From an uncultured Alphaproteobacteria bacterium (lineage in GTDB: Bacteria; Pseudomonadota; Alphaproteobacteria; Micropepsales; Micropepsaceae), in contig CAIUCH010000001.1 of NCBI GenBank assembly GCA_903897605.1, forward strand, positions 1 to 64,000: a stretch of 64,000 bases of DNA. The letters run 5' to 3'. The notes beneath the pieces were generated by a model. That model did no database searches. It had not been told where the DNA came from and worked only from the letters and a program-made list of their open reading frames with translations. Made by a program: the position numbers and the translations under genes. Below, piece by piece: positions 1 to 64,000 of the stretch (position 1 is its first letter; every line of letters begins with the position of its first letter).

Positions 1-39
1 AGGGCGGGCTGATCGCCGCCATCCATCAGTCGCTTCAAC

Positions 40-1611
40 TCATGTGGCGCCAATTTCCACGGCGACAAAACGCGAACCGCCTTGGCTCGAGGCAACCAGA
101 AGCAGCACGCTCTTGCGACCACCCTTCTGAGCTTCGGCAACGCTGGACTGCACTTCGGCGGGGGTATGAACCATGTGACCGCCAACACGCTGCACAACAT
201 CGCCGGCCTGCAGGCCCTTGTCGGCGGCATCGCTGTTGGGATCGACCTTGGTGATCAGGACACCGGCAGTGGTTTCTGCCAGATTGAAGGTCTTGCGCGC
301 ATCCGGCGTCAGCGACGCCAGGCCGAGGCCCATGGCATTGCCAGTGGCGGCTGGCCCGACCGGCAGATCGGGCGCGTTGGAGGCGACCTTATCATCCGGA
401 CGGTTACCGATCTCGGCCTTCAAGGTCTTGATCTGGCCCTGACGCGCGACGGTGAAGGTCGCGGTCTGGCCGGATGGCACCAGCGCCACCTTGCGGGTCA
501 GGTCGCGATTGTCTTCGACCGCAACGCCATTGATGGCGGTGACGATGTCGCCCTGCTCGAAGCCTGCCTTGGCAGCCGGCCCATTTGGCACCACATCGGC
601 GACCAGCGCGCCCTTGCTGTCCTTGATGCCCAGCGACGATGCGATCTCCGGCGTCACACTCTGGATGCTGACACCCAGCCAGCCGCGCGCCACATGGCCA
701 TGCGCCTGAAGCTGGCCGACGACATCATGAATGGTCGCGGCCGGAATGGCGAAGCCGATACCGACGCTGCCGCCCGATGGCGAGAAGATCATCGAATTCA
801 TGCCGATCACCTGGCCGCGCAGGTCGAAGGTCGGGCCACCGGAATTGCCGCGATTGATCGGCGCGTCGATCTGAATGAAGTCGTTATAGTTGCCCGCACC
901 AATGTCGCGGCCGATCGAGGAGACGATACCGGCGGTCACCGAATTGGAAAGGCCAAACGGATTGCCGACCGCAATGACCCAGTCGCCGACGCGCAGCTGG
1001 CGGTCGTCGCCAAATTCCACGGTGGGAAGCGGTTTGTCCGACTTGATCTTGAGCAGAGCGATGTCGGTGGCAGGATCGGTGCCCATCAGCTTGGCTTCAA
1101 AGCTGCGGCCGTCCGGCAGTTTGACGGTGATCTTCTTGCCATTGTCCACGACGTGATTGTTGGTGACGATCAAGCCCGCCTTATCGATGATGAAGCCCGA
1201 ACCGGCGCTGATCGCCTTGTGCGGCTTTTGCGGATGCTGCTGGTTGAACTGGTTGAACAGATCGCGGAACGGCGCGGGCAGGTTTTCCTGCTGATCGTCG
1301 CTGTCATTCTCGGTGGTCATGGTCTCCGAGGTGATGGTGACGACGGCGGGGCTGACCCTTTCGACCAGATCCGCGAAGCTGAAGGGCGAGGAATTTTCCA
1401 GCATGCGGGGGGCACGCGTGTCATTGGCGGCGAGCTGCACCGGCGCCGCGGTGGCGATATGGGTGGGCCGGGCCTGAGGCAGCAGCGCGAAGGCGCCAAG
1501 GCCAACCACCAGGATCGCGGCGGCGCTGCCCATCGCCAGTAGGCGGGCACGCGTGCGGCCAAGCGCCGATTGGGAAGGTTGTTGGGTATTGGGATTGTCG
1601 GTCTGCATCAT
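40..1611 (-). CDS. degP: Do/DegP-family periplasmic serine protease with two PDZ domains
   Basis: This is an envelope quality-control protease that degrades misfolded periplasmic proteins. Residues about 23-44 form a hydrophobic signal or anchor segment. The trypsin-like domain follows, with the triad visible as His153 (TNNHVV), Asp183 (ATDIALLKI) and Ser257 (GNSGGP). PDZ1 begins near residue 308 (GWLGVSIQ) and PDZ2 covers roughly the last 90 residues. At 523 aa the length is normal for the family. The start is the first of two adjacent ATG codons, preceded by a good AAGGAG ribosome site. It lies downstream of ccmEFH on the same strand, as in the rhizobial cycJKL-degP arrangement. DegP and DegQ cannot be told apart from sequence alone. 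Confidence 0.95.
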   Translation of the reverse strand: MMQTDNPNTQQPSQSALGRTRARLLAMGSAAAILVVGLGAFALLPQARPTHIATAAPVQLAANDTRAPRMLENSSPFSFADLVERVSPAVVTITSETMTTENDSDDQQENLPAPFRDLFNQFNQQHPQKPHKAISAGSGFIIDKAGLIVTNNHVVDNGKKITVKLPDGRSFEAKLMGTDPATDIALLKIKSDKPLPTVEFGDDRQLRVGDWVIAVGNPFGLSNSVTAGIVSSIGRDIGAGNYNDFIQIDAPINRGNSGGPTFDLRGQVIGMNSMIFSPSGGSVGIGFAIPAATIHDVVGQLQAHGHVARGWLGVSIQSVTPEIASSLGIKDSKGALVADVVPNGPAAKAGFEQGDIVTAINGVAVEDNRDLTRKVALVPSGQTATFTVARQGQIKTLKAEIGNRPDDKVASNAPDLPVGPAATGNAMGLGLASLTPDARKTFNLAETTAGVLITKVDPNSDAADKGLQAGDVVQRVGGHMVHTPAEVQSSVAEAQKGGRKSVLLLVASSQGGSRFVAVEIGAT

Positions 1612-1714
1612 GCGCTCCTTGAAGCCGGCGTCCGCCCCCGGAAGACCCCATGGGGAGGGTATACGCCCGAATTCTTACGGGTTTCTCACAAGTATATTAA
1701 AAAACGGACAGAAA

Positions 1715-2122
1715 TCACAAGGATTCCGATTCCGAGGGCTTGGCGCGACGGATGACCCAAACCGCCACTCCGCCCGCGCCGATCAATACCACGAACGGCG
1801 CCAGCCAGAGGAGATACGTATCGGGCTGAAGCGGTGGACGCATCAGGATGAAGTCGCCATAGCGGGACACCAGATAGGTCTTGATCTCGTCATCGCTTTT
1901 GCCGTCCGCGATCTGCTGGCGCACCAGATGGCGAAGATCCGCCGCCAAGCTGGCGCCGGATTCGTCGATACTTTCGCCTTGGCAGACCAGACAGCGCAAT
2001 TGCCGCTGCAGGGCGCGGGCGCGGGTCTCTGTCGCGGGATTGGAGAAAGTGTCGGCGACGGGCGCCGCGATCGCCGGCACCGAGGCGGCCAACAGCAGCA
2101 GCAAGAAAGCCAGACGCTTCAT
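1715..2122 (-). CDS. ccmH: Cytochrome c maturation protein CcmH (CycL)
   Basis: This periplasmic thiol-redox protein presents apocytochrome c to the heme-ligation complex. The N-terminus is a signal peptide (MKRLAFLLLLLAAS). The family signature LRCLVCQ follows, with the redox pair at Cys44 and Cys47. A C-terminal membrane anchor (near LLWLAPFVVLIGAGG) ends the protein, giving 135 aa, typical for short alphaproteobacterial CcmH. I chose the ATG at 2122 because it overlaps the ccmF stop as ATGA; a longer frame extends upstream but lies inside ccmF. No ccmG lies between ccmF and ccmH, so the thioredoxin partner must be elsewhere. Confidence 0.93.
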   Translation of the reverse strand: MKRLAFLLLLLAASVPAIAAPVADTFSNPATETRARALQRQLRCLVCQGESIDESGASLAADLRHLVRQQIADGKSDDEIKTYLVSRYGDFILMRPPLQPDTYLLWLAPFVVLIGAGGVAVWVIRRAKPSESESL

Positions 2123-4044
2123 TCGGCGGGCTGCACAGCAGGCGATGGCACGCCCAGCTTGACGCGCAGGCGTCCCCACAAGCTCAAGAATCCGCCCAGC
2201 GCCATCACCAGGGCGCCCAGCCAGATGAAAGGCGCCAGCGGACTGACATAGGCGCGAATGACCCAGCGGCCATTGCCGCGATCATCACCCAGCGCCAGAT
2301 AGAGATCGCGCAGGCCAGTGGTGCGAATGGCGGTGTCCGCGGTTTCCTGGCCTTCGGCGGGATAGACCCGCTTTTCCGGTTTCAGTATCGTCACCACGCG
2401 TCCATTGTCCATCAGCGCCAGCTGCGCCTGTGTCGCCTGGAAATTCGGACCCTGCACCTGTGTCACGCCATCGAAGCGCAACGTGTAAGGGCCCACCGTC
2501 ATGGTTTCGCCGGGCCCGACCACATCCAGCGCTTCGCTGCGCCAAAGCGTGGTGCCCGCCACGCCCATCAAGGTGACGCCCAGTCCCGCATGCGCCAGCG
2601 CGGCGGCGAAGGCGCTGGCGCGCGCGCCCTTGCGTCCGACGAAATCCAGGATGGAGGCGCCGATCAGCCAACCGGCCACCGCGAACGCCATCGCACCGGT
2701 CAAGGTGCGCGGACTGGCGATGGCGAGAACCGCAACGACGGCGACGCCGGCAAGCCCAAGCGCGGGCGCCAAGGCGCGAAAGCTGGATTTGAGATCGCCG
2801 CGCCGCCAGCCAAGTTTCGGCCCGAACGGCACCAGCAGCAGCAGCGCAAAAAAGATCGGTGCAAAGGTGAGCGCGTAGTAAGGCGGCCCGACAGAAATCT
2901 TCTGACCGGTGAGCGCATCCAGACCCAGCGGATAGAGCGTGCCGACAAAGACCGCGGCGCAGGCGCCCACCAGAAAGACATTGTTCAAAAGCAGCGCGCT
3001 CTCACGGCTCACCGGGTCGAACGAGGCGCCGCCCTGCAAGGTCTGCGCCCGCCAGGCGAACAATCCCAGCGCGCCGCCGATGGCGCAGAAGATCAGCACC
3101 ATGATGAAGAAACCGCGCGTGGGATCGGAGGCGAATGCATGCACCGAAGACAGCACGCCGGAGCGCACCAGAAAAGTTCCGATCAAGCTGAGGGAAAATC
3201 CGCCAATCGCCAGCAGCAAGGTCCAGGTCCGGAAGGCGCCGCTTTTTTCCGTCGCCAAGGCCGAATGCAGCAGGGCCGTCGCAATCAGCCAGGGCATTAG
3301 CGAGGCATTCTCCACCGGGTCCCAGAACCAGAAGCCGCCCCAGCCCAGTTCGTAATAGGCCCACCAACTTCCCAGCGCGATGCCGCAGGTGAGCGCGATC
3401 CAGGCGATCAGCATGAAAGGCCGCGCCGCGCGCGCCCAGCCTTCCTCGCCCACGATCAGGGCGGCGGCGGCATAGGAGAAAGAGGCGGAGAGACCGACAT
3501 AGCCCGCATAGAGCATGGGCGGATGGATGGCGAGGCCGGGATCCTGCAACAGGGGATTAAGACCCGCGCCTTCAAACGGCGCGGGATCCAAGCGCAGAAA
3601 TGGATTGGAGGTGAAGAGAATGAACAAAAGAAACGCCGAGCCCAGCAAGCCCTGCACGCCCAGCGCGGCGCTGGTAAGACGCGCGCCGCCACGTCCCAGC
3701 CACGCCACCGCGCCCGCATAGAGCGACAGCACCAAGACCCACAGCAGCATGGAGCCTTCGTGGTTACCCCACACGCCGGTGATCTTGTAGATCATCGGTT
3801 TCAAGGTGTGCGAATTGTTGGCGGCCAAGGCGACGGAGAAATCCGACGTCACGAACGCGGTCACCAAAGTGCCGAACGCCAGCACCACGAAGACCATCAT
3901 GCCCATGGTGGAAGCAGAGGCGACGCGGCGCGCCAATTCGATATTGGGCGCATCGCCGCGCGCGCCCAACAGACCCGCGACCGCCATCACCAGCGAGAGC
4001 GCCAGCGCCAAGCAGAGTGCGAGCTGGCCCAGCTCACCCAGCAT
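2119..4044 (-). CDS. ccmF: Heme lyase subunit CcmF (CycK)
   Basis: CcmF is the large integral membrane subunit that attaches heme from holo-CcmE to apocytochrome c. The 641-aa protein is hydrophobic throughout, with many membrane segments. The tryptophan-rich WWD signature is clear near residue 230-260 (WGGFWFWDPVENASLMPW), and histidines in periplasmic loops (for example near VHAFASDP) fit the heme-ligand positions of the family. The start ATG directly abuts the ccmE stop and the stop overlaps the ccmH start, so the three genes form one operon with translational coupling. Length and motifs match typical CcmF with no sign of damage. Confidence 0.96.
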   Translation of the reverse strand: MLGELGQLALCLALALSLVMAVAGLLGARGDAPNIELARRVASASTMGMMVFVVLAFGTLVTAFVTSDFSVALAANNSHTLKPMIYKITGVWGNHEGSMLLWVLVLSLYAGAVAWLGRGGARLTSAALGVQGLLGSAFLLFILFTSNPFLRLDPAPFEGAGLNPLLQDPGLAIHPPMLYAGYVGLSASFSYAAAALIVGEEGWARAARPFMLIAWIALTCGIALGSWWAYYELGWGGFWFWDPVENASLMPWLIATALLHSALATEKSGAFRTWTLLLAIGGFSLSLIGTFLVRSGVLSSVHAFASDPTRGFFIMVLIFCAIGGALGLFAWRAQTLQGGASFDPVSRESALLLNNVFLVGACAAVFVGTLYPLGLDALTGQKISVGPPYYALTFAPIFFALLLLVPFGPKLGWRRGDLKSSFRALAPALGLAGVAVVAVLAIASPRTLTGAMAFAVAGWLIGASILDFVGRKGARASAFAAALAHAGLGVTLMGVAGTTLWRSEALDVVGPGETMTVGPYTLRFDGVTQVQGPNFQATQAQLALMDNGRVVTILKPEKRVYPAEGQETADTAIRTTGLRDLYLALGDDRGNGRWVIRAYVSPLAPFIWLGALVMALGGFLSLWGRLRVKLGVPSPAVQPAE

Positions 4045-4485
4045 CTATTCGCCTTCTTTCCAGCGGCCGGAGCGCTTCAGCGCCGCCACCACTTCGGGCG
4101 GCATATATTTCTCGTCATGCTTGGCCAGCACTTCGGTGGCGGCGAATGTGCCATTGGTACTGAGTGCGCCGGTCGCCACCACGCCCTGGCCTTCGCGGAA
4201 CAGGGCAGGCAATACGCCGTCGAATTCCACCGGCACCGCGCGGGCGCCGTCGGTCACGACAAAGCGCACATCCGCGCCGGCACCGTGACGCAGGCTGGCT
4301 TTCTCCACCAGCCCGCCAATGCGGAAGGCGACGCCAGGTTCGACATGTTTGGCGGCCAGGTCGCTGGGGCTGTAGAAATAAAGAACATTGTTGCCCAGCT
4401 CATAAATGATCGCCACGGCCAGCACCGTGCCCGCCACGACCACGGCGGCGGCAAAATAAAGACGGCGGCGTTTCTTGGCGTTCAT
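4045..4485 (-). CDS. ccmE: Heme chaperone CcmE (CycJ)
   Basis: CcmE is a membrane-anchored periplasmic chaperone that binds heme covalently and hands it to CcmF. A basic N-terminus (MNAKKRRR) precedes one membrane segment at residues 10-28. A small beta-barrel (OB-fold) domain follows. The heme-binding motif is visible as His123 with Tyr127 (KHDEKYMPP), matching the family HDE-x-Y signature. Length is 146 aa, normal. It is the first recognised maturation gene of the operon; a ccmI/cycH gene, usual in rhizobia at this place, is absent and a short unknown gene lies upstream instead. Confidence 0.95.
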   Translation of the reverse strand: MNAKKRRRLYFAAAVVVAGTVLAVAIIYELGNNVLYFYSPSDLAAKHVEPGVAFRIGGLVEKASLRHGAGADVRFVVTDGARAVPVEFDGVLPALFREGQGVVATGALSTNGTFAATEVLAKHDEKYMPPEVVAALKRSGRWKEGE

Positions 4486-4491
4486 GTTCGC

Positions 4492-4833
4492 CTAATGGCC
4501 ATTCTGGCGCAGAATTTCATTCGCCAGGCCGGTTTCATAGCCCAGGCCTTCGGGCGTCAATGCGATCTGATGCGGCCATTCCGACTTGATCATGCCTTTG
4601 CGGGTCAGCGCGTGCCAAACCGCCTGATTCTCCAGCCCGGTGGCGTCGCGGCCCGAGACCATGGCGTCACCCAGATGAAAATGATCGCCATGGGCGTGGG
4701 GAAATTGGGTGATGAGGACATCGCCATTGGGCAATGCGCTGGCCGCCCCCGGAATACGCACAATCGCCTGCAGCAGGGTCAGTGTGCGCAACTGCAGCGG
4801 ATTGAGCTTGGCGGGATTGTGTTTCGGCGGCAT
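4492..4833 (-). CDS. Hypothetical protein upstream of ccmE
   Basis: I do not recognise this 113-aa protein. It has no signal peptide or membrane segment and looks cytosolic. It contains a basic, leucine-rich start (MPPKHNPAKLNPLQLRTLTL), a histidine-rich middle (FPHAHGDHFHLG) and a C-terminal half that resembles a short winged-helix-like segment by its spacing of hydrophobics. The start at 4833 is preferred over a longer frame to 4887 because an AGGT-containing ribosome site precedes it. Only six bases separate it from ccmE, so it is probably the first gene of the ccm operon. The His cluster could bind a metal, but that is speculation. Confidence 0.7.
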   Translation of the reverse strand: MPPKHNPAKLNPLQLRTLTLLQAIVRIPGAASALPNGDVLITQFPHAHGDHFHLGDAMVSGRDATGLENQAVWHALTRKGMIKSEWPHQIALTPEGLGYETGLANEILRQNGH

Positions 4834-4903
4834 CGGTGACCTGAAAAGAGGAACGGCCGGACCATACAGCCCGGCCGCTCCCGACAAAAGAAGTCAGATC
4901 GTC

Positions 4904-5608
4904 CTAGCGGTGCCGGCCCCCGAACCCATGGCCGCCGCCGAACCCATGGCCACCGCCGAACCCAAAGCCGAACGAGATGCCCGGCCCGTAATAGGGATAA
5001 TAAGGATAGGGATACGGCCCATAGCCATAATAATAGGGCGGCGGGCCATAGGCGCCCGGCGGATAAGCGCCTGGAGGCGGTGGCGGGCCATAACCGCCCG
5101 CGTAATCGGCCTCGTCCGGACCGTTATCGGCCTCGCCCATGCAGGCATAATAGGCCGACGCATAATTGCGCTCGACATCGCTAGCCGCCCGGCGGGCATT
5201 GTCGGCCCCGACGGCGGTGCCGCCGATCAGTCCGGCACCGGCGCCGATCGCAGCGCCCGCGCCGGCATTGCCCGCTGCAGCGCCAATGGCGGCGCCCAGG
5301 GCAGCGCCACCCAAGGTTCCAAGGACGGTGCCGTTGGTCTGTTCATGGCTGGCCGCCTGGCCCGGGGTGACATAGCCGGTACGCGCCGCGGCATCGCGGC
5401 GGCAGAACAAGTCGCGCGACCGTTGATCCTGTGCGTTGGGGGGCGGACCGTAGTTCGGACCGTAGTTCGGATTATTGTACGAACCCCCATTCGCGTTGGG
5501 ACCGGACAATTGTGCCGGCGGCGCGTTGGGGCCGTCGGCTGGCTGGGCGACCGCGGCGGCGCTCATCAGCGCCAAGGTCAACGCGGCCAAACTGGTTGTA
5601 CGAATCAT
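4904..5608 (-). CDS. Secreted glycine-zipper protein with Pro/Tyr/Gly-rich tail
   Basis: This is a probable envelope-associated protein of 234 aa. A signal peptide ends at about AVAQ (residue 22). The middle (about residues 96-135) is a glycine zipper of repeated GxxxG (for example GTLGGAALGAAIGAAAG), as in outer-membrane glycine-zipper proteins. The C-terminus is Pro/Tyr-rich (PPYYYGYGPYPYPYY) and ends in GFGGGHGFGG repeats. The only cysteines are in DLFCRRD and YACMGE, which could form a disulfide. The ATG at 5608 has a GAGG ribosome site. A shared direct-repeat operator lies 107 bases upstream, suggesting control with two other envelope genes in the window. Confidence 0.85.
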   Translation of the reverse strand: MIRTTSLAALTLALMSAAAVAQPADGPNAPPAQLSGPNANGGSYNNPNYGPNYGPPPNAQDQRSRDLFCRRDAAARTGYVTPGQAASHEQTNGTVLGTLGGAALGAAIGAAAGNAGAGAAIGAGAGLIGGTAVGADNARRAASDVERNYASAYYACMGEADNGPDEADYAGGYGPPPPPGAYPPGAYGPPPYYYGYGPYPYPYYPYYGPGISFGFGFGGGHGFGGGHGFGGRHR

Positions 5609-5714
5609 GGCATCGCCTCTCAGGAATTACCCTTCCAGATAACGCCAGTGTGCGTCTCTTCAAGTTGCAACCGCAAGGATGAAAATTTCAAAAGTTTCGC
5701 GGAATCCCCGGCCC

Positions 5715-5732
5715 GTTCATCCTGCGTTCAGG
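5715..5732. promoter_or_regulatory. Candidate OmpR-type response-regulator box (site 1)
   Basis: GTTCA occurs at 5715 and again at 5726, an 11-bp period like PhoP-type boxes. Read toward the glycine-zipper gene it is CCTGAACGCAGGATGAAC. The site at 17745-17762 reads CCTGAACGCAGCATGAAT, which is 16 of 18 identical and in the same orientation relative to its gene. Confidence 0.55.
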
Positions 5733-5781
5733 TGTGCGAACTTCTGATGTGACCGCAATCTTGACGCAGTTGCAGGTCCGT

Positions 5782-5853
5782 CTCCCCTTTGCGCGAAGCG
5801 CTGAAAGGGGAGGTGCCCGCAGCTGGCTCTCGAGCCAGCGAAGGGCGGAGGGG
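5782..5853 (-). repeat. Structured intergenic repeat, family B, copy 1
   Basis: The element starts CCCCTCCGCCC, has a central hairpin GCTGGCT-CGAG-AGCCAGC, then GGGCACCTCCCC and a closing GGGGAG arm. It matches copies at 12576-12652 and 54617-54687 in architecture, but the central stem differs in sequence while staying fully paired. It lies downstream of the 457-aa gene and upstream of the glycine-zipper gene. Its inverted orientation is judged from the asymmetric flanks. Confidence 0.75.
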
Positions 5854-5860
5854 ATGAAGT

Positions 5861-7234
5861 TTAAGCCGCGGCGGACTGGGCCGCGCGGGTACGCCGGCGG
5901 ACAAGTTCCGCTTCCTCAAGGCCAAAGATGAAAGCAGCAAGTTCGGCGCAATAAAGCAGCTGCGACTCGACCGTCGCGCGCTTTTCGGCATTGCAACCTT
6001 TGTATTCGCGTACAGCGTCTTCGATATAACGGCGCAAATGATTGGAAATGTCGTCGAAGGCGGTTTTCTGCTTGGCAGCAAATGATCCGGCGGCAGCGGA
6101 ATTGCGTGTCCCCGCCACCAGCCGCGCATAATTGAGTCCCATGGCGCGCTTGTCGGCCGGGGTCAGCTTGCTGAAGTCGCCGGAGCCTTTGTGCATCGGC
6201 AATGCCCCGCTGAATTCCTTGGCGGCGCGATCCATGAAGCCTTCCATCACGTCGCCGATGGCGGTGCGGTCTTTCAAAAGCCGCTGGCCCCATTCGCCGT
6301 CGCGCCGCACTTCCAGCTCCTTGACCACGGCGCTGGAAAGGTCGGCGAAGTTGCCGACTTGCGCCATCAAGGTCTCCGCATCGAACAGCGGATGGCGGGT
6401 CGCCATGATCGTGACCTTCAGGGCATCCATGCGCGCGAACAGGATTTCACCGATCAGGCCCATATCGGTCTTGGAAATCAGCGCGTCATTGGTTTGGCGC
6501 GACACCATCAGCGGCAGGCGCAATGCCTCGCATGGATGCTGCAACCGGTTCATCGCCACCACGGCGACAAAGGGCGCGACATCGGGATTGCGTACGATCA
6601 GCGCGTCATAGCTTTCGCGCAATTGCCACAGAATATCCTCGGTCAGATGTGCCAGGGGCTTGGGCAGCCGTTCCTGGATTTTCACCATCTCCGCGCCTTC
6701 GAGCAGCAGCAGCGCCATCTCGCGCGCATCCGAGATTTCGTCCCCGCTCATTCTTTTTTTCGCGGCGGCGATCCCCGCATCGCTCGCCAGCGCCTGGAGC
6801 ATCGCCGCGCCTGCCTTGGCCCAGTAGGGCCGCGCCAAAATCTTCGCCTGGTCCAGCTTGCCCGACAGGATCAAGGCCTTGGCGTCGCGAAAATAGACTT
6901 GCGATTCATTCGCCAGCAGATCGCTGCTCAGCCAAGCCCAGACCGGCACCACACTGCTGCGTACGATGACGGCTTTTTGCTTGCCCTTGCGCGATTCCGA
7001 AACCAGCAGGTCCGCGAACGGTTGGCAGAACAGCCGAAGCGGCGTCTGGGTGCGGCTGGAATGGAGTAGCGAGGCCCGCAGACCGGCCAGAATGACGTCA
7101 TGGGGTAAACCATGACCGTCCATCAGGCGGTCCATCTCGACAGCTTGGGCAAGCTTGCTTGCAGCCGCTTCAGGCAGACGCCCCAGGAAATTCTGCAGCA
7201 GGCCGGCTTTTTCGTCGGTCAAATTCTTACTCAA
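5861..7234 (-). CDS. Unrecognised 457-aa cytosolic protein
   Basis: I do not recognise the family. The protein has no signal peptide or membrane segment and appears mostly alpha-helical. Repeated helical pairs with a DxxV/xAL pattern (around MLQALASDAG, EDILWQLRESYDAL and SKTDMGLIGEILFARMDAL) suggest an alpha-alpha superhelix of the kind seen in DUF2336-type proteins, but this is only resemblance. The C-terminus is basic (RRRTRAAQSAAA). The likely start is TTG at 7234, since no ATG occurs before residue 33; no clear ribosome site precedes it. It is followed by family B repeat copy 1 and is separated by 57 bases from the histidine kinase stop. Confidence 0.75.
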   Translation of the reverse strand: MSKNLTDEKAGLLQNFLGRLPEAAASKLAQAVEMDRLMDGHGLPHDVILAGLRASLLHSSRTQTPLRLFCQPFADLLVSESRKGKQKAVIVRSSVVPVWAWLSSDLLANESQVYFRDAKALILSGKLDQAKILARPYWAKAGAAMLQALASDAGIAAAKKRMSGDEISDAREMALLLLEGAEMVKIQERLPKPLAHLTEDILWQLRESYDALIVRNPDVAPFVAVVAMNRLQHPCEALRLPLMVSRQTNDALISKTDMGLIGEILFARMDALKVTIMATRHPLFDAETLMAQVGNFADLSSAVVKELEVRRDGEWGQRLLKDRTAIGDVMEGFMDRAAKEFSGALPMHKGSGDFSKLTPADKRAMGLNYARLVAGTRNSAAAGSFAAKQKTAFDDISNHLRRYIEDAVREYKGCNAEKRATVESQLLYCAELAAFIFGLEEAELVRRRTRAAQSAAA

Positions 7235-7291
7235 CGCAGGCAGTTTCGCCTGTTCACACTAGCGGTAACGTCGTTAACGCAGCCTTGCGGA

Positions 7292-8668
7292 TCACTGGAT
7301 GGCGGGCAGGGTCAGACGGGCTTCAAGCCCCCCCAGCGCAGAGGCATCCAGCCCCAGAAAACCCCCATAAAGCTTGGAAATATCCCGCACGATGGCCAAC
7401 CCCAGGCCCGAGCCCGGCACGCTTTCGTCCAGCCTTTCGCCCCTGTTCCCCACCCGGGCCCGATCTTCGGGGCTGAGGCCGGGGCCGTCATCCTCCACCG
7501 TCAGGATGACGCGTGCACCGTCACGCAAGGCCTTCACCCTGACCCGCGCCTTGGCCCATTTGCAGGCATTGTCCATCAGGTTGCCCGCCATCTCTTCCAG
7601 GTCCTGGCGCTCGCCGCGGAAATAAAGTTCGGCCGGACAATCCCAATCGACGGTGATGGCGCGCTCGGCATGGATGCGAGTGAGCACGCGGGCAAGATCG
7701 GACAAAACCGGATCCACCGGCGTACGATTGCCCAGCACATTGATGCTGCCGGCGGCGCGGGCGCGCGCAAGATAATGATCTACCTGACGGCGCATGGTGT
7801 CGACCTGACGGCGCACCTGATCCGACAAAGGCCCGGGCTCCGCCTCCGCTTCGCTCGCCAACACGCTCAGTGGCGTCTTGAGAAAATGTGCGAGATTCGA
7901 CACATGGGTGCGGGCGCGGCCCACCACTTCGTTGCTATGTTCGATCAGGGAATTGAGTTCGGCGGCCAATGGCGCGATCTCGGCGGGAAATTTCCCTTCC
8001 AGATGCTGGGCGCTACCGTCACGGATGCGGGCCAAGGCATCCTTGAGACGGCGCAGCGGCAACAGGCCGACCCGCACCTGCAGGAACACGGCCGCGACAA
8101 GACCAAACCCCAGAAGCACAAATGACCAGATCAAGGTGCCGTCGAAGGCGGCGCTTTCCGCATCCACGGTCTGCAGATTGCCGGCCACCATGAAAATATA
8201 GGCGCGGGTGTCGCTGGGTTGCGGCGTGGCGCTGATGGGAAATTCCACCCGGCGCGATAGAACCCGAAGGTCCTGATTCTCCGGTCCGGTGGCGAAGCCA
8301 TAACTGATCGCGCCGCGTTTGACATTGCCGGTGACGCGCAGCACCTGGTCGAACAGCGAACGCGAGATCTGCCCGCCCTGCCCCGTCACCGGCTTGATCT
8401 GATAATAAAGCCCGGAATAGACGCGATCGAATTGGTGATTGACGAAGCGGTCCTGCAGGATGACGCCGCCTTCCGGATCGGGCTCGGCCGCGGCGATCAG
8501 CCCATCCATGTCGACGGCGAGCCGGGCGTCGAAACTGTCCTCGGCGGCATTGCGGAAAGCATTGGACAGGACCACCCCGCCCGCGATCAGGCCAAGCGTG
8601 GTCCAGATCGCCGCCGCCGCGATCAGGCGCGCGGCGAGCGAGTTAAGCCGGAAGATGGCTGGTCCCAA
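7292..8668 (-). CDS. Sensor histidine kinase of OmpR-type two-component system
   Basis: This inner-membrane kinase phosphorylates the regulator encoded just upstream. Membrane segments lie at about residues 12-36 and 178-198 and enclose a periplasmic sensor domain of about 140 residues. A HAMP-like linker follows, then the H-box with His261 (LAHFLKTPL), N-box (NLMDNACKWAK), G1 (DDGPGL) and G2 (GSGLGLAIV). The form resembles PhoQ/QseC-type kinases. The start is a TTG inside the regulator gene, giving a 26-base overlap; no ATG or GTG fits the N-terminal membrane segment. Overlap implies translational coupling. The stimulus is unknown; an envelope signal is inferred from the PepSY-like neighbour. 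Confidence 0.92.
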   Translation of the reverse strand: MGPAIFRLNSLAARLIAAAAIWTTLGLIAGGVVLSNAFRNAAEDSFDARLAVDMDGLIAAAEPDPEGGVILQDRFVNHQFDRVYSGLYYQIKPVTGQGGQISRSLFDQVLRVTGNVKRGAISYGFATGPENQDLRVLSRRVEFPISATPQPSDTRAYIFMVAGNLQTVDAESAAFDGTLIWSFVLLGFGLVAAVFLQVRVGLLPLRRLKDALARIRDGSAQHLEGKFPAEIAPLAAELNSLIEHSNEVVGRARTHVSNLAHFLKTPLSVLASEAEAEPGPLSDQVRRQVDTMRRQVDHYLARARAAGSINVLGNRTPVDPVLSDLARVLTRIHAERAITVDWDCPAELYFRGERQDLEEMAGNLMDNACKWAKARVRVKALRDGARVILTVEDDGPGLSPEDRARVGNRGERLDESVPGSGLGLAIVRDISKLYGGFLGLDASALGGLEARLTLPAIQ

Positions 8669-9329
8669 GGGCGGGGTCTTCCAGGCTGTAGCCCAGGCCG
8701 CGCACCGTCTGGATCAGATTGGCGTCCAGCTTCTTGCGCAGCCGGCCGACGAAAACTTCGATGGTGTTGGAGTCGCGGTCGAAATCTTGATCGTAAAGAT
8801 GTTCGACCAGCTCGGTGCGCGACACCACTTTGCCGCGATGATAGGCCAGATAAGCGAGCAAGCGATATTCCAGGCTGGTGAGTTTGACCGGATTGCCGTC
8901 CAGGGTGACGCGGCTGGCGCGCGTATCGATATGCAGCGGGCCGATATCGATGTCGGCGGTGGCGAAGCCGGCGGCGCGGCGCAGCAGCGCCCGCAGCCGC
9001 GCCAGCAATTCCTCGGTGTAAAAAGGCTTGGCGAGATAATCATCGGCGCCGGCGTCGAAGCCCGCCACCTTGTCGCTCCAGCGGTCGCGCGCGGTCAGGA
9101 TCAGTACCGGCATGGTCTTGCCGGCCTTGCGCCATTTTTCCAGCACCCGCACGCCATCGAGCTTGGGAAGGCCCAGATCCAGCACCACGGCGTCATAAGG
9201 TTCGGTGTCGCCGAGGAAATGGCCTTCCTCGCCATCGGCGGCGGCATCCACGACATAGCCGGCCTCGCCCAGCGCCTTTTTCAGCAGACGCTGCAGATCC
9301 TTGTCATCTTCCACCAGCAGAATACGCAT
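8643..9329 (-). CDS. OmpR/PhoB-family response regulator
   Basis: A 228-aa DNA-binding response regulator. The receiver domain starts MRILLVEDDKD, with phospho-acceptor Asp51 (VVLDLGLP) and the conserved Thr and Lys (LILTARD, DYLAKPF). The C-terminal winged-helix domain carries the family pattern (LTSLEYRLLAYLA, then VVSRTELVEHLYD, then VFVGRLRKKL and TVRGLGY). I chose the ATG at 9329 because it has a strong AGGAGAG ribosome site and a standard receiver N-terminus; the open frame extends upstream through the PepSY-like gene. It is the best candidate to bind the 11-bp-period direct repeats upstream of three envelope genes in this window. Confidence 0.95.
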   Translation of the reverse strand: MRILLVEDDKDLQRLLKKALGEAGYVVDAAADGEEGHFLGDTEPYDAVVLDLGLPKLDGVRVLEKWRKAGKTMPVLILTARDRWSDKVAGFDAGADDYLAKPFYTEELLARLRALLRRAAGFATADIDIGPLHIDTRASRVTLDGNPVKLTSLEYRLLAYLAYHRGKVVSRTELVEHLYDQDFDRDSNTIEVFVGRLRKKLDANLIQTVRGLGYSLEDPALGTSHLPA

Positions 9330-9336
9330 TGCTCTC

Positions 9337-9852
9337 CTAGTGCCCGCGGCGCCGACCGCCCAATCCTTCGCGGCCACCGAAGCCGCCGCGCCCGCCAAAA
9401 TCACGATTCCCAAAATCGCCGCGACCACCATAACCGCCGCCGCCCGGCGGTCCATAGCCGCCAAAATCGCGGCGCTCCATTTGCGGTGCGGGAATGGAGG
9501 GCGCAGGTGCGAAATTGCGGCGCGCGCCTGGAGCATCGAAAGCATCGCGCCCCGGCGACGCACCCAGCACCCGGCCGGTGCGCGCATCGGTGTCGAGCCA
9601 TTCGATGCGCCCATCCGGCCGCATCCATTTGAGGTGATAATGCTCCGAGCCGCCAGGACCCATGGTCGGGCCGTCGGCATCATAGAATTCGCCGGGGTGC
9701 GAGCGGCGAACTTCGGGAAGAATGCGGTCCAGGGGCTGAACGCCGGAAGCGCGATCTGGTGGACCGGCATCAAAACGCCGCGCCTGGGCCAGCGCCGGTC
9801 CCGAAAGACCGATGGCCAAAGCCGCTACCAGAAGAACAAAGCCCAGGCGCAT
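9337..9852 (-). CDS. Secreted PepSY-like protein with Gly/Arg-rich tail
   Basis: This 171-aa exported protein has a signal peptide (MRLGFVLLVAALAIGLSG, cleavage after ALAQ). Residues about 30-95 contain a PepSY-like pattern (LDRILPEVRRSHPGEFYDAD, then YHLKWMRPDGRIEWLDTDARTG), as found in small periplasmic proteins encoded beside OmpR-type two-component systems. The last 60 residues are low-complexity Gly/Arg/Phe repeats (RDFGGRGGFGGREG). The ATG at 9852 is preferred; a GTG two codons earlier is possible. It is seven bases upstream of the regulator gene, so it heads the operon and may modulate the sensor kinase. That role is inference. Confidence 0.8.
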   Translation of the reverse strand: MRLGFVLLVAALAIGLSGPALAQARRFDAGPPDRASGVQPLDRILPEVRRSHPGEFYDADGPTMGPGGSEHYHLKWMRPDGRIEWLDTDARTGRVLGASPGRDAFDAPGARRNFAPAPSIPAPQMERRDFGGYGPPGGGGYGGRGDFGNRDFGGRGGFGGREGLGGRRRGH

Positions 9853-9876
9853 GGCCACTTTTTAGCCTTTTTCAAA

Positions 9877-9913
9877 TGAACCTCAAATGAACGCGCCAGC
9901 CAGAAGGCGTTCA
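9877..9913. promoter_or_regulatory. Candidate OmpR-type response-regulator boxes (site 2), divergent promoter
   Basis: TGAAC occurs at 9877-9881 and 9888-9892, an 11-bp period and the same orientation toward the 9982 gene as sites 1 and 3 have toward theirs. A further GTTCA half-site is at 9909. The region separates the two-component operon from the 9982 gene, so it could serve autoregulation as well as activation. Confidence 0.55.
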
Positions 9914-9981
9914 GCCAGGTCCTCCTAGATTACGCTCCATGGACGGGATCGCTCCTGTCCGCACGGTTAAAGGAGATCAAA

Positions 9982-10305
9982 ATGATTGGCACGAAGATCC
10001 TTCTGGCCGCCGCCGCGCTGGCGGTCTCGAGCCTGGCCGGCACGGCCAACGCTGCGCCGTGGGACCATAACGGCAATCGTTTCGATCATCGCCCCGCTCC
10101 GGTCGTCCGTCACGAATTCCATCGTCCGTATGTGGAACACGTCCGCATCACCGACACGCTTCGCTTCCGGCATTATCGCGGCATCGGCGATCCCACTTTC
10201 GTCCGCGGCCATTATGTGGTGCGCACCATCAATCCCTTCGGCCGCACGGTCTTCGTGGAAGTGGACCCCTATAGCGGCGCCTTCATCGGTGAATTCCGGA
10301 TTTGA
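9982..10305 (+). CDS. Small secreted basic protein
   Basis: A 107-aa exported protein of unknown function. It has a strong ribosome site (AAAGGAG) and a signal peptide (MIGTKILLAAAALAVSSLAG, cleavage near NAAP). The mature part is rich in His and Arg (HRPAPVVRHEFHRPYVEHVR) and ends with a compact beta-like segment (GHYVVRTINPFGRTVFVEVD, then YSGAFIGEFRI) that resembles half of a PepSY fold; the resemblance is weak. It is transcribed divergently from the two-component operon, with the direct-repeat box 90 bases upstream, so it is a likely target of that regulator. A rho-independent terminator follows. Confidence 0.82.
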   Translation: MIGTKILLAAAALAVSSLAGTANAAPWDHNGNRFDHRPAPVVRHEFHRPYVEHVRITDTLRFRHYRGIGDPTFVRGHYVVRTINPFGRTVFVEVDPYSGAFIGEFRI

Positions 10306-10331
10306 GAAAAATCCGGATCTGAGCTTGGGCA

Positions 10332-10417
10332 TAGAACCCATGGTATGCCCCTCCCCATAGGGTTCTAGGCTGTCAAGGAAAAGCCCGCGTTTCTCCCGAG
10401 ACGCGGGCTTTTCATTT
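10332..10417. terminator. Terminator hairpin preceded by a second inverted repeat
   Basis: AAGCCCGCGT (10381-10390) pairs with ACGCGGGCTT (10401-10410), followed by a T-rich tail; the preceding A-run lets it act in both directions. Just before it, TAGAACCC (10332-10339) and GGGTTCTA (10360-10367) form another inverted repeat, extended by ATGG/CCAT. Confidence 0.85.
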
Positions 10418-10489
10418 TCAAGACAGGCTTGGCCCATCCCCATCCGCGAGCCTTGAAACCGCCGCAAATATCGGTGCTTTATTTCCGCC

Positions 10490-12571
10490 ATGCCGCACAG
10501 CAAAGGCCCGCCGCCGCTTCATGATTGGACGCGCGATATTATTCGCGTGGCCGATCGGCTGGTGCCGGGTGCTACCATCGTCCTGACCGCGCTGGTTGTG
10601 CCGGCAGCCTTGCTCTATCTGCTGCCATCCTTTTTGGGCCTGTTCGCCGCGCCGCCCGATCCTTCGATCGATCTCTATACTGTGAACCGTCCCATCGCCT
10701 TCATGTTTCTGGATGCGGACGGCAACGATGTCGGCCATCGCGGCGCGGTGGTGGGCGAGCGTCTCAAGCTGGAAGACATGCCGGCCTATCTGCCCGCCGC
10801 CTTCATCGCCATGGAGGACCGGCGCTTCTATTCCCACAACGGCATCGATCCGCGCGGACTGGCTAGAGCCTTGTTTCTGGATCTGCGCGCCGGGCATCTG
10901 GTGGCGGGCGGTTCGACCATCTCCCAGCAGACCGCCAAGATCGTCTACACCGGACAAGAGCGCACCATGTCGCGCAAGCTCACCGAGTTGATGGACGCGG
11001 CGGGGCTGGAGAAGTCGCTCAGCAAAAAGCAGATCCTGGAACTCTATCTCAATCGCATCTATCTGGGTTCGGCCGCCTATGGTGTGGATGGCGCGGCACA
11101 TGTCTATTTCGGCATTTCAGCGCGCAATCTGACCCTTGCCCAGGTGGCGATGCTGGCGACCCTGACGCGGGCGCCGTCTGTCTTCTCGCCGCGCCGCGAT
11201 CTGCTCAAGGCCCAGCAGCGCGCCAGCCTGGTGCTGGACGCGATGACCCAGACCGGCGCCATCAGCCAAGAAGCCGCCGACGATGCCAGGGCGCATCCCG
11301 CCATCATCGCCGACAATACCATTCTGGATGCGCGCAACTATTTTCTTGACACCGCCGCCGATCAGGCCAAGCAGATGGCCGCCCAGGCCGGCGCCAAGCC
11401 CAATGCCGATCTGATTGTCCACACCACGCTGGAAACGAAATTGCAGGAAGGCGCCCGGCTGGCGGCCACGCATGTCATCGGAAAATTCGGCAAGCATGAC
11501 CGCACCCAGGAGGCGGCGGTGGTGATGATGAAGCCCGATGGCGCGGTATCGGCGCTGTTGGGCGGCGTCGATTATCAGAACTCGGTGTTCAACCGCGCGA
11601 TGCAGGCTCGCCGCCAGCCCGGCTCGGCCTTCAAACCCTTTGTCTATCTGGCGGCACTGGAAGACGGCATCTCGCCCTGGGACGAACGCGACGATGTCGC
11701 GGTCGATATCAATGGCTATCAGCCGCAAAATTTCGGCGGTCATTATTACGGCACTTTGACCCTGGCCGACGCGCTGGCCCATTCCGTCAACACCATTACG
11801 GTCAACCTGGCCCAGGAAGTCGGTGTGAAGAAAGTCGTTGCCGCCGCACAGCGCACCGGCATCGCCTCGCCGCTGGAGCCCAATCCGTCGCTGGCGCTCG
11901 GCACCAGCGAGGTGACGCCGCTGGAATTGACCACCGCCTATGCCGCCTTCGCCAATGGCGGCTTTCGCGTCACCCCCTATTTCATCACCGAAGTGGATGA
12001 CGCCGGCGGCAAGGCATTGTACCGCCGTGCCGCGCCGCAGCCCCAGCGCATCATCGATCACGACGTCAATCGCGATCTGGTGGCGATGTTGTGGAACGTG
12101 ACCGTGGCCGGTACCGGCACCAGCGCCTCGCTCAGCCCCCGCGAAACGGCGGGCAAGACCGGCACCACCCAGAATTCGCAGGACGCCTGGTTTGTCGGCT
12201 TCACCACCGATTACGTGACGGCGGTATGGGTGGGCAATGACGACAACACTCCCACCCGCGGCGTCACCGGCGCCACTTTGCCGGCCCAGATCTGGAAAGC
12301 CGCGATGCAGACCGCGGAAAAAGGCCTGCCGATGAAGTCTCTGGACCGTTCGCCGCCACAGCCGCCGCATGTACCGGAGGAATTGCTGGCGTCCGGCGTG
12401 CAGGGACAGCATGTCATCGTCGGCGACGACGAATCCGCCGCCGCCCTGGCGCGCGCCGAGTCTCCGCCGGAGGCCGATGCGCAGCATCGCCGCAGCGGGC
12501 TGGGACGCATTCTGGGCTGGCTGTTTGGCGACGATGACAACGATCGCGCGCCGGCAAGGCCGTCGCGCTAA
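10490..12571 (+). CDS. Class A penicillin-binding protein (transglycosylase/transpeptidase)
   Basis: A bifunctional peptidoglycan synthase of 693 aa. One membrane segment lies near residues 25-48. The GT51 glycosyltransferase domain shows EDRRFYSHNGID and GGSTISQQTAK. The transpeptidase domain carries the active-site SxxK as SAFK (RRQPGSAFKPF), the SxN motif as SVN (AHSVNTITV) and KTG (AGKTGTTQNSQDAWFVG). The C-terminal tail is charged (FGDDDNDRAPARP). The order and length fit the PBP1A/PBP1 group of alphaproteobacteria; there is no large extra domain. It is single in its transcription unit, followed by family B repeat copy 2. Which PBP1 paralogue it is cannot be decided here. Confidence 0.93.
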   Translation: MPHSKGPPPLHDWTRDIIRVADRLVPGATIVLTALVVPAALLYLLPSFLGLFAAPPDPSIDLYTVNRPIAFMFLDADGNDVGHRGAVVGERLKLEDMPAYLPAAFIAMEDRRFYSHNGIDPRGLARALFLDLRAGHLVAGGSTISQQTAKIVYTGQERTMSRKLTELMDAAGLEKSLSKKQILELYLNRIYLGSAAYGVDGAAHVYFGISARNLTLAQVAMLATLTRAPSVFSPRRDLLKAQQRASLVLDAMTQTGAISQEAADDARAHPAIIADNTILDARNYFLDTAADQAKQMAAQAGAKPNADLIVHTTLETKLQEGARLAATHVIGKFGKHDRTQEAAVVMMKPDGAVSALLGGVDYQNSVFNRAMQARRQPGSAFKPFVYLAALEDGISPWDERDDVAVDINGYQPQNFGGHYYGTLTLADALAHSVNTITVNLAQEVGVKKVVAAAQRTGIASPLEPNPSLALGTSEVTPLELTTAYAAFANGGFRVTPYFITEVDDAGGKALYRRAAPQPQRIIDHDVNRDLVAMLWNVTVAGTGTSASLSPRETAGKTGTTQNSQDAWFVGFTTDYVTAVWVGNDDNTPTRGVTGATLPAQIWKAAMQTAEKGLPMKSLDRSPPQPPHVPEELLASGVQGQHVIVGDDESAAALARAESPPEADAQHRRSGLGRILGWLFGDDDNDRAPARPSR

Positions 12572-12575
12572 ATTT

Positions 12576-12652
12576 CCCCCTCCGCCCTGCGCAACCTCGA
12601 GAGGTTGCTACGGGCACCTCCCCCGCCAGCGCGCTGGCGCGCGCAGGGGAGG
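12576..12652 (+). repeat. Structured intergenic repeat, family B, copy 2
   Basis: CCCCCTCCGCCC, then the hairpin GCAACCT-CGAG-AGGTTGC at 12591-12608, then GGGCACCTCCCCC and a variable hairpin closed by AGGGGAGG. GCCC before the hairpin pairs with GGGC after it. It lies between the PBP gene and the ABC importer. Confidence 0.75.
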
Positions 12653-12707
12653 ATGGCCTGTGCATGCATCGGCTTCTCTGAAGAGATGCGCGTGCTATAA
12701 GCGGGCG

Positions 12708-13694
12708 ATGCGTTTTCTGATTGCCGCTTTTCTATTTCTTGCGATCGCGCCCGCCGCCATGGCGCAGCCGCGCATCCACATCACTTTCGTCACAGACTGG
12801 AAAGCCCAGGCCGAACATGGCGGCTTTTACCAAGCGCTGGCCGAAGGCCTCTATGCCAAGCGCGGGCTGGACGTGACCATCCGCGAAGGCGGCCCGCAAG
12901 TGAATGTGCCCCAGCTACTGGCGGGCGGCGCGGCCGATTTCGGCATCGGCTCCAACAGCTTCATCGCGCTCAATCTGGTGAAAGAGAATGTGCCGCTGCG
13001 CGCGGTGATGGCCGTGTTCCAGAAAGATCCGCAAGTCCTGATCAGCCATCCGCGCCGCGATCTCAATTCACTGGAGGAAATGCGCGGCCATCCCATCCTG
13101 ATCTCGGACGGCGCCTTGACCAGCTTCTGGCCCTGGTTGAAGGCGCGCTGGCATTTCAGCGACAGCCAGATTCGCAAATACACTTTCAACCTCGCGCCAT
13201 TCCTGGTCGATGCCAACGCCATCCAGGAAGGCTATCTCACCAGCGAGCCGTTCACGGTGCAGCAACAGGCACATTTCACGCCCAAAGTGTTCCTGCTCGC
13301 CGATTATGGCTATCCCGGTTACGCCAACATGGTGCTGGTGCCGCAGAAATGGATCGATGCCAATCCAAGGGCAGTACAGGCCTTTTATGATGCCAGCCGC
13401 GATGGCTGGCTTGATTATCTGAACGGCAATCCCGCTCCGGCCAATGCACTGATCAAGCGTGACAATCCCGACATGACCGATGCCGTGATCGCCCAGTCGA
13501 TCGACAAGATGAAACGCTTCGGCCTGGTGACGGGCGGCGACGCGCCGGCCTTCGGCGTCGGCGGCATGACCGACAAGCGTTGGCATGATTTCTATCAGAC
13601 CATGCAGGATGCGGGGCTCTATCCCAAAGGCCTGGATATCGCCAAGGCCTATGATTTGCGTTTCATGCGGCGCGCTTTCCAGAATTTCCGATGA
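12708..13694 (+). CDS. ABC transporter substrate-binding protein, NMT1/THI5 type
   Basis: This periplasmic binding protein of 328 aa delivers a small substrate to the permease encoded downstream. The signal peptide is MRFLIAAFLFLAIAPAAMA. The mature start (ITFVTDWKAQAEHGGFYQAL) and the GLDVTIREGGP segment are typical of the THI5/NMT1 group, which includes pyrimidine-precursor (ThiY) and riboflavin (RibY) binding proteins as well as more distant sulfonate binders. The substrate is not evident. The stop overlaps the ATPase start (ATGA). The next operon encodes sulfite reductase, which would fit a sulfonate substrate, but the N-terminal motif favours a heterocyclic compound. Confidence 0.88.
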   Translation: MRFLIAAFLFLAIAPAAMAQPRIHITFVTDWKAQAEHGGFYQALAEGLYAKRGLDVTIREGGPQVNVPQLLAGGAADFGIGSNSFIALNLVKENVPLRAVMAVFQKDPQVLISHPRRDLNSLEEMRGHPILISDGALTSFWPWLKARWHFSDSQIRKYTFNLAPFLVDANAIQEGYLTSEPFTVQQQAHFTPKVFLLADYGYPGYANMVLVPQKWIDANPRAVQAFYDASRDGWLDYLNGNPAPANALIKRDNPDMTDAVIAQSIDKMKRFGLVTGGDAPAFGVGGMTDKRWHDFYQTMQDAGLYPKGLDIAKAYDLRFMRRAFQNFR

Positions 13695-14413
13695 GTCTTC
13701 TGGTCCTGAACGGCGTGGGCAAACGCTTCGACAACGGCACCGAGGCCTTGTCCGGTCTCAGCTTCAGCGTCGCGGACGGTGAATTCGTTTCGCTTCTGGG
13801 CCCCAGCGGCTGCGGCAAATCCACCGCATTGCGTCTGATCGCGGGCCTGATTGCGACAGACAGTGGCGCAATCACTTGGAGCAGCACTCGGCCCGAACTG
13901 GGTTTCGTTTTCCAGGAGCCCACCTTGATGCCCTGGGCGGATGCCTTGACCAATGCGCGCCTGCCGCTGGATTTGAAAAATATTTTGCGCGCGGATGCCG
14001 ATGCGCGCGCCATCCATGCCTTGGCGCGCATGGGGCTGAAGGATTCCGCCGGCGCCTATCCCCGCGAATTGTCCGGCGGCATGAAGATGCGTGTCTCCAT
14101 CGCCCGCGCCCTGGCGGCGGAGCCGAAGCTGCTGCTGATGGACGAACCCTTCGCCGCCCTGGACGAACCTTCGCGCCAGGCTCTGAATGACGACCTCAAG
14201 CGGCTGGCGCGCGAGGATGGCATGACCGTGATCTTCGTCACCCATAGCGTGATGGAGGCGAGCTATCTCTCGGACCGGGTGCTGGTGATGTCGGCCCGGC
14301 CAGGCCGGATCGCGGCGGAAATACCATTGCCGTCCGGCGAACGTGATCGGTTGTCGGCGGCGTTCGCCGAAAGCCAAAGACGCGTCGCGCAAGCCTTGCT
14401 GGAGGCCGCGTGA
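13691..14413 (+). CDS. ABC transporter ATP-binding protein
   Basis: The ATPase subunit of the importer, 240 aa. Walker A is GPSGCGKST (residues about 38-46), the Q-loop is VFQEPTLMPW, the signature is LSGGM and Walker B is LLLMDEPFAALDEP, followed by the switch His (VIFVTHSVMEA). It belongs to the nitrate/sulfonate/taurine/thiamin-precursor (NrtD/SsuB/ThiZ) group by its short length and QEPTLMPW Q-loop. It is coupled at both ends: ATGA overlap with the binding protein and GTGA overlap with the permease. Confidence 0.93.
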   Translation: MSLLVLNGVGKRFDNGTEALSGLSFSVADGEFVSLLGPSGCGKSTALRLIAGLIATDSGAITWSSTRPELGFVFQEPTLMPWADALTNARLPLDLKNILRADADARAIHALARMGLKDSAGAYPRELSGGMKMRVSIARALAAEPKLLLMDEPFAALDEPSRQALNDDLKRLAREDGMTVIFVTHSVMEASYLSDRVLVMSARPGRIAAEIPLPSGERDRLSAAFAESQRRVAQALLEAA

Positions 14414-15195
14414 CGCGTGCCTTCAACATCCTTCTGCCGCTCGCATTGGGCATTGCGATTCTTGCGATCTGGGAATGGACCGTCGCGGCACGTCACATCC
14501 CGGTCTATGTGCTGCCCGCGCCCAGCGCCATCGCGCGGGCGCTGGCCGCGAATTTTCCATCGCTGATGGCGTCGCTGCTCGCTACCCTCACCGTGACCTT
14601 GGAAGGTTTCGTCGCCGCGCTGGTGGCGGGCGTGGGCTTGGCCATCGCCTTCAGCCAAAGCCGGATGACGGAGCGGGCGCTTTATCCCTATGCCGTGGTG
14701 TTGCAGGTGACGCCGGTGGTGGCGATCGCGCCGTTGATCCTGATCTGGATCGGGTACGACCACATCAACGCGGCGCTGGCGTTGATCGCCGCCCTGGTCG
14801 CCTTCTTTCCCATTCTGTCCAACACCATACTGGGTCTGAAATCGGCGGATTTCAATCTGGTGGATCTGATGCGGCTCTACGGCGCGTCACGCTGGCAGAT
14901 ACTGTGGCGCCTGCGCCTACCCACCGCCCTGCCCTATCTGCTGGGGGCGATGAAGATCGCCGGCGGCCTGTCCCTGATAGGTGCGGTGGTGGCGGAATTC
15001 GTCGCCGGTTCCGGAACCGCCACCGGCCTGGCTTGGCGCATCGTCGAAGCCGGCAACCGGCTGGAGATCGCCACAATGTTCGCAGCCTTGCTGCTGCTGG
15101 CGCTGCTCGGCATCGTCATCTTCGCGGTGTTTTCGCTGCTGGAATGGATGCTTTTACGGCGGTGGCATGAGAGCGTCTTGCGCGCACAAGAATAA
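14410..15195 (+). CDS. ABC transporter permease (BPD family)
   Basis: The membrane subunit of the importer, 261 aa with about six membrane segments (for example ILLPLALGIAILAIWEWTVA near the start). The EAA loop that contacts the ATPase is seen near residues 152-175 (DLMRLYGASRWQILWRLRLP). The start is GTG overlapping the ATPase stop (GTGA). The family is that of SsuC/TauC/ThiX-like permeases; substrate unknown. After the stop lies a short AT-rich stretch with palindromic repeats upstream of the sulfite reductase cluster. Confidence 0.92.
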   Translation: MTRAFNILLPLALGIAILAIWEWTVAARHIPVYVLPAPSAIARALAANFPSLMASLLATLTVTLEGFVAALVAGVGLAIAFSQSRMTERALYPYAVVLQVTPVVAIAPLILIWIGYDHINAALALIAALVAFFPILSNTILGLKSADFNLVDLMRLYGASRWQILWRLRLPTALPYLLGAMKIAGGLSLIGAVVAEFVAGSGTATGLAWRIVEAGNRLEIATMFAALLLLALLGIVIFAVFSLLEWMLLRRWHESVLRAQE

Positions 15196-15236
15196 TACGC
15201 GTATATTATGTATAATAAAATAAACTACGCATATTA
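15195..15236. promoter_or_regulatory. AT-rich candidate operator/promoter of the sulfite reductase cluster
   Basis: ATACGCGTAT at 15195-15204 is a perfect palindrome. TACGCGTATATTA at 15196 recurs as TACGCATATTA at 15226, exactly 30 bp later (about three helical turns). TATAAT lies between them at 15211-15216. This is the most AT-rich spot nearby and sits directly ahead of the DUF2849-cysI-DUF934 genes. Confidence 0.5.
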
Positions 15237-15283
15237 GATGTTGAAGTATTGATTTTGCGGCCGCGAAATGTGATTTGACGGCT

Positions 15284-15595
15284 ATGCCCTTGTCCGCCCT
15301 CAAAATCCTGACCGCCAATCACCTTCGCACTGGCGACGTGCTGTATTGGCAGGGCACCCGCTGGGTCGAGACCTTGGCGCAGGCCAATGTCTTTGCCGAC
15401 GACGCCGCCGCCGAAACGGCCCTCGCGAAATCCCAGAAATCGGTCACCGCCAATCAGGTGGTCACGCCTTACCTGTTCGAGGTGCGGCAGGGAAAAGACG
15501 GCCTGCAGCCCATTAAAGAGCGCGAGATCATCCGCAGCCTGGGTCCCAGCGTGCGAACCGACACCGGCAAGCAAGCTGAACATGTACAGATATGA
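15284..15595 (+). CDS. DUF2849 protein linked to sulfite reductase
   Basis: A small cytosolic protein of 103 aa of the DUF2849 family, which in alphaproteobacteria is almost always found directly upstream of the sulfite reductase hemoprotein. The family pattern is visible (LTANHLRTGDVLYWQG, then a C-terminal half beginning VTPYLFEV). Its biochemical role is unknown; an accessory function in sulfite reduction is inferred from gene context. The ATG at 15284 is chosen over a TTG three codons earlier. Its 3' end overlaps the start of the reductase gene by 14 bases, indicating translational coupling. Confidence 0.85.
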   Translation: MPLSALKILTANHLRTGDVLYWQGTRWVETLAQANVFADDAAAETALAKSQKSVTANQVVTPYLFEVRQGKDGLQPIKEREIIRSLGPSVRTDTGKQAEHVQI

Positions 15596-17243
15596 CGAAT
15601 TCGATTCCCGCTTTGTGGCGGAGCGGGTCGAGCAATTCCGCCATCAGATCGCGCGGCGCCTCTCGGGCGCTTTGACCGAAGACCAGTTCAAGCCGCTGCG
15701 GTTGATGAACGGCCTCTATCTCCAGCTTCACGCCTATATGCTGCGCGTCGCCATTCCATACGGCACGCTGGCAGGCCGGCAATTGCGCAAGCTGGCGCAT
15801 ATCGCCCGCAAATATGACAAGGGCTTTGGCCATTTCACCACCCGCACCAACATCCAGTTCAACTGGATCAAGCTGGTGGACGTGCCCGACATTCTCGCCG
15901 AACTCGCCGAGGTGGAAATGCATTGCATCCAGACCTCCGGCAATTGCATCCGCAATGTCACGGCCGACCACTTCGCCGGCGCCGCGGATGACGAGATCGA
16001 GGATCCCCGGCCGCTGGCCGAGATCATCCGGCAATGGTCCAGCCTGCATCCCGAATTCGTTTTCCTGGCCCGCAAATTCAAGATCGCGGTGGGCGCATCA
16101 CCGCATGATCGCGCCGCCTTGCAATATCATGATCTTGCGGTGGAGATCGTCCGCGATGCCGATGGCCGGGTGGGCTACAAGGTGCTGGCCGGCGGCGGCA
16201 TGGGGCGCACGCCCACCATCGCTCAAGTGATGCGCGAATTCGTCGAGCGCGAAGACATTCTGTCCTATCTGGAAGCCGTGCTGCGCGTTTACAATCAGGA
16301 CAGCCGCCGCGACAATCTCCACAAGCAACGCATCAAGATTCTTGTCAACGCCATCGGCATCGAAGAAATGCGCGCCCGCGTGGCCCGCGAGTTCGACGAG
16401 ATCAAACGCGCGGGCAGTTTGCAATTGCCGCCGGAAGAGTTGGCGCGCATCGCCGCTTATTTCGCGCCGCCCGCGTTCGAGACTTTGGCGGACGACATGC
16501 CGGTGGGCGAAATCGATTTCGAGAACTGGAAAAAATCCAATATCCATCGCCATCGCACGCCCGGCAATGCCATCGCCACCATTTCCCTGAAAGCCATCGG
16601 CCAGATTCCCGGCGATGCCAGCGCCGACCAAATGGAGGGACTGGCCGATCTGATGGACGCGTTTGACCTGGAAGAAATTCGCGTCAGCCATGAACAAAAT
16701 CTGGTGCTGCCGCATGTGCGCCAGAAGGATCTGCCGGCGATCTTCGCCCGGCTAAAGGCGCTGGATCTCGCCACCCCCAATGCGGGGCTGATCAGCGACA
16801 TCATCGCCTGCCCCGGCCTGGATTATTGCGATCTCGCCAATGCCCGCTCGATTCCGGTGGCCCAGGCGATCGCGCGGCGCTTCGCCGATCTGGAGCGCCA
16901 GCATGACATCGGTGAGCTGAAGCTCAAGATCTCGGGCTGCATCAATGCCTGCGGCCATCACCATGCCGGCCATATCGGCATCCTGGGCGTCGACAAGAAA
17001 GGGGTCGAATATTACCAGCTCCTGCTGGGCGGTTCGGGCGCGGAAGACGCCGCGATCGGCCAGATCATGGGTCCCGGATTCGGCGCGCATGAGATTGCCG
17101 ATGCGGTGGAGCGGGTGGTGAATCTCTATCTGAAGGAACGCACCGCCGGTGAACGCTTCCTCGACACCTATCGCCGCGTTGGCATGGAGCCGTTCAAATA
17201 CATCGCCTATCAGGAACAGATGAATGCCGCTTATAACGGTTGA
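15582..17243 (+). CDS. cysI: Sulfite (nitrite/sulfite) reductase hemoprotein
   Basis: This 553-aa siroheme/4Fe-4S enzyme reduces sulfite to sulfide in cysteine biosynthesis. Two ferredoxin-like half-domains and two catalytic halves are recognisable. The cluster ligands are in CPGLDYC and, about 40 residues later, CINAC, matching the C-x5-C ... C-x3-C pattern. Positively charged substrate-site residues lie in FTTRTNIQFNW. No flavoprotein subunit (CysJ) is nearby, so electrons probably come from ferredoxin. Context (DUF2849 before, DUF934 after) supports sulfite rather than nitrite as substrate. Confidence 0.92.
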   Translation: MYRYDEFDSRFVAERVEQFRHQIARRLSGALTEDQFKPLRLMNGLYLQLHAYMLRVAIPYGTLAGRQLRKLAHIARKYDKGFGHFTTRTNIQFNWIKLVDVPDILAELAEVEMHCIQTSGNCIRNVTADHFAGAADDEIEDPRPLAEIIRQWSSLHPEFVFLARKFKIAVGASPHDRAALQYHDLAVEIVRDADGRVGYKVLAGGGMGRTPTIAQVMREFVEREDILSYLEAVLRVYNQDSRRDNLHKQRIKILVNAIGIEEMRARVAREFDEIKRAGSLQLPPEELARIAAYFAPPAFETLADDMPVGEIDFENWKKSNIHRHRTPGNAIATISLKAIGQIPGDASADQMEGLADLMDAFDLEEIRVSHEQNLVLPHVRQKDLPAIFARLKALDLATPNAGLISDIIACPGLDYCDLANARSIPVAQAIARRFADLERQHDIGELKLKISGCINACGHHHAGHIGILGVDKKGVEYYQLLLGGSGAEDAAIGQIMGPGFGAHEIADAVERVVNLYLKERTAGERFLDTYRRVGMEPFKYIAYQEQMNAAYNG

Positions 17244-17712
17244 CGGGTTTCGCGACGACGCCTTCGCGCGCCTTGCGGATGACGCGCCTCTGCCGAATGG
17301 CCCGGTGCTGGTATCGCTTTCCCGCTTCCGGGCGGAACGCCACGCCCTGACCGCCCGCAATGCCGCGCTCGGCGTGATGCTCAAATCCGAGGAATCTCCC
17401 GAGCGCCTGGGCGACGATGTGCACCGCTTCTCGCTGATCGCGCTGGAGTTCCCCAAATTCCGTGATGGCCGCGCCTTTTCCTGGGCGCGGATGCTGCGCA
17501 CCCGGTTTCAATTCCGCGGCGAGATCCGGGCGGTCGGCGATTTCCTGGTCGACCAGATCGCCTATCAGCGCCGGGTCGGCTTCGATGCATGGGAAGTCGC
17601 GGAGGATTTTGCCCTCGAAGACCTGCATCGCGCCTTTTCGGAGATCCGCAATGTCTATCAGCCCTCGGCGGATAGGCGCATGACCATCCGCCAATTGCGC
17701 GCAGCCCTTTGA
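17224..17712 (+). CDS. DUF934 protein of sulfate assimilation cluster
   Basis: A 162-aa cytosolic protein of the DUF934 family, usually encoded beside cysI and cysH. The family motif is clear (LEFPKFRDGRAFSWARMLR), followed by RGEIRAVGDFLVDQ and a C-terminal helical part. The function is unknown; it has been regarded as an oxidoreductase-associated factor on context only. It overlaps the cysI 3' end by 20 bases in another frame, so it is translationally coupled. cysH, often the next gene, is absent here. Confidence 0.88.
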   Translation: MPLITVDGFRDDAFARLADDAPLPNGPVLVSLSRFRAERHALTARNAALGVMLKSEESPERLGDDVHRFSLIALEFPKFRDGRAFSWARMLRTRFQFRGEIRAVGDFLVDQIAYQRRVGFDAWEVAEDFALEDLHRAFSEIRNVYQPSADRRMTIRQLRAAL

Positions 17713-17740
17713 AACCGACTCGGGCCGGACACGATTCCGG

Positions 17741-17762
17741 TGAACCTGAACGCAGCATGAAT
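17741..17762. promoter_or_regulatory. Candidate OmpR-type response-regulator box (site 3)
   Basis: TGAAC at 17741 and 17747 and TGAAT at 17758. The last two have an 11-bp period and form CCTGAACGCAGCATGAAT, nearly identical to site 1 read toward its gene. The site ends 92 bases before the Spy-like start codon. Confidence 0.55.
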
Positions 17763-17853
17763 GGCGAAAATTTCATGCAAATGGCCATTTGTTCAGCGGC
17801 GCAGCCGATGCCTTGCCTGTAAGTTGCCTTCGACATTTCAGGACGGATCTTCC

Positions 17854-18495
17854 ATGCGCAAAGCCCTTATCCCCATGCTCGCATCCTTGGCGCTGTGCGG
17901 CGCGGCGACGGTGGGGCTGGTCGCCACCAACGCCCGTGCGCAGACAAGTCCCAGAAAACCGGTTATGGCGGCGCTGGTCGCGCCCGGCACCATGCTGGCG
18001 CAAGAAACCCCACCCGGTCCGCCCCGCGATGAACTGCGCGATATGCGGAGCCCCGCCGACATGGCTGCGCACATCAAGCAGATGTGCGAAGACCAATACG
18101 CCCGCGAAGTGGGCCAAATGGCCTATCTGGAAACCCGTCTCGCTCTCACGCCCGCCGAGCAGCCTTTGTTCGCGCGCTGGAAGGGTGTCAAACTTGACGT
18201 CGCCAAGAGACGTACCGCCGATTGCGGCCAGCGGGTGACGCGGCATGATCGCACGGCGGAAGGCCCGGTCGATCGAATGGGCCGTGAAGAGGATGTGCTG
18301 AAAAAGCGCATCGCCGATCTCGATGCCGAGCGCCCCGCGCTTGCCGCGCTTTACGGCGCGCTGACGCCGCAGCAGCGCGAAGCCTTGTCACCGCATCGCC
18401 ACGACATGACGGCGGGCGGCATGATGGACCGTGAGATGATGCGCCGTGGGCCCATGGAGATGGGCGCTCAACCGCCGCCCCCGCCGCCGCAGTGA
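17854..18495 (+). CDS. Spy/CpxP-like LTxxQ-motif periplasmic protein
   Basis: An exported helical protein of 213 aa. The signal peptide is MRKALIPMLASLALCGAA, with cleavage near ARAQ. Two family motifs are present (LTPAEQPLFARW and LTPQQREAL), as in Spy and CpxP, which are periplasmic chaperone-like stress proteins. Two cysteines (QMCEDQ and ADCGQR) could form a disulfide. The C-terminus is Met-rich then poly-Pro (MMDREMMRRG, PPPPPPQ), which might bind metal. The ATG at 17854 has an AGGA ribosome site; an upstream in-frame ATG lies in the operator region and is unlikely. A strong terminator follows. Control by the nearby OmpR-type system is inferred. Confidence 0.85.
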   Translation: MRKALIPMLASLALCGAATVGLVATNARAQTSPRKPVMAALVAPGTMLAQETPPGPPRDELRDMRSPADMAAHIKQMCEDQYAREVGQMAYLETRLALTPAEQPLFARWKGVKLDVAKRRTADCGQRVTRHDRTAEGPVDRMGREEDVLKKRIADLDAERPALAALYGALTPQQREALSPHRHDMTAGGMMDREMMRRGPMEMGAQPPPPPPQ

Positions 18496-18516
18496 TTGTC
18501 ACACACATGACACAGG

Positions 18517-18546
18517 GGGCTCCGCCAACCGCGGGGCCCTTTTTTT
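18517..18546 (+). terminator. Rho-independent terminator after the Spy-like gene
   Basis: GGGCTCCGC pairs with GCGGGGCCC (one G-U pair) around a CAACC loop, followed directly by a run of seven T. Confidence 0.88.
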
Positions 18547-18604
18547 CTTGTCATGGCGGCCCGCTTGGCCCAAAGAGACGCGGCACCGTAATGGATGACC
18601 GGCG

Positions 18605-19774
18605 ATGAACGCTCCCGTCCGCTTCGACACGCTGCCGCGCTTTGCCACGGCGGAAAAGGCGATCGAAAGCCTGAAGCCGAGCGAACCGCTCTATCTGGTC
18701 CGCCCGAAGAAATTCGTGGCCGCCGCGCGGCAGTTCCTGGACGGCTTCCCGGGGGATGTTCTCTATGCGGTGAAAGCTAACCCGCATCCGATCGTGATCG
18801 AGCAATTGTGGAGCGCCGGCATCCGCCATTTCGACACCGCCTCGCAGGGCGAGATCGAGATCATCAAATCCCTCTTTCCCGCGGCGATCTGCCATTTCAT
18901 GGCGCCGGTGCGGCTGCCGGGCCAGGCCAAGATCGCCTTCGAGAAACATGGCGTCACCGACTTTGTCGTGGACAGCGATTCCGAGCTCGACAAGCTGCTG
19001 GCCGAGACCGGGAATTCCAAGAAGCTGCGCATCTTCGTGCGGCTGGTGGCGCAACTGGGCGGCGCGTTGCTGGAGATGTCCAGCAAATATGGCTGCAAGC
19101 CCGAAGACGCCGCCAAGCTGCTGAAGCGGGTCAAGGCCGCGGGTGCGCAACCCTGCCTGACATTCCATGTCGGATCGCAATGCCTGTCGCCCTTCTCATA
19201 CGCTCAAGCGATCGAAATTGCCCAACGCACTATCAATCTGGCGGGTGTGGAGATCGCGGCGCTGGATATGGGCGGCGGCTTTCCCGCCGCTTATGCCGGA
19301 CAGGAGCCGCCGCCATTCCACTGGTATTTCGATATGATCAAGGAGGCCCTGAGCAATCTGGGCCGTCCCAACTTGAATGTGATGTGCGAACCGGGCCGCG
19401 CCCTGGTGGCGGAAGGAATTTCGCTGGTCACCCAAGTGGTGATGCGCCGCGGCGACCGGTTGTATCTCAATGACGGCATCTATGGCAGCTTCGACGAGCA
19501 GCGCTTCGCCAGCTTTGACGAAAATTATCCGCCCACCGGATTTGCGCTCGACGCCAAGGGCAATGCGAAGCCTCTGTCCGGAGACCCGCGACCGTTCCGG
19601 GCCTTTGGACCGACCTGCGATTCGGCCGATGTGCTGCCGCGGCCGCAGATGCTGCCCGACACCATCGCCACGGGCGACTTCGTGCTGTTCGGCTCGATGG
19701 GTGCCTACACGGTGTCGTCGCGATCGCCCTTCAACGGCTATTACCCCGACAGTTGGGCGATCATCGACAACTGA
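18605..19774 (+). CDS. Ornithine/lysine decarboxylase, fold type III PLP enzyme
   Basis: A 389-aa PLP enzyme of the eukaryotic-type ornithine decarboxylase family, which makes putrescine (or cadaverine). The PLP lysine is Lys57 (YAVKANPHP). The substrate and cofactor motifs FHVGSQ, DMGGGFP and CEPGRALVAEG follow. The catalytic cysteine is in GPTCDSADV near residue 340. This length and motif set are usual for alphaproteobacterial enzymes that act on ornithine, some also on lysine; substrate choice is not decidable here. The gene stands alone after a terminator, and it converges with the adhesin-like operon nine bases beyond its stop. Confidence 0.92.
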   Translation: MNAPVRFDTLPRFATAEKAIESLKPSEPLYLVRPKKFVAAARQFLDGFPGDVLYAVKANPHPIVIEQLWSAGIRHFDTASQGEIEIIKSLFPAAICHFMAPVRLPGQAKIAFEKHGVTDFVVDSDSELDKLLAETGNSKKLRIFVRLVAQLGGALLEMSSKYGCKPEDAAKLLKRVKAAGAQPCLTFHVGSQCLSPFSYAQAIEIAQRTINLAGVEIAALDMGGGFPAAYAGQEPPPFHWYFDMIKEALSNLGRPNLNVMCEPGRALVAEGISLVTQVVMRRGDRLYLNDGIYGSFDEQRFASFDENYPPTGFALDAKGNAKPLSGDPRPFRAFGPTCDSADVLPRPQMLPDTIATGDFVLFGSMGAYTVSSRSPFNGYYPDSWAIIDN

Positions 19775-19783
19775 CCGGCAAAG

Positions 19784-20962
19784 CTAGTCCTGGTCAGGAC
19801 CGAACTTCGCCCGCTCCAGCTCCTCGGCCACACGGGCGCGGATGCGCGCTCTCAGATGCGCCTTGGCGCGGTCCATTTCACCACGGTCGCGGTCATAGTC
19901 TCCGTCATCATTCGTCAACGCCTGCAGGACCGCCGCCCGGATGGCGTCATCCTCAAGCCGGGCATGGCGCTCATGCGTGTGCCTGTCCTGGCGCGTGCCA
20001 TCGGGATGGGTGATATACCCGCTTCCGGCGATCGAGGCGTCCAGCTTTTTCGGCTCGCTGCGCAGAATCACATCGCCGGAGCCTGCGATCCCGACATTCA
20101 ACGACTCTTGGGGCGCGACCTCGACTTCACTGCTGCCGTCAATGTCGACATCGGCGGTTCTGGCCGTCAGGCCACCTAGCCTGGCGTCACCTGAACCTCT
20201 CACATCGACTTTCAAGATGTCGGCCGTGCCCGTCGCTTTGATGCCACCGGAACCTGCGCCCGTGATGTCGACGCGCGATGCGCCCTGGGGGGCGATCTCG
20301 ACGTCGCCGCTGCCTGCGATGGTCACATTGGCGTTCTTGACCACAAGATTGCCCAGCTTGGCATCGCCGGATCCCTGTACATTCACCTCCAGATCGTCGG
20401 CATTGCCGGTAGCCGCAAGCGTGCCCGAACCGGTGATCACAGCCTTCAGACGGCCGATCTTGCCGTCGGCCTCGATATTGCCGGAGCCTTCGACGGAGAT
20501 TCTCGCCTCCGGCTGGGAAAGCGCGGCCAGACGCATGTCACCACTGCCGAGTTGCTCGAAGGCCCGGAAATCGCGTCCCGGCAACGTCACCTCGATGCGT
20601 TCGGCGTTGCTGTGAAAAAAATTACCTGTCCGGCAATCGATCCCCACCAGACCGTTCCGGACATAGACATGCGAGATGATCCGGGAATCGCCCTTGATGA
20701 CAAGCTGATCACCGCTGCCCGCGCGGTAATACGTATTGGCTACCACTGCCACGGCGGCGCGGTCGCCGTTGCCGTCCCATGGCAAAGTCCGGCTAGTGGT
20801 GGTGGACGGACCGGTGGTGTCGCAGCGCGGCAGGCTGAAATCCCCAATATCGAAAATGGTGTTGCCGATGGCGCTGCCGCCCAGCGCGAAGGCGCCACCC
20901 AAGCAGATCGCCGAGATGACAAATCCGGATACTGCAATAGCTGCGAGTCTGGTGCGCATCAT
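19784..20962 (-). CDS. DUF2807 (GIN domain) secreted adhesin-like protein, paralogue 2
   Basis: A 392-aa exported protein of the DUF2807 family (putative auto-transporter adhesin head, GIN domain), predicted to form a right-handed beta-helix. The signal segment is MMRTRLAAIAVSGFVISAIC. The body contains repeats of the GSGD type (for example VQGSGDAKLGN, VRGSGDARLGG, AGSGDVIL) about every 20-40 residues. The C-terminus is a charged helix (DRDRGEMDRAKAHLRARIRA). It is closely similar to the upstream gene and longer by about two repeat units, so it arose by tandem duplication. Start and upstream stop overlap as ATGA. Confidence 0.88.
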   Translation of the reverse strand: MMRTRLAAIAVSGFVISAICLGGAFALGGSAIGNTIFDIGDFSLPRCDTTGPSTTTSRTLPWDGNGDRAAVAVVANTYYRAGSGDQLVIKGDSRIISHVYVRNGLVGIDCRTGNFFHSNAERIEVTLPGRDFRAFEQLGSGDMRLAALSQPEARISVEGSGNIEADGKIGRLKAVITGSGTLAATGNADDLEVNVQGSGDAKLGNLVVKNANVTIAGSGDVEIAPQGASRVDITGAGSGGIKATGTADILKVDVRGSGDARLGGLTARTADVDIDGSSEVEVAPQESLNVGIAGSGDVILRSEPKKLDASIAGSGYITHPDGTRQDRHTHERHARLEDDAIRAAVLQALTNDDGDYDRDRGEMDRAKAHLRARIRARVAEELERAKFGPDQD

Positions 20963-21894
20963 GGTTGTTCCTCGCTTGCGAGTTCCTGCGCGACACGGGC
21001 CCGGATTCTCGCCCTCAGCCCGTGCTTGGCGCGTTCCATTTCGTGGCGATCTCCATCTCCGTCATTCTCGAGCGCCTGCAAAACGGCCATGCGGATCATG
21101 GCATCCTCGGAGCGCGCATGCCGCTCGTATGACCGCCCGCCCTGCCTTGTTCCATCGGGATGAACGATATTGCCGCTGCCGCGGATCGAGGTTTCGATTT
21201 TCTTGGGTTCGCTGCGCAGATAGATGGTGCCGGAGCCCGCCAGATCGACATTCAGAGAGTCCTGCGGCGCGATTTCGGCCTTTCCGCTGCCCTTGATATC
21301 GACATCGACGGCCTTGGCAGCGAGATCACCCAGCTTCAGATTGCCGGAACCTCTCACATCCACCTTCAGATTGTCGGTCTTGCCATCGGCCTGAATGTCA
21401 CCGGAGCCCGCAATCGATAGCTTCACCTCCGGCTGCGACAGGCCGCTCAGTTGCACATCGCCGGTCCCCAGCAGCGCGAAGCTTTTGAAGGTGCGGCGGC
21501 CCGGCAAGGTCACGTCGATACGGTCAGCCCTGCCGAGGTGGAAATCGCCGTTGCAGTCCAGCGCAACCAACCCGTCGCGGACGCGAACATGCGCAATGAC
21601 GTCGGGATCGCCCTTGACCACCAACTGATCGCCGCTTCCCGCCTGATAATGCACATTGGCGGGTAGCGCCACTGCGGCGCGATCGTCATTGCCGTCCCAC
21701 GGGATACTGCGGCTGGAGGCAGTCGCCGTGGGCTGCGCGATGGAATCGCAACGCGGCAGATTGACCAGGCTCGCCAGATCGGTGCCGAAAACGGCATTTC
21801 CGATGGCATGGCCGCCCAATGCAAAAGCGCCTCCCAAGCAGACAGCGGAAACGGCAAATCCGGACACGGCGATGATCGCGAGTTTGGTGCGCAT
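20959..21894 (-). CDS. DUF2807 (GIN domain) secreted adhesin-like protein, paralogue 1
   Basis: An exported DUF2807 protein of 311 aa. The N-terminus (MRTKLAIIAVSGFAVSAVC) and the C-terminal charged helix (EMERAKHGLRARIRARVAQE) match the downstream paralogue closely. The centre carries GSGD repeats (AGSGDIQADG, RGSGNLKLGD, KGSGKAEI). The ATG at 21894 is supported by an AAGGAGAG ribosome site; a longer frame runs into the DUF1700 gene. It is the third gene of a PadR-DUF1700-DUF2807-DUF2807 operon, so its expression is probably repressed by the PadR protein. Surface or periplasmic location is inferred. Confidence 0.88.
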   Translation of the reverse strand: MRTKLAIIAVSGFAVSAVCLGGAFALGGHAIGNAVFGTDLASLVNLPRCDSIAQPTATASSRSIPWDGNDDRAAVALPANVHYQAGSGDQLVVKGDPDVIAHVRVRDGLVALDCNGDFHLGRADRIDVTLPGRRTFKSFALLGTGDVQLSGLSQPEVKLSIAGSGDIQADGKTDNLKVDVRGSGNLKLGDLAAKAVDVDIKGSGKAEIAPQDSLNVDLAGSGTIYLRSEPKKIETSIRGSGNIVHPDGTRQGGRSYERHARSEDAMIRMAVLQALENDGDGDRHEMERAKHGLRARIRARVAQELASEEQP

Positions 21895-21895
21895 A

Positions 21896-22486
21896 TCAGT
21901 CTCTCCTTGTTTGTGCGGAATCGAGCAGGCGGAAATGCAGCCGCGCATATTGGACGAGCCCGCGGACAAATGCGTCCAGCAGCAGCCAGGTCAACGACGC
22001 GAGCCCGACGCCGCCCGCGATCAAACCGAAGCCCGCCAAGCCAAGTGCCATCCCGTTGCCCAGAACGCCGGTGGACCCAAACATCACCAGGCCCGGAAAC
22101 AGCGCCAGAAGCCACACCGCGCCGCCAGTGAAGAACAGGGCGATGGCGGTGACGAGCATGCTCAACAGGATCGCACCAATCACGCAGACAAACGGGATCA
22201 GGAAAATCAGATCCAATGTCGCCAGGCCAAGCAGCGCGATCACCGCGCCGATCAGGCTGCCCGCGCTGCGCTCGCTCTCCCAGCGCTTGAAGCCCGCTTC
22301 GGCGCGCAGTTCGCGGGCCAGCCGGGCCGGATCGCCCAGGGCATTGGCGATGGCGGCTTCACTGCGTCCCGCCGCCAGGCCTTCGCTGAAATGCGATTCA
22401 TAATCGGTGATGGTTTCCTCAATCTCCGATTGCGGCAAACCCGACAGGCCCATGCGCAATTCGGACAGGAACATGGCGCGGTTCAT
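21896..22486 (-). CDS. DUF1700 membrane protein
   Basis: A 196-aa inner-membrane protein of the DUF1700 family. The cytosolic N-terminal part carries the family pattern (FLSELRMGLSGLPQSEIEET, then a LGDPARLARELRAE segment). About four membrane segments follow, from residue 90 on. DUF1700 genes usually sit between a PadR-type regulator and a DUF4097/DUF2807 gene, as here, and are thought to act in signal or envelope regulation; no biochemical role is known. The start overlaps the PadR stop and the stop is one base before the next start, so all four genes are one unit. Confidence 0.88.
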   Translation of the reverse strand: MNRAMFLSELRMGLSGLPQSEIEETITDYESHFSEGLAAGRSEAAIANALGDPARLARELRAEAGFKRWESERSAGSLIGAVIALLGLATLDLIFLIPFVCVIGAILLSMLVTAIALFFTGGAVWLLALFPGLVMFGSTGVLGNGMALGLAGFGLIAGGVGLASLTWLLLDAFVRGLVQYARLHFRLLDSAQTRRD

Positions 22487-22809
22487 GACGCGTCTCCTAG
22501 GATCTTCGCGACGGCGATTTCAAAGGCGGCCCATTCGGCCCGCTGCGATTTCAACGCGGCGGCGCCGGCTTTGGTCAGCTTGTAATATTTGCGCGGCGGG
22601 CCGCTGGCGGATTCCTGAAGATAGGTGGTGACCAGGTCGTCATTCTGCATCCGGCGCATCAGGGGGTAGATGGTGCCTTCGCCCATACCCACCGCGTCGG
22701 CCATCTGGGACGCGATTTCATAGGCGTAATTGTCGCCTTTGGAGAGCAGCGCTAGCACGCACATCTCCAGGACGCCTTTCTTCAACTGGACTTGCAGATC
22801 CTCCGACAT
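22483..22809 (-). CDS. PadR-family transcriptional regulator
   Basis: A 108-aa winged-helix regulator of the short PadR-s2 type. The DNA-binding part is typical (LKKGVLEMCVLALLSKGDNY, GEGTIYPLMRRMQND, GPPRKYYKLTKAG). The C-terminal helix (AEWAAFEIAVAKIL) would form the dimer. The ATG at 22809 is chosen since it gives the usual family N-terminus and has an AAGGG ribosome site. It heads the DUF1700-DUF2807 operon and most likely represses it; the imperfect inverted repeat TACC-N4-GGTA at 22820-22831, just upstream of the start, is a candidate operator. Confidence 0.93.
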   Translation of the reverse strand: MSEDLQVQLKKGVLEMCVLALLSKGDNYAYEIASQMADAVGMGEGTIYPLMRRMQNDDLVTTYLQESASGPPRKYYKLTKAGAAALKSQRAEWAAFEIAVAKILGDAS

Positions 22810-22946
22810 GGGACCCTTATACCGCATGGTACTGTGTAGCGCAAGATAGCATAATTTGGCGGAATCCCTGCCTTTCGCCGGTGGTCAGCACCGCAATCCG
22901 TGCGGCATCGAACCAATCCTTAAGGCGAAAATGGGACCATGCCGGG

Positions 22947-23510
22947 ATGGAGGCTTCGAGCCGTCTGATGCATCTGTTGAAGCTGGCGGACAGCGGACCG
23001 ACGATGCGCGCCGCCCTGTCCGAGGAAGTGGCCGATCTTCTGATCGAATGGCCTGCCAACTATCTCCCGGAAATGCGCGGCGCTTGCGAGGCCTTGCTGG
23101 CGCGGGCGGCGCGCGAAGTGGACGAGAAAATTCTCACCCGCTTGCACGCCCGGCTTCAGGCAAATCCCCAATTGGCGGCGCGGCTATTGCCGCGTAAGGA
23201 ACGCAGCTTGATCGAGACCGCACGCCGCGGTGGCATCATTTCGGCGCCGCTGGCGCAGGCTCTCGATCTTTCGCAATCGCGCATCCGAAACATTCTCTCG
23301 GACTCCAGCGGCCATTCCCTGGCGATCGCCTGCAAGGGCACGGGATTGCCGCGCGCGACTTTTTCGACCCTGGTGATATTGCTGGGCGGCAAAAGCGATG
23401 CCGCACAGACTGGCGCCAGGTTGAATGCCTATGACGCGGTGGATTTTCCGGAAGCAAAACGGCAGCTGCACAATTGGCGCGCCAGCGACCTGGCCACGCA
23501 CGCCGCCTGA
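22947..23510 (+). CDS. DUF2336-like helical protein
   Basis: A 187-aa cytosolic helical protein that resembles DUF2336 proteins of alphaproteobacteria. The resemblance rests on the N-terminal repeat-like segment (LMHLLKLADSGPTMRAALSE) and the C-terminal GLPRATFSTLVILLG, close to the family's GLSRATFSALLLL pattern. It is shorter than usual DUF2336 proteins. The function is unknown; the family is often linked to signalling. ATG at 22947 is preferred to an upstream GTG at 22881. It is divergent from the PadR operon and its stop codon abuts the prfC stop, forming TGATCA. Confidence 0.65.
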   Translation: MEASSRLMHLLKLADSGPTMRAALSEEVADLLIEWPANYLPEMRGACEALLARAAREVDEKILTRLHARLQANPQLAARLLPRKERSLIETARRGGIISAPLAQALDLSQSRIRNILSDSSGHSLAIACKGTGLPRATFSTLVILLGGKSDAAQTGARLNAYDAVDFPEAKRQLHNWRASDLATHAA

Positions 23511-25082
23511 TCAGTTCTCCGCGTGAACCTCATGGCGCTCGCGGGTCTTGAGGAATTTCACAGCCGGAAATTTCTCCATCACATAACCCATCTCCCAGGC
23601 GCTCTTGGCCAGGAAGACAGGCGCGCCATCGCGGTCCGCCGCCATGCCGCCGCGATTGGCGGCAGAGAATTTCTCGATCTCGGCCTCGCCGCCCGACAGC
23701 CAGCGCGCCGCGTCATAAGGCGCGGGCTCCAGATCGGCGTCCAGGCCATATTCCGTCACCAGCCGGGATTTCAGCACATCCAGCTGCAGCATGCCGACCA
23801 CGCCCACGATCCATTGCGCGCCGATCTGGGGTTTGAACAATTGCGTCACGCCTTCTTCCGCCAGGCTTTCCAAGGCGCGGGCGAGATGCTTCTGCTTCAT
23901 CGGATCGGCCAACCGCACCCGGCGCAGGATTTCCGGCGCGAAATTGGGAATGCCGGTGAAGATCACGTTGCCGGATTCCGACAGCGTATCGCCCACCCGA
24001 AGCACGCCATGATTGGGAATGCCGATAATGTCGCCGGGCCAGGCCTCATCCACGGTCTCGCGCTCCGAGGCGAAGAACAGGATGGGATTGTGGACGCCGA
24101 TGGATTTGCCGGTGCCCGACTGTTTCAGCTTCATGTTGCGGCGAAACCGGCCCGAAGCCAGCCGCAGGAACGCCACACGGTCGCGGTGGTTGGGATCCAT
24201 GTTGGCCTGAACCTTGAAAACAAAGCCGGTGACGTCTTCATCGGACGGATGGACCTGGCGCCCGATGGCAGCTTGATCGCGCGGTGAAGGCGCGTAGTCA
24301 GCCAGCGCCCCCAGCAATTCCGCGACACCGAAATTCTTCAGCGCCGAACCGAAATAGACCGGCGAGAGATGGCCTTCGCGATAGGTGGCAAGATCGAAAG
24401 CAGGCAGACCTGCACGTGCCAGCATCACATCTTCGTCCAGCTTGCTCTTCAGATCCGGGTCCAGCGCGGCGGCCTGGGCATTGTGGCCGAAGCGGCTGAC
24501 GTCATCGAATGGAACGAACGCGTCGGTCTTCAAATCGAGCACGCCCTTGAAGTTCAGTCCCATCCCCGCCGGCCATACCATCGGCGCGGTCTCGATCTGA
24601 AGCTGATCGGAGAGTTCGTCCAAGAGCTCGAAAGGATCGCGCGCCTCCCGGTCCATCTTGTTGACAAAAGTCATGATGGGAATGTCGCGCAAGCGGCAGA
24701 CCTCGAACAGTTTGCGGGTCTGGGCTTCGATGCCCTTGGCGGCATCGATCACCATCACAGCCGAATCCGCCGCCGTCAGGGTGCGGTAGGTGTCTTCCGA
24801 AAAATCTTCATGACCCGGCGTGTCGAGCAGATTGAACACGGCATCGCGGTACTCGAACGTCATCACCGCACTGGTGACCGAGATGCCGCGTTCCTGCTCG
24901 ATTTTCATCCAGTCGGATTTGGCCCGCCGCGCCTCGCCCCGTGCCTTGACCCGGCCGGCGGCATGGATCGCCCCGCCCAGCAGCAGCAAATGCTCGGTGA
25001 GCGTGGTCTTACCCGCGTCGGGATGGGAAATGATCGCGAACGTCCGACGTCGTGCCGCTTCGCTGGCGGGGGTCTGGCTCAT
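23511..25082 (-). CDS. prfC: Peptide chain release factor 3
   Basis: RF3 is a GTPase that recycles RF1 and RF2 from the ribosome after termination. The 523-aa protein shows G1 (SHPDAGKTTLTE), the switch region (QERGISVTSAVMTF), G3 (DTPGHEDF) and G4 (NKMDREA). The second and third domains follow with the usual RF3 pattern (GSALKNFGVAELL; QIGAQWIVGVVGMLQ). Length is normal (E. coli 529). It is a single-gene unit in this window, tail-to-tail with the DUF2336-like gene. An equivalent in peptidoglycan or polyamine context has no special meaning here. Confidence 0.96.
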   Translation of the reverse strand: MSQTPASEAARRRTFAIISHPDAGKTTLTEHLLLLGGAIHAAGRVKARGEARRAKSDWMKIEQERGISVTSAVMTFEYRDAVFNLLDTPGHEDFSEDTYRTLTAADSAVMVIDAAKGIEAQTRKLFEVCRLRDIPIMTFVNKMDREARDPFELLDELSDQLQIETAPMVWPAGMGLNFKGVLDLKTDAFVPFDDVSRFGHNAQAAALDPDLKSKLDEDVMLARAGLPAFDLATYREGHLSPVYFGSALKNFGVAELLGALADYAPSPRDQAAIGRQVHPSDEDVTGFVFKVQANMDPNHRDRVAFLRLASGRFRRNMKLKQSGTGKSIGVHNPILFFASERETVDEAWPGDIIGIPNHGVLRVGDTLSESGNVIFTGIPNFAPEILRRVRLADPMKQKHLARALESLAEEGVTQLFKPQIGAQWIVGVVGMLQLDVLKSRLVTEYGLDADLEPAPYDAARWLSGGEAEIEKFSAANRGGMAADRDGAPVFLAKSAWEMGYVMEKFPAVKFLKTRERHEVHAEN

Positions 25083-25150
25083 GGTGGGCGGGGGTAGCAG
25101 GCCACATTCACTCTCGCAAGCACTATGCTATCAATTGGTAGGAGTGACCC

Positions 25151-25528
25151 ATGAAAAGCTGGGCAAAAATCACCCTCGCCGTCGCAATCCCCGCCACCAT
25201 AATCGCGATGGGGATTGGCTGGTTAAATTGGGAAACACGGCCTCAACCGCCGAATTCCAAATTGCCGCCGCTTATCAGAAATCTCCCACCAGAAAGGATC
25301 AATGCCATTGCCGACCTCGCATTCAAACGGCAAATACGATCGCATTTCCGCACTGGAATTGATGCGTTTGGAATGGTGAACGAATTGCGAGCAGACGGCT
25401 TTAATGTCGAAAACGGAAAAAATCCGACTGCATCGTTTTCACAACATGTTTTTCTATGCCTCAGGGAGTGGACAATTCTTTGGCATGAGGATGGTGCCGG
25501 GCATATCCATGATATCGATGGGCAATAG
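25151..25528 (+). CDS. Hypothetical membrane-anchored protein
   Basis: I do not recognise this 125-aa protein. One hydrophobic segment at residues 7-25 (ITLAVAIPATIIAMGIGW) suggests a signal anchor with the rest in the periplasm. The remainder has a proline-rich linker (ETRPQPPNSKLPPL) and a C-terminal part ending in an acidic, histidine-containing segment (WHEDGAGHIHDIDGQ). A ribosome site (TAGGAG) precedes the ATG. By eye its base composition is clearly less GC-rich than the neighbours, so it may be a recent arrival. It ends 27 bases from the convergent TMEM175 gene. Confidence 0.65.
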   Translation: MKSWAKITLAVAIPATIIAMGIGWLNWETRPQPPNSKLPPLIRNLPPERINAIADLAFKRQIRSHFRTGIDAFGMVNELRADGFNVENGKNPTASFSQHVFLCLREWTILWHEDGAGHIHDIDGQ

Positions 25529-25555
25529 CAGATTACGTGCCCATGATACATCCGC

Positions 25556-26110
25556 TCACGGTAATCCGAATTTTCCGATCCGGGGCGCCAGGGCATAGTT
25601 GAGTTGCACCAGCACGATGAATCCAATGCTCCAAGTGGTGGAGAACACGCAGAGCAGCGCGCCGAAAGCATAAAGACCCTGCGCCACCAGGATGCGGCGG
25701 TAGATCGCCCCATCAATGTCCGGCGGCAGATCCGGCTTAGCCAGATTGAAACGGCGCGACAGCCGCCAGGCCGCTAGCAGCAGCGCGCCCAGAAGAAAAA
25801 TGTTGGCCCAGTAAACGATCAACGCGATGCGATAGGTCAAGAATTCCGCCAGCAGTGCGGTGGAGAATGGAATCAAACAGACGCTGGCGAGAAACCCGAT
25901 ATGCAGCCACACCAGGTCGCGGTTGCTGCGTTCCAGTAGATTCAATTGCGCCTGCTGCCCCAGCCAGAAGATTCCCAGGGTCACGAAGCTCATCAGATAG
26001 GTGAGAAAGCGTGGCGAAAGCGCCACCAGCGCCGCCCACAAATCATGCTCACTGTGGACCGCCGCCGCCACCGGCGCTTTCAGATCCAGCACCAGCAAGG
26101 TCATCGCCAC
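25556..26110 (-). CDS. TMEM175-family (DUF1211) potassium channel-like protein
   Basis: A multi-pass membrane protein of the bacterial TMEM175 family, potassium channels with six membrane segments per subunit. Downstream of the ATG the sequence continues as TLLVLDLKAP and several membrane helices. However, the same frame stays open upstream to 26188 and encodes the family hallmark N-terminus (NLERLEALSDGVFAVAM), so the true protein must start before 26110. No ATG, GTG or TTG fits; a CTG at 26188 preceded by GGGAGAAGG is the best candidate and would overlap the upstream DUF1453-like gene. Probably translated by coupling with that gene. Confidence 0.8.
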   Translation of the reverse strand: MAMTLLVLDLKAPVAAAVHSEHDLWAALVALSPRFLTYLMSFVTLGIFWLGQQAQLNLLERSNRDLVWLHIGFLASVCLIPFSTALLAEFLTYRIALIVYWANIFLLGALLLAAWRLSRRFNLAKPDLPPDIDGAIYRRILVAQGLYAFGALLCVFSTTWSIGFIVLVQLNYALAPRIGKFGLP

Positions 26111-26174
26111 GGCGAAGACTCCGTCCGAGAGCGCTTCCAGCCGCTCCAGATTCTTGCCGGCTATGCGATTGTAA

Positions 26175-26699
26175 TTAAGCGGCTCCAGCGCCTTCTCCCA
26201 TGATCCGCTGCGCGCGCAGGAATATTTCCAATCCCCGCACCGCGAACAGCATCGCGGAAAAACAGATCGAGATGTCGGTGATCAAAACCGCGTTGAGATG
26301 CAGCGAAGGCGCCCCTGCCTGGAGGCCGAAACGCAGGCCGAGCTTGAGCGCGATCAAGATCAGAAGCACGATCATGCCGGCCAGGCTGCCGGTCTGCATC
26401 AGGGTTCCGGTCTGCGGATGGACGTTCAAAGCCGTGCTGCGGCCCCATTGCCAGCCCAGCGCCGCGCCCACGACAGCGGCCAGGGCCATGCCGGTCAGCA
26501 TCGACGGCGTGATGGCGGGCGCACCCGGCGTCGGCGTCACCACCGCGCCCGCCGCCAGCACCAGATAGATCGCCGGGCGAATCCAGAGCCGCTTCAGCTT
26601 CAACTCCTGGGGCTGCAACACCTTGCGCAGCCGCCGGTAGAGCAGCGGCAGGATGATGAGGGCGGCAATGACATAAGTAAGGGTCTGGTCCTGGTGCAT
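26175..26699 (-). CDS. CcdC/DUF1453-like integral membrane protein
   Basis: A 174-aa membrane protein resembling the CcdC/DUF1453 family. It has about five hydrophobic segments (YVIAALIILPLLYRRL at the start, AIYLVLAAGAVV, LTGMALAAVVGAALGWQWG, GMIVLLILIALKLGLRFG, and a last one near FSAMLFAVRGLEI). The loop GRSTALNVHPQTGTLMQ between segments is the type of conserved polar patch seen in the family. The function is unknown. The 3' end overlaps the inferred beginning of the TMEM175 gene, so the two are probably co-expressed. Confidence 0.72.
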   Translation of the reverse strand: MHQDQTLTYVIAALIILPLLYRRLRKVLQPQELKLKRLWIRPAIYLVLAAGAVVTPTPGAPAITPSMLTGMALAAVVGAALGWQWGRSTALNVHPQTGTLMQTGSLAGMIVLLILIALKLGLRFGLQAGAPSLHLNAVLITDISICFSAMLFAVRGLEIFLRAQRIMGEGAGAA

Positions 26700-26708
26700 G
26701 CCGCAAGC

Positions 26709-27047
26709 TTACACAATCGGTTCATCCACGAAAGCGCGCCCCTGACGATCCTCGATCTCCACGATCCACAGATCGGGATCGAATTTGATCTGCTTGTCCA
26801 GCCAGGTCCGGGCTTTGGCCTCGTCGCCCCAATCGCCCAACGGCCGCGCCCAGACCAGAGCGCCTTTGCCGTCCCGAGCCTGGTTAAGCAGCAGACAGGT
26901 TCCATCCAAGCGCGATACCGTCAGGATCACCGCGCCGGCTTCTTCGGCACCCTTGCGCACGATGAAGGCGGATGCCCCGGCCGTTTGCGCCCGCCTTATC
27001 GTGGCGCGCACGAAAATCCCGGCTTTCAGTCTGGGAACGAAACTCAT
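26709..27047 (-). CDS. DUF1491 protein
   Basis: A 112-aa cytosolic protein of the DUF1491 family, restricted to alphaproteobacteria. The family pattern is visible from the N-terminus (PRLKAGIFVRATIRRAQ) through the beta-rich centre (AGAVILTVSRLDG) to the C-terminal WLDKQIKFDPDLWIVEIED segment. Members are small alpha/beta proteins with no assigned biochemical role. Nine bases separate it from the DUF1453-like gene, so it probably heads the DUF1491-DUF1453-TMEM175 unit. Length and conservation look normal. Confidence 0.88.
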   Translation of the reverse strand: MSFVPRLKAGIFVRATIRRAQTAGASAFIVRKGAEEAGAVILTVSRLDGTCLLLNQARDGKGALVWARPLGDWGDEAKARTWLDKQIKFDPDLWIVEIEDRQGRAFVDEPIV

Positions 27048-27129
27048 TTTTTTTGGTCGCGCAATCTACGGCAAACCGCAAGGCCAAAATTCGGTGCGTG
27101 CACTTTACCGGATTGCGCTCCCATGGGCG

Positions 27130-28848
27130 CTAGGCAGCGCCCCGGAACGGCAGGATCTTGGCCTCGGCTTTGAGCCGTCCGCCATCCGCATCCATAGCGG
27201 CATAGGGAAGCCGCACCCGGACCATTGTGCCGACCCCAAGCGCCGATTCCAGCACCGCGTCGCCGCCATGCATCACCGCCAGCGACTTGACCAGTGCCAG
27301 GCCCAGGCCGGTGCCTTCCTTGCCTCTGGTAATGGCGTTCTCTGCCTGCTCGAAAGGCTTGCCCAGCTTTTCCAGATCGGATTTGGAAATGCCGGTGCCG
27401 GTATCGCGCACGATGATCTCCACGCCCTTTTCGCCGGGTCGGGCGCTCAAACTCACCTGGCCGCCGCGCGGCGTGAATTTGACGCCATTGCTGAGAAGAT
27501 TGACCAGGATCTGTTTCACCGCCCGCCGGTCCGCGAAGATGCGGCGCGCGCCCGGCGCGATCTCGATGGTCAAGGCCACCCCGCTCCGTTCCGCCGCCAG
27601 CTTGACGAAGCGCATCGACGATTGCGTCACCTCTTCCAGGTCGAACATCTCTTCATAGAGTTCGAACTTGCCGGCCTCGATTTTCGACATGTCGAGCACG
27701 CTGTTGATCAGTTCCAGCAGATGGCCGCCGGAATCGTGGATCAGCTTGGCATATTCCTGGTAACGGGCATTGCCGAGGGCGCCGAATATCTGCCGCTCCA
27801 TCAATTCCGAGAAGCCGATAATGGCATTCAGCGGCGTGCGCAGCTCGTGGCTCATATTGGCGAGGAAGGCGGATTTGGCCCGCGACGCGCTCATCGCCAC
27901 GTCGCGCGCTTCGATCAAGGCGCGTTCCTGCGCCTTGCGTTCGGAAATGTCGCGCGTCACCGCCACGATTTCCGCCGGCGCGCCCTTGGGACGCGGGCCG
28001 GCCGGCCGGCAACGAATCTCGGCCCAGACATAGCCTTTGACGCCGTGCCGCAGCCGGGCCTCGGCGGCGCCTTCGCGGCCGAAATAGGCGGATTCCATGA
28101 AAGCCGCCTCGACCCCCGAAACATCGTCGGGATGAGTGAGCATGGCCGGCGTTGCCCCTTCCAGCGCCTCCGGCGTCGCACCCAGCAAGGCGACGCAGGC
28201 GGGACTGGCAAAGCGAATGCATCCATCCGGGGCATGGCGCGTGATCAGATCCACGGCATTGTCCGCCAGGAGCTGATACATCGCCGCGCCCTGTTCGGCG
28301 GCGCGGTTGGCGGCGCGATTCAGATTCTGTGCCGCCGCCGCGATCAGTCCGGCCTGAACCAGTGCCGCCAGAATTGCCACCGCCATGATCGTGTCGGCCG
28401 GCAAGGTCAGACGCGAGGGCGGCAGGTTGCCCGACATTTCGAGAGCCGTCACCGCCGCCAGAACACAGGCAGCGCCAAATCCGGCCCACCACACCGTGCG
28501 GCGTCCGCCCGCCAGCGCGGCTTCCGCCGGGATCAGCACCAGCCACAGGATCAGCGGCGATTGCAGCCCCCCGGTCAGTCCCGCGAGATATCCGATCAGG
28601 ACCGCCGACAGCGCCAGGCTCATCAGTTCCAGCAACGCCAAGGGGGCCGCGGTCAAAGCCGCCAACGCCAACAGCAGCGGCGCCGAAAGCCCCGCGATCG
28701 CGGCGACTTCGAACAGATCGGGACGGCCGATCAAAAGCACAAAACCGGCGCCCAGCAGCGCGCCGATCAGCGCCTTGCCGCCCTGGACAAAGGCGAAAAG
28801 ACGGCGCGGCGTGCGCTCGATATCGAATACAGCCCAGACGCGGTTCAC
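27130..28848 (-). CDS. DivJ/PleC-type PAS sensor histidine kinase
   Basis: A 572-aa membrane histidine kinase. The first 180 residues hold about six hydrophobic segments, including LTGGLQSPLILWLVLIPAEA, a layout like Caulobacter DivJ. A PAS domain occupies about residues 188-305. The kinase core has His334 (NMSHELRTPLNAIIGFSELM), an N-box (ILVNLLSNGVKF), G1 (VRDTGTGIS) and G2 (GTGLGLALV). The HisKA sequence is of the DivJ/PleC group that acts on DivK. The start is a GTG at 28848. It is divergent from a second, soluble PAS kinase, with CtrA-like boxes between them. The assignment as DivJ itself is likely but not proven. Confidence 0.85.
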   Translation of the reverse strand: MNRVWAVFDIERTPRRLFAFVQGGKALIGALLGAGFVLLIGRPDLFEVAAIAGLSAPLLLALAALTAAPLALLELMSLALSAVLIGYLAGLTGGLQSPLILWLVLIPAEAALAGGRRTVWWAGFGAACVLAAVTALEMSGNLPPSRLTLPADTIMAVAILAALVQAGLIAAAAQNLNRAANRAAEQGAAMYQLLADNAVDLITRHAPDGCIRFASPACVALLGATPEALEGATPAMLTHPDDVSGVEAAFMESAYFGREGAAEARLRHGVKGYVWAEIRCRPAGPRPKGAPAEIVAVTRDISERKAQERALIEARDVAMSASRAKSAFLANMSHELRTPLNAIIGFSELMERQIFGALGNARYQEYAKLIHDSGGHLLELINSVLDMSKIEAGKFELYEEMFDLEEVTQSSMRFVKLAAERSGVALTIEIAPGARRIFADRRAVKQILVNLLSNGVKFTPRGGQVSLSARPGEKGVEIIVRDTGTGISKSDLEKLGKPFEQAENAITRGKEGTGLGLALVKSLAVMHGGDAVLESALGVGTMVRVRLPYAAMDADGGRLKAEAKILPFRGAA

Positions 28849-28898
28849 GCTTTACGGCTCGTTCACCATGTTTCCCGGCCAGTTTCGCTGCTCAAGCT

Positions 28899-28975
28899 TT
28901 AACGAATCTTGAACAGCGACCAACTCCGTTGTCGATTTGGAAAGATTCGCAAACGCAATCGTTAACCGGCCTTAA
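28899..28975. promoter_or_regulatory. CtrA-like boxes between divergent histidine kinases
   Basis: TTAA-N7-TGAA at 28899-28913 matches seven of the eight fixed bases of the CtrA consensus (TTAA-N7-TTAA). A second site, CGTTAA-N6-TTAACG at 28960-28977, is a perfect inverted repeat but has a six-base spacer. They lie in the 241-base gap between the kinase starts. Confidence 0.4.
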
Positions 28976-29089
28976 CGATGGTGGCGCGATTCGGGCGACG
29001 TTGTCGCGCCGCACACGCCGCAATAGCGCGATCACCTAACCATTCCGCAACCGGCAATGCGCGATGATCGCGGCATTACAGGAGATCGC

Positions 29090-30667
29090 GTGCAAAACGT
29101 GACAGTCCAGTTGTGGGGTGAGGTGGTGGAGGAACAGGGTCTGGAGACCCTGCTCGAAACCCTCAATTGTCTGCGCGTCGCCATCACGATCTTCGATGCC
29201 GATACCCGGCTCATTCTGGCGACCGCCCATCTCAATCACGTTTTCCGCAAGCTTCCGCAAGCCAAAACTCTCACGGGCAAATTATATGAAGAGCTGATCA
29301 TCCTGGAGCTGCCGGAAATCGCGCCGGCAGCGCTCGTGGGCGGCATAGACAATTTTGTCGCCGGCCGTCTCAGCCAGCTTGGTCCCCGCGCCTGGGAACC
29401 GCGTGACATTCCGCTGGCCGACGGGCGCATCATCGAGATCAAGGCCCGCCGCGCGCCCAACGGCAATGCCATCCTGTTATGGGCCGACGTCACCGTCGCC
29501 CGTCATCAGGTCAGCCGCCTGCGCGAGGCGATCAAATTATCGGCGGATGCTTTCGCCTTTTTTGACGTCCAGGACCGCTTTCTCACTGGCAACGCGCAAT
29601 ATGCGCAGCTCGCCGGCCTGTCTCTCGAGAAGCTGGACGGCCGCTCGTTCGAAAGCATCATCACCGAGGCCGCGCATAATGGCCGCATTGCCCTGGACGT
29701 GACTCCAGAAGAATGGATCCAGCGCCGCCTACGCGGCCACCGCACGACCACGTCCGCGGACACGGTGCAGAGCACGTCCGGCAAAGCGTATCTGGTGCGC
29801 GATCACGCCACGCCGGACGGCGGCCGTGCCGTCGTCTGCACCGACATCACCGAAAAGACCCGCGCCGAAACCGCCTTGGCCCACACCCAATCGGCGCTGG
29901 AAACCAGCCGCGACGAGGCGCGCCGCCAGACCGGCTATCTTGCCGATCTCACCAAGCAACTGGATTTCGCCACGCAGCAGGCGGACAACGCCAAGACCAT
30001 GCTTCTGCGCACCATGAGTCACGAACTCAAGACGCCATTGAACGCGATCCTGGGCTTTTCCGATCTCATTGGCGCGCTGTCGGAAAATCTGTCGCCGGCG
30101 CAAGTGCGCGAATATGCCGGGTTGATCCACCAGGGCGGCTGCAATCTGCTCAAGATGGTCAACCAGATCATGGATCTCACCAAAATCTCGGCCGGCCGCT
30201 ACGATCTGCGCAAAGTGATGGTGGATATCGGGAGCGTGCTGTGGGAGGCGCGTGAAGCGTTTGCCGCCCAGGCCCAGGCCAAGAACATCACCATTCTCGC
30301 CGATGCCTGCCCCGCCGGATCGATGGTCGAAGCGGACGAAACCGTGTTCGGCGGCATGGTCAATGCGCTGATCGAAAATGCGGTGACCTATACCCAGACC
30401 GGCGGCATGGTGCAGCTATCCGTCGAGCGGCGCGGACCGATGTTTGCCATCGCGATCGCCGACAATGGTCCCGGTGTGGTGGCCAACGATCTGAAACGCA
30501 TCCTGGAGCCGTTTGAACATGCCGGCCGCGCTCAGGATCATGCCAATGGCGCCGGCCTCGGCCTCACCCTGGTCAATGCCTTTGCCCAACTGCATGTCGG
30601 GGCGCTGGAAATCGAAAGCAAGTCCGGTGAAGGGTTCTGCGCGACTTTGCTTTTGCCTTCGGCTTGA
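29090..30667 (+). CDS. Soluble PAS-domain sensor histidine kinase
   Basis: A 525-aa cytosolic histidine kinase without membrane segments. Two PAS-like regions lie at about residues 25-135 and 145-255, the second ending with the PAC-like VVCTDITEKTRAE. A coiled helix (residues 258-305) leads to the H-box with His311 (LRTMSHELKTPLNAILGFSD), followed by an N-box (MVNALIENAVTYTQTGG), G1 (IADNGPGV) and G2 (NGAGLGLTLV). The GTG at 29090 is chosen because AGGAG lies just before it; an in-frame ATG at 29057 lacks a ribosome site. HisKA resembles the DivJ/PleC group. It has no receiver gene nearby and may feed DivK or an orphan regulator. Confidence 0.87.
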   Translation: MQNVTVQLWGEVVEEQGLETLLETLNCLRVAITIFDADTRLILATAHLNHVFRKLPQAKTLTGKLYEELIILELPEIAPAALVGGIDNFVAGRLSQLGPRAWEPRDIPLADGRIIEIKARRAPNGNAILLWADVTVARHQVSRLREAIKLSADAFAFFDVQDRFLTGNAQYAQLAGLSLEKLDGRSFESIITEAAHNGRIALDVTPEEWIQRRLRGHRTTTSADTVQSTSGKAYLVRDHATPDGGRAVVCTDITEKTRAETALAHTQSALETSRDEARRQTGYLADLTKQLDFATQQADNAKTMLLRTMSHELKTPLNAILGFSDLIGALSENLSPAQVREYAGLIHQGGCNLLKMVNQIMDLTKISAGRYDLRKVMVDIGSVLWEAREAFAAQAQAKNITILADACPAGSMVEADETVFGGMVNALIENAVTYTQTGGMVQLSVERRGPMFAIAIADNGPGVVANDLKRILEPFEHAGRAQDHANGAGLGLTLVNAFAQLHVGALEIESKSGEGFCATLLLPSA

Positions 30668-30672
30668 ATTTT

Positions 30673-30775
30673 CCCCCATCTGTCTGCCACGCGGGCGGGC
30701 CCGCCAGCAGACGTTCGGCACGCTGGCGCTACCGAACTCCCCCGCCAATGGCTTCGCCATGCGGGGAAGAAAGCC
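30673..30775 (+). repeat. Structured intergenic repeat, family A, copy 1
   Basis: A 103-base element with three hairpins: an outer GTCTGC/GCAGAC stem enclosing GCGGGC-GG-GCCCGC, then GTTCGG...CCGAAC, then CCCCCGC...GCGGGG around ATGGC-TTC-GCCAT. It lies between convergent genes. Copies at 42829-42974 and 44870-44973. Confidence 0.82.
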
Positions 30776-30822
30776 AGGGCCTAGCTTCAGCAGGAATTGA
30801 GAAAGGCAGAACGTAACGGTGA

Positions 30823-32523
30823 CTAGCGCTTCGACCATTCCGGTTCGAGCAGCGGTTCGCCGAAGTAGAAACCCTGGAAATAATCGACGCCGAAACTTTC
30901 CAGCAGGACGGCGTCCTCTTCCGAGCCCACCCATTCGGCCACCACGCGCATGTCGAAATTCTTCGCCAGTCCAGTGAGCGTGCGCACAAAGACCTGGTTT
31001 TCCGGGCTGGACGACAGATCCTTGATGTAGGAGCCGTCGATCTTGACGACATCGACATGCATCATCTGCAGATTGCGGAATGAAGTGTAACCGGCGCCGA
31101 AATCGTCGATCGCCACCTTGACGCCCAGTTCGCGAAGTTGCGAGACAAAACGGGCGTTTTCCTCGAACTGGTGCAGCGAAGCGGTTTCGGTCAACTCCAC
31201 CACCAGCCGGTCCGCGACATCGCGATTGTCGCGGACATAATCGACAAAGCCTTGCAGCCAGATCGGATCCGATGCGGCGGTACCCGAGACATTGACGCCC
31301 AGATGGATTGCGTCATGCCGCTTCAGCTCCGTCATAGCGGTCTCCAGCGCGAAACGGTCGATCAGATGCACAATGCCCATCTGTTCGGCGGCGGGCACGA
31401 AATAGCTGGCGGTGATTTCCTGGCCGTCGGGGCGCAACAGGCGCAGCAGGCATTCATAATGGACGGCCTTGCGGCTCTTGGCGTTGACGATGGGCTGATA
31501 AGCGAGCCGCAGGCGGTTTTCCTTCAACGCCTGCGTCACCTCGTCGGCGATGTTCATTTGGCGAAGCCGCGCCGTGTCGCGCTGTGGCGATTCCGCATAA
31601 ACGGCGAAGCCGTCACGGCCATTGATGCGGGCGCGTTCCAGTGCCTGCTCGGCGCGCAATATGGCTTCCTGGCTGTTGGCGGCCGTCAATGGCAGCCACA
31701 CGGCGCCGACGGAGGTGGTGGCGGAGACTGTGCCGGCGCGGGTCTCGATGGCATGATCGCGCACGGCCCGCTTCAGGCGCGCGGCCACCACGGCGATTTC
31801 ATTCTCCCGGCAATTTCTCAGAATGACGCCGAATTTGTTGCCTGCGGTGCGCCCGATAATGTCGCTGGCGCGCAGGGATTTGGCGAGACGCTCGCCCACA
31901 CCGACGATCACTTCCTCGCCCGCGTCGAAACCATGGCTGTCATTGATCATCGCCAGCCGGTCGATGGAAGCCACCAGAAAGGCGCAATGCCGGCTTTCTT
32001 CCCTGGCGCGCGCGATGGCAAGCTGCAATTCGGTGCGCAATGCATTGCGGTTGAGATGGCCGGTAAGCTCGTCGCGGGTCGCCAGATAAGTGAGGCGCTG
32101 CATTTCACGCTGCTTCTCGGTGCTTTCGCGCAGCATGCCGATCAGGCGCTCGGTGCGTCCCTCCTTGTCGGGAACACGCGTGCCGGAAAAGGTAAAACCC
32201 ACCGCCCCCAGCGCCGAAGCCGCTTCAAGATTTAATTCGAATTGCGAGGAATAGGGTGAGTTGTCATCCAGCAGGAGAGTGAGCGCATCGCGGCCGGCGC
32301 GGGTTACCGCGTCCAGAAAGGCCTGGGGATGACCGCCGCTGAGCGGAAAGGGAAGAATGTCGGTGGCGCCGTCCCAGTGAATGCGCTCCTCGATGACCTG
32401 CCAGTCCAGCACCACCACGCGCGCCGCCTGCGATGCAAGGCGCATGCGGGCATTGTCGTGGGACGCGCCAATCGTGGCGCGGGCCTCGGCCCCTTTCTGA
32501 AGCGACTGTTGAAGCAAAACCAC
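30823..32523 (-). CDS. PAS-GGDEF-EAL protein, probable c-di-GMP phosphodiesterase
   Basis: A 566-aa cytosolic signalling protein. A PAS-like segment occupies about residues 15-140. The GGDEF domain is degenerate, with AGEEV at the active site, so cyclase activity is unlikely. The EAL domain keeps every catalytic position I can check: YECLLR (E of EAL), GVNVSG, VELTETA, IDDFGAGYTS, VKIDGSYI, VVAEWVG and FQGF. It therefore probably degrades cyclic-di-GMP. The start is uncertain: GTG at 32523 begins the PAS-like part, while an ATG at 32676 would add an implausible Pro/Arg-rich leader lying over the promoter. A PilZ protein 11 kb away is a possible downstream partner. Confidence 0.85.
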   Translation of the reverse strand: MVLLQQSLQKGAEARATIGASHDNARMRLASQAARVVVLDWQVIEERIHWDGATDILPFPLSGGHPQAFLDAVTRAGRDALTLLLDDNSPYSSQFELNLEAASALGAVGFTFSGTRVPDKEGRTERLIGMLRESTEKQREMQRLTYLATRDELTGHLNRNALRTELQLAIARAREESRHCAFLVASIDRLAMINDSHGFDAGEEVIVGVGERLAKSLRASDIIGRTAGNKFGVILRNCRENEIAVVAARLKRAVRDHAIETRAGTVSATTSVGAVWLPLTAANSQEAILRAEQALERARINGRDGFAVYAESPQRDTARLRQMNIADEVTQALKENRLRLAYQPIVNAKSRKAVHYECLLRLLRPDGQEITASYFVPAAEQMGIVHLIDRFALETAMTELKRHDAIHLGVNVSGTAASDPIWLQGFVDYVRDNRDVADRLVVELTETASLHQFEENARFVSQLRELGVKVAIDDFGAGYTSFRNLQMMHVDVVKIDGSYIKDLSSSPENQVFVRTLTGLAKNFDMRVVAEWVGSEEDAVLLESFGVDYFQGFYFGEPLLEPEWSKR

Positions 32524-32579
32524 CCGTCCCAGCCAGTTTCTCTGGCCCACCTTTGGAAAGCGAGTATGGGTTCGGTGGC

Positions 32580-32594
32580 TTAAAAAATGGGTAA
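32580..32594. promoter_or_regulatory. Weak CtrA-like box upstream of the GGDEF-EAL gene
   Basis: TTAA-N7-GTAA, seven of eight fixed bases. It overlaps the perfect inverted repeat ATGGGT-A-ACCCAT at 32587-32599. It lies between the EAL gene and the divergent 32642 gene and could serve either. Confidence 0.25.
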
Positions 32595-32641
32595 CCCATG
32601 GAGGCGCGGCGGCGGCGCGAACCTTGCGTTGCCCTCCTGGC

Positions 32642-32998
32642 ATGAGCCCTGTGGGTAGCATCATTCCGTATCCCAACAGCAGTGCCCAGATCGCGGGAAT
32701 GCGGGCCCGCGCCCTGCAAAAACTGAACCCTGCCAGTGGCTTACAAACTGACCTGGATGGCGAAGCCAGCCCGGGCCCGCAGTTTTCCCGCGAGCAGCCG
32801 CAGCGGGAACCGCGTCATTCGGAGACAACTGCCGCTGTGCCATCCCGGTACAATGCCGACGCGCCGCACCTGAGTGCGTTGTTTGTCGCCCAATTGCTGG
32901 GTCAGGCTTTACCCGATCCGGAACAGCGTCCTTCAAGCGCGCTCGCGGCCTATGAGGACGTACCGGCCTACGCGCTCATCTGCGACCAACGTCTTTAG
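32642..32998 (+). CDS. Hypothetical protein with conserved C-terminal helix
   Basis: A 118-aa protein I cannot name. The N-terminal two thirds are polar and probably disordered (rich in Ser, Pro, Gln, Arg). The C-terminal third looks folded and coding (HLSALFVAQLLGQALPDPE, then SALAAYEDVP), a pattern I associate with short alphaproteobacterial proteins of unknown function that share an AQLLGQ helix. No signal peptide. It is divergent from the GGDEF-EAL gene, and its last 66 bases overlap the 3' end of the convergent membrane protein gene. Confidence 0.6.
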   Translation: MSPVGSIIPYPNSSAQIAGMRARALQKLNPASGLQTDLDGEASPGPQFSREQPQREPRHSETTAAVPSRYNADAPHLSALFVAQLLGQALPDPEQRPSSALAAYEDVPAYALICDQRL

Positions 32999-33523
32999 AG
33001 CGCGCGTCAACAAAAGCAGCGACGCCGCAACAAACAGCATTGCCGAGTCCATGGCGCCGCTCATCAATGCCATCGCGCCCAAAAAAAGCGATACCGCGCC
33101 CATGGCCGCCAGGATATTGCCGCGCGGATCTTCATCGAGGCGCGACAAAACCGAGGCCAGGATCATGCCCGCGGCACCAGCCTGATAGGCCAGCGCCACC
33201 ACCGGCAGAAACATCAACACCGCGAAAAGGCCTGCGGCCAAGGCCACGACCAGCACCAAAACCGAAAGCCAAATTGGCGCGCCCCGCGGAAAGCAAACCG
33301 CCAGCGCCAAAATGGCGCCGGCAACGCATGGTGCCAATAGCGCGATGGCAAGGCCAAGATCCGCCACCGGCAAGAGCAACGCGGCGGCCCATGCGGACAG
33401 AAGCATGGCCGCAAAACGCAATTTGACGCGCGCGCCGGCGCGCGCGCCTCGCGCCATTCGCCAGGAGAAAATCGTGGCGGCGAACAGGATCGCCGCACAA
33501 AGCGAATCAAATGAAAAAGCCAT
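32933..33523 (-). CDS. Hypothetical polytopic membrane protein
   Basis: A 196-aa protein with about six hydrophobic segments (for example SLCAAILFAATIFSW, AALLLPVADLGLAIALLAP, LSVLVLVVALAAGLFAVLMF, AMLFVAASLLLL) and a short cytosolic basic tail. I do not recognise the family. The ATG at 33523 sits inside the right-hand stem of the aconitase terminator hairpin, and an alternative ATG at 33547 lies in the other stem, so either start would be buried in RNA structure on a read-through transcript. It may be expressed weakly from acnA read-through or from an internal promoter. It overlaps a convergent gene by 66 bases. Confidence 0.62.
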   Translation of the reverse strand: MAFSFDSLCAAILFAATIFSWRMARGARAGARVKLRFAAMLLSAWAAALLLPVADLGLAIALLAPCVAGAILALAVCFPRGAPIWLSVLVLVVALAAGLFAVLMFLPVVALAYQAGAAGMILASVLSRLDEDPRGNILAAMGAVSLFLGAMALMSGAMDSAMLFVAASLLLLTRALKTLVADERVGRYVLIGRERA

Positions 33524-33550
33524 GCGGAACGAGTATGCCTTCCGCATGGC
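33514..33550 (-). terminator. Bidirectional terminator after acnA
   Basis: GCCATGCGGAA (33519-33529) pairs perfectly with TTCCGCATGGC (33540-33550) around a 10-base loop. A run of five A on the left gives a U tract for the minus strand, and CTTTTTG on the right one for the plus strand. Confidence 0.87.
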
Positions 33551-33568
33551 TCTTTTTGAATCCGCTAT

Positions 33569-36277
<2,709 letters not shown>

Positions 36278-36329
36278 GGGGGCGCCTTTGCGGTTGTTTC
36301 GGCAGGGCCGGATTTAGTCAAAATCGTTA

Positions 36330-36355
36330 CCAAAAGATAGCGTTTTTGGCGCTAT
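36330..36355. promoter_or_regulatory. Interleaved inverted repeats in acnA divergent promoter
   Basis: CCAAAA (36330-36335) pairs with TTTTGG (36344-36349), and ATAGCG (36337-36342) pairs with CGCTAT (36350-36355). The two repeats overlap, so only one could form as a hairpin; as DNA they could be two operator sites, possibly for an iron or oxidative regulator of aconitase. Confidence 0.35.
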
Positions 36356-36452
36356 TGCTGGCCCCGGAGGCTTAAAATCGCCCTATTCGCAGGCCACGAT
36401 CGGACTCGGGGATGCATGCGGGGGATGCTCGCATGTGGGCAAAGAAAAAGAG

Positions 36453-37223
36453 ATGAACGCGCGCGCGATTTCCATCCTGCTTGGCCTGACGCTTCTTGGT
36501 GCAAGCGGCGCGGCGGCGCAGGAGCCATCCGATCCCATGGCGGCGCGCCTGTCGGCCGAGCGGGTCAGCGATGTCGCCGCGGGCGATTACAGTGCGGCCG
36601 ATGACGTCAATTTCACCATCCTGCCTTATGGCGACAAATATCTGTTGCGTTTCGACAATAGCCCCGAGAATTTCGTCCTTTACAGCGACCGGGTCGCACT
36701 GGGCGGGCGGGAGCTCAAATACGACACGGGGGTGCTGGCGCTGAAAATCTCCGTCTGGGGCGGGGTCACGCTTTATACCCAGGAAGCGCCCGGCGGACTG
36801 CCCGCCACGCGCCTGGGCGACGCCTCGGCTCCGCCGCGGCTGGTGGTCTCCGCAACCAGCCTCAATACGGCGCTGGCGGATGAAGAAAGCCACATCGCCT
36901 ATGCCCAGCGACTGAAGCTGCATTTTTCCGCCGATGCGGCAATCCTCAAGGACAATGACGATGTACGGGCCAACGCCTTCGATACCCTGGTCAACAGCGC
37001 GACGGGGATCGAACGGGTGATGGCGACGCCGGCCGGCCGCGCCGCCTTCACCCACCGCTTCGACGCCGTGCGCATTGTCGAGGGCGACAAGCCCACCATC
37101 GCCATTTCCGGCCATACCCTGCTGGTGAGTTTTGTCCCCGGCGCCGGGACCGCGGGCCGGGCCTCGTCCCGCTCCATCGCCTTCGCGCTGGTCAAGATGC
37201 TGGCCCTCCCCGGATCGGGGTAA
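36453..37223 (+). CDS. Secreted protein, possibly DUF4908 family
   Basis: A 256-aa exported protein. The signal peptide is MNARAISILLGLTLLGASG, with cleavage near AAAQ. The mature N-terminal part contains YLLRFDNSPENFVLYSDR and ISVWGGVTLYT, similar to what I remember of DUF4908 proteins of Caulobacterales; this match is from memory and uncertain. The C-terminal half resembles a periplasmic alpha/beta domain (LLVSFVPGAGTAGRASSRSI). The ATG at 36453 gives a clean signal peptide; an upstream GTG at 36435 adds only a charged leader. It is divergent from acnA and stands alone. Confidence 0.7.
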   Translation: MNARAISILLGLTLLGASGAAAQEPSDPMAARLSAERVSDVAAGDYSAADDVNFTILPYGDKYLLRFDNSPENFVLYSDRVALGGRELKYDTGVLALKISVWGGVTLYTQEAPGGLPATRLGDASAPPRLVVSATSLNTALADEESHIAYAQRLKLHFSADAAILKDNDDVRANAFDTLVNSATGIERVMATPAGRAAFTHRFDAVRIVEGDKPTIAISGHTLLVSFVPGAGTAGRASSRSIAFALVKMLALPGSG

Positions 37224-37269
37224 AGGGCCTGTCATGGAACCGACAAGGCGAATCAGGTAATTTCCACCG

Positions 37270-37284
37270 TTAAGGCCTTGTTAA
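37270..37284. promoter_or_regulatory. CtrA box, perfect consensus
   Basis: TTAA (37270-37273), seven bases, TTAACC (37281-37286) matches the CtrA consensus TTAA-N7-TTAAC exactly. It lies 36 bases upstream of the GTG of the next membrane-protein gene, where a CtrA site would overlap the -35 region or block it. Confidence 0.6.
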
Positions 37285-37320
37285 CCGGCTCCGTCGAGCT
37301 TGTGACAGGCTTTTGAACGC

Positions 37321-37983
37321 GTGCGGGGCAGCGTGGTACTTACCGAGGACAATGGCGCCGTTCGGGCGACACGGCCTTTGCCGGTCCTGCCGATTTCCGC
37401 GCTCGACCAACTTGCCCGCGTCCATGTCGAAACCAGCCAGGCGAGCCGGCTGTTCCTGTTCCTGCGCAGTTCCGTTCATGTCGCGGCCGTCTTCTTGCTG
37501 ATGGGCAGCTGTGTGCTCCTGCTGGGCGGCGGCGCAACCATTGGGCGCAATTTCTCCTGGGCCGCGCTGGTCCTGATCGGCGTGACGGCTCTGATCCATT
37601 CCTATATCCGCACCAACGCCGCCGCCTTCGATCGCGCCCCCGCTTCGCAATCGGCCCGCAAGTTGCGCATGATCCTTTTCTATATGGGCTTTGCGTGGGG
37701 CGCTGGCGCTTTTCTGGCCATGCCACCCGATCTTCCCGTCTTGGCGGCCCTGTTGTTCGCGCTGCTGCCCACTTTGTTGCTGGCGTTTTTGTTGAACGAC
37801 ACAGGCGGCTTGGCCGCTTTCCTGGCGCCTTGCGGCGCGCTGACCATCGCGGCGGCTTTCCTTTTATCCTGGCCGCACGCCGCGCTGGATGCGATTGTGA
37901 TCCTGTTGTTGCAATGGGGCCTTTTCGCCGGCATGGCAATGCGCCGGCGCGTACCCCTTCCCGCGGGTCTCGCCTTGCGCTGA
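37321..37983 (+). CDS. Hypothetical six-segment membrane protein
   Basis: A 220-aa protein with a cytosolic N-terminus of about 45 residues followed by about six hydrophobic segments in three pairs (VHVAAVFLLMGSCVLLLGGG, WAALVLIGVTALIHSYI, MILFYMGFAWGAGAFLAM, AALLFALLPTLLLAFLL and two more). The layout resembles the membrane sensor part of DivJ-like or GGDEF proteins, but no enzymatic domain follows; it ends at RRRVPLPAGLALR. The start is GTG at 37321 (another GTG lies four codons downstream). A perfect CtrA box lies 36 bases upstream, so cell-cycle control is likely. The function is unknown. Confidence 0.7.
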   Translation: MRGSVVLTEDNGAVRATRPLPVLPISALDQLARVHVETSQASRLFLFLRSSVHVAAVFLLMGSCVLLLGGGATIGRNFSWAALVLIGVTALIHSYIRTNAAAFDRAPASQSARKLRMILFYMGFAWGAGAFLAMPPDLPVLAALLFALLPTLLLAFLLNDTGGLAAFLAPCGALTIAAAFLLSWPHAALDAIVILLLQWGLFAGMAMRRRVPLPAGLALR

Positions 37984-38056
37984 ATTCATGCGGGCGGCGA
38001 ATGTCGCAGAAGCATAATCGGGGCGGAATACCCTGCCCCCACACGCGAGAGCTCTC

Positions 38057-41000
38057 ATGGCATCCAACAAACTGATTCTTCCAGAAGACAGCGCCGCGCA
38101 GGCCCGGCTGGATGAAGCGCGCGCGCTTCTGAAAAATGACGAAGAGCGCAATTTCTTCGACGCCCTGTTCGGGCTCGCCGCCAGCGAAGATATCGGCCGC
38201 GGCACGGCCGAGGGACTGGCGGCGCTGGCGCGCATGGCGTGGCAGGAAGCGCGCAAGCACAAGGCGGGCGATATTCAGATCGCGTTGCTTCAAGGCAGCG
38301 AAACCCAGGACCCCGAAACCGTTATGGTCGCGGTCAATGACGACCGGCCGTTCCTGTTCGACTCCGCGCTGGCGGCGGCGATTGCGGCAGGCGCGCGCAT
38401 CCGCGCCGCCTTCCACCCTCTTCTCGACGTCGCCGGAAAACCGACCAGTGTGATCGTCCTGGTCATGGATGCGATGTTGGGCGAGCCCGCCATCGCCGCG
38501 CTGACCGAAAATTTGAATACCAGCTTCATCCAGGGCCGCGACGCGGTGCGTGACTGGAAAGCCATGCTGGCCCGTCTGAAGGACGTCCGCAACGGCCTGG
38601 CGTCGCATCCGCCCAAAGGCACCGACATTGAGGAAGACTTGGCTTTCCTCGATTGGCTGGCGGACAATTACTTCACTTTCCTGGGCGCGCGCGATTACGC
38701 GCTGACGGCGGACGGTTCGAATGGCCGTCTTGATCCGATACCCGGCAGCGGGCTGGGCGCGCTTTGCGATGAAGAAGCGCGCGTTATCCGCCAAAGCGCG
38801 GAACGGCCCGCGCTCACGCGTGCCGTACGCGCCTATTTGGACCAACCCGAATCGCTGATCGTCACCAAGTCGAATGCGCGCAGCCTGGTGCATCGCCGGG
38901 CCCATATGGATTATGTCGGCGTCAAGACCTTCGATGCCGAAGGCCGCTTCAGCGGCGAGCGCCGCTTCGTCGGCCTCTTTACGTCCAGCGCCTATAATCT
39001 TTCCGCCCGCGAGATTCCGTTGCTGCGCCGCAAATGCGCCACCGTGATGGAACGGGCGGGATTTGCGCCGGCCAGCCATGACGGCAAGGCGCTGGCCCAT
39101 ATCCTGGACACGTTTCCCCGCGACGAGCTGTTTCAGATTTCCGAAGACGAATTGTTCGACACCGCGATGGGAATCCTGCGGTTGGGTGGACGGCCTCAGG
39201 TCAAACTATTCTTGCGCTTCGACCGTTTCGACCGGTTTGTCTCCGCGCTGGTCTTCGCGCCCCGCGATCACGTCAATGGCGAATTGCGGGCGAAGATTCA
39301 CGCCATTCTCGCCAAGGCCCTGGACGGGCGCATGTCGGCTTCCATTCCCGCCATCGACGAGAACGCCCTGGTGCGCATCCATTACATTATCGGCCGCAAT
39401 CAGGGCCCGCGCCCGGTGGTCGATATCCGCGCCCTGGAACACCAGATCGCCGATGCGATCCGGACCTGGGACGATGCTTTCCTGGAAGCCATGTCCGCGC
39501 GCCATGGCCGCGCCGAGGGCCTGCGCCGTGTGACCGCCCGCGCTGTCCAGTTCTCTCCGGGATATCGCGGCGCCTTCCCGGCCCACGACGCGGCGGCGGA
39601 TCTCGACATATTGGAAAGTCTGGCGGCGCGCGACGATGGTCTGAAGGTGGAGGCGCGCGCCTATCGCAAACCCAATGACGCCCATAGCGCGCTGCGCTTG
39701 AAACTGTACGTGCTGGGCGAGGTATTGCCTTTATCCGTTTCGTTGCCGGTGTTCGAGAATCTGGGTTTGAAAGTCATCGCGGAAGACGCTTTCCCCGTCC
39801 GCTTCAAGCGCGACGATGGCTGGACCGCGGAAGGCGCCATTCTCGACTTCCAAATGGAACGGTCCGATGGCGAGGCCGCGAGCCTGGACGATATTCGCGA
39901 GCCCCTGCAGGACGTGTTTCATGCCGTGCTCGGCGGACGGGCGGAGAGCGATGGCTTCAATCGGCTGGTGATCGGCGCGGGGCTCAACTGGCGCAATGTG
40001 GTGATCATCCGGATGGTGGCGAAATTCCTACGCCAGGCCGCCTTTCCTTTCAGCCAGGACTATATGGAGCAGGCACTGGTCCGCAATCCGGAAATCGCCG
40101 CACTGCTCACACAATTGTTTCACGCCCGGCTCGATCCCAAGAATCATTCCGAAACGGAGGCGAAACGGCTTTCCGACGGCATCGAAGCGGCGCTGGCCGA
40201 TGTCCCTAGCCTGGATGACGACCGCATCATCCGCCGTTTCCGCAATGTGATCGCCAATGTCCTGCGCACCAATTATTATCAGGCCGAGGCCGTCACCGTC
40301 GCGGTCAAGCTGGATTCCGCCAAGCTCGACGATCTGCCGGCGCCAAGGCCGTGGCGTGAAATCTTCGTCTATTCGCCGCAAATGGAAGGCGTGCATCTGC
40401 GCTTCGGCAAGGTGGCGCGCGGCGGCATCCGCTGGTCCGACCGGCGGGAAGATTTCCGCACCGAAATTCTGGGCCTGGTAAAGGCGCAGCAAGTGAAGAA
40501 CGCGGTGATCGTGCCGGTCGGCGCCAAGGGCGGTTTCTTTCCCAAGACCATGCCCGCCAATCCCACCCGCGACCAGTTCATGAACACCGGCGTCGCGGCC
40601 TACAAGATGCTGATCAACGCGCTGCTCGACATCACCGACAATCTCAAATCGGATGGCGCGGTGGTGCCACCGCCGGACGTGGTGCGCCATGACGGCGACG
40701 ATCCCTATCTCGTCGTCGCCGCCGACAAGGGCACCGCCACCTTCTCCGACATCGCCAACGGCATCGCCGAAGGCCGCGGCTTCTGGCTGGGCGACGCCTT
40801 CGCCTCGGGCGGCAGCCATGGCTATGACCATAAGAAAATGGGCATCACCGCGCGCGGCGCTTGGGAAGCGGTCAAGCGCCATTTCCGCGAAATGGGACGC
40901 GACATCCAGAAAGAGGATTTCACCGTCATCGGTGTCGGCGACATGTCGGGCGATGTCTTCGGCAATGGCATGCTGTTGTCCAGGCACATCCGGCTGGCGG

Positions 41001-42826
41001 CGGCGTTCGATCACCGCCACATCTTCCTGGACCCCAATGGAGACGTCGCCAAAAGCTTTGCCGAGCGTCAGCGCCTGTTCGATCTTCCCCGCTCCAGCTG
41101 GGACGATTACAGCCGGGATGTGCTGGGCGCCGGTGGCGGCATCTTTGCCCGTTCCTTGAAGGAAATCGCGCTGACGCCAGAAGTACAAGCGCTGATCGGG
41201 ACCAAGGACGCCAAGCTTTCGCCCCAGGCGCTGATCAAGGCGCTGTTGAAAGCGAAAGCCGATCTGCTCTGGTTCGGCGGCATCGGCACCTATCTCAAAT
41301 CGGCCGCGCAATCCAATCTGGACGCCGGAGATCGCGCCAACGACGCCTTGCGCGTCAATGGCAACGACGTCGGCGCCAAAGTGATCGGCGAAGGCGCCAA
41401 TCTGGGCGTCACCCAGCTGGGCCGCATCGAATATGCCAGGAGCGGCGGTCGCATCGACACCGACGCGGTGGACAATTCCGCCGGCGTCGACACATCGGAT
41501 CACGAAGTGAATCTGAAGATCCTGCTCAGCGGTCCCTATCGCCGCGGCGAGATCGATTCCCAGAAACGCGACGCCGTGCTGGCGGACATGACGGATGATG
41601 TCGCCAGCTTGGTGCTGGCCGACAATTACGATCAGACCCTGGCCTTGTCGGTCGCCGAAGCCGCCGCCACCCGCGACATCGATGCCGGTGCGCGTTTCAT
41701 CCGCGCCCTGGAAGCCAAGGGCAAGCTGGACCGCGCGGTCGAATTCCTGCCCAGCGACGCCGACATTCAAAAGCTCGGCAACGACAAGAAAGGATTCTCG
41801 CGGCCCGAACTGGCCGTCCTGATGGCCTATGCCAAACTCGATCTGGACGCGGAAATCCTGGACAGCGCCCTGCCGGACGATGCCGCCTTCACATCCACTC
41901 TGGCGGCCTATTTCCCGCAGCGGGCGGCCAAGACTTTCGCGGCCGAGTTGCCGCAGCATCGCCTCAAGCGCGAAATCATTTCCACCACCATCGCCAACCG
42001 CCTGGTCAATCTGGCGGGACCGGTCTTTGTCGCCCGCATGAAGGAAATGTCGGGCGCCAGCGGCGCGGAAGTGGCGCGCGCTTTCGCGGTGGCGGAAGGC
42101 TCGTTCGGATTGGAAGCGCTGAAGACCCGCATCGATGCCCTGGACGGCAAGGTCGATGCCCAATTCCAGATTCGGCTTTACACTGAAATCGCGGAGATCT
42201 TGCGCCGCTTGGGCCTGTGGTTCCTCACCCATGTTGCGGCCAAGGACGATCTGGCGGGAACCATCACGTTATACCGTGGCGGCGTGGAAGCATTGCGCGT
42301 GGGGCACAAGGAGCTGATCTCGGCGGAACAGGCCCAGGAAGCGGAAGCGCGGATCGCCCGCTTTGCCGCGCCGGGTGTGCCTGACGATCTGGCGCGCGAT
42401 ATCGGTCTGCTGCCACTGATGGGCGTGGCGCCGGAGATCGCGCAGCTGGCGCGCACCACCGGCCATGGCATGGCGCCGGTGGCGGCGCTTTATTTCGGCG
42501 TCGGCGCGCGGCTGGGGCTGGACCGCATCCGCTTGCTGGCGGCGCGCATCACCGCCTCCGAACATTGGGACCGGCTCGCCATCCGCCGGCTGGTGGACGA
42601 CCTTTTCGCCGCCCAGCGCGCCTTGTCGCAAGCGCTGCTAGCCAAATTGCCAGGCACGGCGACCGCCGATCAGGCGCGCCAGGCGCTGGAGGATTGGGCT
42701 GCCTCCCATGCCGAAGCCCTGGAACGCACCCGCGGCTTCTTGGGGGCGCTGGAAACCACCGGCGAACTTTCCATCGCCAAGCTCACCCTCGCAAACAGTC
42801 AGATACATAAACTGGCTGATATTTAA
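38057..42826 (+). CDS. NAD-specific glutamate dehydrogenase, large (about 180 kDa) type
   Basis: A 1589-aa catabolic enzyme that oxidises glutamate to 2-oxoglutarate and ammonia. The N-terminal half is the long regulatory region (ACT-like segments) of the family. The catalytic core lies at about residues 780-1150, with GGIRWSDRREDFRTEI, the lysine-bearing VGAKGGFFPK, and the nucleotide-binding GVGDMSGDVFGNGML. A C-terminal helical region ends the protein. Length fits the 1,600-residue bacterial class. The palindrome GAGAGCTCTC at 38047-38056 directly precedes the ATG and includes the ribosome site. Its product feeds the SucAB complex encoded further on. Confidence 0.96.
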   Translation: MASNKLILPEDSAAQARLDEARALLKNDEERNFFDALFGLAASEDIGRGTAEGLAALARMAWQEARKHKAGDIQIALLQGSETQDPETVMVAVNDDRPFLFDSALAAAIAAGARIRAAFHPLLDVAGKPTSVIVLVMDAMLGEPAIAALTENLNTSFIQGRDAVRDWKAMLARLKDVRNGLASHPPKGTDIEEDLAFLDWLADNYFTFLGARDYALTADGSNGRLDPIPGSGLGALCDEEARVIRQSAERPALTRAVRAYLDQPESLIVTKSNARSLVHRRAHMDYVGVKTFDAEGRFSGERRFVGLFTSSAYNLSAREIPLLRRKCATVMERAGFAPASHDGKALAHILDTFPRDELFQISEDELFDTAMGILRLGGRPQVKLFLRFDRFDRFVSALVFAPRDHVNGELRAKIHAILAKALDGRMSASIPAIDENALVRIHYIIGRNQGPRPVVDIRALEHQIADAIRTWDDAFLEAMSARHGRAEGLRRVTARAVQFSPGYRGAFPAHDAAADLDILESLAARDDGLKVEARAYRKPNDAHSALRLKLYVLGEVLPLSVSLPVFENLGLKVIAEDAFPVRFKRDDGWTAEGAILDFQMERSDGEAASLDDIREPLQDVFHAVLGGRAESDGFNRLVIGAGLNWRNVVIIRMVAKFLRQAAFPFSQDYMEQALVRNPEIAALLTQLFHARLDPKNHSETEAKRLSDGIEAALADVPSLDDDRIIRRFRNVIANVLRTNYYQAEAVTVAVKLDSAKLDDLPAPRPWREIFVYSPQMEGVHLRFGKVARGGIRWSDRREDFRTEILGLVKAQQVKNAVIVPVGAKGGFFPKTMPANPTRDQFMNTGVAAYKMLINALLDITDNLKSDGAVVPPPDVVRHDGDDPYLVVAADKGTATFSDIANGIAEGRGFWLGDAFASGGSHGYDHKKMGITARGAWEAVKRHFREMGRDIQKEDFTVIGVGDMSGDVFGNGMLLSRHIRLAAAFDHRHIFLDPNGDVAKSFAERQRLFDLPRSSWDDYSRDVLGAGGGIFARSLKEIALTPEVQALIGTKDAKLSPQALIKALLKAKADLLWFGGIGTYLKSAAQSNLDAGDRANDALRVNGNDVGAKVIGEGANLGVTQLGRIEYARSGGRIDTDAVDNSAGVDTSDHEVNLKILLSGPYRRGEIDSQKRDAVLADMTDDVASLVLADNYDQTLALSVAEAAATRDIDAGARFIRALEAKGKLDRAVEFLPSDADIQKLGNDKKGFSRPELAVLMAYAKLDLDAEILDSALPDDAAFTSTLAAYFPQRAAKTFAAELPQHRLKREIISTTIANRLVNLAGPVFVARMKEMSGASGAEVARAFAVAEGSFGLEALKTRIDALDGKVDAQFQIRLYTEIAEILRRLGLWFLTHVAAKDDLAGTITLYRGGVEALRVGHKELISAEQAQEAEARIARFAAPGVPDDLARDIGLLPLMGVAPEIAQLARTTGHGMAPVAALYFGVGARLGLDRIRLLAARITASEHWDRLAIRRLVDDLFAAQRALSQALLAKLPGTATADQARQALEDWAASHAEALERTRGFLGALETTGELSIAKLTLANSQIHKLADI

Positions 42827-42828
42827 GG

Positions 42829-42974
42829 CCCCCATCTGTCTGCCACGCGGGCAGTGAGGACGAGTAGCAAAAGCTCCAGTGGAGCTTTTGCCGTCCGAAC
42901 GCTAGCAGACGTTCGGTACGCCGCCGCTACCGAACTCCCCCGCCAATGGCTTCGCCATGCGGGGGAAGAAAGCC
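42829..42974 (+). repeat. Structured intergenic repeat, family A, copy 2 with a swapped hairpin
   Basis: Same element as copy 1, but the inner GCCCGC arm is replaced by a 51-base segment (42853-42903). This segment carries its own perfect hairpin, GCAAAAGCTCC (42867-42877) with GGAGCTTTTGC (42881-42891), and ends CGAACGCT, which adds an inverted repeat with the following CGTTCG. It lies between convergent genes. Confidence 0.82.
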
Positions 42975-43077
42975 GGCGCCGAGACAATCCAGCGTTCGCT
43001 GAAACTTGGTCGAGATCATCTTTCCCTGCGCGCGCGAAGCGTGCCGGCGGCGAGGTAATCATGGCTGGAGGAGTAAA

Positions 43078-43698
43078 CTAGCGAACGAGATTGAGTCTCG
43101 CGGTCGGTTCGGCGCTCTGGGCTCTTTCCTGGCCGACGAATTCGATGCCCAGGCCATGCTCGTGATGGCGGGCGATACGGCCGGCCATCTGTGCGATCAG
43201 CACAAACTCACCGATGGCCGGACGAACATCGGTCTTGAGCGAAACGCCGCTGGCGGAAATATCCATCACTTCGCAATGCACGATCTGGCCGTCGGCGCGG
43301 GTGAATTTGGCGAAACCCTTGTGGGTGGTGCGCTCGTGACGGCGCAGTACCGTCTCGTCGACTATGTCCTTGTTGAGAAAAAGCGTAAGCTGTTCGGCGG
43401 TGCGTTCGCGCTTCAAGGCGGTGCAGGAGAAATGCACGCCGAAATTGGCTTCGTCGAGCCGGATCACCTGACCCTCGAAACGGCCAAAGCCATCGACATA
43501 CAGAACCACTTGAGTGCCGGGCTCGGGTGACAGCTCGCAGACGATCGTGGCTCCGCCGGGAGATAGATCGCAGACTTGGCAACGCGCTTCCTTGCTATCA
43601 CCGGGCGTAAAGAGGCGGCCGGGCAGCCCGACGCGCACGCGCTTGAAGCGCCGGCGTTCGGCGCGGGCCTTGGTTATTGCAAGCTCGCTGTCTGTCAT
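43078..43698 (-). CDS. Protein with two PilZ domains (c-di-GMP receptor)
   Basis: A 206-aa cytosolic protein. The first PilZ domain has the c-di-GMP signature RRFKR (residues about 16-20) and DLSPGG (about 44-49). The second begins near residue 115 with RRHERTTH and contains DISASG, so its Arg motif is weaker and it may not bind nucleotide. Such proteins relay c-di-GMP levels to motility, polysaccharide or cell-cycle outputs. It stands alone, between family A repeat copy 2 and the divergent OmpA-like gene. A GGDEF-EAL protein 11 kb away may set the local ligand level, which is speculative. Confidence 0.9.
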   Translation of the reverse strand: MTDSELAITKARAERRRFKRVRVGLPGRLFTPGDSKEARCQVCDLSPGGATIVCELSPEPGTQVVLYVDGFGRFEGQVIRLDEANFGVHFSCTALKRERTAEQLTLFLNKDIVDETVLRRHERTTHKGFAKFTRADGQIVHCEVMDISASGVSLKTDVRPAIGEFVLIAQMAGRIARHHEHGLGIEFVGQERAQSAEPTARLNLVR

Positions 43699-43910
43699 TA
43701 CCGGCGCCAGCCCATGGAGGACGGATTCCTCGATTCGCGATGCCCGCCCAGTTTTACGGCCTTGAGGTCAATAGATGGTTACCAAATGTCCATTTCGGCA
43801 ACGAATAAGACGGTTTCGGCCCCCGGACCGTCTTAACGGCGCGCACGGAGCGCGCTATATGTCCCAATATGACGTCGTGGCCGGCGAGCCCGGTTTTGGG
43901 GGAGTGTCCA

Positions 43911-44855
43911 ATGCGCCTTTTGATCCGTTTCAGCGGCCCACGCCGTCTCGTCTCTCTATCCCTGCTCTGCGCCAGCCTCGCCCTGGCCGGCTGCATGAGC
44001 GACGAAGATCTGACCGCTTCTGGCTCGCCTTTCAGCCAGGCGCTGTTCACGGACTATACCGACCTTGCCAGCCAGGCGGCGGCGGCTCCGGCGCCGCAGG
44101 CCGTGGACAATGGCGGTAGCGGCTTTTTCGGCGATTTGCTGGGCGTGTTCGACAGCAGTCCCGACAACCCCGCTGACGCCGTCGCCAGTGCCTTGCGCGC
44201 CAAGGCCAACCGCGCCGCCGCCGGCGAAGAACCGGGCCCCGAAGCCGCGCCCGGCGATGCGGTGTCGCAAGGGTTGCGTGCCCGCCTGGTGCGCGCCATC
44301 GCGCAAGGCAAGGGTCAATTTCCCGAACAGGCCGCCCGTGCCCAGGCCGATTTCGATTGCTGGGTCCTCGACCGCGGCGCCGTCAATCTTGCCAATGAAG
44401 GCCAGGCCTGCCGCACGGCTTTGAACACGTCCCTGGTGGCACTGGAAAATGGAGCCCGTCCGGCTCCGCCGCCGCTGCGGCCCGTCCCGGTAGCGGCAGC
44501 CCCTGTCGCGGCAGCGCCCGCGCCTGCCGATTACACCGCGTATTTCGATCTCGATTCCTGGACCCTCACGGCTGAGGATCTGGCAGTGATCACCAATGTG
44601 ATCGACACCGCCCGCGCCGGCGGCCAGGCGCACATCACCGTCGTTGGTCACACGGATACGTCGGGATCCGCTGCCTTCAACAAGCGCCTGTCGGTCAAGC
44701 GTGCGAATGTCGTGGTCGAAGCACTGGTGGATATGGGCGCCCGCCGCGCCGCGATCCAGGCATCCGGCGTCGGCGAAACCGATCTGGCGGTGCAAACCGC
44801 AGACGGTGTGAAAGAAGCCAAGAACCGTCGAACAGTTATAGGGCTTCAGCCTTAG
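43911..44855 (+). CDS. OmpA-family outer-membrane lipoprotein
   Basis: A 314-aa lipoprotein with a lipobox at LALAGC, lipidation on Cys28. Residues 30-200 are a low-complexity Ala/Pro region with a small conserved part containing two cysteines (ADFDCWVLDRG, GQACRTAL). The C-terminal OmpA/Pal peptidoglycan-binding domain starts near residue 205 (YTAYFDLDSWTL) and has the family motif GHTDTSGS...NKRLSVKRA and the Arg of NRRTVI. The ATG at 43911 has a GGGGGAG ribosome site; an upstream in-frame ATG at 43869 would place extra residues before the signal. It tethers the outer membrane to peptidoglycan. Family A repeat copy 3 follows. Confidence 0.92.
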   Translation: MRLLIRFSGPRRLVSLSLLCASLALAGCMSDEDLTASGSPFSQALFTDYTDLASQAAAAPAPQAVDNGGSGFFGDLLGVFDSSPDNPADAVASALRAKANRAAAGEEPGPEAAPGDAVSQGLRARLVRAIAQGKGQFPEQAARAQADFDCWVLDRGAVNLANEGQACRTALNTSLVALENGARPAPPPLRPVPVAAAPVAAAPAPADYTAYFDLDSWTLTAEDLAVITNVIDTARAGGQAHITVVGHTDTSGSAAFNKRLSVKRANVVVEALVDMGARRAAIQASGVGETDLAVQTADGVKEAKNRRTVIGLQP

Positions 44856-44869
44856 CGCGTCTTGGTCCC

Positions 44870-44973
44870 GGCTTTCTTCCCCCGCAAGGCGAAGCCATTG
44901 GCGGGGGAGTTCGGTAGCGGCAGCGTGTCGAACGTCTGCTAGCGGGCTTGCCCGCGTGGCGGACAGATGGGGG
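44870..44973 (-). repeat. Structured intergenic repeat, family A, copy 3
   Basis: A 104-base inverted copy of the family A element. The variable hairpin is GCGGGC-AA-GCCCGC and the last hairpin has CTTCGCCTT in place of CTTCGCCAT. It lies between two genes on the plus strand. Confidence 0.82.
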
Positions 44974-45008
44974 TTACTAAAACCATCAAACCGCCTAAGC
45001 TGTGCGTC

Positions 45009-45380
45009 ATGAACTCGATGATCCATTTGCGCGCATTTTCCGTCGCCGCCGTGATGGCAGCGCTTATTGTGACGACCGCTTCCGCCCAAACTGGCAAGAA
45101 TTACGACGTCAAAACCATGAATTTCGATTTATGGTGCCAGGAGCAGGCGCATTTGCCCGTGGCGCGCTGCGACAAGCGCACGCCGGAGGATGAGAAGACA
45201 TTCGAGAATTATCGCGCCCAGATCGAACGTTATGAAGTGCCGTATCTGCAGCAGCAGCAGCACGATCTCACCATCAATCGCGACATCATGCACAATGATC
45301 CGATTGACAATCCGGTGACCCAGAATTCCCAGCAGCAGACTCAGGATCCCAACCGGCAGCCGCAATCGGCTCAGCCCTGA
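45009..45380 (+). CDS. Small secreted protein, Gln-rich tail
   Basis: A 123-aa exported protein of unknown function. The signal peptide spans residues 1-28 (HLRAFSVAAVMAALIVTTAS, cleavage near ASAQ). The mature part has a conserved-looking core, FDLWCQEQAHLPVARCDKR, with two cysteines that may form a disulfide, then a helix (FENYRAQIERYEVPYL). The tail is rich in Gln and Asn (QQQTQDPNRQPQ) and probably disordered. The ATG at 45009 gives the best signal peptide. It follows family A repeat copy 3 and converges with the PAS_5 gene. Confidence 0.75.
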   Translation: MNSMIHLRAFSVAAVMAALIVTTASAQTGKNYDVKTMNFDLWCQEQAHLPVARCDKRTPEDEKTFENYRAQIERYEVPYLQQQQHDLTINRDIMHNDPIDNPVTQNSQQQTQDPNRQPQSAQP

Positions 45381-45406
45381 TCGCGGCGTCGGGAAATTCG
45401 GTTGAG

Positions 45407-46123
45407 CTAGAATCCGACCTTTGACTGGTCGTCGCTATTGGCCGCGCGTGCGCCCGTCACCAATTCGAACATTTTTTGCAGCAGGTCGCCCGCGCCAAAG
45501 GCGGACAGGCTGGGATTATCCTGATTGACCACCAAACGCAGATAGGGCGCTTTGGCATGGGATTTCGTCATCCCGCCCGGCGGCGGAGGTGGCGGCGGAA
45601 GATTGTTCTGGTCGTAAAGGGGAAGCGGTTCGTCTTCCCGCACCAATTGCGAAGCGATCAGTCTTTGATAGGCAATGGTGCGGCCCAGCAACGGAGTGGG
45701 ATCGGACAACATTTGCACCATGCCGAAAAAGCGCGTCGGCTCGCCGCCGCTGAAAGTGATCGGCGTCAGAATGGTTTCCAGTTCGACCATGCCGCTTTCG
45801 GTGGTGGCCGCGATGGAGGATAGACAAACCGGCTGGCGCAATTTTAGCGCCTGGCGCAGCAGCGCCGTCAGCGACAGACCCGATTGCGCTTCCCAATGCG
45901 CCAGGAACCCCGTGCCCTTGAGTTCAAAACCAAAGCGTTCGCACAAAGCGGTGCCGGCCAGGCGATAAATCGGCCGCACCAGATTCTCGCAATCCAGGAT
46001 GAAGGTGTAGGACAGCAGCCGCTTGATTGAGCGCGGATCGATATCGATCTGATCCGGCACGTCGCGGCCGGCTCTCAATCGGCTCCAATAGCCCACCAGC
46101 AGGTGCGAATTCTTATGCTTCAT
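45407..46123 (-). CDS. PAS_5-domain protein
   Basis: A 238-aa cytosolic protein of the alphaproteobacterial PAS_5 family. The domain occupies residues about 5-165 and shows the family pattern (LLVGYWSRLRAGRDVPDQID, then IYRLAGTALCERFG, GMVELETILTPITF). After a proline-rich linker (NLPPPPPPPGG) the C-terminus has a short conserved segment (AKAPYLRLVVNQ). No enzymatic domain is present, so it probably senses a ligand and acts through protein contacts. Related genes are often cell-cycle or stress associated. The ATG at 46123 starts the domain properly. The 255 bases between this gene and the PAP2 gene show no clear feature. Confidence 0.83.
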   Translation of the reverse strand: MKHKNSHLLVGYWSRLRAGRDVPDQIDIDPRSIKRLLSYTFILDCENLVRPIYRLAGTALCERFGFELKGTGFLAHWEAQSGLSLTALLRQALKLRQPVCLSSIAATTESGMVELETILTPITFSGGEPTRFFGMVQMLSDPTPLLGRTIAYQRLIASQLVREDEPLPLYDQNNLPPPPPPPGGMTKSHAKAPYLRLVVNQDNPSLSAFGAGDLLQKMFELVTGARAANSDDQSKVGF

Positions 46124-46378
46124 AGCCCCACATGACCCCTGACGCCCTGCTCCGAAACGGAACACGAGCGTGCTTCTCGGAAGGGAACTCAGCAGGACCC
46201 GTGCCAAGCGTACGAAATGGGGCCGCAAGGCAATGTTCGTCCGCGAAGGCCTGATTTGTCGTGGTAAATGAAAAATGACCGGCCAGGCCGAAAGGCCCAT
46301 GCTTCGCGCATCATGCGCATTGGCACGGTCCCAGGTCCCAGGTCGAGACAGATGCGGGCCGAGACCGGTGCCTTTGCC

Positions 46379-47368
46379 TCAAGCGGCGGGGGCGGCGATA
46401 TTTTCCGTTGACCGCGCCGAGGTCCGCGCGAAATCCAATTGCGCCGCCCGGGCGAAAGCATGGCGCGAGAGTGCGATGGCCAGCACGGTGACGGGCACCG
46501 CCGCAAAAACATCCACCCAATGATGACCGCCTTCGATCGGCGTGGCGAAAATAACCGTGACGTTCAACACCAGCGCCGGCCATCGCACCCAGCGGACATC
46601 CCGCAAATACCAGATCAGCAGCATCGCCAGCACGGCATGGAAGGACGGAAAGCCGATCAGGCCCTTGATGCTGTCGGGCGTGATGGGACCGGGGCCTTCC
46701 TGCAGCATCTTGATCAAGGCCCGGCCATAGGCTTCGTCGACGGGAACATGCAGCCGCGCCGCGAGCGCATGATCGAAATGATAGACCGACATCGCACCGA
46801 AGGCGGGAAACAGGCTCCAGATGAAAATGCAGATCAGCGCCCCGATCGCGACCGCCAGGATAAAGCGATAGAGCGACGCAATGCGGCCCCAGGTTCCCAG
46901 CACGACCACCGCAAGCGCGATCTGCGGCAACAGCACGCCATAGGCCAGCTGCAACACCAGCAACACTCTGGGGTGGTTCGCCAGGTCCCGCATCATGGCG
47001 GGCCAGTCGAACCCCATCGCGATGTCGGCCTGGGCCAGCACAGAGTCGATGCGAGGCCCGGCGACCGTCAGCAACATGGTGTTGAGCACGCTCGCCGCGG
47101 CGGTGAAGGCGATCAGAAACCCCGTGCCGAACAACATCGCCGCGAGCCTCGGTTCCGGACGCCAGGTCGCGTAGACATAGCCCGCCCCCCAGAGCAACAC
47201 GCTCATCGCCGCAAGAGCGGCATAAGCGTGACCGGCAATCGCGAAGTTCCCCTTTATCGCCCAAACCCAGTCGATCGCCCCGATCGCCGCCGCCAAAAGG
47301 ATCAGCAGCAGCACAAAGCTGCCCGCCGGACGGGACAAATGCCGGGACGAATGCAGAACGTCACTCAT
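46379..47368 (-). CDS. PAP2-family membrane phosphatase
   Basis: A 329-aa polytopic membrane protein of the PAP2 family, which removes phosphate from lipid or other substrates at the outer face of the membrane. About seven hydrophobic segments are visible. The catalytic motifs are [10 protein letters not shown] (near residue 250) and [11 protein letters not shown] (near residue 290), corresponding to the PSGH and SRxxxxxHxxxD-type motifs; the first lysine-rich motif is weak. The open frame continues far upstream, antisense to sucC, but the ATG at 47368 begins the first membrane segment. Substrate is unknown (undecaprenyl diphosphate and phosphatidate are possible). Divergent from sucC. Confidence 0.87.
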
Positions 47369-47453
47369 GCGGGCGATATTCGCCGGGGCGCCATTAAGAT
47401 TAGGTTTTACTGCCGAAAACCTCTGTCGGGGCGGCGATATGGCTCTTGCAATT

Positions 47454-47473
47454 GGAGGCCGTGTAAGGCCTCC
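47454..47473 (+). promoter_or_regulatory. Hairpin in the sucC leader
   Basis: GGAGGCC-GTGTAA-GGCCTCC, a perfect seven-base stem 43 bases upstream of the sucC ATG. No T-run follows, so it is not a plain terminator; it may stabilise the leader or be a protein-binding site. Confidence 0.45.
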
Positions 47474-47515
47474 TCCGCCTCGTTTCAGCCCCGCCCATTC
47501 AAGGTTTCGTCCCTC

Positions 47516-48685
47516 ATGAACATTCACGAATATCAGGCCAAGGAAGTCCTGCGCGGCTTCGGGACACCGGTGCCCAATGGCAAGCCCGCCTTCACGGTGG
47601 AAGAGGCCGTCCAGGCGGCGCAAAGCCTGCCCGGTCCGGTTTGGGTGGTGAAGGCGCAGATCCATGCCGGCGGCCGTGGCAAGGGCGGCGGCGTCAAGGT
47701 GGTCAAATCCATCGAGGACGTGAAGAAAGAAGCCCAGCGCATGCTGGGCATGACCCTGGTGACGCATCAGACCGGTCCGCACGGACGTTTGGTCAAGCGT
47801 CTCTATATCGAAGACGGCTCGGCGATCGAGCGCGAGCTTTATCTTTCCGCCCTGGTGGACCGCGCCACCAGCCGCATCGCTTTCATCGTCTCCACCGAAG
47901 GCGGCATGGATATCGAGGAAGTGGCGCACAAGACGCCGGAAAAAATCCAGACCTTCCAGATCGAACCGGTCGTCGGCTATTCGCCCTATATCGGCAACGA
48001 GATCGCCGACGCGCTCATATTGAAAGGCGATACTGCCAAGCAGATCGGCCAAGTGGTGAAGAGCCTTTACGACGCCTTCGTCGCCAAGGATATGAGCCTG
48101 CTCGAGGTCAATCCCCTGGTCGTGACCAAGGACGGCAAGATCATCTGCCTCGATGCCAAGATCAATTTCGACGACAACGCGCTTTACCGCCACAAGGACA
48201 TCCAGGCGCTGCGCGATCTGGACGAGGAAGATCCGATGGAGGTCGAGGCGTCGAAATACGACCTCTCCTACGTCAAGCTCGATGGCGAGATCGGCTGCAT
48301 GGTCAACGGCGCGGGCCTGGCGATGGCGACCATGGACATCATCAAGCTTTATGGCAGCGAGCCCGCCAACTTCCTGGATGTCGGCGGCGGCGCGTCAAAG
48401 GAAAAAGTCACCGCCGCTTTCAAGATCATTGTCAGCGATCCCAATGTGAAGGGCATCCTGGTCAATATCTTCGGCGGCATCATGAAATGCGACATCATCG
48501 CCGAAGGCATCATCGCCGCGGCGAAAGAGGTCTCTCTGAAGGTGCCGCTGGTGGTGCGCCTGGAGGGCACCAATGTCGAATTGGGCAAGCAGATCCTGGC
48601 CAAATCCGGCCTCGCCATCACTTCCGCGAACGATCTCGCCGACGCGGCCGAAAAGGTCGTCAAGGCCGTCAAGGGCACAAAATAA
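47516..48685 (+). CDS. sucC: Succinyl-CoA synthetase beta subunit
   Basis: The 389-aa nucleotide-binding subunit of succinyl-CoA synthetase, which makes ATP or GTP from succinyl-CoA. The start ([16 protein letters not shown]) and the ATP-grasp motif ([13 protein letters not shown]) are typical; the power-helix and CoA-contact regions follow ([30 protein letters not shown]). It is E. coli-like in length. The gene that follows after one base is not sucD but a short secreted-protein gene, which is unusual. The leader contains a strong hairpin. Confidence 0.97.
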
Positions 48686-48686
48686 C

Positions 48687-49301
48687 GTGAGGCGACTGGT
48701 TACATTGGTCGCGGGCATTCTGGCTCTTGCCGGCTCGGCGCTCGCAGCTGATTACGCCGATCCCCTGCCGCGATACGAGCGCGCAGGCAATGGTTTTGCA
48801 TGCCACATGGACAAGGCGGATGGAGACAAGACAGGCTCCATGCATTGGCAATCGGATCAGGTCTGTATGCGCGTGGGGCCGCTATATGTTGGCATGCCCA
48901 GAACCGATCTGGAAAAAATATTGGGCGCTCCTGCAACGATGGTCGTGCAAGATGGCCGTGAGAATTTCGCCTATTCGGTCAATCGTGGCGATTCAGAATT
49001 CGTGGCCACATATGCCATCGTGGTTTACGGCAATGATGCCACTGCCACCAGCATACAGCTGACCGGGAAAGCATTTCCCAGTCCCTGGTTCTTCTCTGGG
49101 TTGGCGCTTGGCGACTCGGAAGACGCACTACGTGAGCGGCTGGGCGCGCCCTTGCAACTTGATAAAAGCGATGAGGCAGGAACCTTGGTCTGGACTTACC
49201 GGCCCTGGACCTTTTCCGTTGAAGTTCACGACAAACAAATTTCTTCAATCCGAGTCTGGATAGAAGACATAGAAGCACCTCATCCGAAAAATAGGATCTG
49301 A
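48687..49301 (+). CDS. Secreted protein inserted between sucC and sucD
   Basis: A 204-aa exported protein of unknown function. It starts with GTG one base after the sucC stop and ends two bases before sucD. The signal peptide is [20 protein letters not shown]. The mature part has two similar modules: [15 protein letters not shown] (with a preceding Cys pair, ACHM and QVCMR) and [17 protein letters not shown], each followed by beta strands. The pattern is like SmpA/OmlA or BLIP-type folds. By eye the codons are less GC-rich than in sucC and sucD. The placement makes it part of the TCA operon, with the sucD ribosome site inside its end. A link to succinyl-CoA metabolism is not evident. Confidence 0.82.
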
Positions 49302-49303
49302 GT

Positions 49304-50182
49304 ATGTCCATTCTTATCGACAAGAACACCAAGGTCATCTGCCAGGGCTTCACCGGCAGCCAGGGCACCTTTCATTCCGAACAGGCCATCGCCTATGGCA
49401 CCAAGATGGTGGGCGGCACCACCCCGGGCAAAGGCGGCCAGACCCATCTCGGCCTGCCGGTGTTCGATACGGTGCGCGAAGCCAAGGAAAAAGTGGGCGC
49501 CGACGCCTCCGCCATTTACGTGCCGCCGCCTTTTGCCGCCGATGCCATTCTGGAAGCGATCGACGCGGAAGTGCCGCTGATCGTTTGCATCACCGAAGGC
49601 ATTCCGGTGCTGGACATGGTGAAGGTGAAGCGCGCTTTGTCGGGCTCCAAGTCGCGCCTGATCGGCCCCAACTGCCCCGGCGTGATTACGCCCGGCGAAT
49701 GCAAGATCGGCATCATGCCGGGCCACATCCATCGCCGCGGCACGGTGGGCATTGTCTCGCGCTCCGGCACCCTCACCTATGAAGCGGTGTGGCAGACCAC
49801 GGCGGTGGGCCTGGGTCAGACCACCTGCGTTGGCATTGGCGGCGACCCGGTCAAGGGCACCGAACATATCGAAGTGCTGGAAATGCTGCTGGCCGATCCG
49901 GAAACCCAAAGCATCATCATGATCGGCGAGATCGGCGGCACCGCCGAGGAAGATGCGGCCGATTTCATCCGCCATTCCAAGATCAAGAAGCCGATGGTGG
50001 GATTCATCGCCGGCGTCACCGCCCCGCCGGGCCGCCGCATGGGCCATGCCGGCGCCATCATCTCCGGCGGCAAGGGCGGCGCCGACAGCAAGATCGAGGC
50101 GATGAAGGCGGCGGGCATTCGTGTCTCGCCCAATCCGGCCGCCCTGGGCACCACCTTGGTGGAGCTGCTTTCCGGCAAGTAA
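49304..50182 (+). CDS. sucD: Succinyl-CoA synthetase alpha subunit
   Basis: The 292-aa CoA-binding subunit that carries the phosphohistidine. The CoA-binding Rossmann part is at the N-terminus ([19 protein letters not shown]). The active-site histidine is in [10 protein letters not shown] near residue 246, with the phosphate loop [10 protein letters not shown]. Length is normal. Its ribosome site (AGGA) lies in the last codons of the inserted gene X, so translation of sucD is coupled to X rather than to sucC. A strong terminator follows, separating it from sucA. Confidence 0.97.
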
Positions 50183-50211
50183 CGACAAGATACTTATTTG
50201 CAGAACTGCCG

Positions 50212-50242
50212 CCCCGCGCCAGACCCCTTGCGCGGGGTTTTT
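50212..50242 (+). terminator. Rho-independent terminator after sucD
   Basis: CCCCGCGC (50212-50219) pairs with GCGCGGGG (50230-50237), followed by five T. Confidence 0.9.
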
Positions 50243-50397
50243 GCATCGCATTCGCGGGCTTTTGGGGCCATATTAACTGCATTCGCCGTTGAATCGGCTC
50301 GTTAAAGGCGGTACCACCCCACCCACTCGGAACGTCCGCAATCCCCAGCGGCCCAGGACAGGCTCAAGCCTAACAAGCTGACCCTTAAACATCTGAA

Positions 50398-53355
50398 ATG
50401 ACTGAACAATCTCCCGCAGATCGCATCAATCGCGCCTCGAATGAAATCTTCGACGCGACCAGCTTCCTGTCCGTCACCAATGCCGCCTTCCTGGAAGGCC
50501 TTTACGCCCAATACCTCGCCAACCCCGGCTCGGTGGACCCCGAGTGGCAGGCCTATTTCGCGGGCCTGGGCGAGCAGGGCCTTTCTCCGACCCAGCTGGG
50601 CCGCGGCCCGGCCTGGCACCGCGACCGCAAGCCCGAAACTCCCTGTGACGAGATCACCGGTGCGCTGAGCGGCCAAACTGCTCCCCTCAAGTCCGCCGCC
50701 GCCAAAGTCGCGCCCGGCAAGAGTGCGGCCGCCGATGGCCAGAACGCCCGCGCCGTCGCCCAGGATTCCATCCGCGCCATCCAGCTGGTGCGCGCCTATC
50801 GCATCATCGGCCATCTCGAAGCCGATCTCGATCCCCTCAAAATCACGCCGCGCCAGCCGCATCCGCAACTCGATCCCGCCTTTTATGGCTTTCACGATGC
50901 GGAGATGGACAAGCCCATCTTCATCGATGGCGTGATGGGAATGGAAAGCGCCACGCCTCGCCAGATTACCGATCTGCTGCAGCGGACCTATTGCGGCCGC
51001 ATCGGTTATGAGTTCATGCACATCACCGATGCCGAGCAAAAGGACTGGCTGCAACGCCGGATCGAGGGGCCGGACAAAGACATCGCCTTCACACCCGAAG
51101 GCAAGAAGGCGATCCTCAACAAGCTGATCGAAGGCGAAGGCTTCGAGAAATTCGCTTCGGCCCGGTTTGTCGGCACCAAGCGTTTTGGCCTGGATGGCGG
51201 CGAAGCCACCATTCCGGCGTTGGAACAGATCATCAAGCGCGGCGGCCAGCTGGGCGTGAAGGAGATCGTGCTGGGCATGGCCCATCGCGGCCGTCTCAAC
51301 ATCCTGGTCAATGTGATGGGCAAACCCTATCGACAGCTGTTCCACGAATTCCAGGGCGGCGGCGCCAATCCGTCGGACGTGGAAGGTTCGGGTGACGTCA
51401 AATATCATCTCGGCGCGTCCTCGGACCGCGAGTTCGACGGCCGCCAGGTGCATCTGTCCTTGACCCCCAACCCGTCGCATCTGGAGATCGTCAATCCGGT
51501 GGTCCTGGGCAAGGCGCGCGCCAAGCAGCATCAGCTGGGCGACAATCAGAGCCGCTCGTCCGTGCTGCCGCTGCTCATTCATGGCGACGCGGCCTTCTCG
51601 GGCCAGGGCGTGGTGGCGGAATGCTTCGCCGCTTCCGGCACCAAGGGCTTCCGCACCGGCGGCACCATCCATTTCATCATCAACAACCAGATCGGCTTCA
51701 CCACCGCGCCGATCTATTCGCGCTCCTCGCCCTATTGCACCGATGTCGCGCTGATGGTGCAGGCGCCGATCTTCCATGTGAATGGCGACGATCCGGAAGC
51801 CGTGGTCCATGCCGCGCGCATCGCCACCGAATTCCGCCAGCTCTTCCACAAGGATGTGGTGCTCGACATGATCTGCTATCGCAGATTCGGTCACAATGAA
51901 GCGGACGAGCCGGCCTTCACTCAACCTCTGATGTACCGCGTCATCAAGGACCATGCGACCACCTTGCAGCTCTACAGCAAGAAACTGGTGGCCGAAGGCA
52001 CCGTGACCGATGCCGATATCGCGGCGATGCAATCGGCCTTCAATCAAAGGCTGGACGAGGAATACGACGCCTCCAAGGCGCACCTGCCCAACCGGGCCGA
52101 TTGGCTGGATGGGCGCTGGGCCGGCATGGCCTCGGCGCCGAAGAACAGCGACCGGCGCGGCGAAACCGGCGTGCCGGAAGATATGCTGAAGAAAGTCGGC
52201 AAGGCGCTGGTGACGGCGCCGGACGGATTTCATCTGCACAAGACCATCGCGCGCCAGCTGGAAGCCAAGGCGCAGATGTTCGAGACCGGCAAGGGCTTCG
52301 ACTGGGCCACCGCCGAGGCGCTGGCGTTCGGCACCTTGCTCGACGAAGGCACCGATGTGCGCCTGTCGGGCCAGGATGCTTCGCGCGGCACCTTCTCGCA
52401 GCGCCACTCCGCGCTGGTGGATCAGGAAAGCGAAGAACGCTATTTGCCGCTCAACCATATCCGCGAAGGCCAGGGCGAGTTCGAAGTGGTCGACACGCTG
52501 CTTTCGGAAGAAGCGGTACTGGGCTTTGAGTATGGCTACACCACCGCCGATCCCAAGACCTTGGTCTTGTGGGAAGCGCAGTTCGGCGACTTCGCCAATG
52601 GCGCCCAGGTGGTGATGGATCAGTTCATCTCCTCCGGCGAAATGAAGTGGCTGCGCATGTCCGGCCTGGTGCTGCTCTTGCCGCATGGCTATGAGGGCCA
52701 GGGGCCGGAGCATTCCTCCGCCCGGCTGGAGCGCTATCTGCAACTCTGCGCCCAGGACAATATGCAGGTCTGCGTGCCGACCACGCCGGCGAATTATTTC
52801 CACATGATCCGGCGCCAGATGCACCGCGCCTTCCGCAAGCCCCTAGTCGTGATGACGCCGAAGTCGCTGTTGCGCCACAAGCGCTGCGTTTCGTTCCTCG
52901 CCGACATGGAATCGCGCAACTCGTTCCATCGCGTGCTGCGCGACCAGGCCGAAGTGGTGCCCGGCGCCACCACCGTCAAGCTGGTCAAGGATGCCGACAT
53001 CAAGCGGGTGGTGATCTGTTCCGGCAAAGTTTATTTCGACCTGATGGAAGAGCGCGAGAAACGCGACGAAGGCCGCGTCCAGATCCTGCGGCTGGAACAG
53101 CTCTATCCTTTCCCGGACAATGTTCTGGCCGAGGAACTGAACCGCTTCCCCACTGCCGAGATCGTCTGGTGCCAGGAAGAGCCCAAGAATCAAGGTGCCT
53201 GGAGCTTCGTGGCGCCCCGCCTGGAAGCCCTGATGGGCGGCAAGGCGCGCCCCCACTATGTCGGGCGGCCGGAATATGCCTCGACCGCGGCGGGCCTGAT
53301 GAAGCAGCATCTGGCGGAACTTGCCGCCTTTCTGAACGACGCACTGACATTGTGA
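50398..53355 (+). CDS. sucA: 2-oxoglutarate dehydrogenase E1 component
   Basis: The 985-aa thiamin-diphosphate enzyme that decarboxylates 2-oxoglutarate. The N-terminal segment binds E2 (SFLSVTNAAFLEGLYAQYL). The ThDP domain shows GMAHRGRLNILVNVMG, the GDG-like HGDAAFSGQGVVAE and NNQIGFTT; the C-terminal domain has GFEYGYTTADPKTLVLWEAQ and LLPHGYEGQGPEHSSARLER. Length is typical (E. coli 933, alphaproteobacteria about 985-1000). It starts a sucAB unit after the sucD terminator; a gap of 155 bases holds its leader and promoter. E3 (lpd) is not next to sucB here. Confidence 0.97.
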   Translation: MTEQSPADRINRASNEIFDATSFLSVTNAAFLEGLYAQYLANPGSVDPEWQAYFAGLGEQGLSPTQLGRGPAWHRDRKPETPCDEITGALSGQTAPLKSAAAKVAPGKSAAADGQNARAVAQDSIRAIQLVRAYRIIGHLEADLDPLKITPRQPHPQLDPAFYGFHDAEMDKPIFIDGVMGMESATPRQITDLLQRTYCGRIGYEFMHITDAEQKDWLQRRIEGPDKDIAFTPEGKKAILNKLIEGEGFEKFASARFVGTKRFGLDGGEATIPALEQIIKRGGQLGVKEIVLGMAHRGRLNILVNVMGKPYRQLFHEFQGGGANPSDVEGSGDVKYHLGASSDREFDGRQVHLSLTPNPSHLEIVNPVVLGKARAKQHQLGDNQSRSSVLPLLIHGDAAFSGQGVVAECFAASGTKGFRTGGTIHFIINNQIGFTTAPIYSRSSPYCTDVALMVQAPIFHVNGDDPEAVVHAARIATEFRQLFHKDVVLDMICYRRFGHNEADEPAFTQPLMYRVIKDHATTLQLYSKKLVAEGTVTDADIAAMQSAFNQRLDEEYDASKAHLPNRADWLDGRWAGMASAPKNSDRRGETGVPEDMLKKVGKALVTAPDGFHLHKTIARQLEAKAQMFETGKGFDWATAEALAFGTLLDEGTDVRLSGQDASRGTFSQRHSALVDQESEERYLPLNHIREGQGEFEVVDTLLSEEAVLGFEYGYTTADPKTLVLWEAQFGDFANGAQVVMDQFISSGEMKWLRMSGLVLLLPHGYEGQGPEHSSARLERYLQLCAQDNMQVCVPTTPANYFHMIRRQMHRAFRKPLVVMTPKSLLRHKRCVSFLADMESRNSFHRVLRDQAEVVPGATTVKLVKDADIKRVVICSGKVYFDLMEEREKRDEGRVQILRLEQLYPFPDNVLAEELNRFPTAEIVWCQEEPKNQGAWSFVAPRLEALMGGKARPHYVGRPEYASTAAGLMKQHLAELAAFLNDALTL

Positions 53356-53392
53356 TTGAGCGGCGCGGATCAGCGCCATCCGAGAGGACGTT

Positions 53393-54616
53393 ATGACCAT
53401 CGAAATCAAAGTGCCCGCGATGGGCGAATCCGTGACCGAAGCCACCGTCGCACGCTGGTTCAAGAAGGAAGGCGATAGCGTCGCCCGCGACGAACCGATC
53501 CTGGAGCTGGAAACCGACAAGGTGACGGTCGAAGTACCCGCGCCCGCCGCCGGCTCGATTGAATCCATTTCCGTGCAGGCCGGCGCCACGGTTCAGGTCG
53601 GCGCGATCCTGGGCTCCATCGCCGAAGGCAAGGCCGGTACCAAGACGGCGGCACCGCCCGCCGCTGCGCCGAAAGCCGAAGTCCCCAAACTTGCTCCGGT
53701 TGCCGCGCCTGCCACGGCACCGGCCCCCGCGCCAAAGACGGAAGCGCCGGCAATGCCGTCGGCCCGCCGCATGGCCGAGGAATCCGGCATTCCCACATCC
53801 ACCGTTGCCGGCACCGGCCGCGATGGCCGCGTCACCAAGGGTGACATGCTGGGCGCTTTGGAAGTCCGCGCCGCCAAGCCCGCCCCCGCCGTGCCTGCGG
53901 GCCCGCGCAGCCACGCCGAACGCGAAGAGAAAGTGGCGATGACGCGGCTGCGCAAGACCATCGCGCTGCGGCTGAAGGAATCGCAGAACACCGCTGCCCA
54001 GCTCACCACCTTCAACGAAGTGGACATGACCCGGGTGATGGCGCTGCGCAGCGAATACAAGGACAGCTTCGAGAAGCGCCACGGCGTGCGCCTGGGCTTC
54101 ATGGGCTTCTTCGCCAAGGCCTGCGTCTCGGCGCTGAAGGAATTGCCGAACGTGAACGCCGAGATCGAAGGCGACAACATCATCTACAAGAATTATTACG
54201 ACATCGGCGTTGCGGTCTCGACCGACCGCGGCCTGGTGGTGCCGGTGGTGCGCGACGCCGATCAGCTTTCCCTGGCGGGGATCGAAAAGGCGGTGATGGA
54301 TTTCGGCCTGCGCGCTCGCGACAACAAGCTCAAGCTTGAGGAATTGCAGGGCGGCACCTTCTCCATCACCAATGGCGGCGTGTTCGGTTCGCTGATGTCC
54401 ACGCCGATCCTCAATTCGCCGCAGTCCGGCATCCTGGGCATGCACAAGATCCAGCCCCGCCCCATGGCGGTCGACGGCAAGGTCGAGATCCGTCCGATGA
54501 TGTATCTGGCGCTGAGCTACGATCACCGCCTGGTGGATGGCCGCGATGCCGTCACCTTCCTAGTGCGGGTGAAGGAAAATTTGGAAGACCCCGAGCGCAT
54601 GCTTTTGGACGTTTAA
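53393..54616 (+). CDS. sucB: 2-oxoglutarate dehydrogenase E2 (dihydrolipoamide succinyltransferase)
   Basis: The 407-aa core subunit that transfers the succinyl group to CoA. The lipoyl domain carries Lys43 ([13 protein letters not shown]). After an Ala/Pro linker the E3-binding domain lies at about residues 120-155 ([25 protein letters not shown]). The catalytic domain ends with His378 and Asp382 ([16 protein letters not shown]). A GAGGACG ribosome site precedes the ATG, 37 bases after sucA. The gene is followed immediately by family B repeat copy 3 and then a bidirectional terminator. Confidence 0.97.
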
Positions 54617-54687
54617 CCCCTCCGGCCTACGCAACCTCGAGAGGTTGCTACGGCCACCTCCCCTCCAGTGCTTCGCACGAGGGGAGG
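54617..54687 (+). repeat. Structured intergenic repeat, family B, copy 3
   Basis: CCCCTCCGGCC, the hairpin GCAACCT-CGAG-AGGTTGC, then GGCCACCTCCCC, a variable hairpin (CAGTGCTTCGCAC) and GGGGAGG. It starts directly after the sucB stop. GGCC before and GGCC after the hairpin pair with each other, where the other copies have GCCC and GGGC. Confidence 0.75.
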
Positions 54688-54707
54688 CGGGTCTGAGTCA
54701 AGGCGAT

Positions 54708-54735
54708 AAAAAAAGGCGGCCTCGGCCGCCTTTTT
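54708..54735. terminator. Bidirectional terminator after sucB
   Basis: GGCGGCC pairs with GGCCGCC around two bases, flanked by a run of A on the left and TTTTT on the right. Confidence 0.88.
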
Positions 54736-54817
54736 CTTTGGTTCGTTGCTTAAAAAGCCTGGCCGCTCGCGGATCGGATCGTGTTCAATTGCCTGGGCAC
54801 CACCAAGGGAGAACGCC

Positions 54818-55171
54818 ATGGCCTATGTCGACGGATTTGTGATTGCCGTGCCGAAGAGCAAGCTGGACGCCTACAAGGCGATGGCGCACGAATGCGCCCC
54901 GGTCTGGAAGGAATATGGCGCGGTCGATTACGTCGAATGCGTCGGGGATGATGTGCCCTACGGCAAACTGACATCCTTCCCCCGGTCCGTGCAGGCGACC
55001 GAGGACGAAGTCGTGATCTTTTCCTGGATCGTTTATGACAGCCGCGAGACGCGCGACAGCGCCAACAAAAAGGCGATGGAAGATCCGCGTCTGAAAAAAT
55101 ACGAGAACAACATACCCTTCGATGGCAAGCGCATGATCTTTGGCGGGTTTAAGCCCTTCCTTGGCCTTTGA
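54818..55171 (+). CDS. DUF1428 (YbaA-like) protein
   Basis: A 117-aa cytosolic protein of the DUF1428 family, a dimeric alpha-beta barrel fold like DABB and antibiotic monooxygenase proteins. The start MAYVDGFVIAVPKSKLDAYK and the segment VVIFSWIVYDSRETRDSANK, ending with FDGKRMIFGGFKPFL, are typical of E. coli YbaA. The biochemical role is unknown. The ATG at 54818 has an AAGGGAG ribosome site; an in-frame upstream ATG at 54746 overlaps the terminator and is unlikely. It stands alone between the sucB terminator and the convergent fliX gene. Confidence 0.9.
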   Translation: MAYVDGFVIAVPKSKLDAYKAMAHECAPVWKEYGAVDYVECVGDDVPYGKLTSFPRSVQATEDEVVIFSWIVYDSRETRDSANKKAMEDPRLKKYENNIPFDGKRMIFGGFKPFLGL

Positions 55172-55184
55172 CGGCGGCGTCAGA

Positions 55185-55223
55185 CGATTCGCTTGTCGAG
55201 CACTTCCAGCTTGGCCAGCTCGA
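55185..55223 (-). repeat. Duplicated 3' end of fliX
   Basis: This 39-base segment repeats 55265-55303 (end of fliX) with one mismatch, 80 bases apart. Read on the minus strand it still encodes FELAKLEVLDKRIV followed by a stop, compared with the fliX end VELAKLEVLDKRIA. It is a partial tandem duplication left downstream of the intact gene. Confidence 0.85.
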
Positions 55224-55259
55224 ATTTATTTCTGGTCGATCTGGCCCGCGCCCCGAGAG

Positions 55260-55685
55260 CTAGGCGATACGCTTGTCGAGCACTTCCAGCTTGGCCAGCT
55301 CGACATGGGCACGCAGCTCGATCTGATCGAGCACGTCTTGCAATTTGGGGTCCGCGAAAACATCGTGGCGGCGCGTCACCGCCACCGCCAGGCGGTTCAA
55401 AGTGGCGCGGGGAATGCCGCCCGCCAGCAAGCCATCGCGCACCGCATCCAGAATGTCGAGCAGCTGTTCGCCATGCGCCAGGCCCTTGGAACGGCCATCG
55501 GAGGCGTCACCCATGTCCTGCAGCGCCAGGATGGAATCGAGTGCCGCGATCGGGCCCGGGCCCGCAACGATCTGGGCATGTGGTTCGGCCGCATCGGAAA
55601 CCGTGAAGGTTCCGCCCGTGCTTGCACTGGCCGGTTTGCGCCTGATGGCGCCGGATTCGACACGGCTGGTGCTTTTGATTTCCAT
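55260..55685 (-). CDS. fliX: Flagellar assembly regulator FliX
   Basis: A 141-aa protein of the FliX family, which in Caulobacter links assembly of early flagellar structures to the activator FlbD. The N-terminal third is polar and variable. The conserved part begins near residue 45 (AALDSILALQDMGD) and continues with GEQLLDILDAVRDGLLAGGI and the C-terminal VLDQIELRAHVELAKLEVL. In most relatives fliX is divergent from flgI; here no flagellar genes adjoin. A CtrA-like box lies 45 bases upstream. The last 12 codons are duplicated just downstream of the stop. Confidence 0.87.
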   Translation of the reverse strand: MEIKSTSRVESGAIRRKPASASTGGTFTVSDAAEPHAQIVAGPGPIAALDSILALQDMGDASDGRSKGLAHGEQLLDILDAVRDGLLAGGIPRATLNRLAVAVTRRHDVFADPKLQDVLDQIELRAHVELAKLEVLDKRIA

Positions 55686-55729
55686 GGGCTTGGAATCCCA
55701 TTACGACAGGCTAACATCGCCAATCGTGG

Positions 55730-55744
55730 TTAAGAAAAGCTTAT
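55730..55744. promoter_or_regulatory. CtrA-like box upstream of fliX
   Basis: Toward fliX it reads ATAA-N7-TTAACC, seven of the eight fixed bases of the consensus plus the favoured trailing CC. It ends 45 bases before the fliX ATG. fliX promoters are known CtrA targets in Caulobacter. Confidence 0.5.
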
Positions 55745-55765
55745 CGCCCGCCGGGCCCGGCGCCA

Positions 55766-56248
55766 CTAGGCCCGATGATAGGGATGACCCGCCAGGATGG
55801 TCATGGCGCGATAGACCTGCTCCAGCAACAGAGCCCGGGCCAGCAGATGCGGCCAGGTCTGGGGTCCAAATGCCAGGCTGCGGCCCGCTTTCTTGCCTGG
55901 CAGCGGCGCCAGTCCATCCGGTCCGCCGATGACAAATACCAGGTCCTTGGTGCCGACATCGCGCAAGCTTCCCAGCATCTCGGCGAAATCTTCCGAGATC
56001 ATGCCTTTGCCCCTGGCGTCCAACAGCACGATATGCGCGCCGTCCGGAAGCTTCGCCGCCAGCCGCGCGGCTTCGTCCGCCATGCGGGTGGCGGCGTCAC
56101 GCGCCTTGCCGACCGCCAGCTCTTCGACGATGACGGAGGTGAAGCCCATGTTGCGGCCCATCTTGATGGCGCGATCCCGAAACTCGTCGCACAGCGCCCC
56201 TTCGGACGTTCCGCGCGCGTGGCCAATTGCTAAAATTGAAAGGCGCAA
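55766..56248 (-). CDS. rlmH: 23S rRNA pseudouridine-1915 N3-methyltransferase RlmH
   Basis: A 160-aa SPOUT-family methyltransferase that modifies pseudouridine 1915 of 23S rRNA. The knot motifs are visible: HIVLLDARGKGMISEDFAEM, FVIGGPDGLAP and the C-terminal LLLEQVYRAMTILAGHPYHR. I chose TTG at 56248, since it gives the family start (LRLSILAIGHARG) and has an AGGGGAC ribosome site; the upstream in-frame ATG codons lead into an unlikely Arg-rich leader. It follows rsfS on the same strand after 169 bases that show only a GC-rich palindrome. rsfS-rlmH pairing is widely conserved. Confidence 0.93.
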   Translation of the reverse strand: MRLSILAIGHARGTSEGALCDEFRDRAIKMGRNMGFTSVIVEELAVGKARDAATRMADEAARLAAKLPDGAHIVLLDARGKGMISEDFAEMLGSLRDVGTKDLVFVIGGPDGLAPLPGKKAGRSLAFGPQTWPHLLARALLLEQVYRAMTILAGHPYHRA

Positions 56249-56417
56249 ATCCGTCCCCTTGCCGTCCGATTCATTTTGGTCGCATCGGCCTGGGCGCGGA
56301 CGCGCCCAATTTTTCAATTGGCGCCTCCGGCGCCGCTCGGAAAACCGCTTACACTTTTCCTGGCGATGCTCCTGTTCCGCACGCATGGCCGACAGCAAGG
56401 ATCGTCAAACGCACGGT

Positions 56418-56921
56418 TCAGGCCCGGCTGGGCAATGCGACGTTCCACATGCCTTCGAGATCGTAATAGTCGCGCACTTCCGGACGGAAGACGTGAACGA
56501 TGACATCGCCGGCATCGACCAGCACCCAATCGCCCTGGGCCGCGCCGGTGACGGGACGGGTGCCATAACCCTGTTCCTTCAGGCGTCGTGCCAGATGTTC
56601 GGCGATGGACATCACATGCCGCGACGAGCGGCCGCTCGCGACCACGGCCGCGTCGCACAGCGAAGAACGTCCCGCCAGATCGACCGTGACAATCGCTTCG
56701 GCCTTGTCGTCTTCCAGCGAGGCCACAATGCGTTTCAGCAATTCGCTTGGCGGCGCCGGCTTTGCCGCTTCGGGCCTGGCGACCCTTTTGGCCTTTACGG
56801 CCTTTTTCGGCTTGGGCTTGGCGGATTTGCGGGGGGCTGCTTTTGCCTTGGACGGCTTGGGAGCGGCTTTTTTGATGGCCTTTTTGACAGGCTTTTTTAC
56901 AGGCTTTTTGGCGGCTTTCAG
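56418..56921 (-). CDS. rsfS: Ribosomal silencing factor RsfS with Lys/Ala/Pro-rich N-terminal tail
   Basis: RsfS binds ribosomal protein L14 and blocks subunit joining when nutrients are short. The RsfS domain is intact (LLKRIVASLEDDKAEAIVTV, GRSSRHVMSIAEHLARRLKE, GDWVLVDAGDVIVHVF). It normally needs a few residues before LLKRIVA, and the frame stays open upstream for a further 60 codons of Lys, Ala and Pro (KKPVKKPVKKAIKKAAPK). There is no ATG, GTG or TTG in that stretch except a TTG inside the domain at 56741, without a ribosome site. The CTG at 56921 has GGAG eight bases before it and is my preferred start, giving 167 aa. The tail could bind rRNA. Confidence 0.85.
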   Translation of the reverse strand: MKAAKKPVKKPVKKAIKKAAPKPSKAKAAPRKSAKPKPKKAVKAKRVARPEAAKPAPPSELLKRIVASLEDDKAEAIVTVDLAGRSSLCDAAVVASGRSSRHVMSIAEHLARRLKEQGYGTRPVTGAAQGDWVLVDAGDVIVHVFRPEVRDYYDLEGMWNVALPSRA

Positions 56922-56987
56922 GGGCTTTTCTCCAGCGATCAGGGCAAATCTAGCATGGGCCCGTCACCGGCCCAAGCCCGAAGGGCT

Positions 56988-57587
56988 TCATCGGTCCAAG
57001 GGCTGAAGCGCGCGCAGCCGCGTCGCGCTTTCGCTGTTGCGCGCGCCGTCCAGCACCATGACGACCGGCGGATCAGGCCGCCTGCTGGGATCGCGCACCG
57101 CCCCGAAGCGCCGCACCAAAGGCGCATGGAGTGCCGCCAGTATGCTGCCGGGCCGCTGTATCACCGCAATGGGGATGCGGCCGGCCAGATCCCGCCACCG
57201 CCGCCAACGGCTGAATTGCTCCAGATTGTCGCTTCCCATCAGCCAGACGAAATGAATGTTCGGAAAGCGGCGTTGCAACGCTTCCACCGTGTCGATCGTG
57301 TAGATCGTGTGCAACGATTGCTCCAACGCGCTGACATGGATGCGTGGATGATGCACCGCCATTTGGCGCGCGCTGTCCAGCCGTGTCGCCAGGTTTGCCA
57401 TCGGGGATTTGTTTTTCAAGGGGTTCCCGGGACTGACCAGCCACCAGACGGAATCGAGCTTCAATCGCTTCAATGCCGTCTCGCTGACGTAGAGATGTCC
57501 GGAATGCGCCGGGTTGAACGAACCGCCCAACAGGCCGATGCGAAGGCCGTCAGCCACCGGTCCCGGCGGAGCGATCCAATCCTTCAT
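56988..57587 (-). CDS. nadD: Nicotinate-nucleotide adenylyltransferase NadD
   Basis: A 199-aa enzyme that converts nicotinate mononucleotide to deamido-NAD. The nucleotidyltransferase motif GGSFNPAHSGHLYVS (H-x-G-H) lies at residues about 21-35, and WWLVSPGNPLK follows. The second motif ISSTxxR appears as NSESATRLR near the C-terminus, degenerate in its first positions but with the final Arg. Family length is about 200-220, so the end is a little short. It sits in the conserved proA-nadD-rsfS-rlmH order, 66 bases before the inferred rsfS start. Confidence 0.92.
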   Translation of the reverse strand: MKDWIAPPGPVADGLRIGLLGGSFNPAHSGHLYVSETALKRLKLDSVWWLVSPGNPLKNKSPMANLATRLDSARQMAVHHPRIHVSALEQSLHTIYTIDTVEALQRRFPNIHFVWLMGSDNLEQFSRWRRWRDLAGRIPIAVIQRPGSILAALHAPLVRRFGAVRDPSRRPDPPVVMVLDGARNSESATRLRALQPLDR

Positions 57588-57589
57588 GC

Positions 57590-57940
57590 CTATCGATCGC
57601 GCCCATCAAAGGGTTTGACGTCAAGCGTATGCAGCTCAATGCCGTCCACGCAACGCACATTGATCGCCACCATCTTGTTGCCCTTGGGATCGGCGCCTTC
57701 CGAGAAAGGCGCGATGCCGCAATGCTTGCAAAAGTGATGTGCGATCGAATGTTTGTTGAATTTATAAGTACCCAGATCGTCGCGCGACGTTGCCAGCCGG
57801 AAGGCGGAGGCGGGAATGAATTGCAGCAATCCGCCGCGCTTTTGGCACAGCGAACAATTGCAATCCATGACGGTGCCGATCTCGCCATCGAATTCGTAGG
57901 CGATCTTGCCGCAGTGGCAGCCGCCTTTATGGGTGGTCAT
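57590..57940 (-). CDS. GFA-family zinc protein (glutathione-dependent formaldehyde-activating type)
   Basis: A 116-aa cytosolic protein of the GFA/CENP-V family. The zinc ligands are visible: Cys8 and Cys10 ([10 protein letters not shown]), Cys27, Cys29 and Cys32 (CNCSLC), and Cys71 and Cys74 (HHFCKHCG). The C-terminal [12 protein letters not shown] is typical. Reported members bind glutathione or S-hydroxymethylglutathione, but most have no proven role. It is inserted between proA and nadD: its ATG overlaps the proA stop (ATGA) and its stop is two bases before nadD, so it is fully embedded in that operon. Confidence 0.92.
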
Positions 57941-59232
57941 GGCCGAACCTGGCCCATGCCGCGCACGACATATTTGAAGGTGGTGAGTTGTTCCACCCCG
58001 ACCGGCCCGCGGGCATGAAGCTTTCCGGTGCCGATGCCGATTTCCGCGCCCATGCCGAATTCGCCGCCATCGGCGAATTGGGTCGAGGCGTTCCACAGCA
58101 CGATGGCGCTGTCGAGCGCATTGAGAAATGTCTCCGCCGCTTGCTCGTCATCGGTGAGAATCGAGTCGGTGTGATGCGAGCCATAATGCTCGATATGCTG
58201 GATCGCCGCTTCCAAATTGTCGACCACGCGCACCGCGATGATGGCGTCGAGATATTCGGTGCGCCAATCTTCTTCCGTCGCGGGTTTGGCGGCCGGGAAG
58301 ATGCCGCGCACGGCTTCGTCGCCGCGGATTTCACAACCGGCCCTGGCAAGATCTTCCAGAATGGGAAGGCCGTGACTTTTCAGGATGGCGCGGTCCAGCA
58401 GCAAGGTTTCCGCCGCGCCGCAAACCGAGGTGCGCCGCATTTTGGCGTTGAGCACCACCTTGCGCGACATTTCCAAATCGGCATTGGCATGGACATAGAC
58501 ATGGCAAAGCCCTTCGAGATGCGCCAACACCGGCACCCGCGCCTCGCGCATCACCCGGCTGGTCAAGCCCTTGCCGCCGCGCGGAATAATCAGATCGACG
58601 GTACCGTTCAAGCCTTCCAGCATCAGTCCAACCGCGGCGCGGTCGGTATTGCGGATATATTGGATGGCGGCTTCGGGAAGCCCCGCCGCCTTCAACCCAT
58701 CGGTCATCGCGGCATGAATGGCGCTGGCGGAGTGCAACGAATCCGAACCGCCGCGCAGGATTGCGACATTGCCCGCCTTCAACGCGATCGCACCGGCATC
58801 CGCCGTCACATTAGGACGCGATTCATAGATGATGCCGATCACGCCGATGGGCGTCGAAACGCGGGCGATGTCGAGGCCATTGGGCCGGGTCCAGCGCGCC
58901 AGCTCGCGGCCATTGGGATCGGGTTGGGCGGCGACATCTTCCACGCCCTTCGCCATTGCCTCGATGCGGGCGTGGTTCAACGCCAGACGGTCCTGCATCG
59001 CGGCCGGCATGTTGTTGGCCTTGGCCGCGTCCAGATCGCGCGCATTGGCGGCCAGGATTTCCGCCTTGCGGGCACGGATGGCGCGGGCCGCTTCGCGAAG
59101 GGCCTTTGTCTTGGTGGCGTCATCAGCTTCGCGCACCGCCCGCGCCGCTTCACGCGCGGCGGCGCCGACGGCCATCATCTCGGCAGTCAAGGCATCGGTT
59201 TTGTCATGCAGGGTCATGGCGTTTTCCGTCAC
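57937..59232 (-). CDS. proA: Glutamate-5-semialdehyde dehydrogenase ProA
   Basis: The 431-aa enzyme of proline synthesis that reduces glutamyl phosphate to the semialdehyde. The catalytic cysteine lies in [12 protein letters not shown] (near residue 267), with upstream NADP motif [14 protein letters not shown] and PRGGKGL. Length is normal. I give GTG at 59232, which overlaps the proB stop as GTGA; an ATG at 59217 ([10 protein letters not shown]) is an equally fair start. It directly follows proB, so the two enzymes of glutamate to semialdehyde conversion are coupled. Confidence 0.95.
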
Positions 59233-60350
59233 TGGCTCGTCAGCGCCAGATCGTCGCGATGGATCATCTCGTCCCGGCCACGATAGCCCAGAATGGCCTC
59301 GATTTCGACCGTGCGTTTGCCCGCAATCCGCTCTGCGTCCGACGCATTATAAGCTGTCAGCCCGCGCGCGATTTCGCGCCCTTGACGGTCCTTGACCAGC
59401 ACGGTGTCGCCGCGCTCGAAGCGGCCATCGACCTGGCGGATGCCCGCCGGCAGGAGGCTCTTGCCTTCGCTCAGCGCCTTGACCGCGCCCTCGTCGATCA
59501 CCAGTACGCCTTCGGGCTTCAGCCCGCCCGCGATCCAACGCTTGCGCGCCAAAGTGGGTGAAAGACTGGCCCGAAAAACAGTATGCCGCGCGCCGTCGGC
59601 AATGGCGGCGACCGGATGAAGGCTTTCGCCTTTGGCGATGATGACGTCGCAACCCGCGCCGGTCGCGATCTTGGCGGCGATCAGCTTGGACGTCATGCCG
59701 CCACGGCCCAGGCCCGAGACGCTGTCGCCGCCCATCGCCTCGATCTCGGCGGTGATGGCGCGAACCTCTGGAATATGCCTGGCGGAAGCATCGCGCGACG
59801 GGTTGGCGGTATAAAGCCCATCGACATCCGAAAGCAGCACCAGCTTGTCGGCACCCATCATCGAAGCCACCCGGGCGCCAAGCCGGTCATTGTCGCCGAA
59901 ACGGATCTCCGCCGTTGCCACCGTGTCGTTCTCGTTGATCACCGGCACCGCGCCAAGATCGAGCAAGGTATTGAGCGTGGCGCGTGCGTTCAGATAGCGG
60001 TCGCGTTCCTCGGTGTCGCCGAGGGTAAGCAGAATCTGCGCCGCGACCAGATCCACGCCCGCCAGCAGATCGGAATAGGCCTGCGCCAGACGCACCTGCC
60101 CCGCCGCCGCCGCCGCCTGACTTTCTTCCAGCCGCAATGCCCCGGACGGCAGTTTCAAAAGATTGCGTCCCAGCGCGATGGAGCCCGACGATACCAGGAT
60201 CACTTTCGCGCCCTGGTGGCGCAGCGCCGCCACATCGGCGCACAAGGAAACCAACCAGTCGCGCCTGAGCGTGCCGCTGGCGCCATCGACCAGGAGCGAC
60301 GATCCCACCTTCACCACGATCAGCTTGGTGTTGGAGAAGAACCCGCTCAT
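59229..60350 (-). CDS. proB: Glutamate 5-kinase ProB
   Basis: The first enzyme of proline synthesis, 373 aa, target of proline feedback. The amino-acid kinase domain shows VVKVGSSLL at the start, SSGSIALGR and [20 protein letters not shown], and the ATP-site [13 protein letters not shown]-terminal PUA domain (about residues 285-373) ends the protein, as in E. coli. I chose ATG at 60350, overlapping the obgE stop as ATGA; an ATG three codons earlier is also in frame. It forms an obgE-proB-proA-GFA-nadD-rsfS run. Confidence 0.95.
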
Positions 60351-61390
60351 GGCGCCCATTTCTCTTTCGCCGCCTTTATCGCCTTGGCGGTCTTGGGCTT
60401 GCGGCGTTTACGGATCTCTTTCGCCATTTCCCGCAGCACATCGTCCACTCCGGCGCCCGAAACGCCTGAGATCAGGTAGACTTTCTGGCCACAGGCTTTT
60501 TCCAGGGCGGCTTTTTTCTTCGCCAGCGCCGCTTTCGCAATGGCATCGATCTTGTTGAGCGCCACAATCTCGTGCTTTTCGCTCAGGCCATGGCCATAGG
60601 CTTCGACTTCGCCGCGAATGATCTTGTAGGTTTTCGCCACCGCATCGCCGGTGCCGTCCACCAGATGCAGGATCGCGCCGCAGCGTTCGGCATGGCCAAG
60701 AAATCGGTCGCCCAGGCCGACGCCTTCATGCGCGCCCTCGATCAAGCCCGGCAGATCGGCTAGCACAAAATCGGTGGTATCGATCTTCACCACGCCCAAT
60801 TGTGGCTCCAGCGTGGTGAACGGATAGTCCGCGATCTTGGGCCGCGCCGCCGAGACACGGGAAAGAAATGTACTCTTGCCCGCATTGGGCATGCCGATCA
60901 GGCCCGCATCGGCAATCAACTTCAGCTTGAGAATAAGAATTTTCTCTTCGCCGGGCTGGCCGGGATTGGCATGGCGCGGCGCCTGGTTGGTGGGACTCTT
61001 GAAATGCGCGTTGCCGAAACCGCCATTGCCGCCGCGCAGCAACCGCACGCGCTGCCCGACCTCGGCCAGATCAGCGACCAAGGTCTCGCCATCTTCTTCA
61101 TAAACCTGCGTGCCGGGCGGTACCTTCATGATGGCGTCCTCGCCATTGGCGCCGGTCATCACCTTGCCCTTGCCGCCTCCGCCATTCTTGGCCTTCACAT
61201 GCTGTTGAAAGCGGTAATCGATCAGGGTGTTGAGATTGTCGACGGCCTCGACCCAGACATTGCCGCCCCGTCCGCCATCGCCGCCATAGGGTCCGCCATA
61301 CTCCATGAACTTCTCGCGCCGAAACGCAATGCAGCCATTGCCGCCAGCACCGCTGGAAGCATAGACCTTTGCGATATCCAAGAACTTCAT
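60347..61390 (-). CDS. obgE: GTPase ObgE/CgtA
   Basis: A 347-aa ribosome-associated GTPase that acts in 50S assembly, stress and, in Caulobacter, cell-cycle progression. The glycine-rich Obg domain occupies residues 1-158 ([33 protein letters not shown]). The G domain has [11 protein letters not shown] (Walker A), DLPGLIEGA and NKIDAI. The last 25 residues are basic ([19 protein letters not shown]). Length is normal for the family without a long C-terminal extension. It follows the GNAT gene by 12 bases and precedes proB with an ATGA overlap, a layout common in alphaproteobacteria. Confidence 0.97.
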
Positions 61391-61402
61391 AACGAGAGCC
61401 TT

Positions 61403-61939
61403 TCAGGCCGCCTTTTTCAGGAGGAAAGCCTCCCGCGTCAACAGCATCTCATGGCACAGCACTTTGACGCCGCGGGCGGCGCAATCGCGCATCCTGCTGC
61501 CATTGTGGCGGGCCCCCAACTTGGCCAGGACATGACCGGAAGCTGGATTGTCGTGAAACCAGCCCGCCCATAGGAAGGGCAAGTCCAGTGTCTCGAAGGC
61601 GAAGCGGGACAGCGTCCGCGCCGCTTCGCTGGCATATCCCATCCCCCAGAACGGCTTGCCCAGCCAGTAGCCGAATTCATGTCCGGCTTCTTCCTGATTC
61701 AATCCAATGCCGCCCAGAAACAGACCGTCTTGCTTGCGCGCAATGGTGAAATGGTAATGGCCATCGCCATGGCGGCCGCGCGTGGCGACAAAATCCTCGG
61801 AATCGGCTTCGCTGTAAGGATGCGGCACCTTCGCCAGATTGCGCGAAACGCTGAAATCGCCCAGCCACACCGTCATTGCCTGAATATCGCCAGGCCTGGG
61901 CGTCCGCAATATCAGTCTTTCGCTCTCCAAAAATGACAT
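61403..61939 (-). CDS. GNAT-family N-acetyltransferase (RimJ-like)
   Basis: A 178-aa acetyltransferase of the ribosomal-protein/RimJ-like group. The pattern is clear: ESERLILRTPRPGDIQAM at the start, the acetyl-CoA site GKPFWGMGYASEAARTL (equivalent of the Q/RxxGxG/A motif), and the C-terminal NPASGHVLAKLGA. The ATG at 61939 gives the usual N-terminus. The substrate is unknown. The gene lies between the rplU-rpmA terminator and obgE, and is probably co-transcribed with obgE; in many relatives a similar GNAT gene occupies the same spot between rpmA and obgE. Confidence 0.92.
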   Translation of the reverse strand: MSFLESERLILRTPRPGDIQAMTVWLGDFSVSRNLAKVPHPYSEADSEDFVATRGRHGDGHYHFTIARKQDGLFLGGIGLNQEEAGHEFGYWLGKPFWGMGYASEAARTLSRFAFETLDLPFLWAGWFHDNPASGHVLAKLGARHNGSRMRDCAARGVKVLCHEMLLTREAFLLKKAA

Positions 61940-61971
61940 GACACGTTTCCCCGCTTTCGTTGGCGAGGAAT

Positions 61972-61999
61972 AAAAAAGGGAGATGGCGGACCATCTCCC
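61972..61999 (-). terminator. Rho-independent terminator after rpmA
   Basis: On the minus strand GGGAGATGG pairs perfectly with CCATCTCCC around four bases, followed by six T. It separates rplU-rpmA from the GNAT-obgE genes. Confidence 0.9.
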
Positions 62000-62045
62000 T
62001 CGCATAACGGGCCGCCAATACGTGGCGGCCTATGTCTTCAGCCGC

Positions 62046-62330
62046 CTATTCTGCCGCGATCTTCGCCGCCGGGTTTTGGGCGGTCGTCACGGATACGAAC
62101 GTGCGACGCTTGAAACCGGACTTGAAGGTGACGTTGCCGTCGCAAAGCGCAAAGAGCGTATGATCCTTGCCCATGCCGACATTTTCGCCCGGCCAGAATT
62201 TGGTGCCGCGCTGACGCACGATCACATTGCCGCCGGAAATCTTCTCGCCGCCGAACAGCTTCACGCCCAGACGCTGGCCGGCCGAGTCACGACCGTTGCG
62301 AGAGGAACCGCCTGCTTTCTTGTGCGCCAT
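62046..62330 (-). CDS. rpmA: 50S ribosomal protein L27
   Basis: L27 reaches the peptidyl-transferase centre with its N-terminus. The 94-aa protein begins [20 protein letters not shown] and contains the family block [20 protein letters not shown]. There is no N-terminal extension of the kind that is cleaved in Firmicutes. The C-terminus is slightly extended ([13 protein letters not shown]), common in alphaproteobacteria. It lies three bases after rplU, the standard order, with a terminator behind it. Confidence 0.98.
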
Positions 62331-62333
62331 GAC

Positions 62334-62651
62334 TTATTCCTTGCCGGCCGAAATCGAGAGCACTTTCACGGCAGTGAAATGCTGGCGATGACCGCGCTTG
62401 CGATGGGTGTTCTTGCGGCGCTTCTTCTTGAAGGCCACGACCTTTTCGCCCTGACCATGCTCGAGGATTTCGCACTCAACCGAAGCGCCCTTGACCAGCG
62501 GCGCGCCCAGCTTGGGGGTGTCGCCGCCCAGCATCAGCACTTCGCTCAGGGTCAGCTTGGAGCCGACATCGCCCACAAGGCTTTCCACCTTGAGGATCGA
62601 ATCCTTGGCAACCCGATACTGTTTTCCGCCGGTGCGGACGACCGCGTACAT
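62334..62651 (-). CDS. rplU: 50S ribosomal protein L21
   Basis: L21 is a 23S rRNA-binding protein of the large subunit. The 105-aa sequence starts MYAVVRTGGKQYRVAKDSIL and includes the signature KKRRKNTHRKRGHRQHFTAV. Length is normal; it lacks the long C-terminal extension of some alphaproteobacterial L21 proteins. It is first in the rplU-rpmA operon, preceded by a good promoter (TTGACC, 16 bases, TATAGT) and a leader hairpin that might take part in autoregulation. Confidence 0.97.
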   Translation of the reverse strand: MYAVVRTGGKQYRVAKDSILKVESLVGDVGSKLTLSEVLMLGGDTPKLGAPLVKGASVECEILEHGQGEKVVAFKKKRRKNTHRKRGHRQHFTAVKVLSISAGKE

Positions 62652-62681
62652 GGTCTAATTCCTTGAAATGGAACGGTTTTC

Positions 62682-62739
62682 CGGAAACGGCAGGTTTCCG
62701 AAGAGCGGCGCACTATACGGAAAGGCGCTTGCCGGTCAA
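62682..62739 (-). promoter_or_regulatory. rplU promoter and leader hairpin
   Basis: On the minus strand TTGACC (62739-62734), a 16-base spacer and TATAGT (62717-62712) form a near-consensus promoter. In the leader, CGGAAAC and GTTTCCG form a seven-base stem (62682-62700). Confidence 0.75.
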
Positions 62740-62772
62740 GCCTCGGATGGCACTGTCTTTTCCGCGCGCCGA

Positions 62773-63330
62773 TCAGGGCTCGATCACGGGCCGGGCGCGG
62801 GCCCTGCGCAGGCCGAACTTGGCCATGATGGCGCCGATCAGGAGCACCATTCCCACCGTGATCGCCACCGTCTTGGCGCTGGAGACATTAAAAGCGATCC
62901 GCGCCAGATTGTCGGTCGCGCCGCTCAGGAGCATGGTAAGTTGCAGCGCGTTTTCGACCGCGTCCAGCAGCGCGGCAACCGGCGCCACCATCGCGGCCAT
63001 CAGCACATAACGGCGAAAGGGACTGCGGCCGGGGGTGAAACTCTCCGCCACGATGACGCCGGACAGAAAGAAGCTTATCGCGTAGAGCGGCATCAGCAGA
63101 TAATCCAGCCCCAGATCGAAGCCCGCCCGCACGGCATAGGGCTCCGGCGCCCAGGCGTGAAACGCCAGGCGGTACTGGGCCGCGCTGGAAAGCTCCTGCA
63201 GATCGGTGGTGGAAACCCCGGTCTGCGATTTCAGCCACAGATCCATGCCGGCCAAAGCCGCCAGCACGATCAACCCCAATCCGGTGGACCAGGCCCAGCC
63301 GCGATCCAGCAGGGATTTCGAAATGCGCAT
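62773..63330 (-). CDS. Hypothetical four-segment membrane protein
   Basis: A 185-aa protein with about four hydrophobic segments (STGLGLIVLAALAGMDLWL, YLLMPLYAISFFLSGVIVA, YVLMAAMVAPVAALLDAVEN, TVAITVGMVLLIGAIMAKFG) and a loop of about 40 residues after the first. The pattern of a first segment, extracytoplasmic loop, and a polar LLDAVENALQ patch at the third segment is seen in several uncharacterised membrane proteins of alphaproteobacteria. I do not recognise the family. It ends just before the rplU promoter and is divergent from the phosphatase-like gene, 32 bases away. Confidence 0.7.
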   Translation of the reverse strand: MRISKSLLDRGWAWSTGLGLIVLAALAGMDLWLKSQTGVSTTDLQELSSAAQYRLAFHAWAPEPYAVRAGFDLGLDYLLMPLYAISFFLSGVIVAESFTPGRSPFRRYVLMAAMVAPVAALLDAVENALQLTMLLSGATDNLARIAFNVSSAKTVAITVGMVLLIGAIMAKFGLRRARARPVIEP

Positions 63331-63362
63331 CGGCTCTCCCGCTCTGCTATAAGCGCCGCATT

Positions 63363-63983
63363 ATGCGGTCCCTTGGCGATATTCTCTACAATTTCCACTG
63401 GGTGGTGCCAGGCGATTGTGCCCGCGCGGCCCAGGCCTGGGCCGGTGGCGTTGGTCCCTTTTTGCAAAAGCGCGGCATCAAGGCGCTGATCAATCTGCGG
63501 GGACGCAACGACGATCTGTCCTGGTGGAAGAACGAGACCGGCGCGACGGCGGCGCGCGGCATCGCCCATCTCGACGCCATGCTGGATTCCCGGCGGCTTC
63601 CCACCCGCGCCATGCTGACACGGCTGATCGAAGCCTTTGACAGCGCGCCCAGGCCTTTCGTCCTTAAATGTTCCGGCGGCCAGGACCGCACCAGTTTCGC
63701 TTCGGCGCTTTATCTCATCCATCGCGGCGGATGGGCCGCGATGGATGAGGCGCGGGCGCAATATGCCCGTTTTCCCTATCTGCATTTCCCCAAAAAGCAT
63801 CAGCGCTGGCTGAGACCGTTCCTGGATTTCGCCGCCGAGGAATCGCGCGCCATGCCCTTGGCAAGCTGGATTGCCGAGCACTACACGCCGGAGCGGCTGA
63901 AGGCCTGGCTGGAAGGGCGCGGTCTCAGCGACAGCCATGGCGGTATCTTTTTGATGCCGAAGCGCAGCCCTTATCAATGGTGA
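63363..63983 (+). CDS. Dual-specificity/tyrosine phosphatase-like protein (CX5R)
   Basis: A 206-aa cytosolic protein with the cysteine phosphatase signature: Cys103 and Arg109 in VLKCSGGQDRTSFASALYLI (C-x5-R followed by T). An upstream ALINLRGRNDDLSWWKNE supplies the segment where the general-acid Asp would lie. The His usually before the Cys is replaced by Lys (KCSGG), which would change the cysteine's acidity, as in some bacterial dual-specificity phosphatases. The C-terminal extension of about 80 residues is basic and helical. The substrate is unknown. The 17 bases after the stop are too short to interpret. Confidence 0.82.
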   Translation: MRSLGDILYNFHWVVPGDCARAAQAWAGGVGPFLQKRGIKALINLRGRNDDLSWWKNETGATAARGIAHLDAMLDSRRLPTRAMLTRLIEAFDSAPRPFVLKCSGGQDRTSFASALYLIHRGGWAAMDEARAQYARFPYLHFPKKHQRWLRPFLDFAAEESRAMPLASWIAEHYTPERLKAWLEGRGLSDSHGGIFLMPKRSPYQW

Positions 63984-64000
63984 AGCGGGTTCAATGATGA

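Follow-up and report, generated by a model that had tools for sequence, protein, structure and literature searches.

A putative envelope-stress system of the FeuNPQ kind, in which a PepSY-like protein takes the place of FeuN, and its candidate operator, in an uncultured alphaproteobacterium

Results

Genes and direct repeats at the locus

The window (the whole stretch of 64,000 nucleotides that was analysed) carries genes for a secreted PepSY-like protein, an OmpR-family response regulator and a sensor histidine kinase in one operon, a divergent gene for a small secreted protein, and, on either side, genes for a glycine-zipper and a Spy-like protein. The features are listed below; a box is called direct where GTTCA reads toward the gene and reversed where TGAAC does.

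4904..5608, minus strand: secreted protein with a glycine zipper, resembling YMGG but scoring just under the Pfam cut-off
5715..5730, minus strand: box before the glycine-zipper gene, reversed, 106 nt from the start; also reversed in 21 of the 26 genus loci where the gene was located
7292..8668, minus strand: sensor histidine kinase; among NCBIfam models it fits PhoQ best, though far short of the cut-off
8643..9329, minus strand: OmpR-family response regulator, FeuP-like (Pfam; relatives)
9337..9852, minus strand: secreted PepSY-like protein, encoded first in the operon; start at the ATG 9852
9859..9864, minus strand: predicted −10 element TAAAAA, 12 nt behind box 1; TA there in 30 of 30 genus loci
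9877..9892, minus strand: box 1, GTTCA-N6-GTTCA, direct for the PepSY-regulator-kinase operon; box present in 30 of 30 genus loci and in 77 of the best 80 regulator loci listed
9898..9913, plus strand: box 2, AGCCA-N6-GTTCA with a decayed first half, in direct orientation for the small secreted gene; TGAA at the exact offset in 28 of 30 genus loci
9926..9931, plus strand: predicted −10 element TAGATT for the small secreted gene, 12 nt downstream of box 2
9982..10305, plus strand: small secreted protein with a weak PepSY likeness at the C-terminus
17747..17762, plus strand: reversed box upstream of the Spy-like gene, at 91 nt from its start
17854..18495, plus strand: secreted protein of the LTXXQ family, Spy-like (Pfam match made with the longer frame that opens at 17761)

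The pattern TGAAC-N6-TGAAY has exactly three matches in the 64 kb window (5715-5730 on the minus strand, 9877-9892 and 17747-17762 on the plus strand), where 0.16 are expected, and none of 100 shuffles of the window reached three: the repeats are real and not the product of chance. The initial annotation had placed them upstream of the glycine-zipper, small secreted and Spy-like genes, and its positions, its gaps to the start codons (106, 89 and 91 nt) and the shared orientation, with TGAAC reading toward the named gene at each, all stand. It also located the site at 9877-9892 correctly, but the assignment of that site to the small secreted gene is incomplete: it is in direct orientation for the divergent operon. 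Judged from related loci, it would belong first to the PepSY-regulator-kinase operon, with the small secreted gene probably served by a second box.

Predicted promoter of the PepSY-regulator-kinase operon

Box 1 stands 24 nt before the ATG of the operon. Details of its context are available from 55 of the best 80 regulator loci listed (see below), namely those that carry box and intervening gene: in these, T is found at position 13 behind the box in 93% and A at position 14 in 100%. The start codon of the first gene commonly lies 24-25 nt behind the box, near the expected start of transcription, and the transcript of the PepSY operon is therefore predicted to be leaderless. The ATG at 9852 is favoured as the start of the PepSY gene over the GTG upstream of it (9858), which is probably not used. 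Two places in the source genome combine box, 12 nt and TA, and the PepSY operon is one of them.

This arrangement is that of PhoP of Salmonella, which has been described as working from direct boxes placed 12 or 23 nt ahead of the −10 element and from reversed boxes farther out (PMC3335776). The likeness extends to the direct repeat of 11 bp, to the direct box 12 nt before the −10 element of the PepSY operon and to the occurrence of reversed boxes farther upstream of other genes. The earlier description of the boxes as PhoP-type holds for their architecture and fails for the half-site, which is GTTCA here as opposed to GTTTA in PhoP.

Behind the other direct-reading boxes among the inspected sites, TA at positions 13-14 is rare (3/47). 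A relaxed pair (A at position 14, T at position 18) was sought after this result, so its counts are after the fact: among 27 hand-picked direct sites A14 is present in 85% and T18 in 78%, and the pair is in register in 19/27 and in at most four at any other offset tried, but 9/25 comparison sites also have it. The 27 sites come from rows in which the called gene has the box in direct orientation, leaving out L221 and L238 (the two PepSY operons), L004, L224, L231, L232, L234 and L252.

A second box for the small secreted gene

In 28/30 genus loci a TGAA is found exactly 21 nt upstream of box 1. Read toward the divergent gene, the element to which it belongs is mostly GTCCA-N6-GTTCA; in the window its first half reads AGCCA. 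TA is present 12 nt behind this box in 16 of the 20 loci counted with a homologue of the small secreted gene (called by tblastn, some of them partial) and in none of the ten without. Conservation of the box, together with a TA that tracks the presence of the gene, suggests that an operator and a −10 element of its own serve the small secreted gene. The box is nonetheless kept in 8/10 loci that lack the gene, and so may also serve the PepSY operon. The small secreted protein itself matches the PepSY model at its C-terminal end with E 0.011, under the cut-off.

Boxes of the glycine-zipper, Spy-like and other genes

The glycine-zipper gene was matched in 45 of 69 genomes of the genus; 30 loci were taken and the gene was located in 26. 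Boxes were found in 22 of the 26: one is direct, and the other 21, which mostly lie 114-150 nt ahead of the start, are reversed; the remaining four loci have no box at this gene. The Spy-like gene, matched in 47/69 genus genomes, has a box in 22 of the 30 loci taken and none in eight. Eight of these boxes are reversed and lie 104-112 nt ahead of the start; the 14 direct ones are mostly found near 95 or 65 nt. The exact repeat is present in only one of the 30 loci. By sequence comparison, then, the Spy-like gene appears to have retained its box while the orientation changed among related species: a case of operator turnover. A TTCAGCGGCG-like stretch upstream of the Spy-like gene (L185-L214) is common to many reversed and direct loci.

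Since the glycine-zipper and Spy-like boxes of the window are reversed and far upstream, they may act in either direction. One alternative is that they are bound but repress, or act only via neighbouring transcripts, with activation confined to boxes having a −10 element at 12 nt. Both boxes are reversed here, and by our reading of the alignment the glycine-zipper box lies some 70 nt before the likely −10 element, beyond the reversed boxes quoted for PhoP; yet 14 of the 22 boxed Spy-like loci carry a direct box, some of them with an A/T-type −10 element 12-13 nt behind it, which suggests activation of the same gene. We regard this alternative as unlikely but not negligible, and activation from a distance as the likelier mode at both genes.

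Further sites stand before secreted proteins elsewhere in the source genome (C13:10523, C43:35270, C44:48598 and C44:49202), and genes similar to these targets recur beside sites in other genomes. Two adjoining secreted-protein genes (L009 and L010, C44:48598-49217) each have a direct box, and the same pair is found in one relative (G011, L235). The frame beyond the second box of this pair presumably encodes a GroES-like protein.

Two neighbouring segments were noted from their Pfam matches. Directly before the Spy-like gene and its box, genes for a DUF2849 protein, a nitrite/sulfite reductase and a DUF934 protein lie in a row (15284-17709). On the minus strand at 19787-22827 are genes for a PadR-type regulator, a HAAS-domain protein and two tandem DUF2807 (head GIN domain) proteins; this segment is possibly a second envelope cassette in which the DUF2807 gene has been duplicated.

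The box accompanies the regulator across Alphaproteobacteria

The source of the window lies near Rhizomicrobium: the six best named regulator matches listed are 87-91% identical, and one is a Rhizomicrobium metagenome-assembled genome. We searched the 1000 nt upstream of the nearest relatives of the regulator for (A/G)TTCA-N6-(A/G)TTCA, using the best 80 named alphaproteobacterial loci listed (among them Rhizomicrobium, Roseibium, Bosea, Mesorhizobium, Bradyrhizobium and Maricaulis). The box was present in 77, against a background of 0.25% in simulated sequence; with many of the loci being close kin, these are not 77 independent events. Within the 1000 nt searched the box was absent at L064, L084 and L094. 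The exact reversed pattern was found at none of the 80; with one mismatch allowed, reversed elements appear at six (L015-L019 and L042), and in L015-L019 the element is the second box.

At 22 of the 77 boxed loci, most of them from Bradyrhizobium and related genera, no gene intervenes and at most 150 nt separate the box from the regulator. At these loci (within L028-L081) the PepSY/FeuN-like gene is missing and TCATCT stands at the place of the −10 element.

Family regulators share a style of recognition, and the targets are spread across the source genome; the boxes could thus be bound by another OmpR-family regulator encoded elsewhere, for instance a UzcR-like or PhoP-like one, the neighbouring system being just one of its targets. 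We consider this improbable. The box goes with the operon of the 8643-9329 type in 77 of the best 80 loci listed, whereas within the source genome it accompanies no other member of the family: among 11 OmpR-family regulators (L298 and L304 included), each inspected from its DNA-binding domain upstream over as much as 1500 nt, only 8643-9329 has it. UzcR of Caulobacter was rejected as a candidate: its published site, given as CATTAC-N6-TTAA, differs from the window boxes. The adjacent OmpR-family regulator very probably has its operators in the three repeats, and comparison among loci strongly supports both this operator identity and the predicted promoter design.

The repeat is not a random word

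The initial annotation had proposed a genome-wide count of the repeat and a search for enrichment near signal-peptide genes. The frequency is not random: the source genome has 14 sites of TGAAC-N6-TGAAY, whereas the reversed pattern occurs twice. Across 60 family genomes, drawn from a larger group, TGAAC-N6-TGAAC has 464 sites versus 65 reversed controls, with sites exceeding controls in 59/60. Varying the spacing in the source genome gave nine sites at period 11, an average of 1.94 at other periods outside the codon frame and a maximum there of six, at period 22 (which is twice the period of the box). Period 9, in the codon frame, also gave nine, so spacing alone is weak evidence.

Position and gene content set the sites apart. 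Intergenic sites make up 11/14 in the source genome and 38/42 in six others, versus 11/40 controls with other spacings (taken from 79 rows). The predicted enrichment was also found: a signal-peptide gene lies downstream of 8/14 source-genome and 24/42 other-genome sites but of 1/40 controls (8/14 versus 1/40, Fisher p 2e-5), as called with a simple, home-made gene caller and signal-peptide rule; one of the eight, L006, rather resembles a membrane transporter. Six of the 14 source-genome sites have no called signal-peptide gene behind them, three of these being inside coding sequence. The 42 sites comprise all those listed for G042, G046, G011 and G012, five of G038 and one of G020.

The equal abundance of period 9 words might suggest that the repeats arose by chance or codon usage and do nothing; the probability of this is negligible given the shuffles, the reversed-pattern control in 60 genomes, the intergenic excess and the retention of the box at the same place across species.

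The PepSY-like protein and the kinase

The PepSY-like protein of the window has no Pfam match to PF03413 even at E 1; of 19 aligned relatives, 13 match it at E up to 1 (best 2.7e-9). A profile of the first-gene protein compared with one of wider relatives gave 98.6%, the two alignments sharing two sequences. The core of the structure model (pLDDT over 90) gave Z scores of 8.9 with CD1622, 8.3 with YpmB and 7.4 with YpeB, near the stated background of the tool, and the top Foldseek matches of the model were Rv0603 (E 0.08) and YpmB (E 0.25).

The kinase finds its best match in the PhoQ model, and here lies both a likeness to and a difference from PhoP-PhoQ: both proteins are far below the NCBIfam cut-offs (regulator versus PhoP, 202.5 of 336 bits; kinase versus PhoQ, 150.2 of 497 bits), and membership of PhoP-PhoQ was rejected on this account.

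Discussion

Relation to known systems

Circuits of this kind are already known from other bacteria. In Sinorhizobium meliloti, feuNPQ is named as a gene set (PMC5929573), FeuN is described as binding and damping FeuQ (PMC12486126), and a motif TTCA-N7-TTCA (motif 3), borne by feuN among other genes, has been proposed as the FeuP site (PMC3616915). The system of the window shares with FeuNPQ the order small secreted protein, regulator, kinase and the candidate site before the first gene. For S. meliloti the likeness is one of gene order and candidate site; protein sequences were compared with Mesorhizobium loci, which have the same box and gene order and regulators 70-72% identical among the matches listed. 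The first gene differs, encoding a PepSY-like protein with a long tail here, whereas the Mesorhizobium FeuN-like proteins are shorter and only partly alignable. A first profile comparison of these with the PepSY set gave 2.8% probability, a broader one 91.9% over 37 columns, and no PepSY protein was among the 50 Foldseek matches listed for a Mesorhizobium FeuN-like model. The targets differ also: those reported for FeuP include ndvA, whereas the candidate targets here are glycine-zipper, Spy-like and other secreted proteins.

In Vibrio cholerae the PepSY protein DbfQ is encoded before DbfR-DbfS and binds the kinase, and the DbfQRS pathway responds to outer-membrane damage, with positive autoregulation suggested (PMC12714742). 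As there, the gene for a secreted protein, here a PepSY-like one, directly precedes regulator and kinase; the likeness is one of proteins and gene order, and kinase binding, reported for DbfQ, is proposed here by analogy. The DbfQ paper (PMC12714742) does not mention FeuN, and among the titles listed in a literature search on PepSY proteins with two-component systems in Alphaproteobacteria none concerned the present system.

The half-site is the candidate FeuP word and not GTTTA of PhoP, which argues for a system of the FeuNPQ kind where a PepSY-like protein stands in for FeuN, as in DbfQRS. On sequence evidence we take the window to encode such an envelope-stress system, together with its probable operator and secreted-protein targets.

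A model of the circuit

From the sites, their conservation, their register with the −10 element and their gene context we infer the following circuit, in which the repeat is the operator of the FeuP-like regulator 8643-9329; we hold it, with considerable confidence, to be the best explanation. The kinase (7292-8668) would sense a disturbed envelope and phosphorylate the regulator, which would bind GTTCA-N6-GTTCA as a head-to-tail dimer. At direct boxes the bound regulator would replace the −35 element, 12 nt before the −10 element, and activate transcription. Its own operon, PepSY gene first and predicted leaderless, would thereby come under positive autoregulation; the divergent small secreted gene would be activated via the second box, and other secreted-protein genes would be activated too. 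At the reversed and more distant boxes of the glycine-zipper and (here) Spy-like genes, activation from a distance seems likelier than repression. Finally, the secreted PepSY-like protein would most likely bind the sensor domain of the kinase and damp it, as reported for FeuN and DbfQ, by analogy with which such feedback is plausible.

The small envelope-stress regulon first proposed for this locus survives as a shared set of envelope and secreted genes tied to the adjoining OmpR-family regulator, its own operon included.

A wider reading is conceivable, and we put its chances at somewhat below even: that rhizobial FeuNPQ, Vibrio DbfQRS and the system of the window are one ancient module, FeuN being a pared-down PepSY domain. 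The alphaproteobacterial operator and promoter design (box, 12 nt, −10 element, start codon at the start of the transcript) would then have been kept while the regulon was rewired; the doubled operator here would fire two PepSY-like proteins in opposite directions, and target boxes would flip between related species. If the link between FeuN and PepSY is true, results on DbfQ and FeuN would be mutually transferable.

For a soil lineage that has received little study, the analysis yields a candidate operator and targets of an envelope-stress system, both open to experiment. It also indicates that a single candidate motif, reported for Sinorhizobium, may hold across much of Alphaproteobacteria. 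In the Spy-like gene, moreover, the lineage offers a natural series of promoters with the same box in either orientation.
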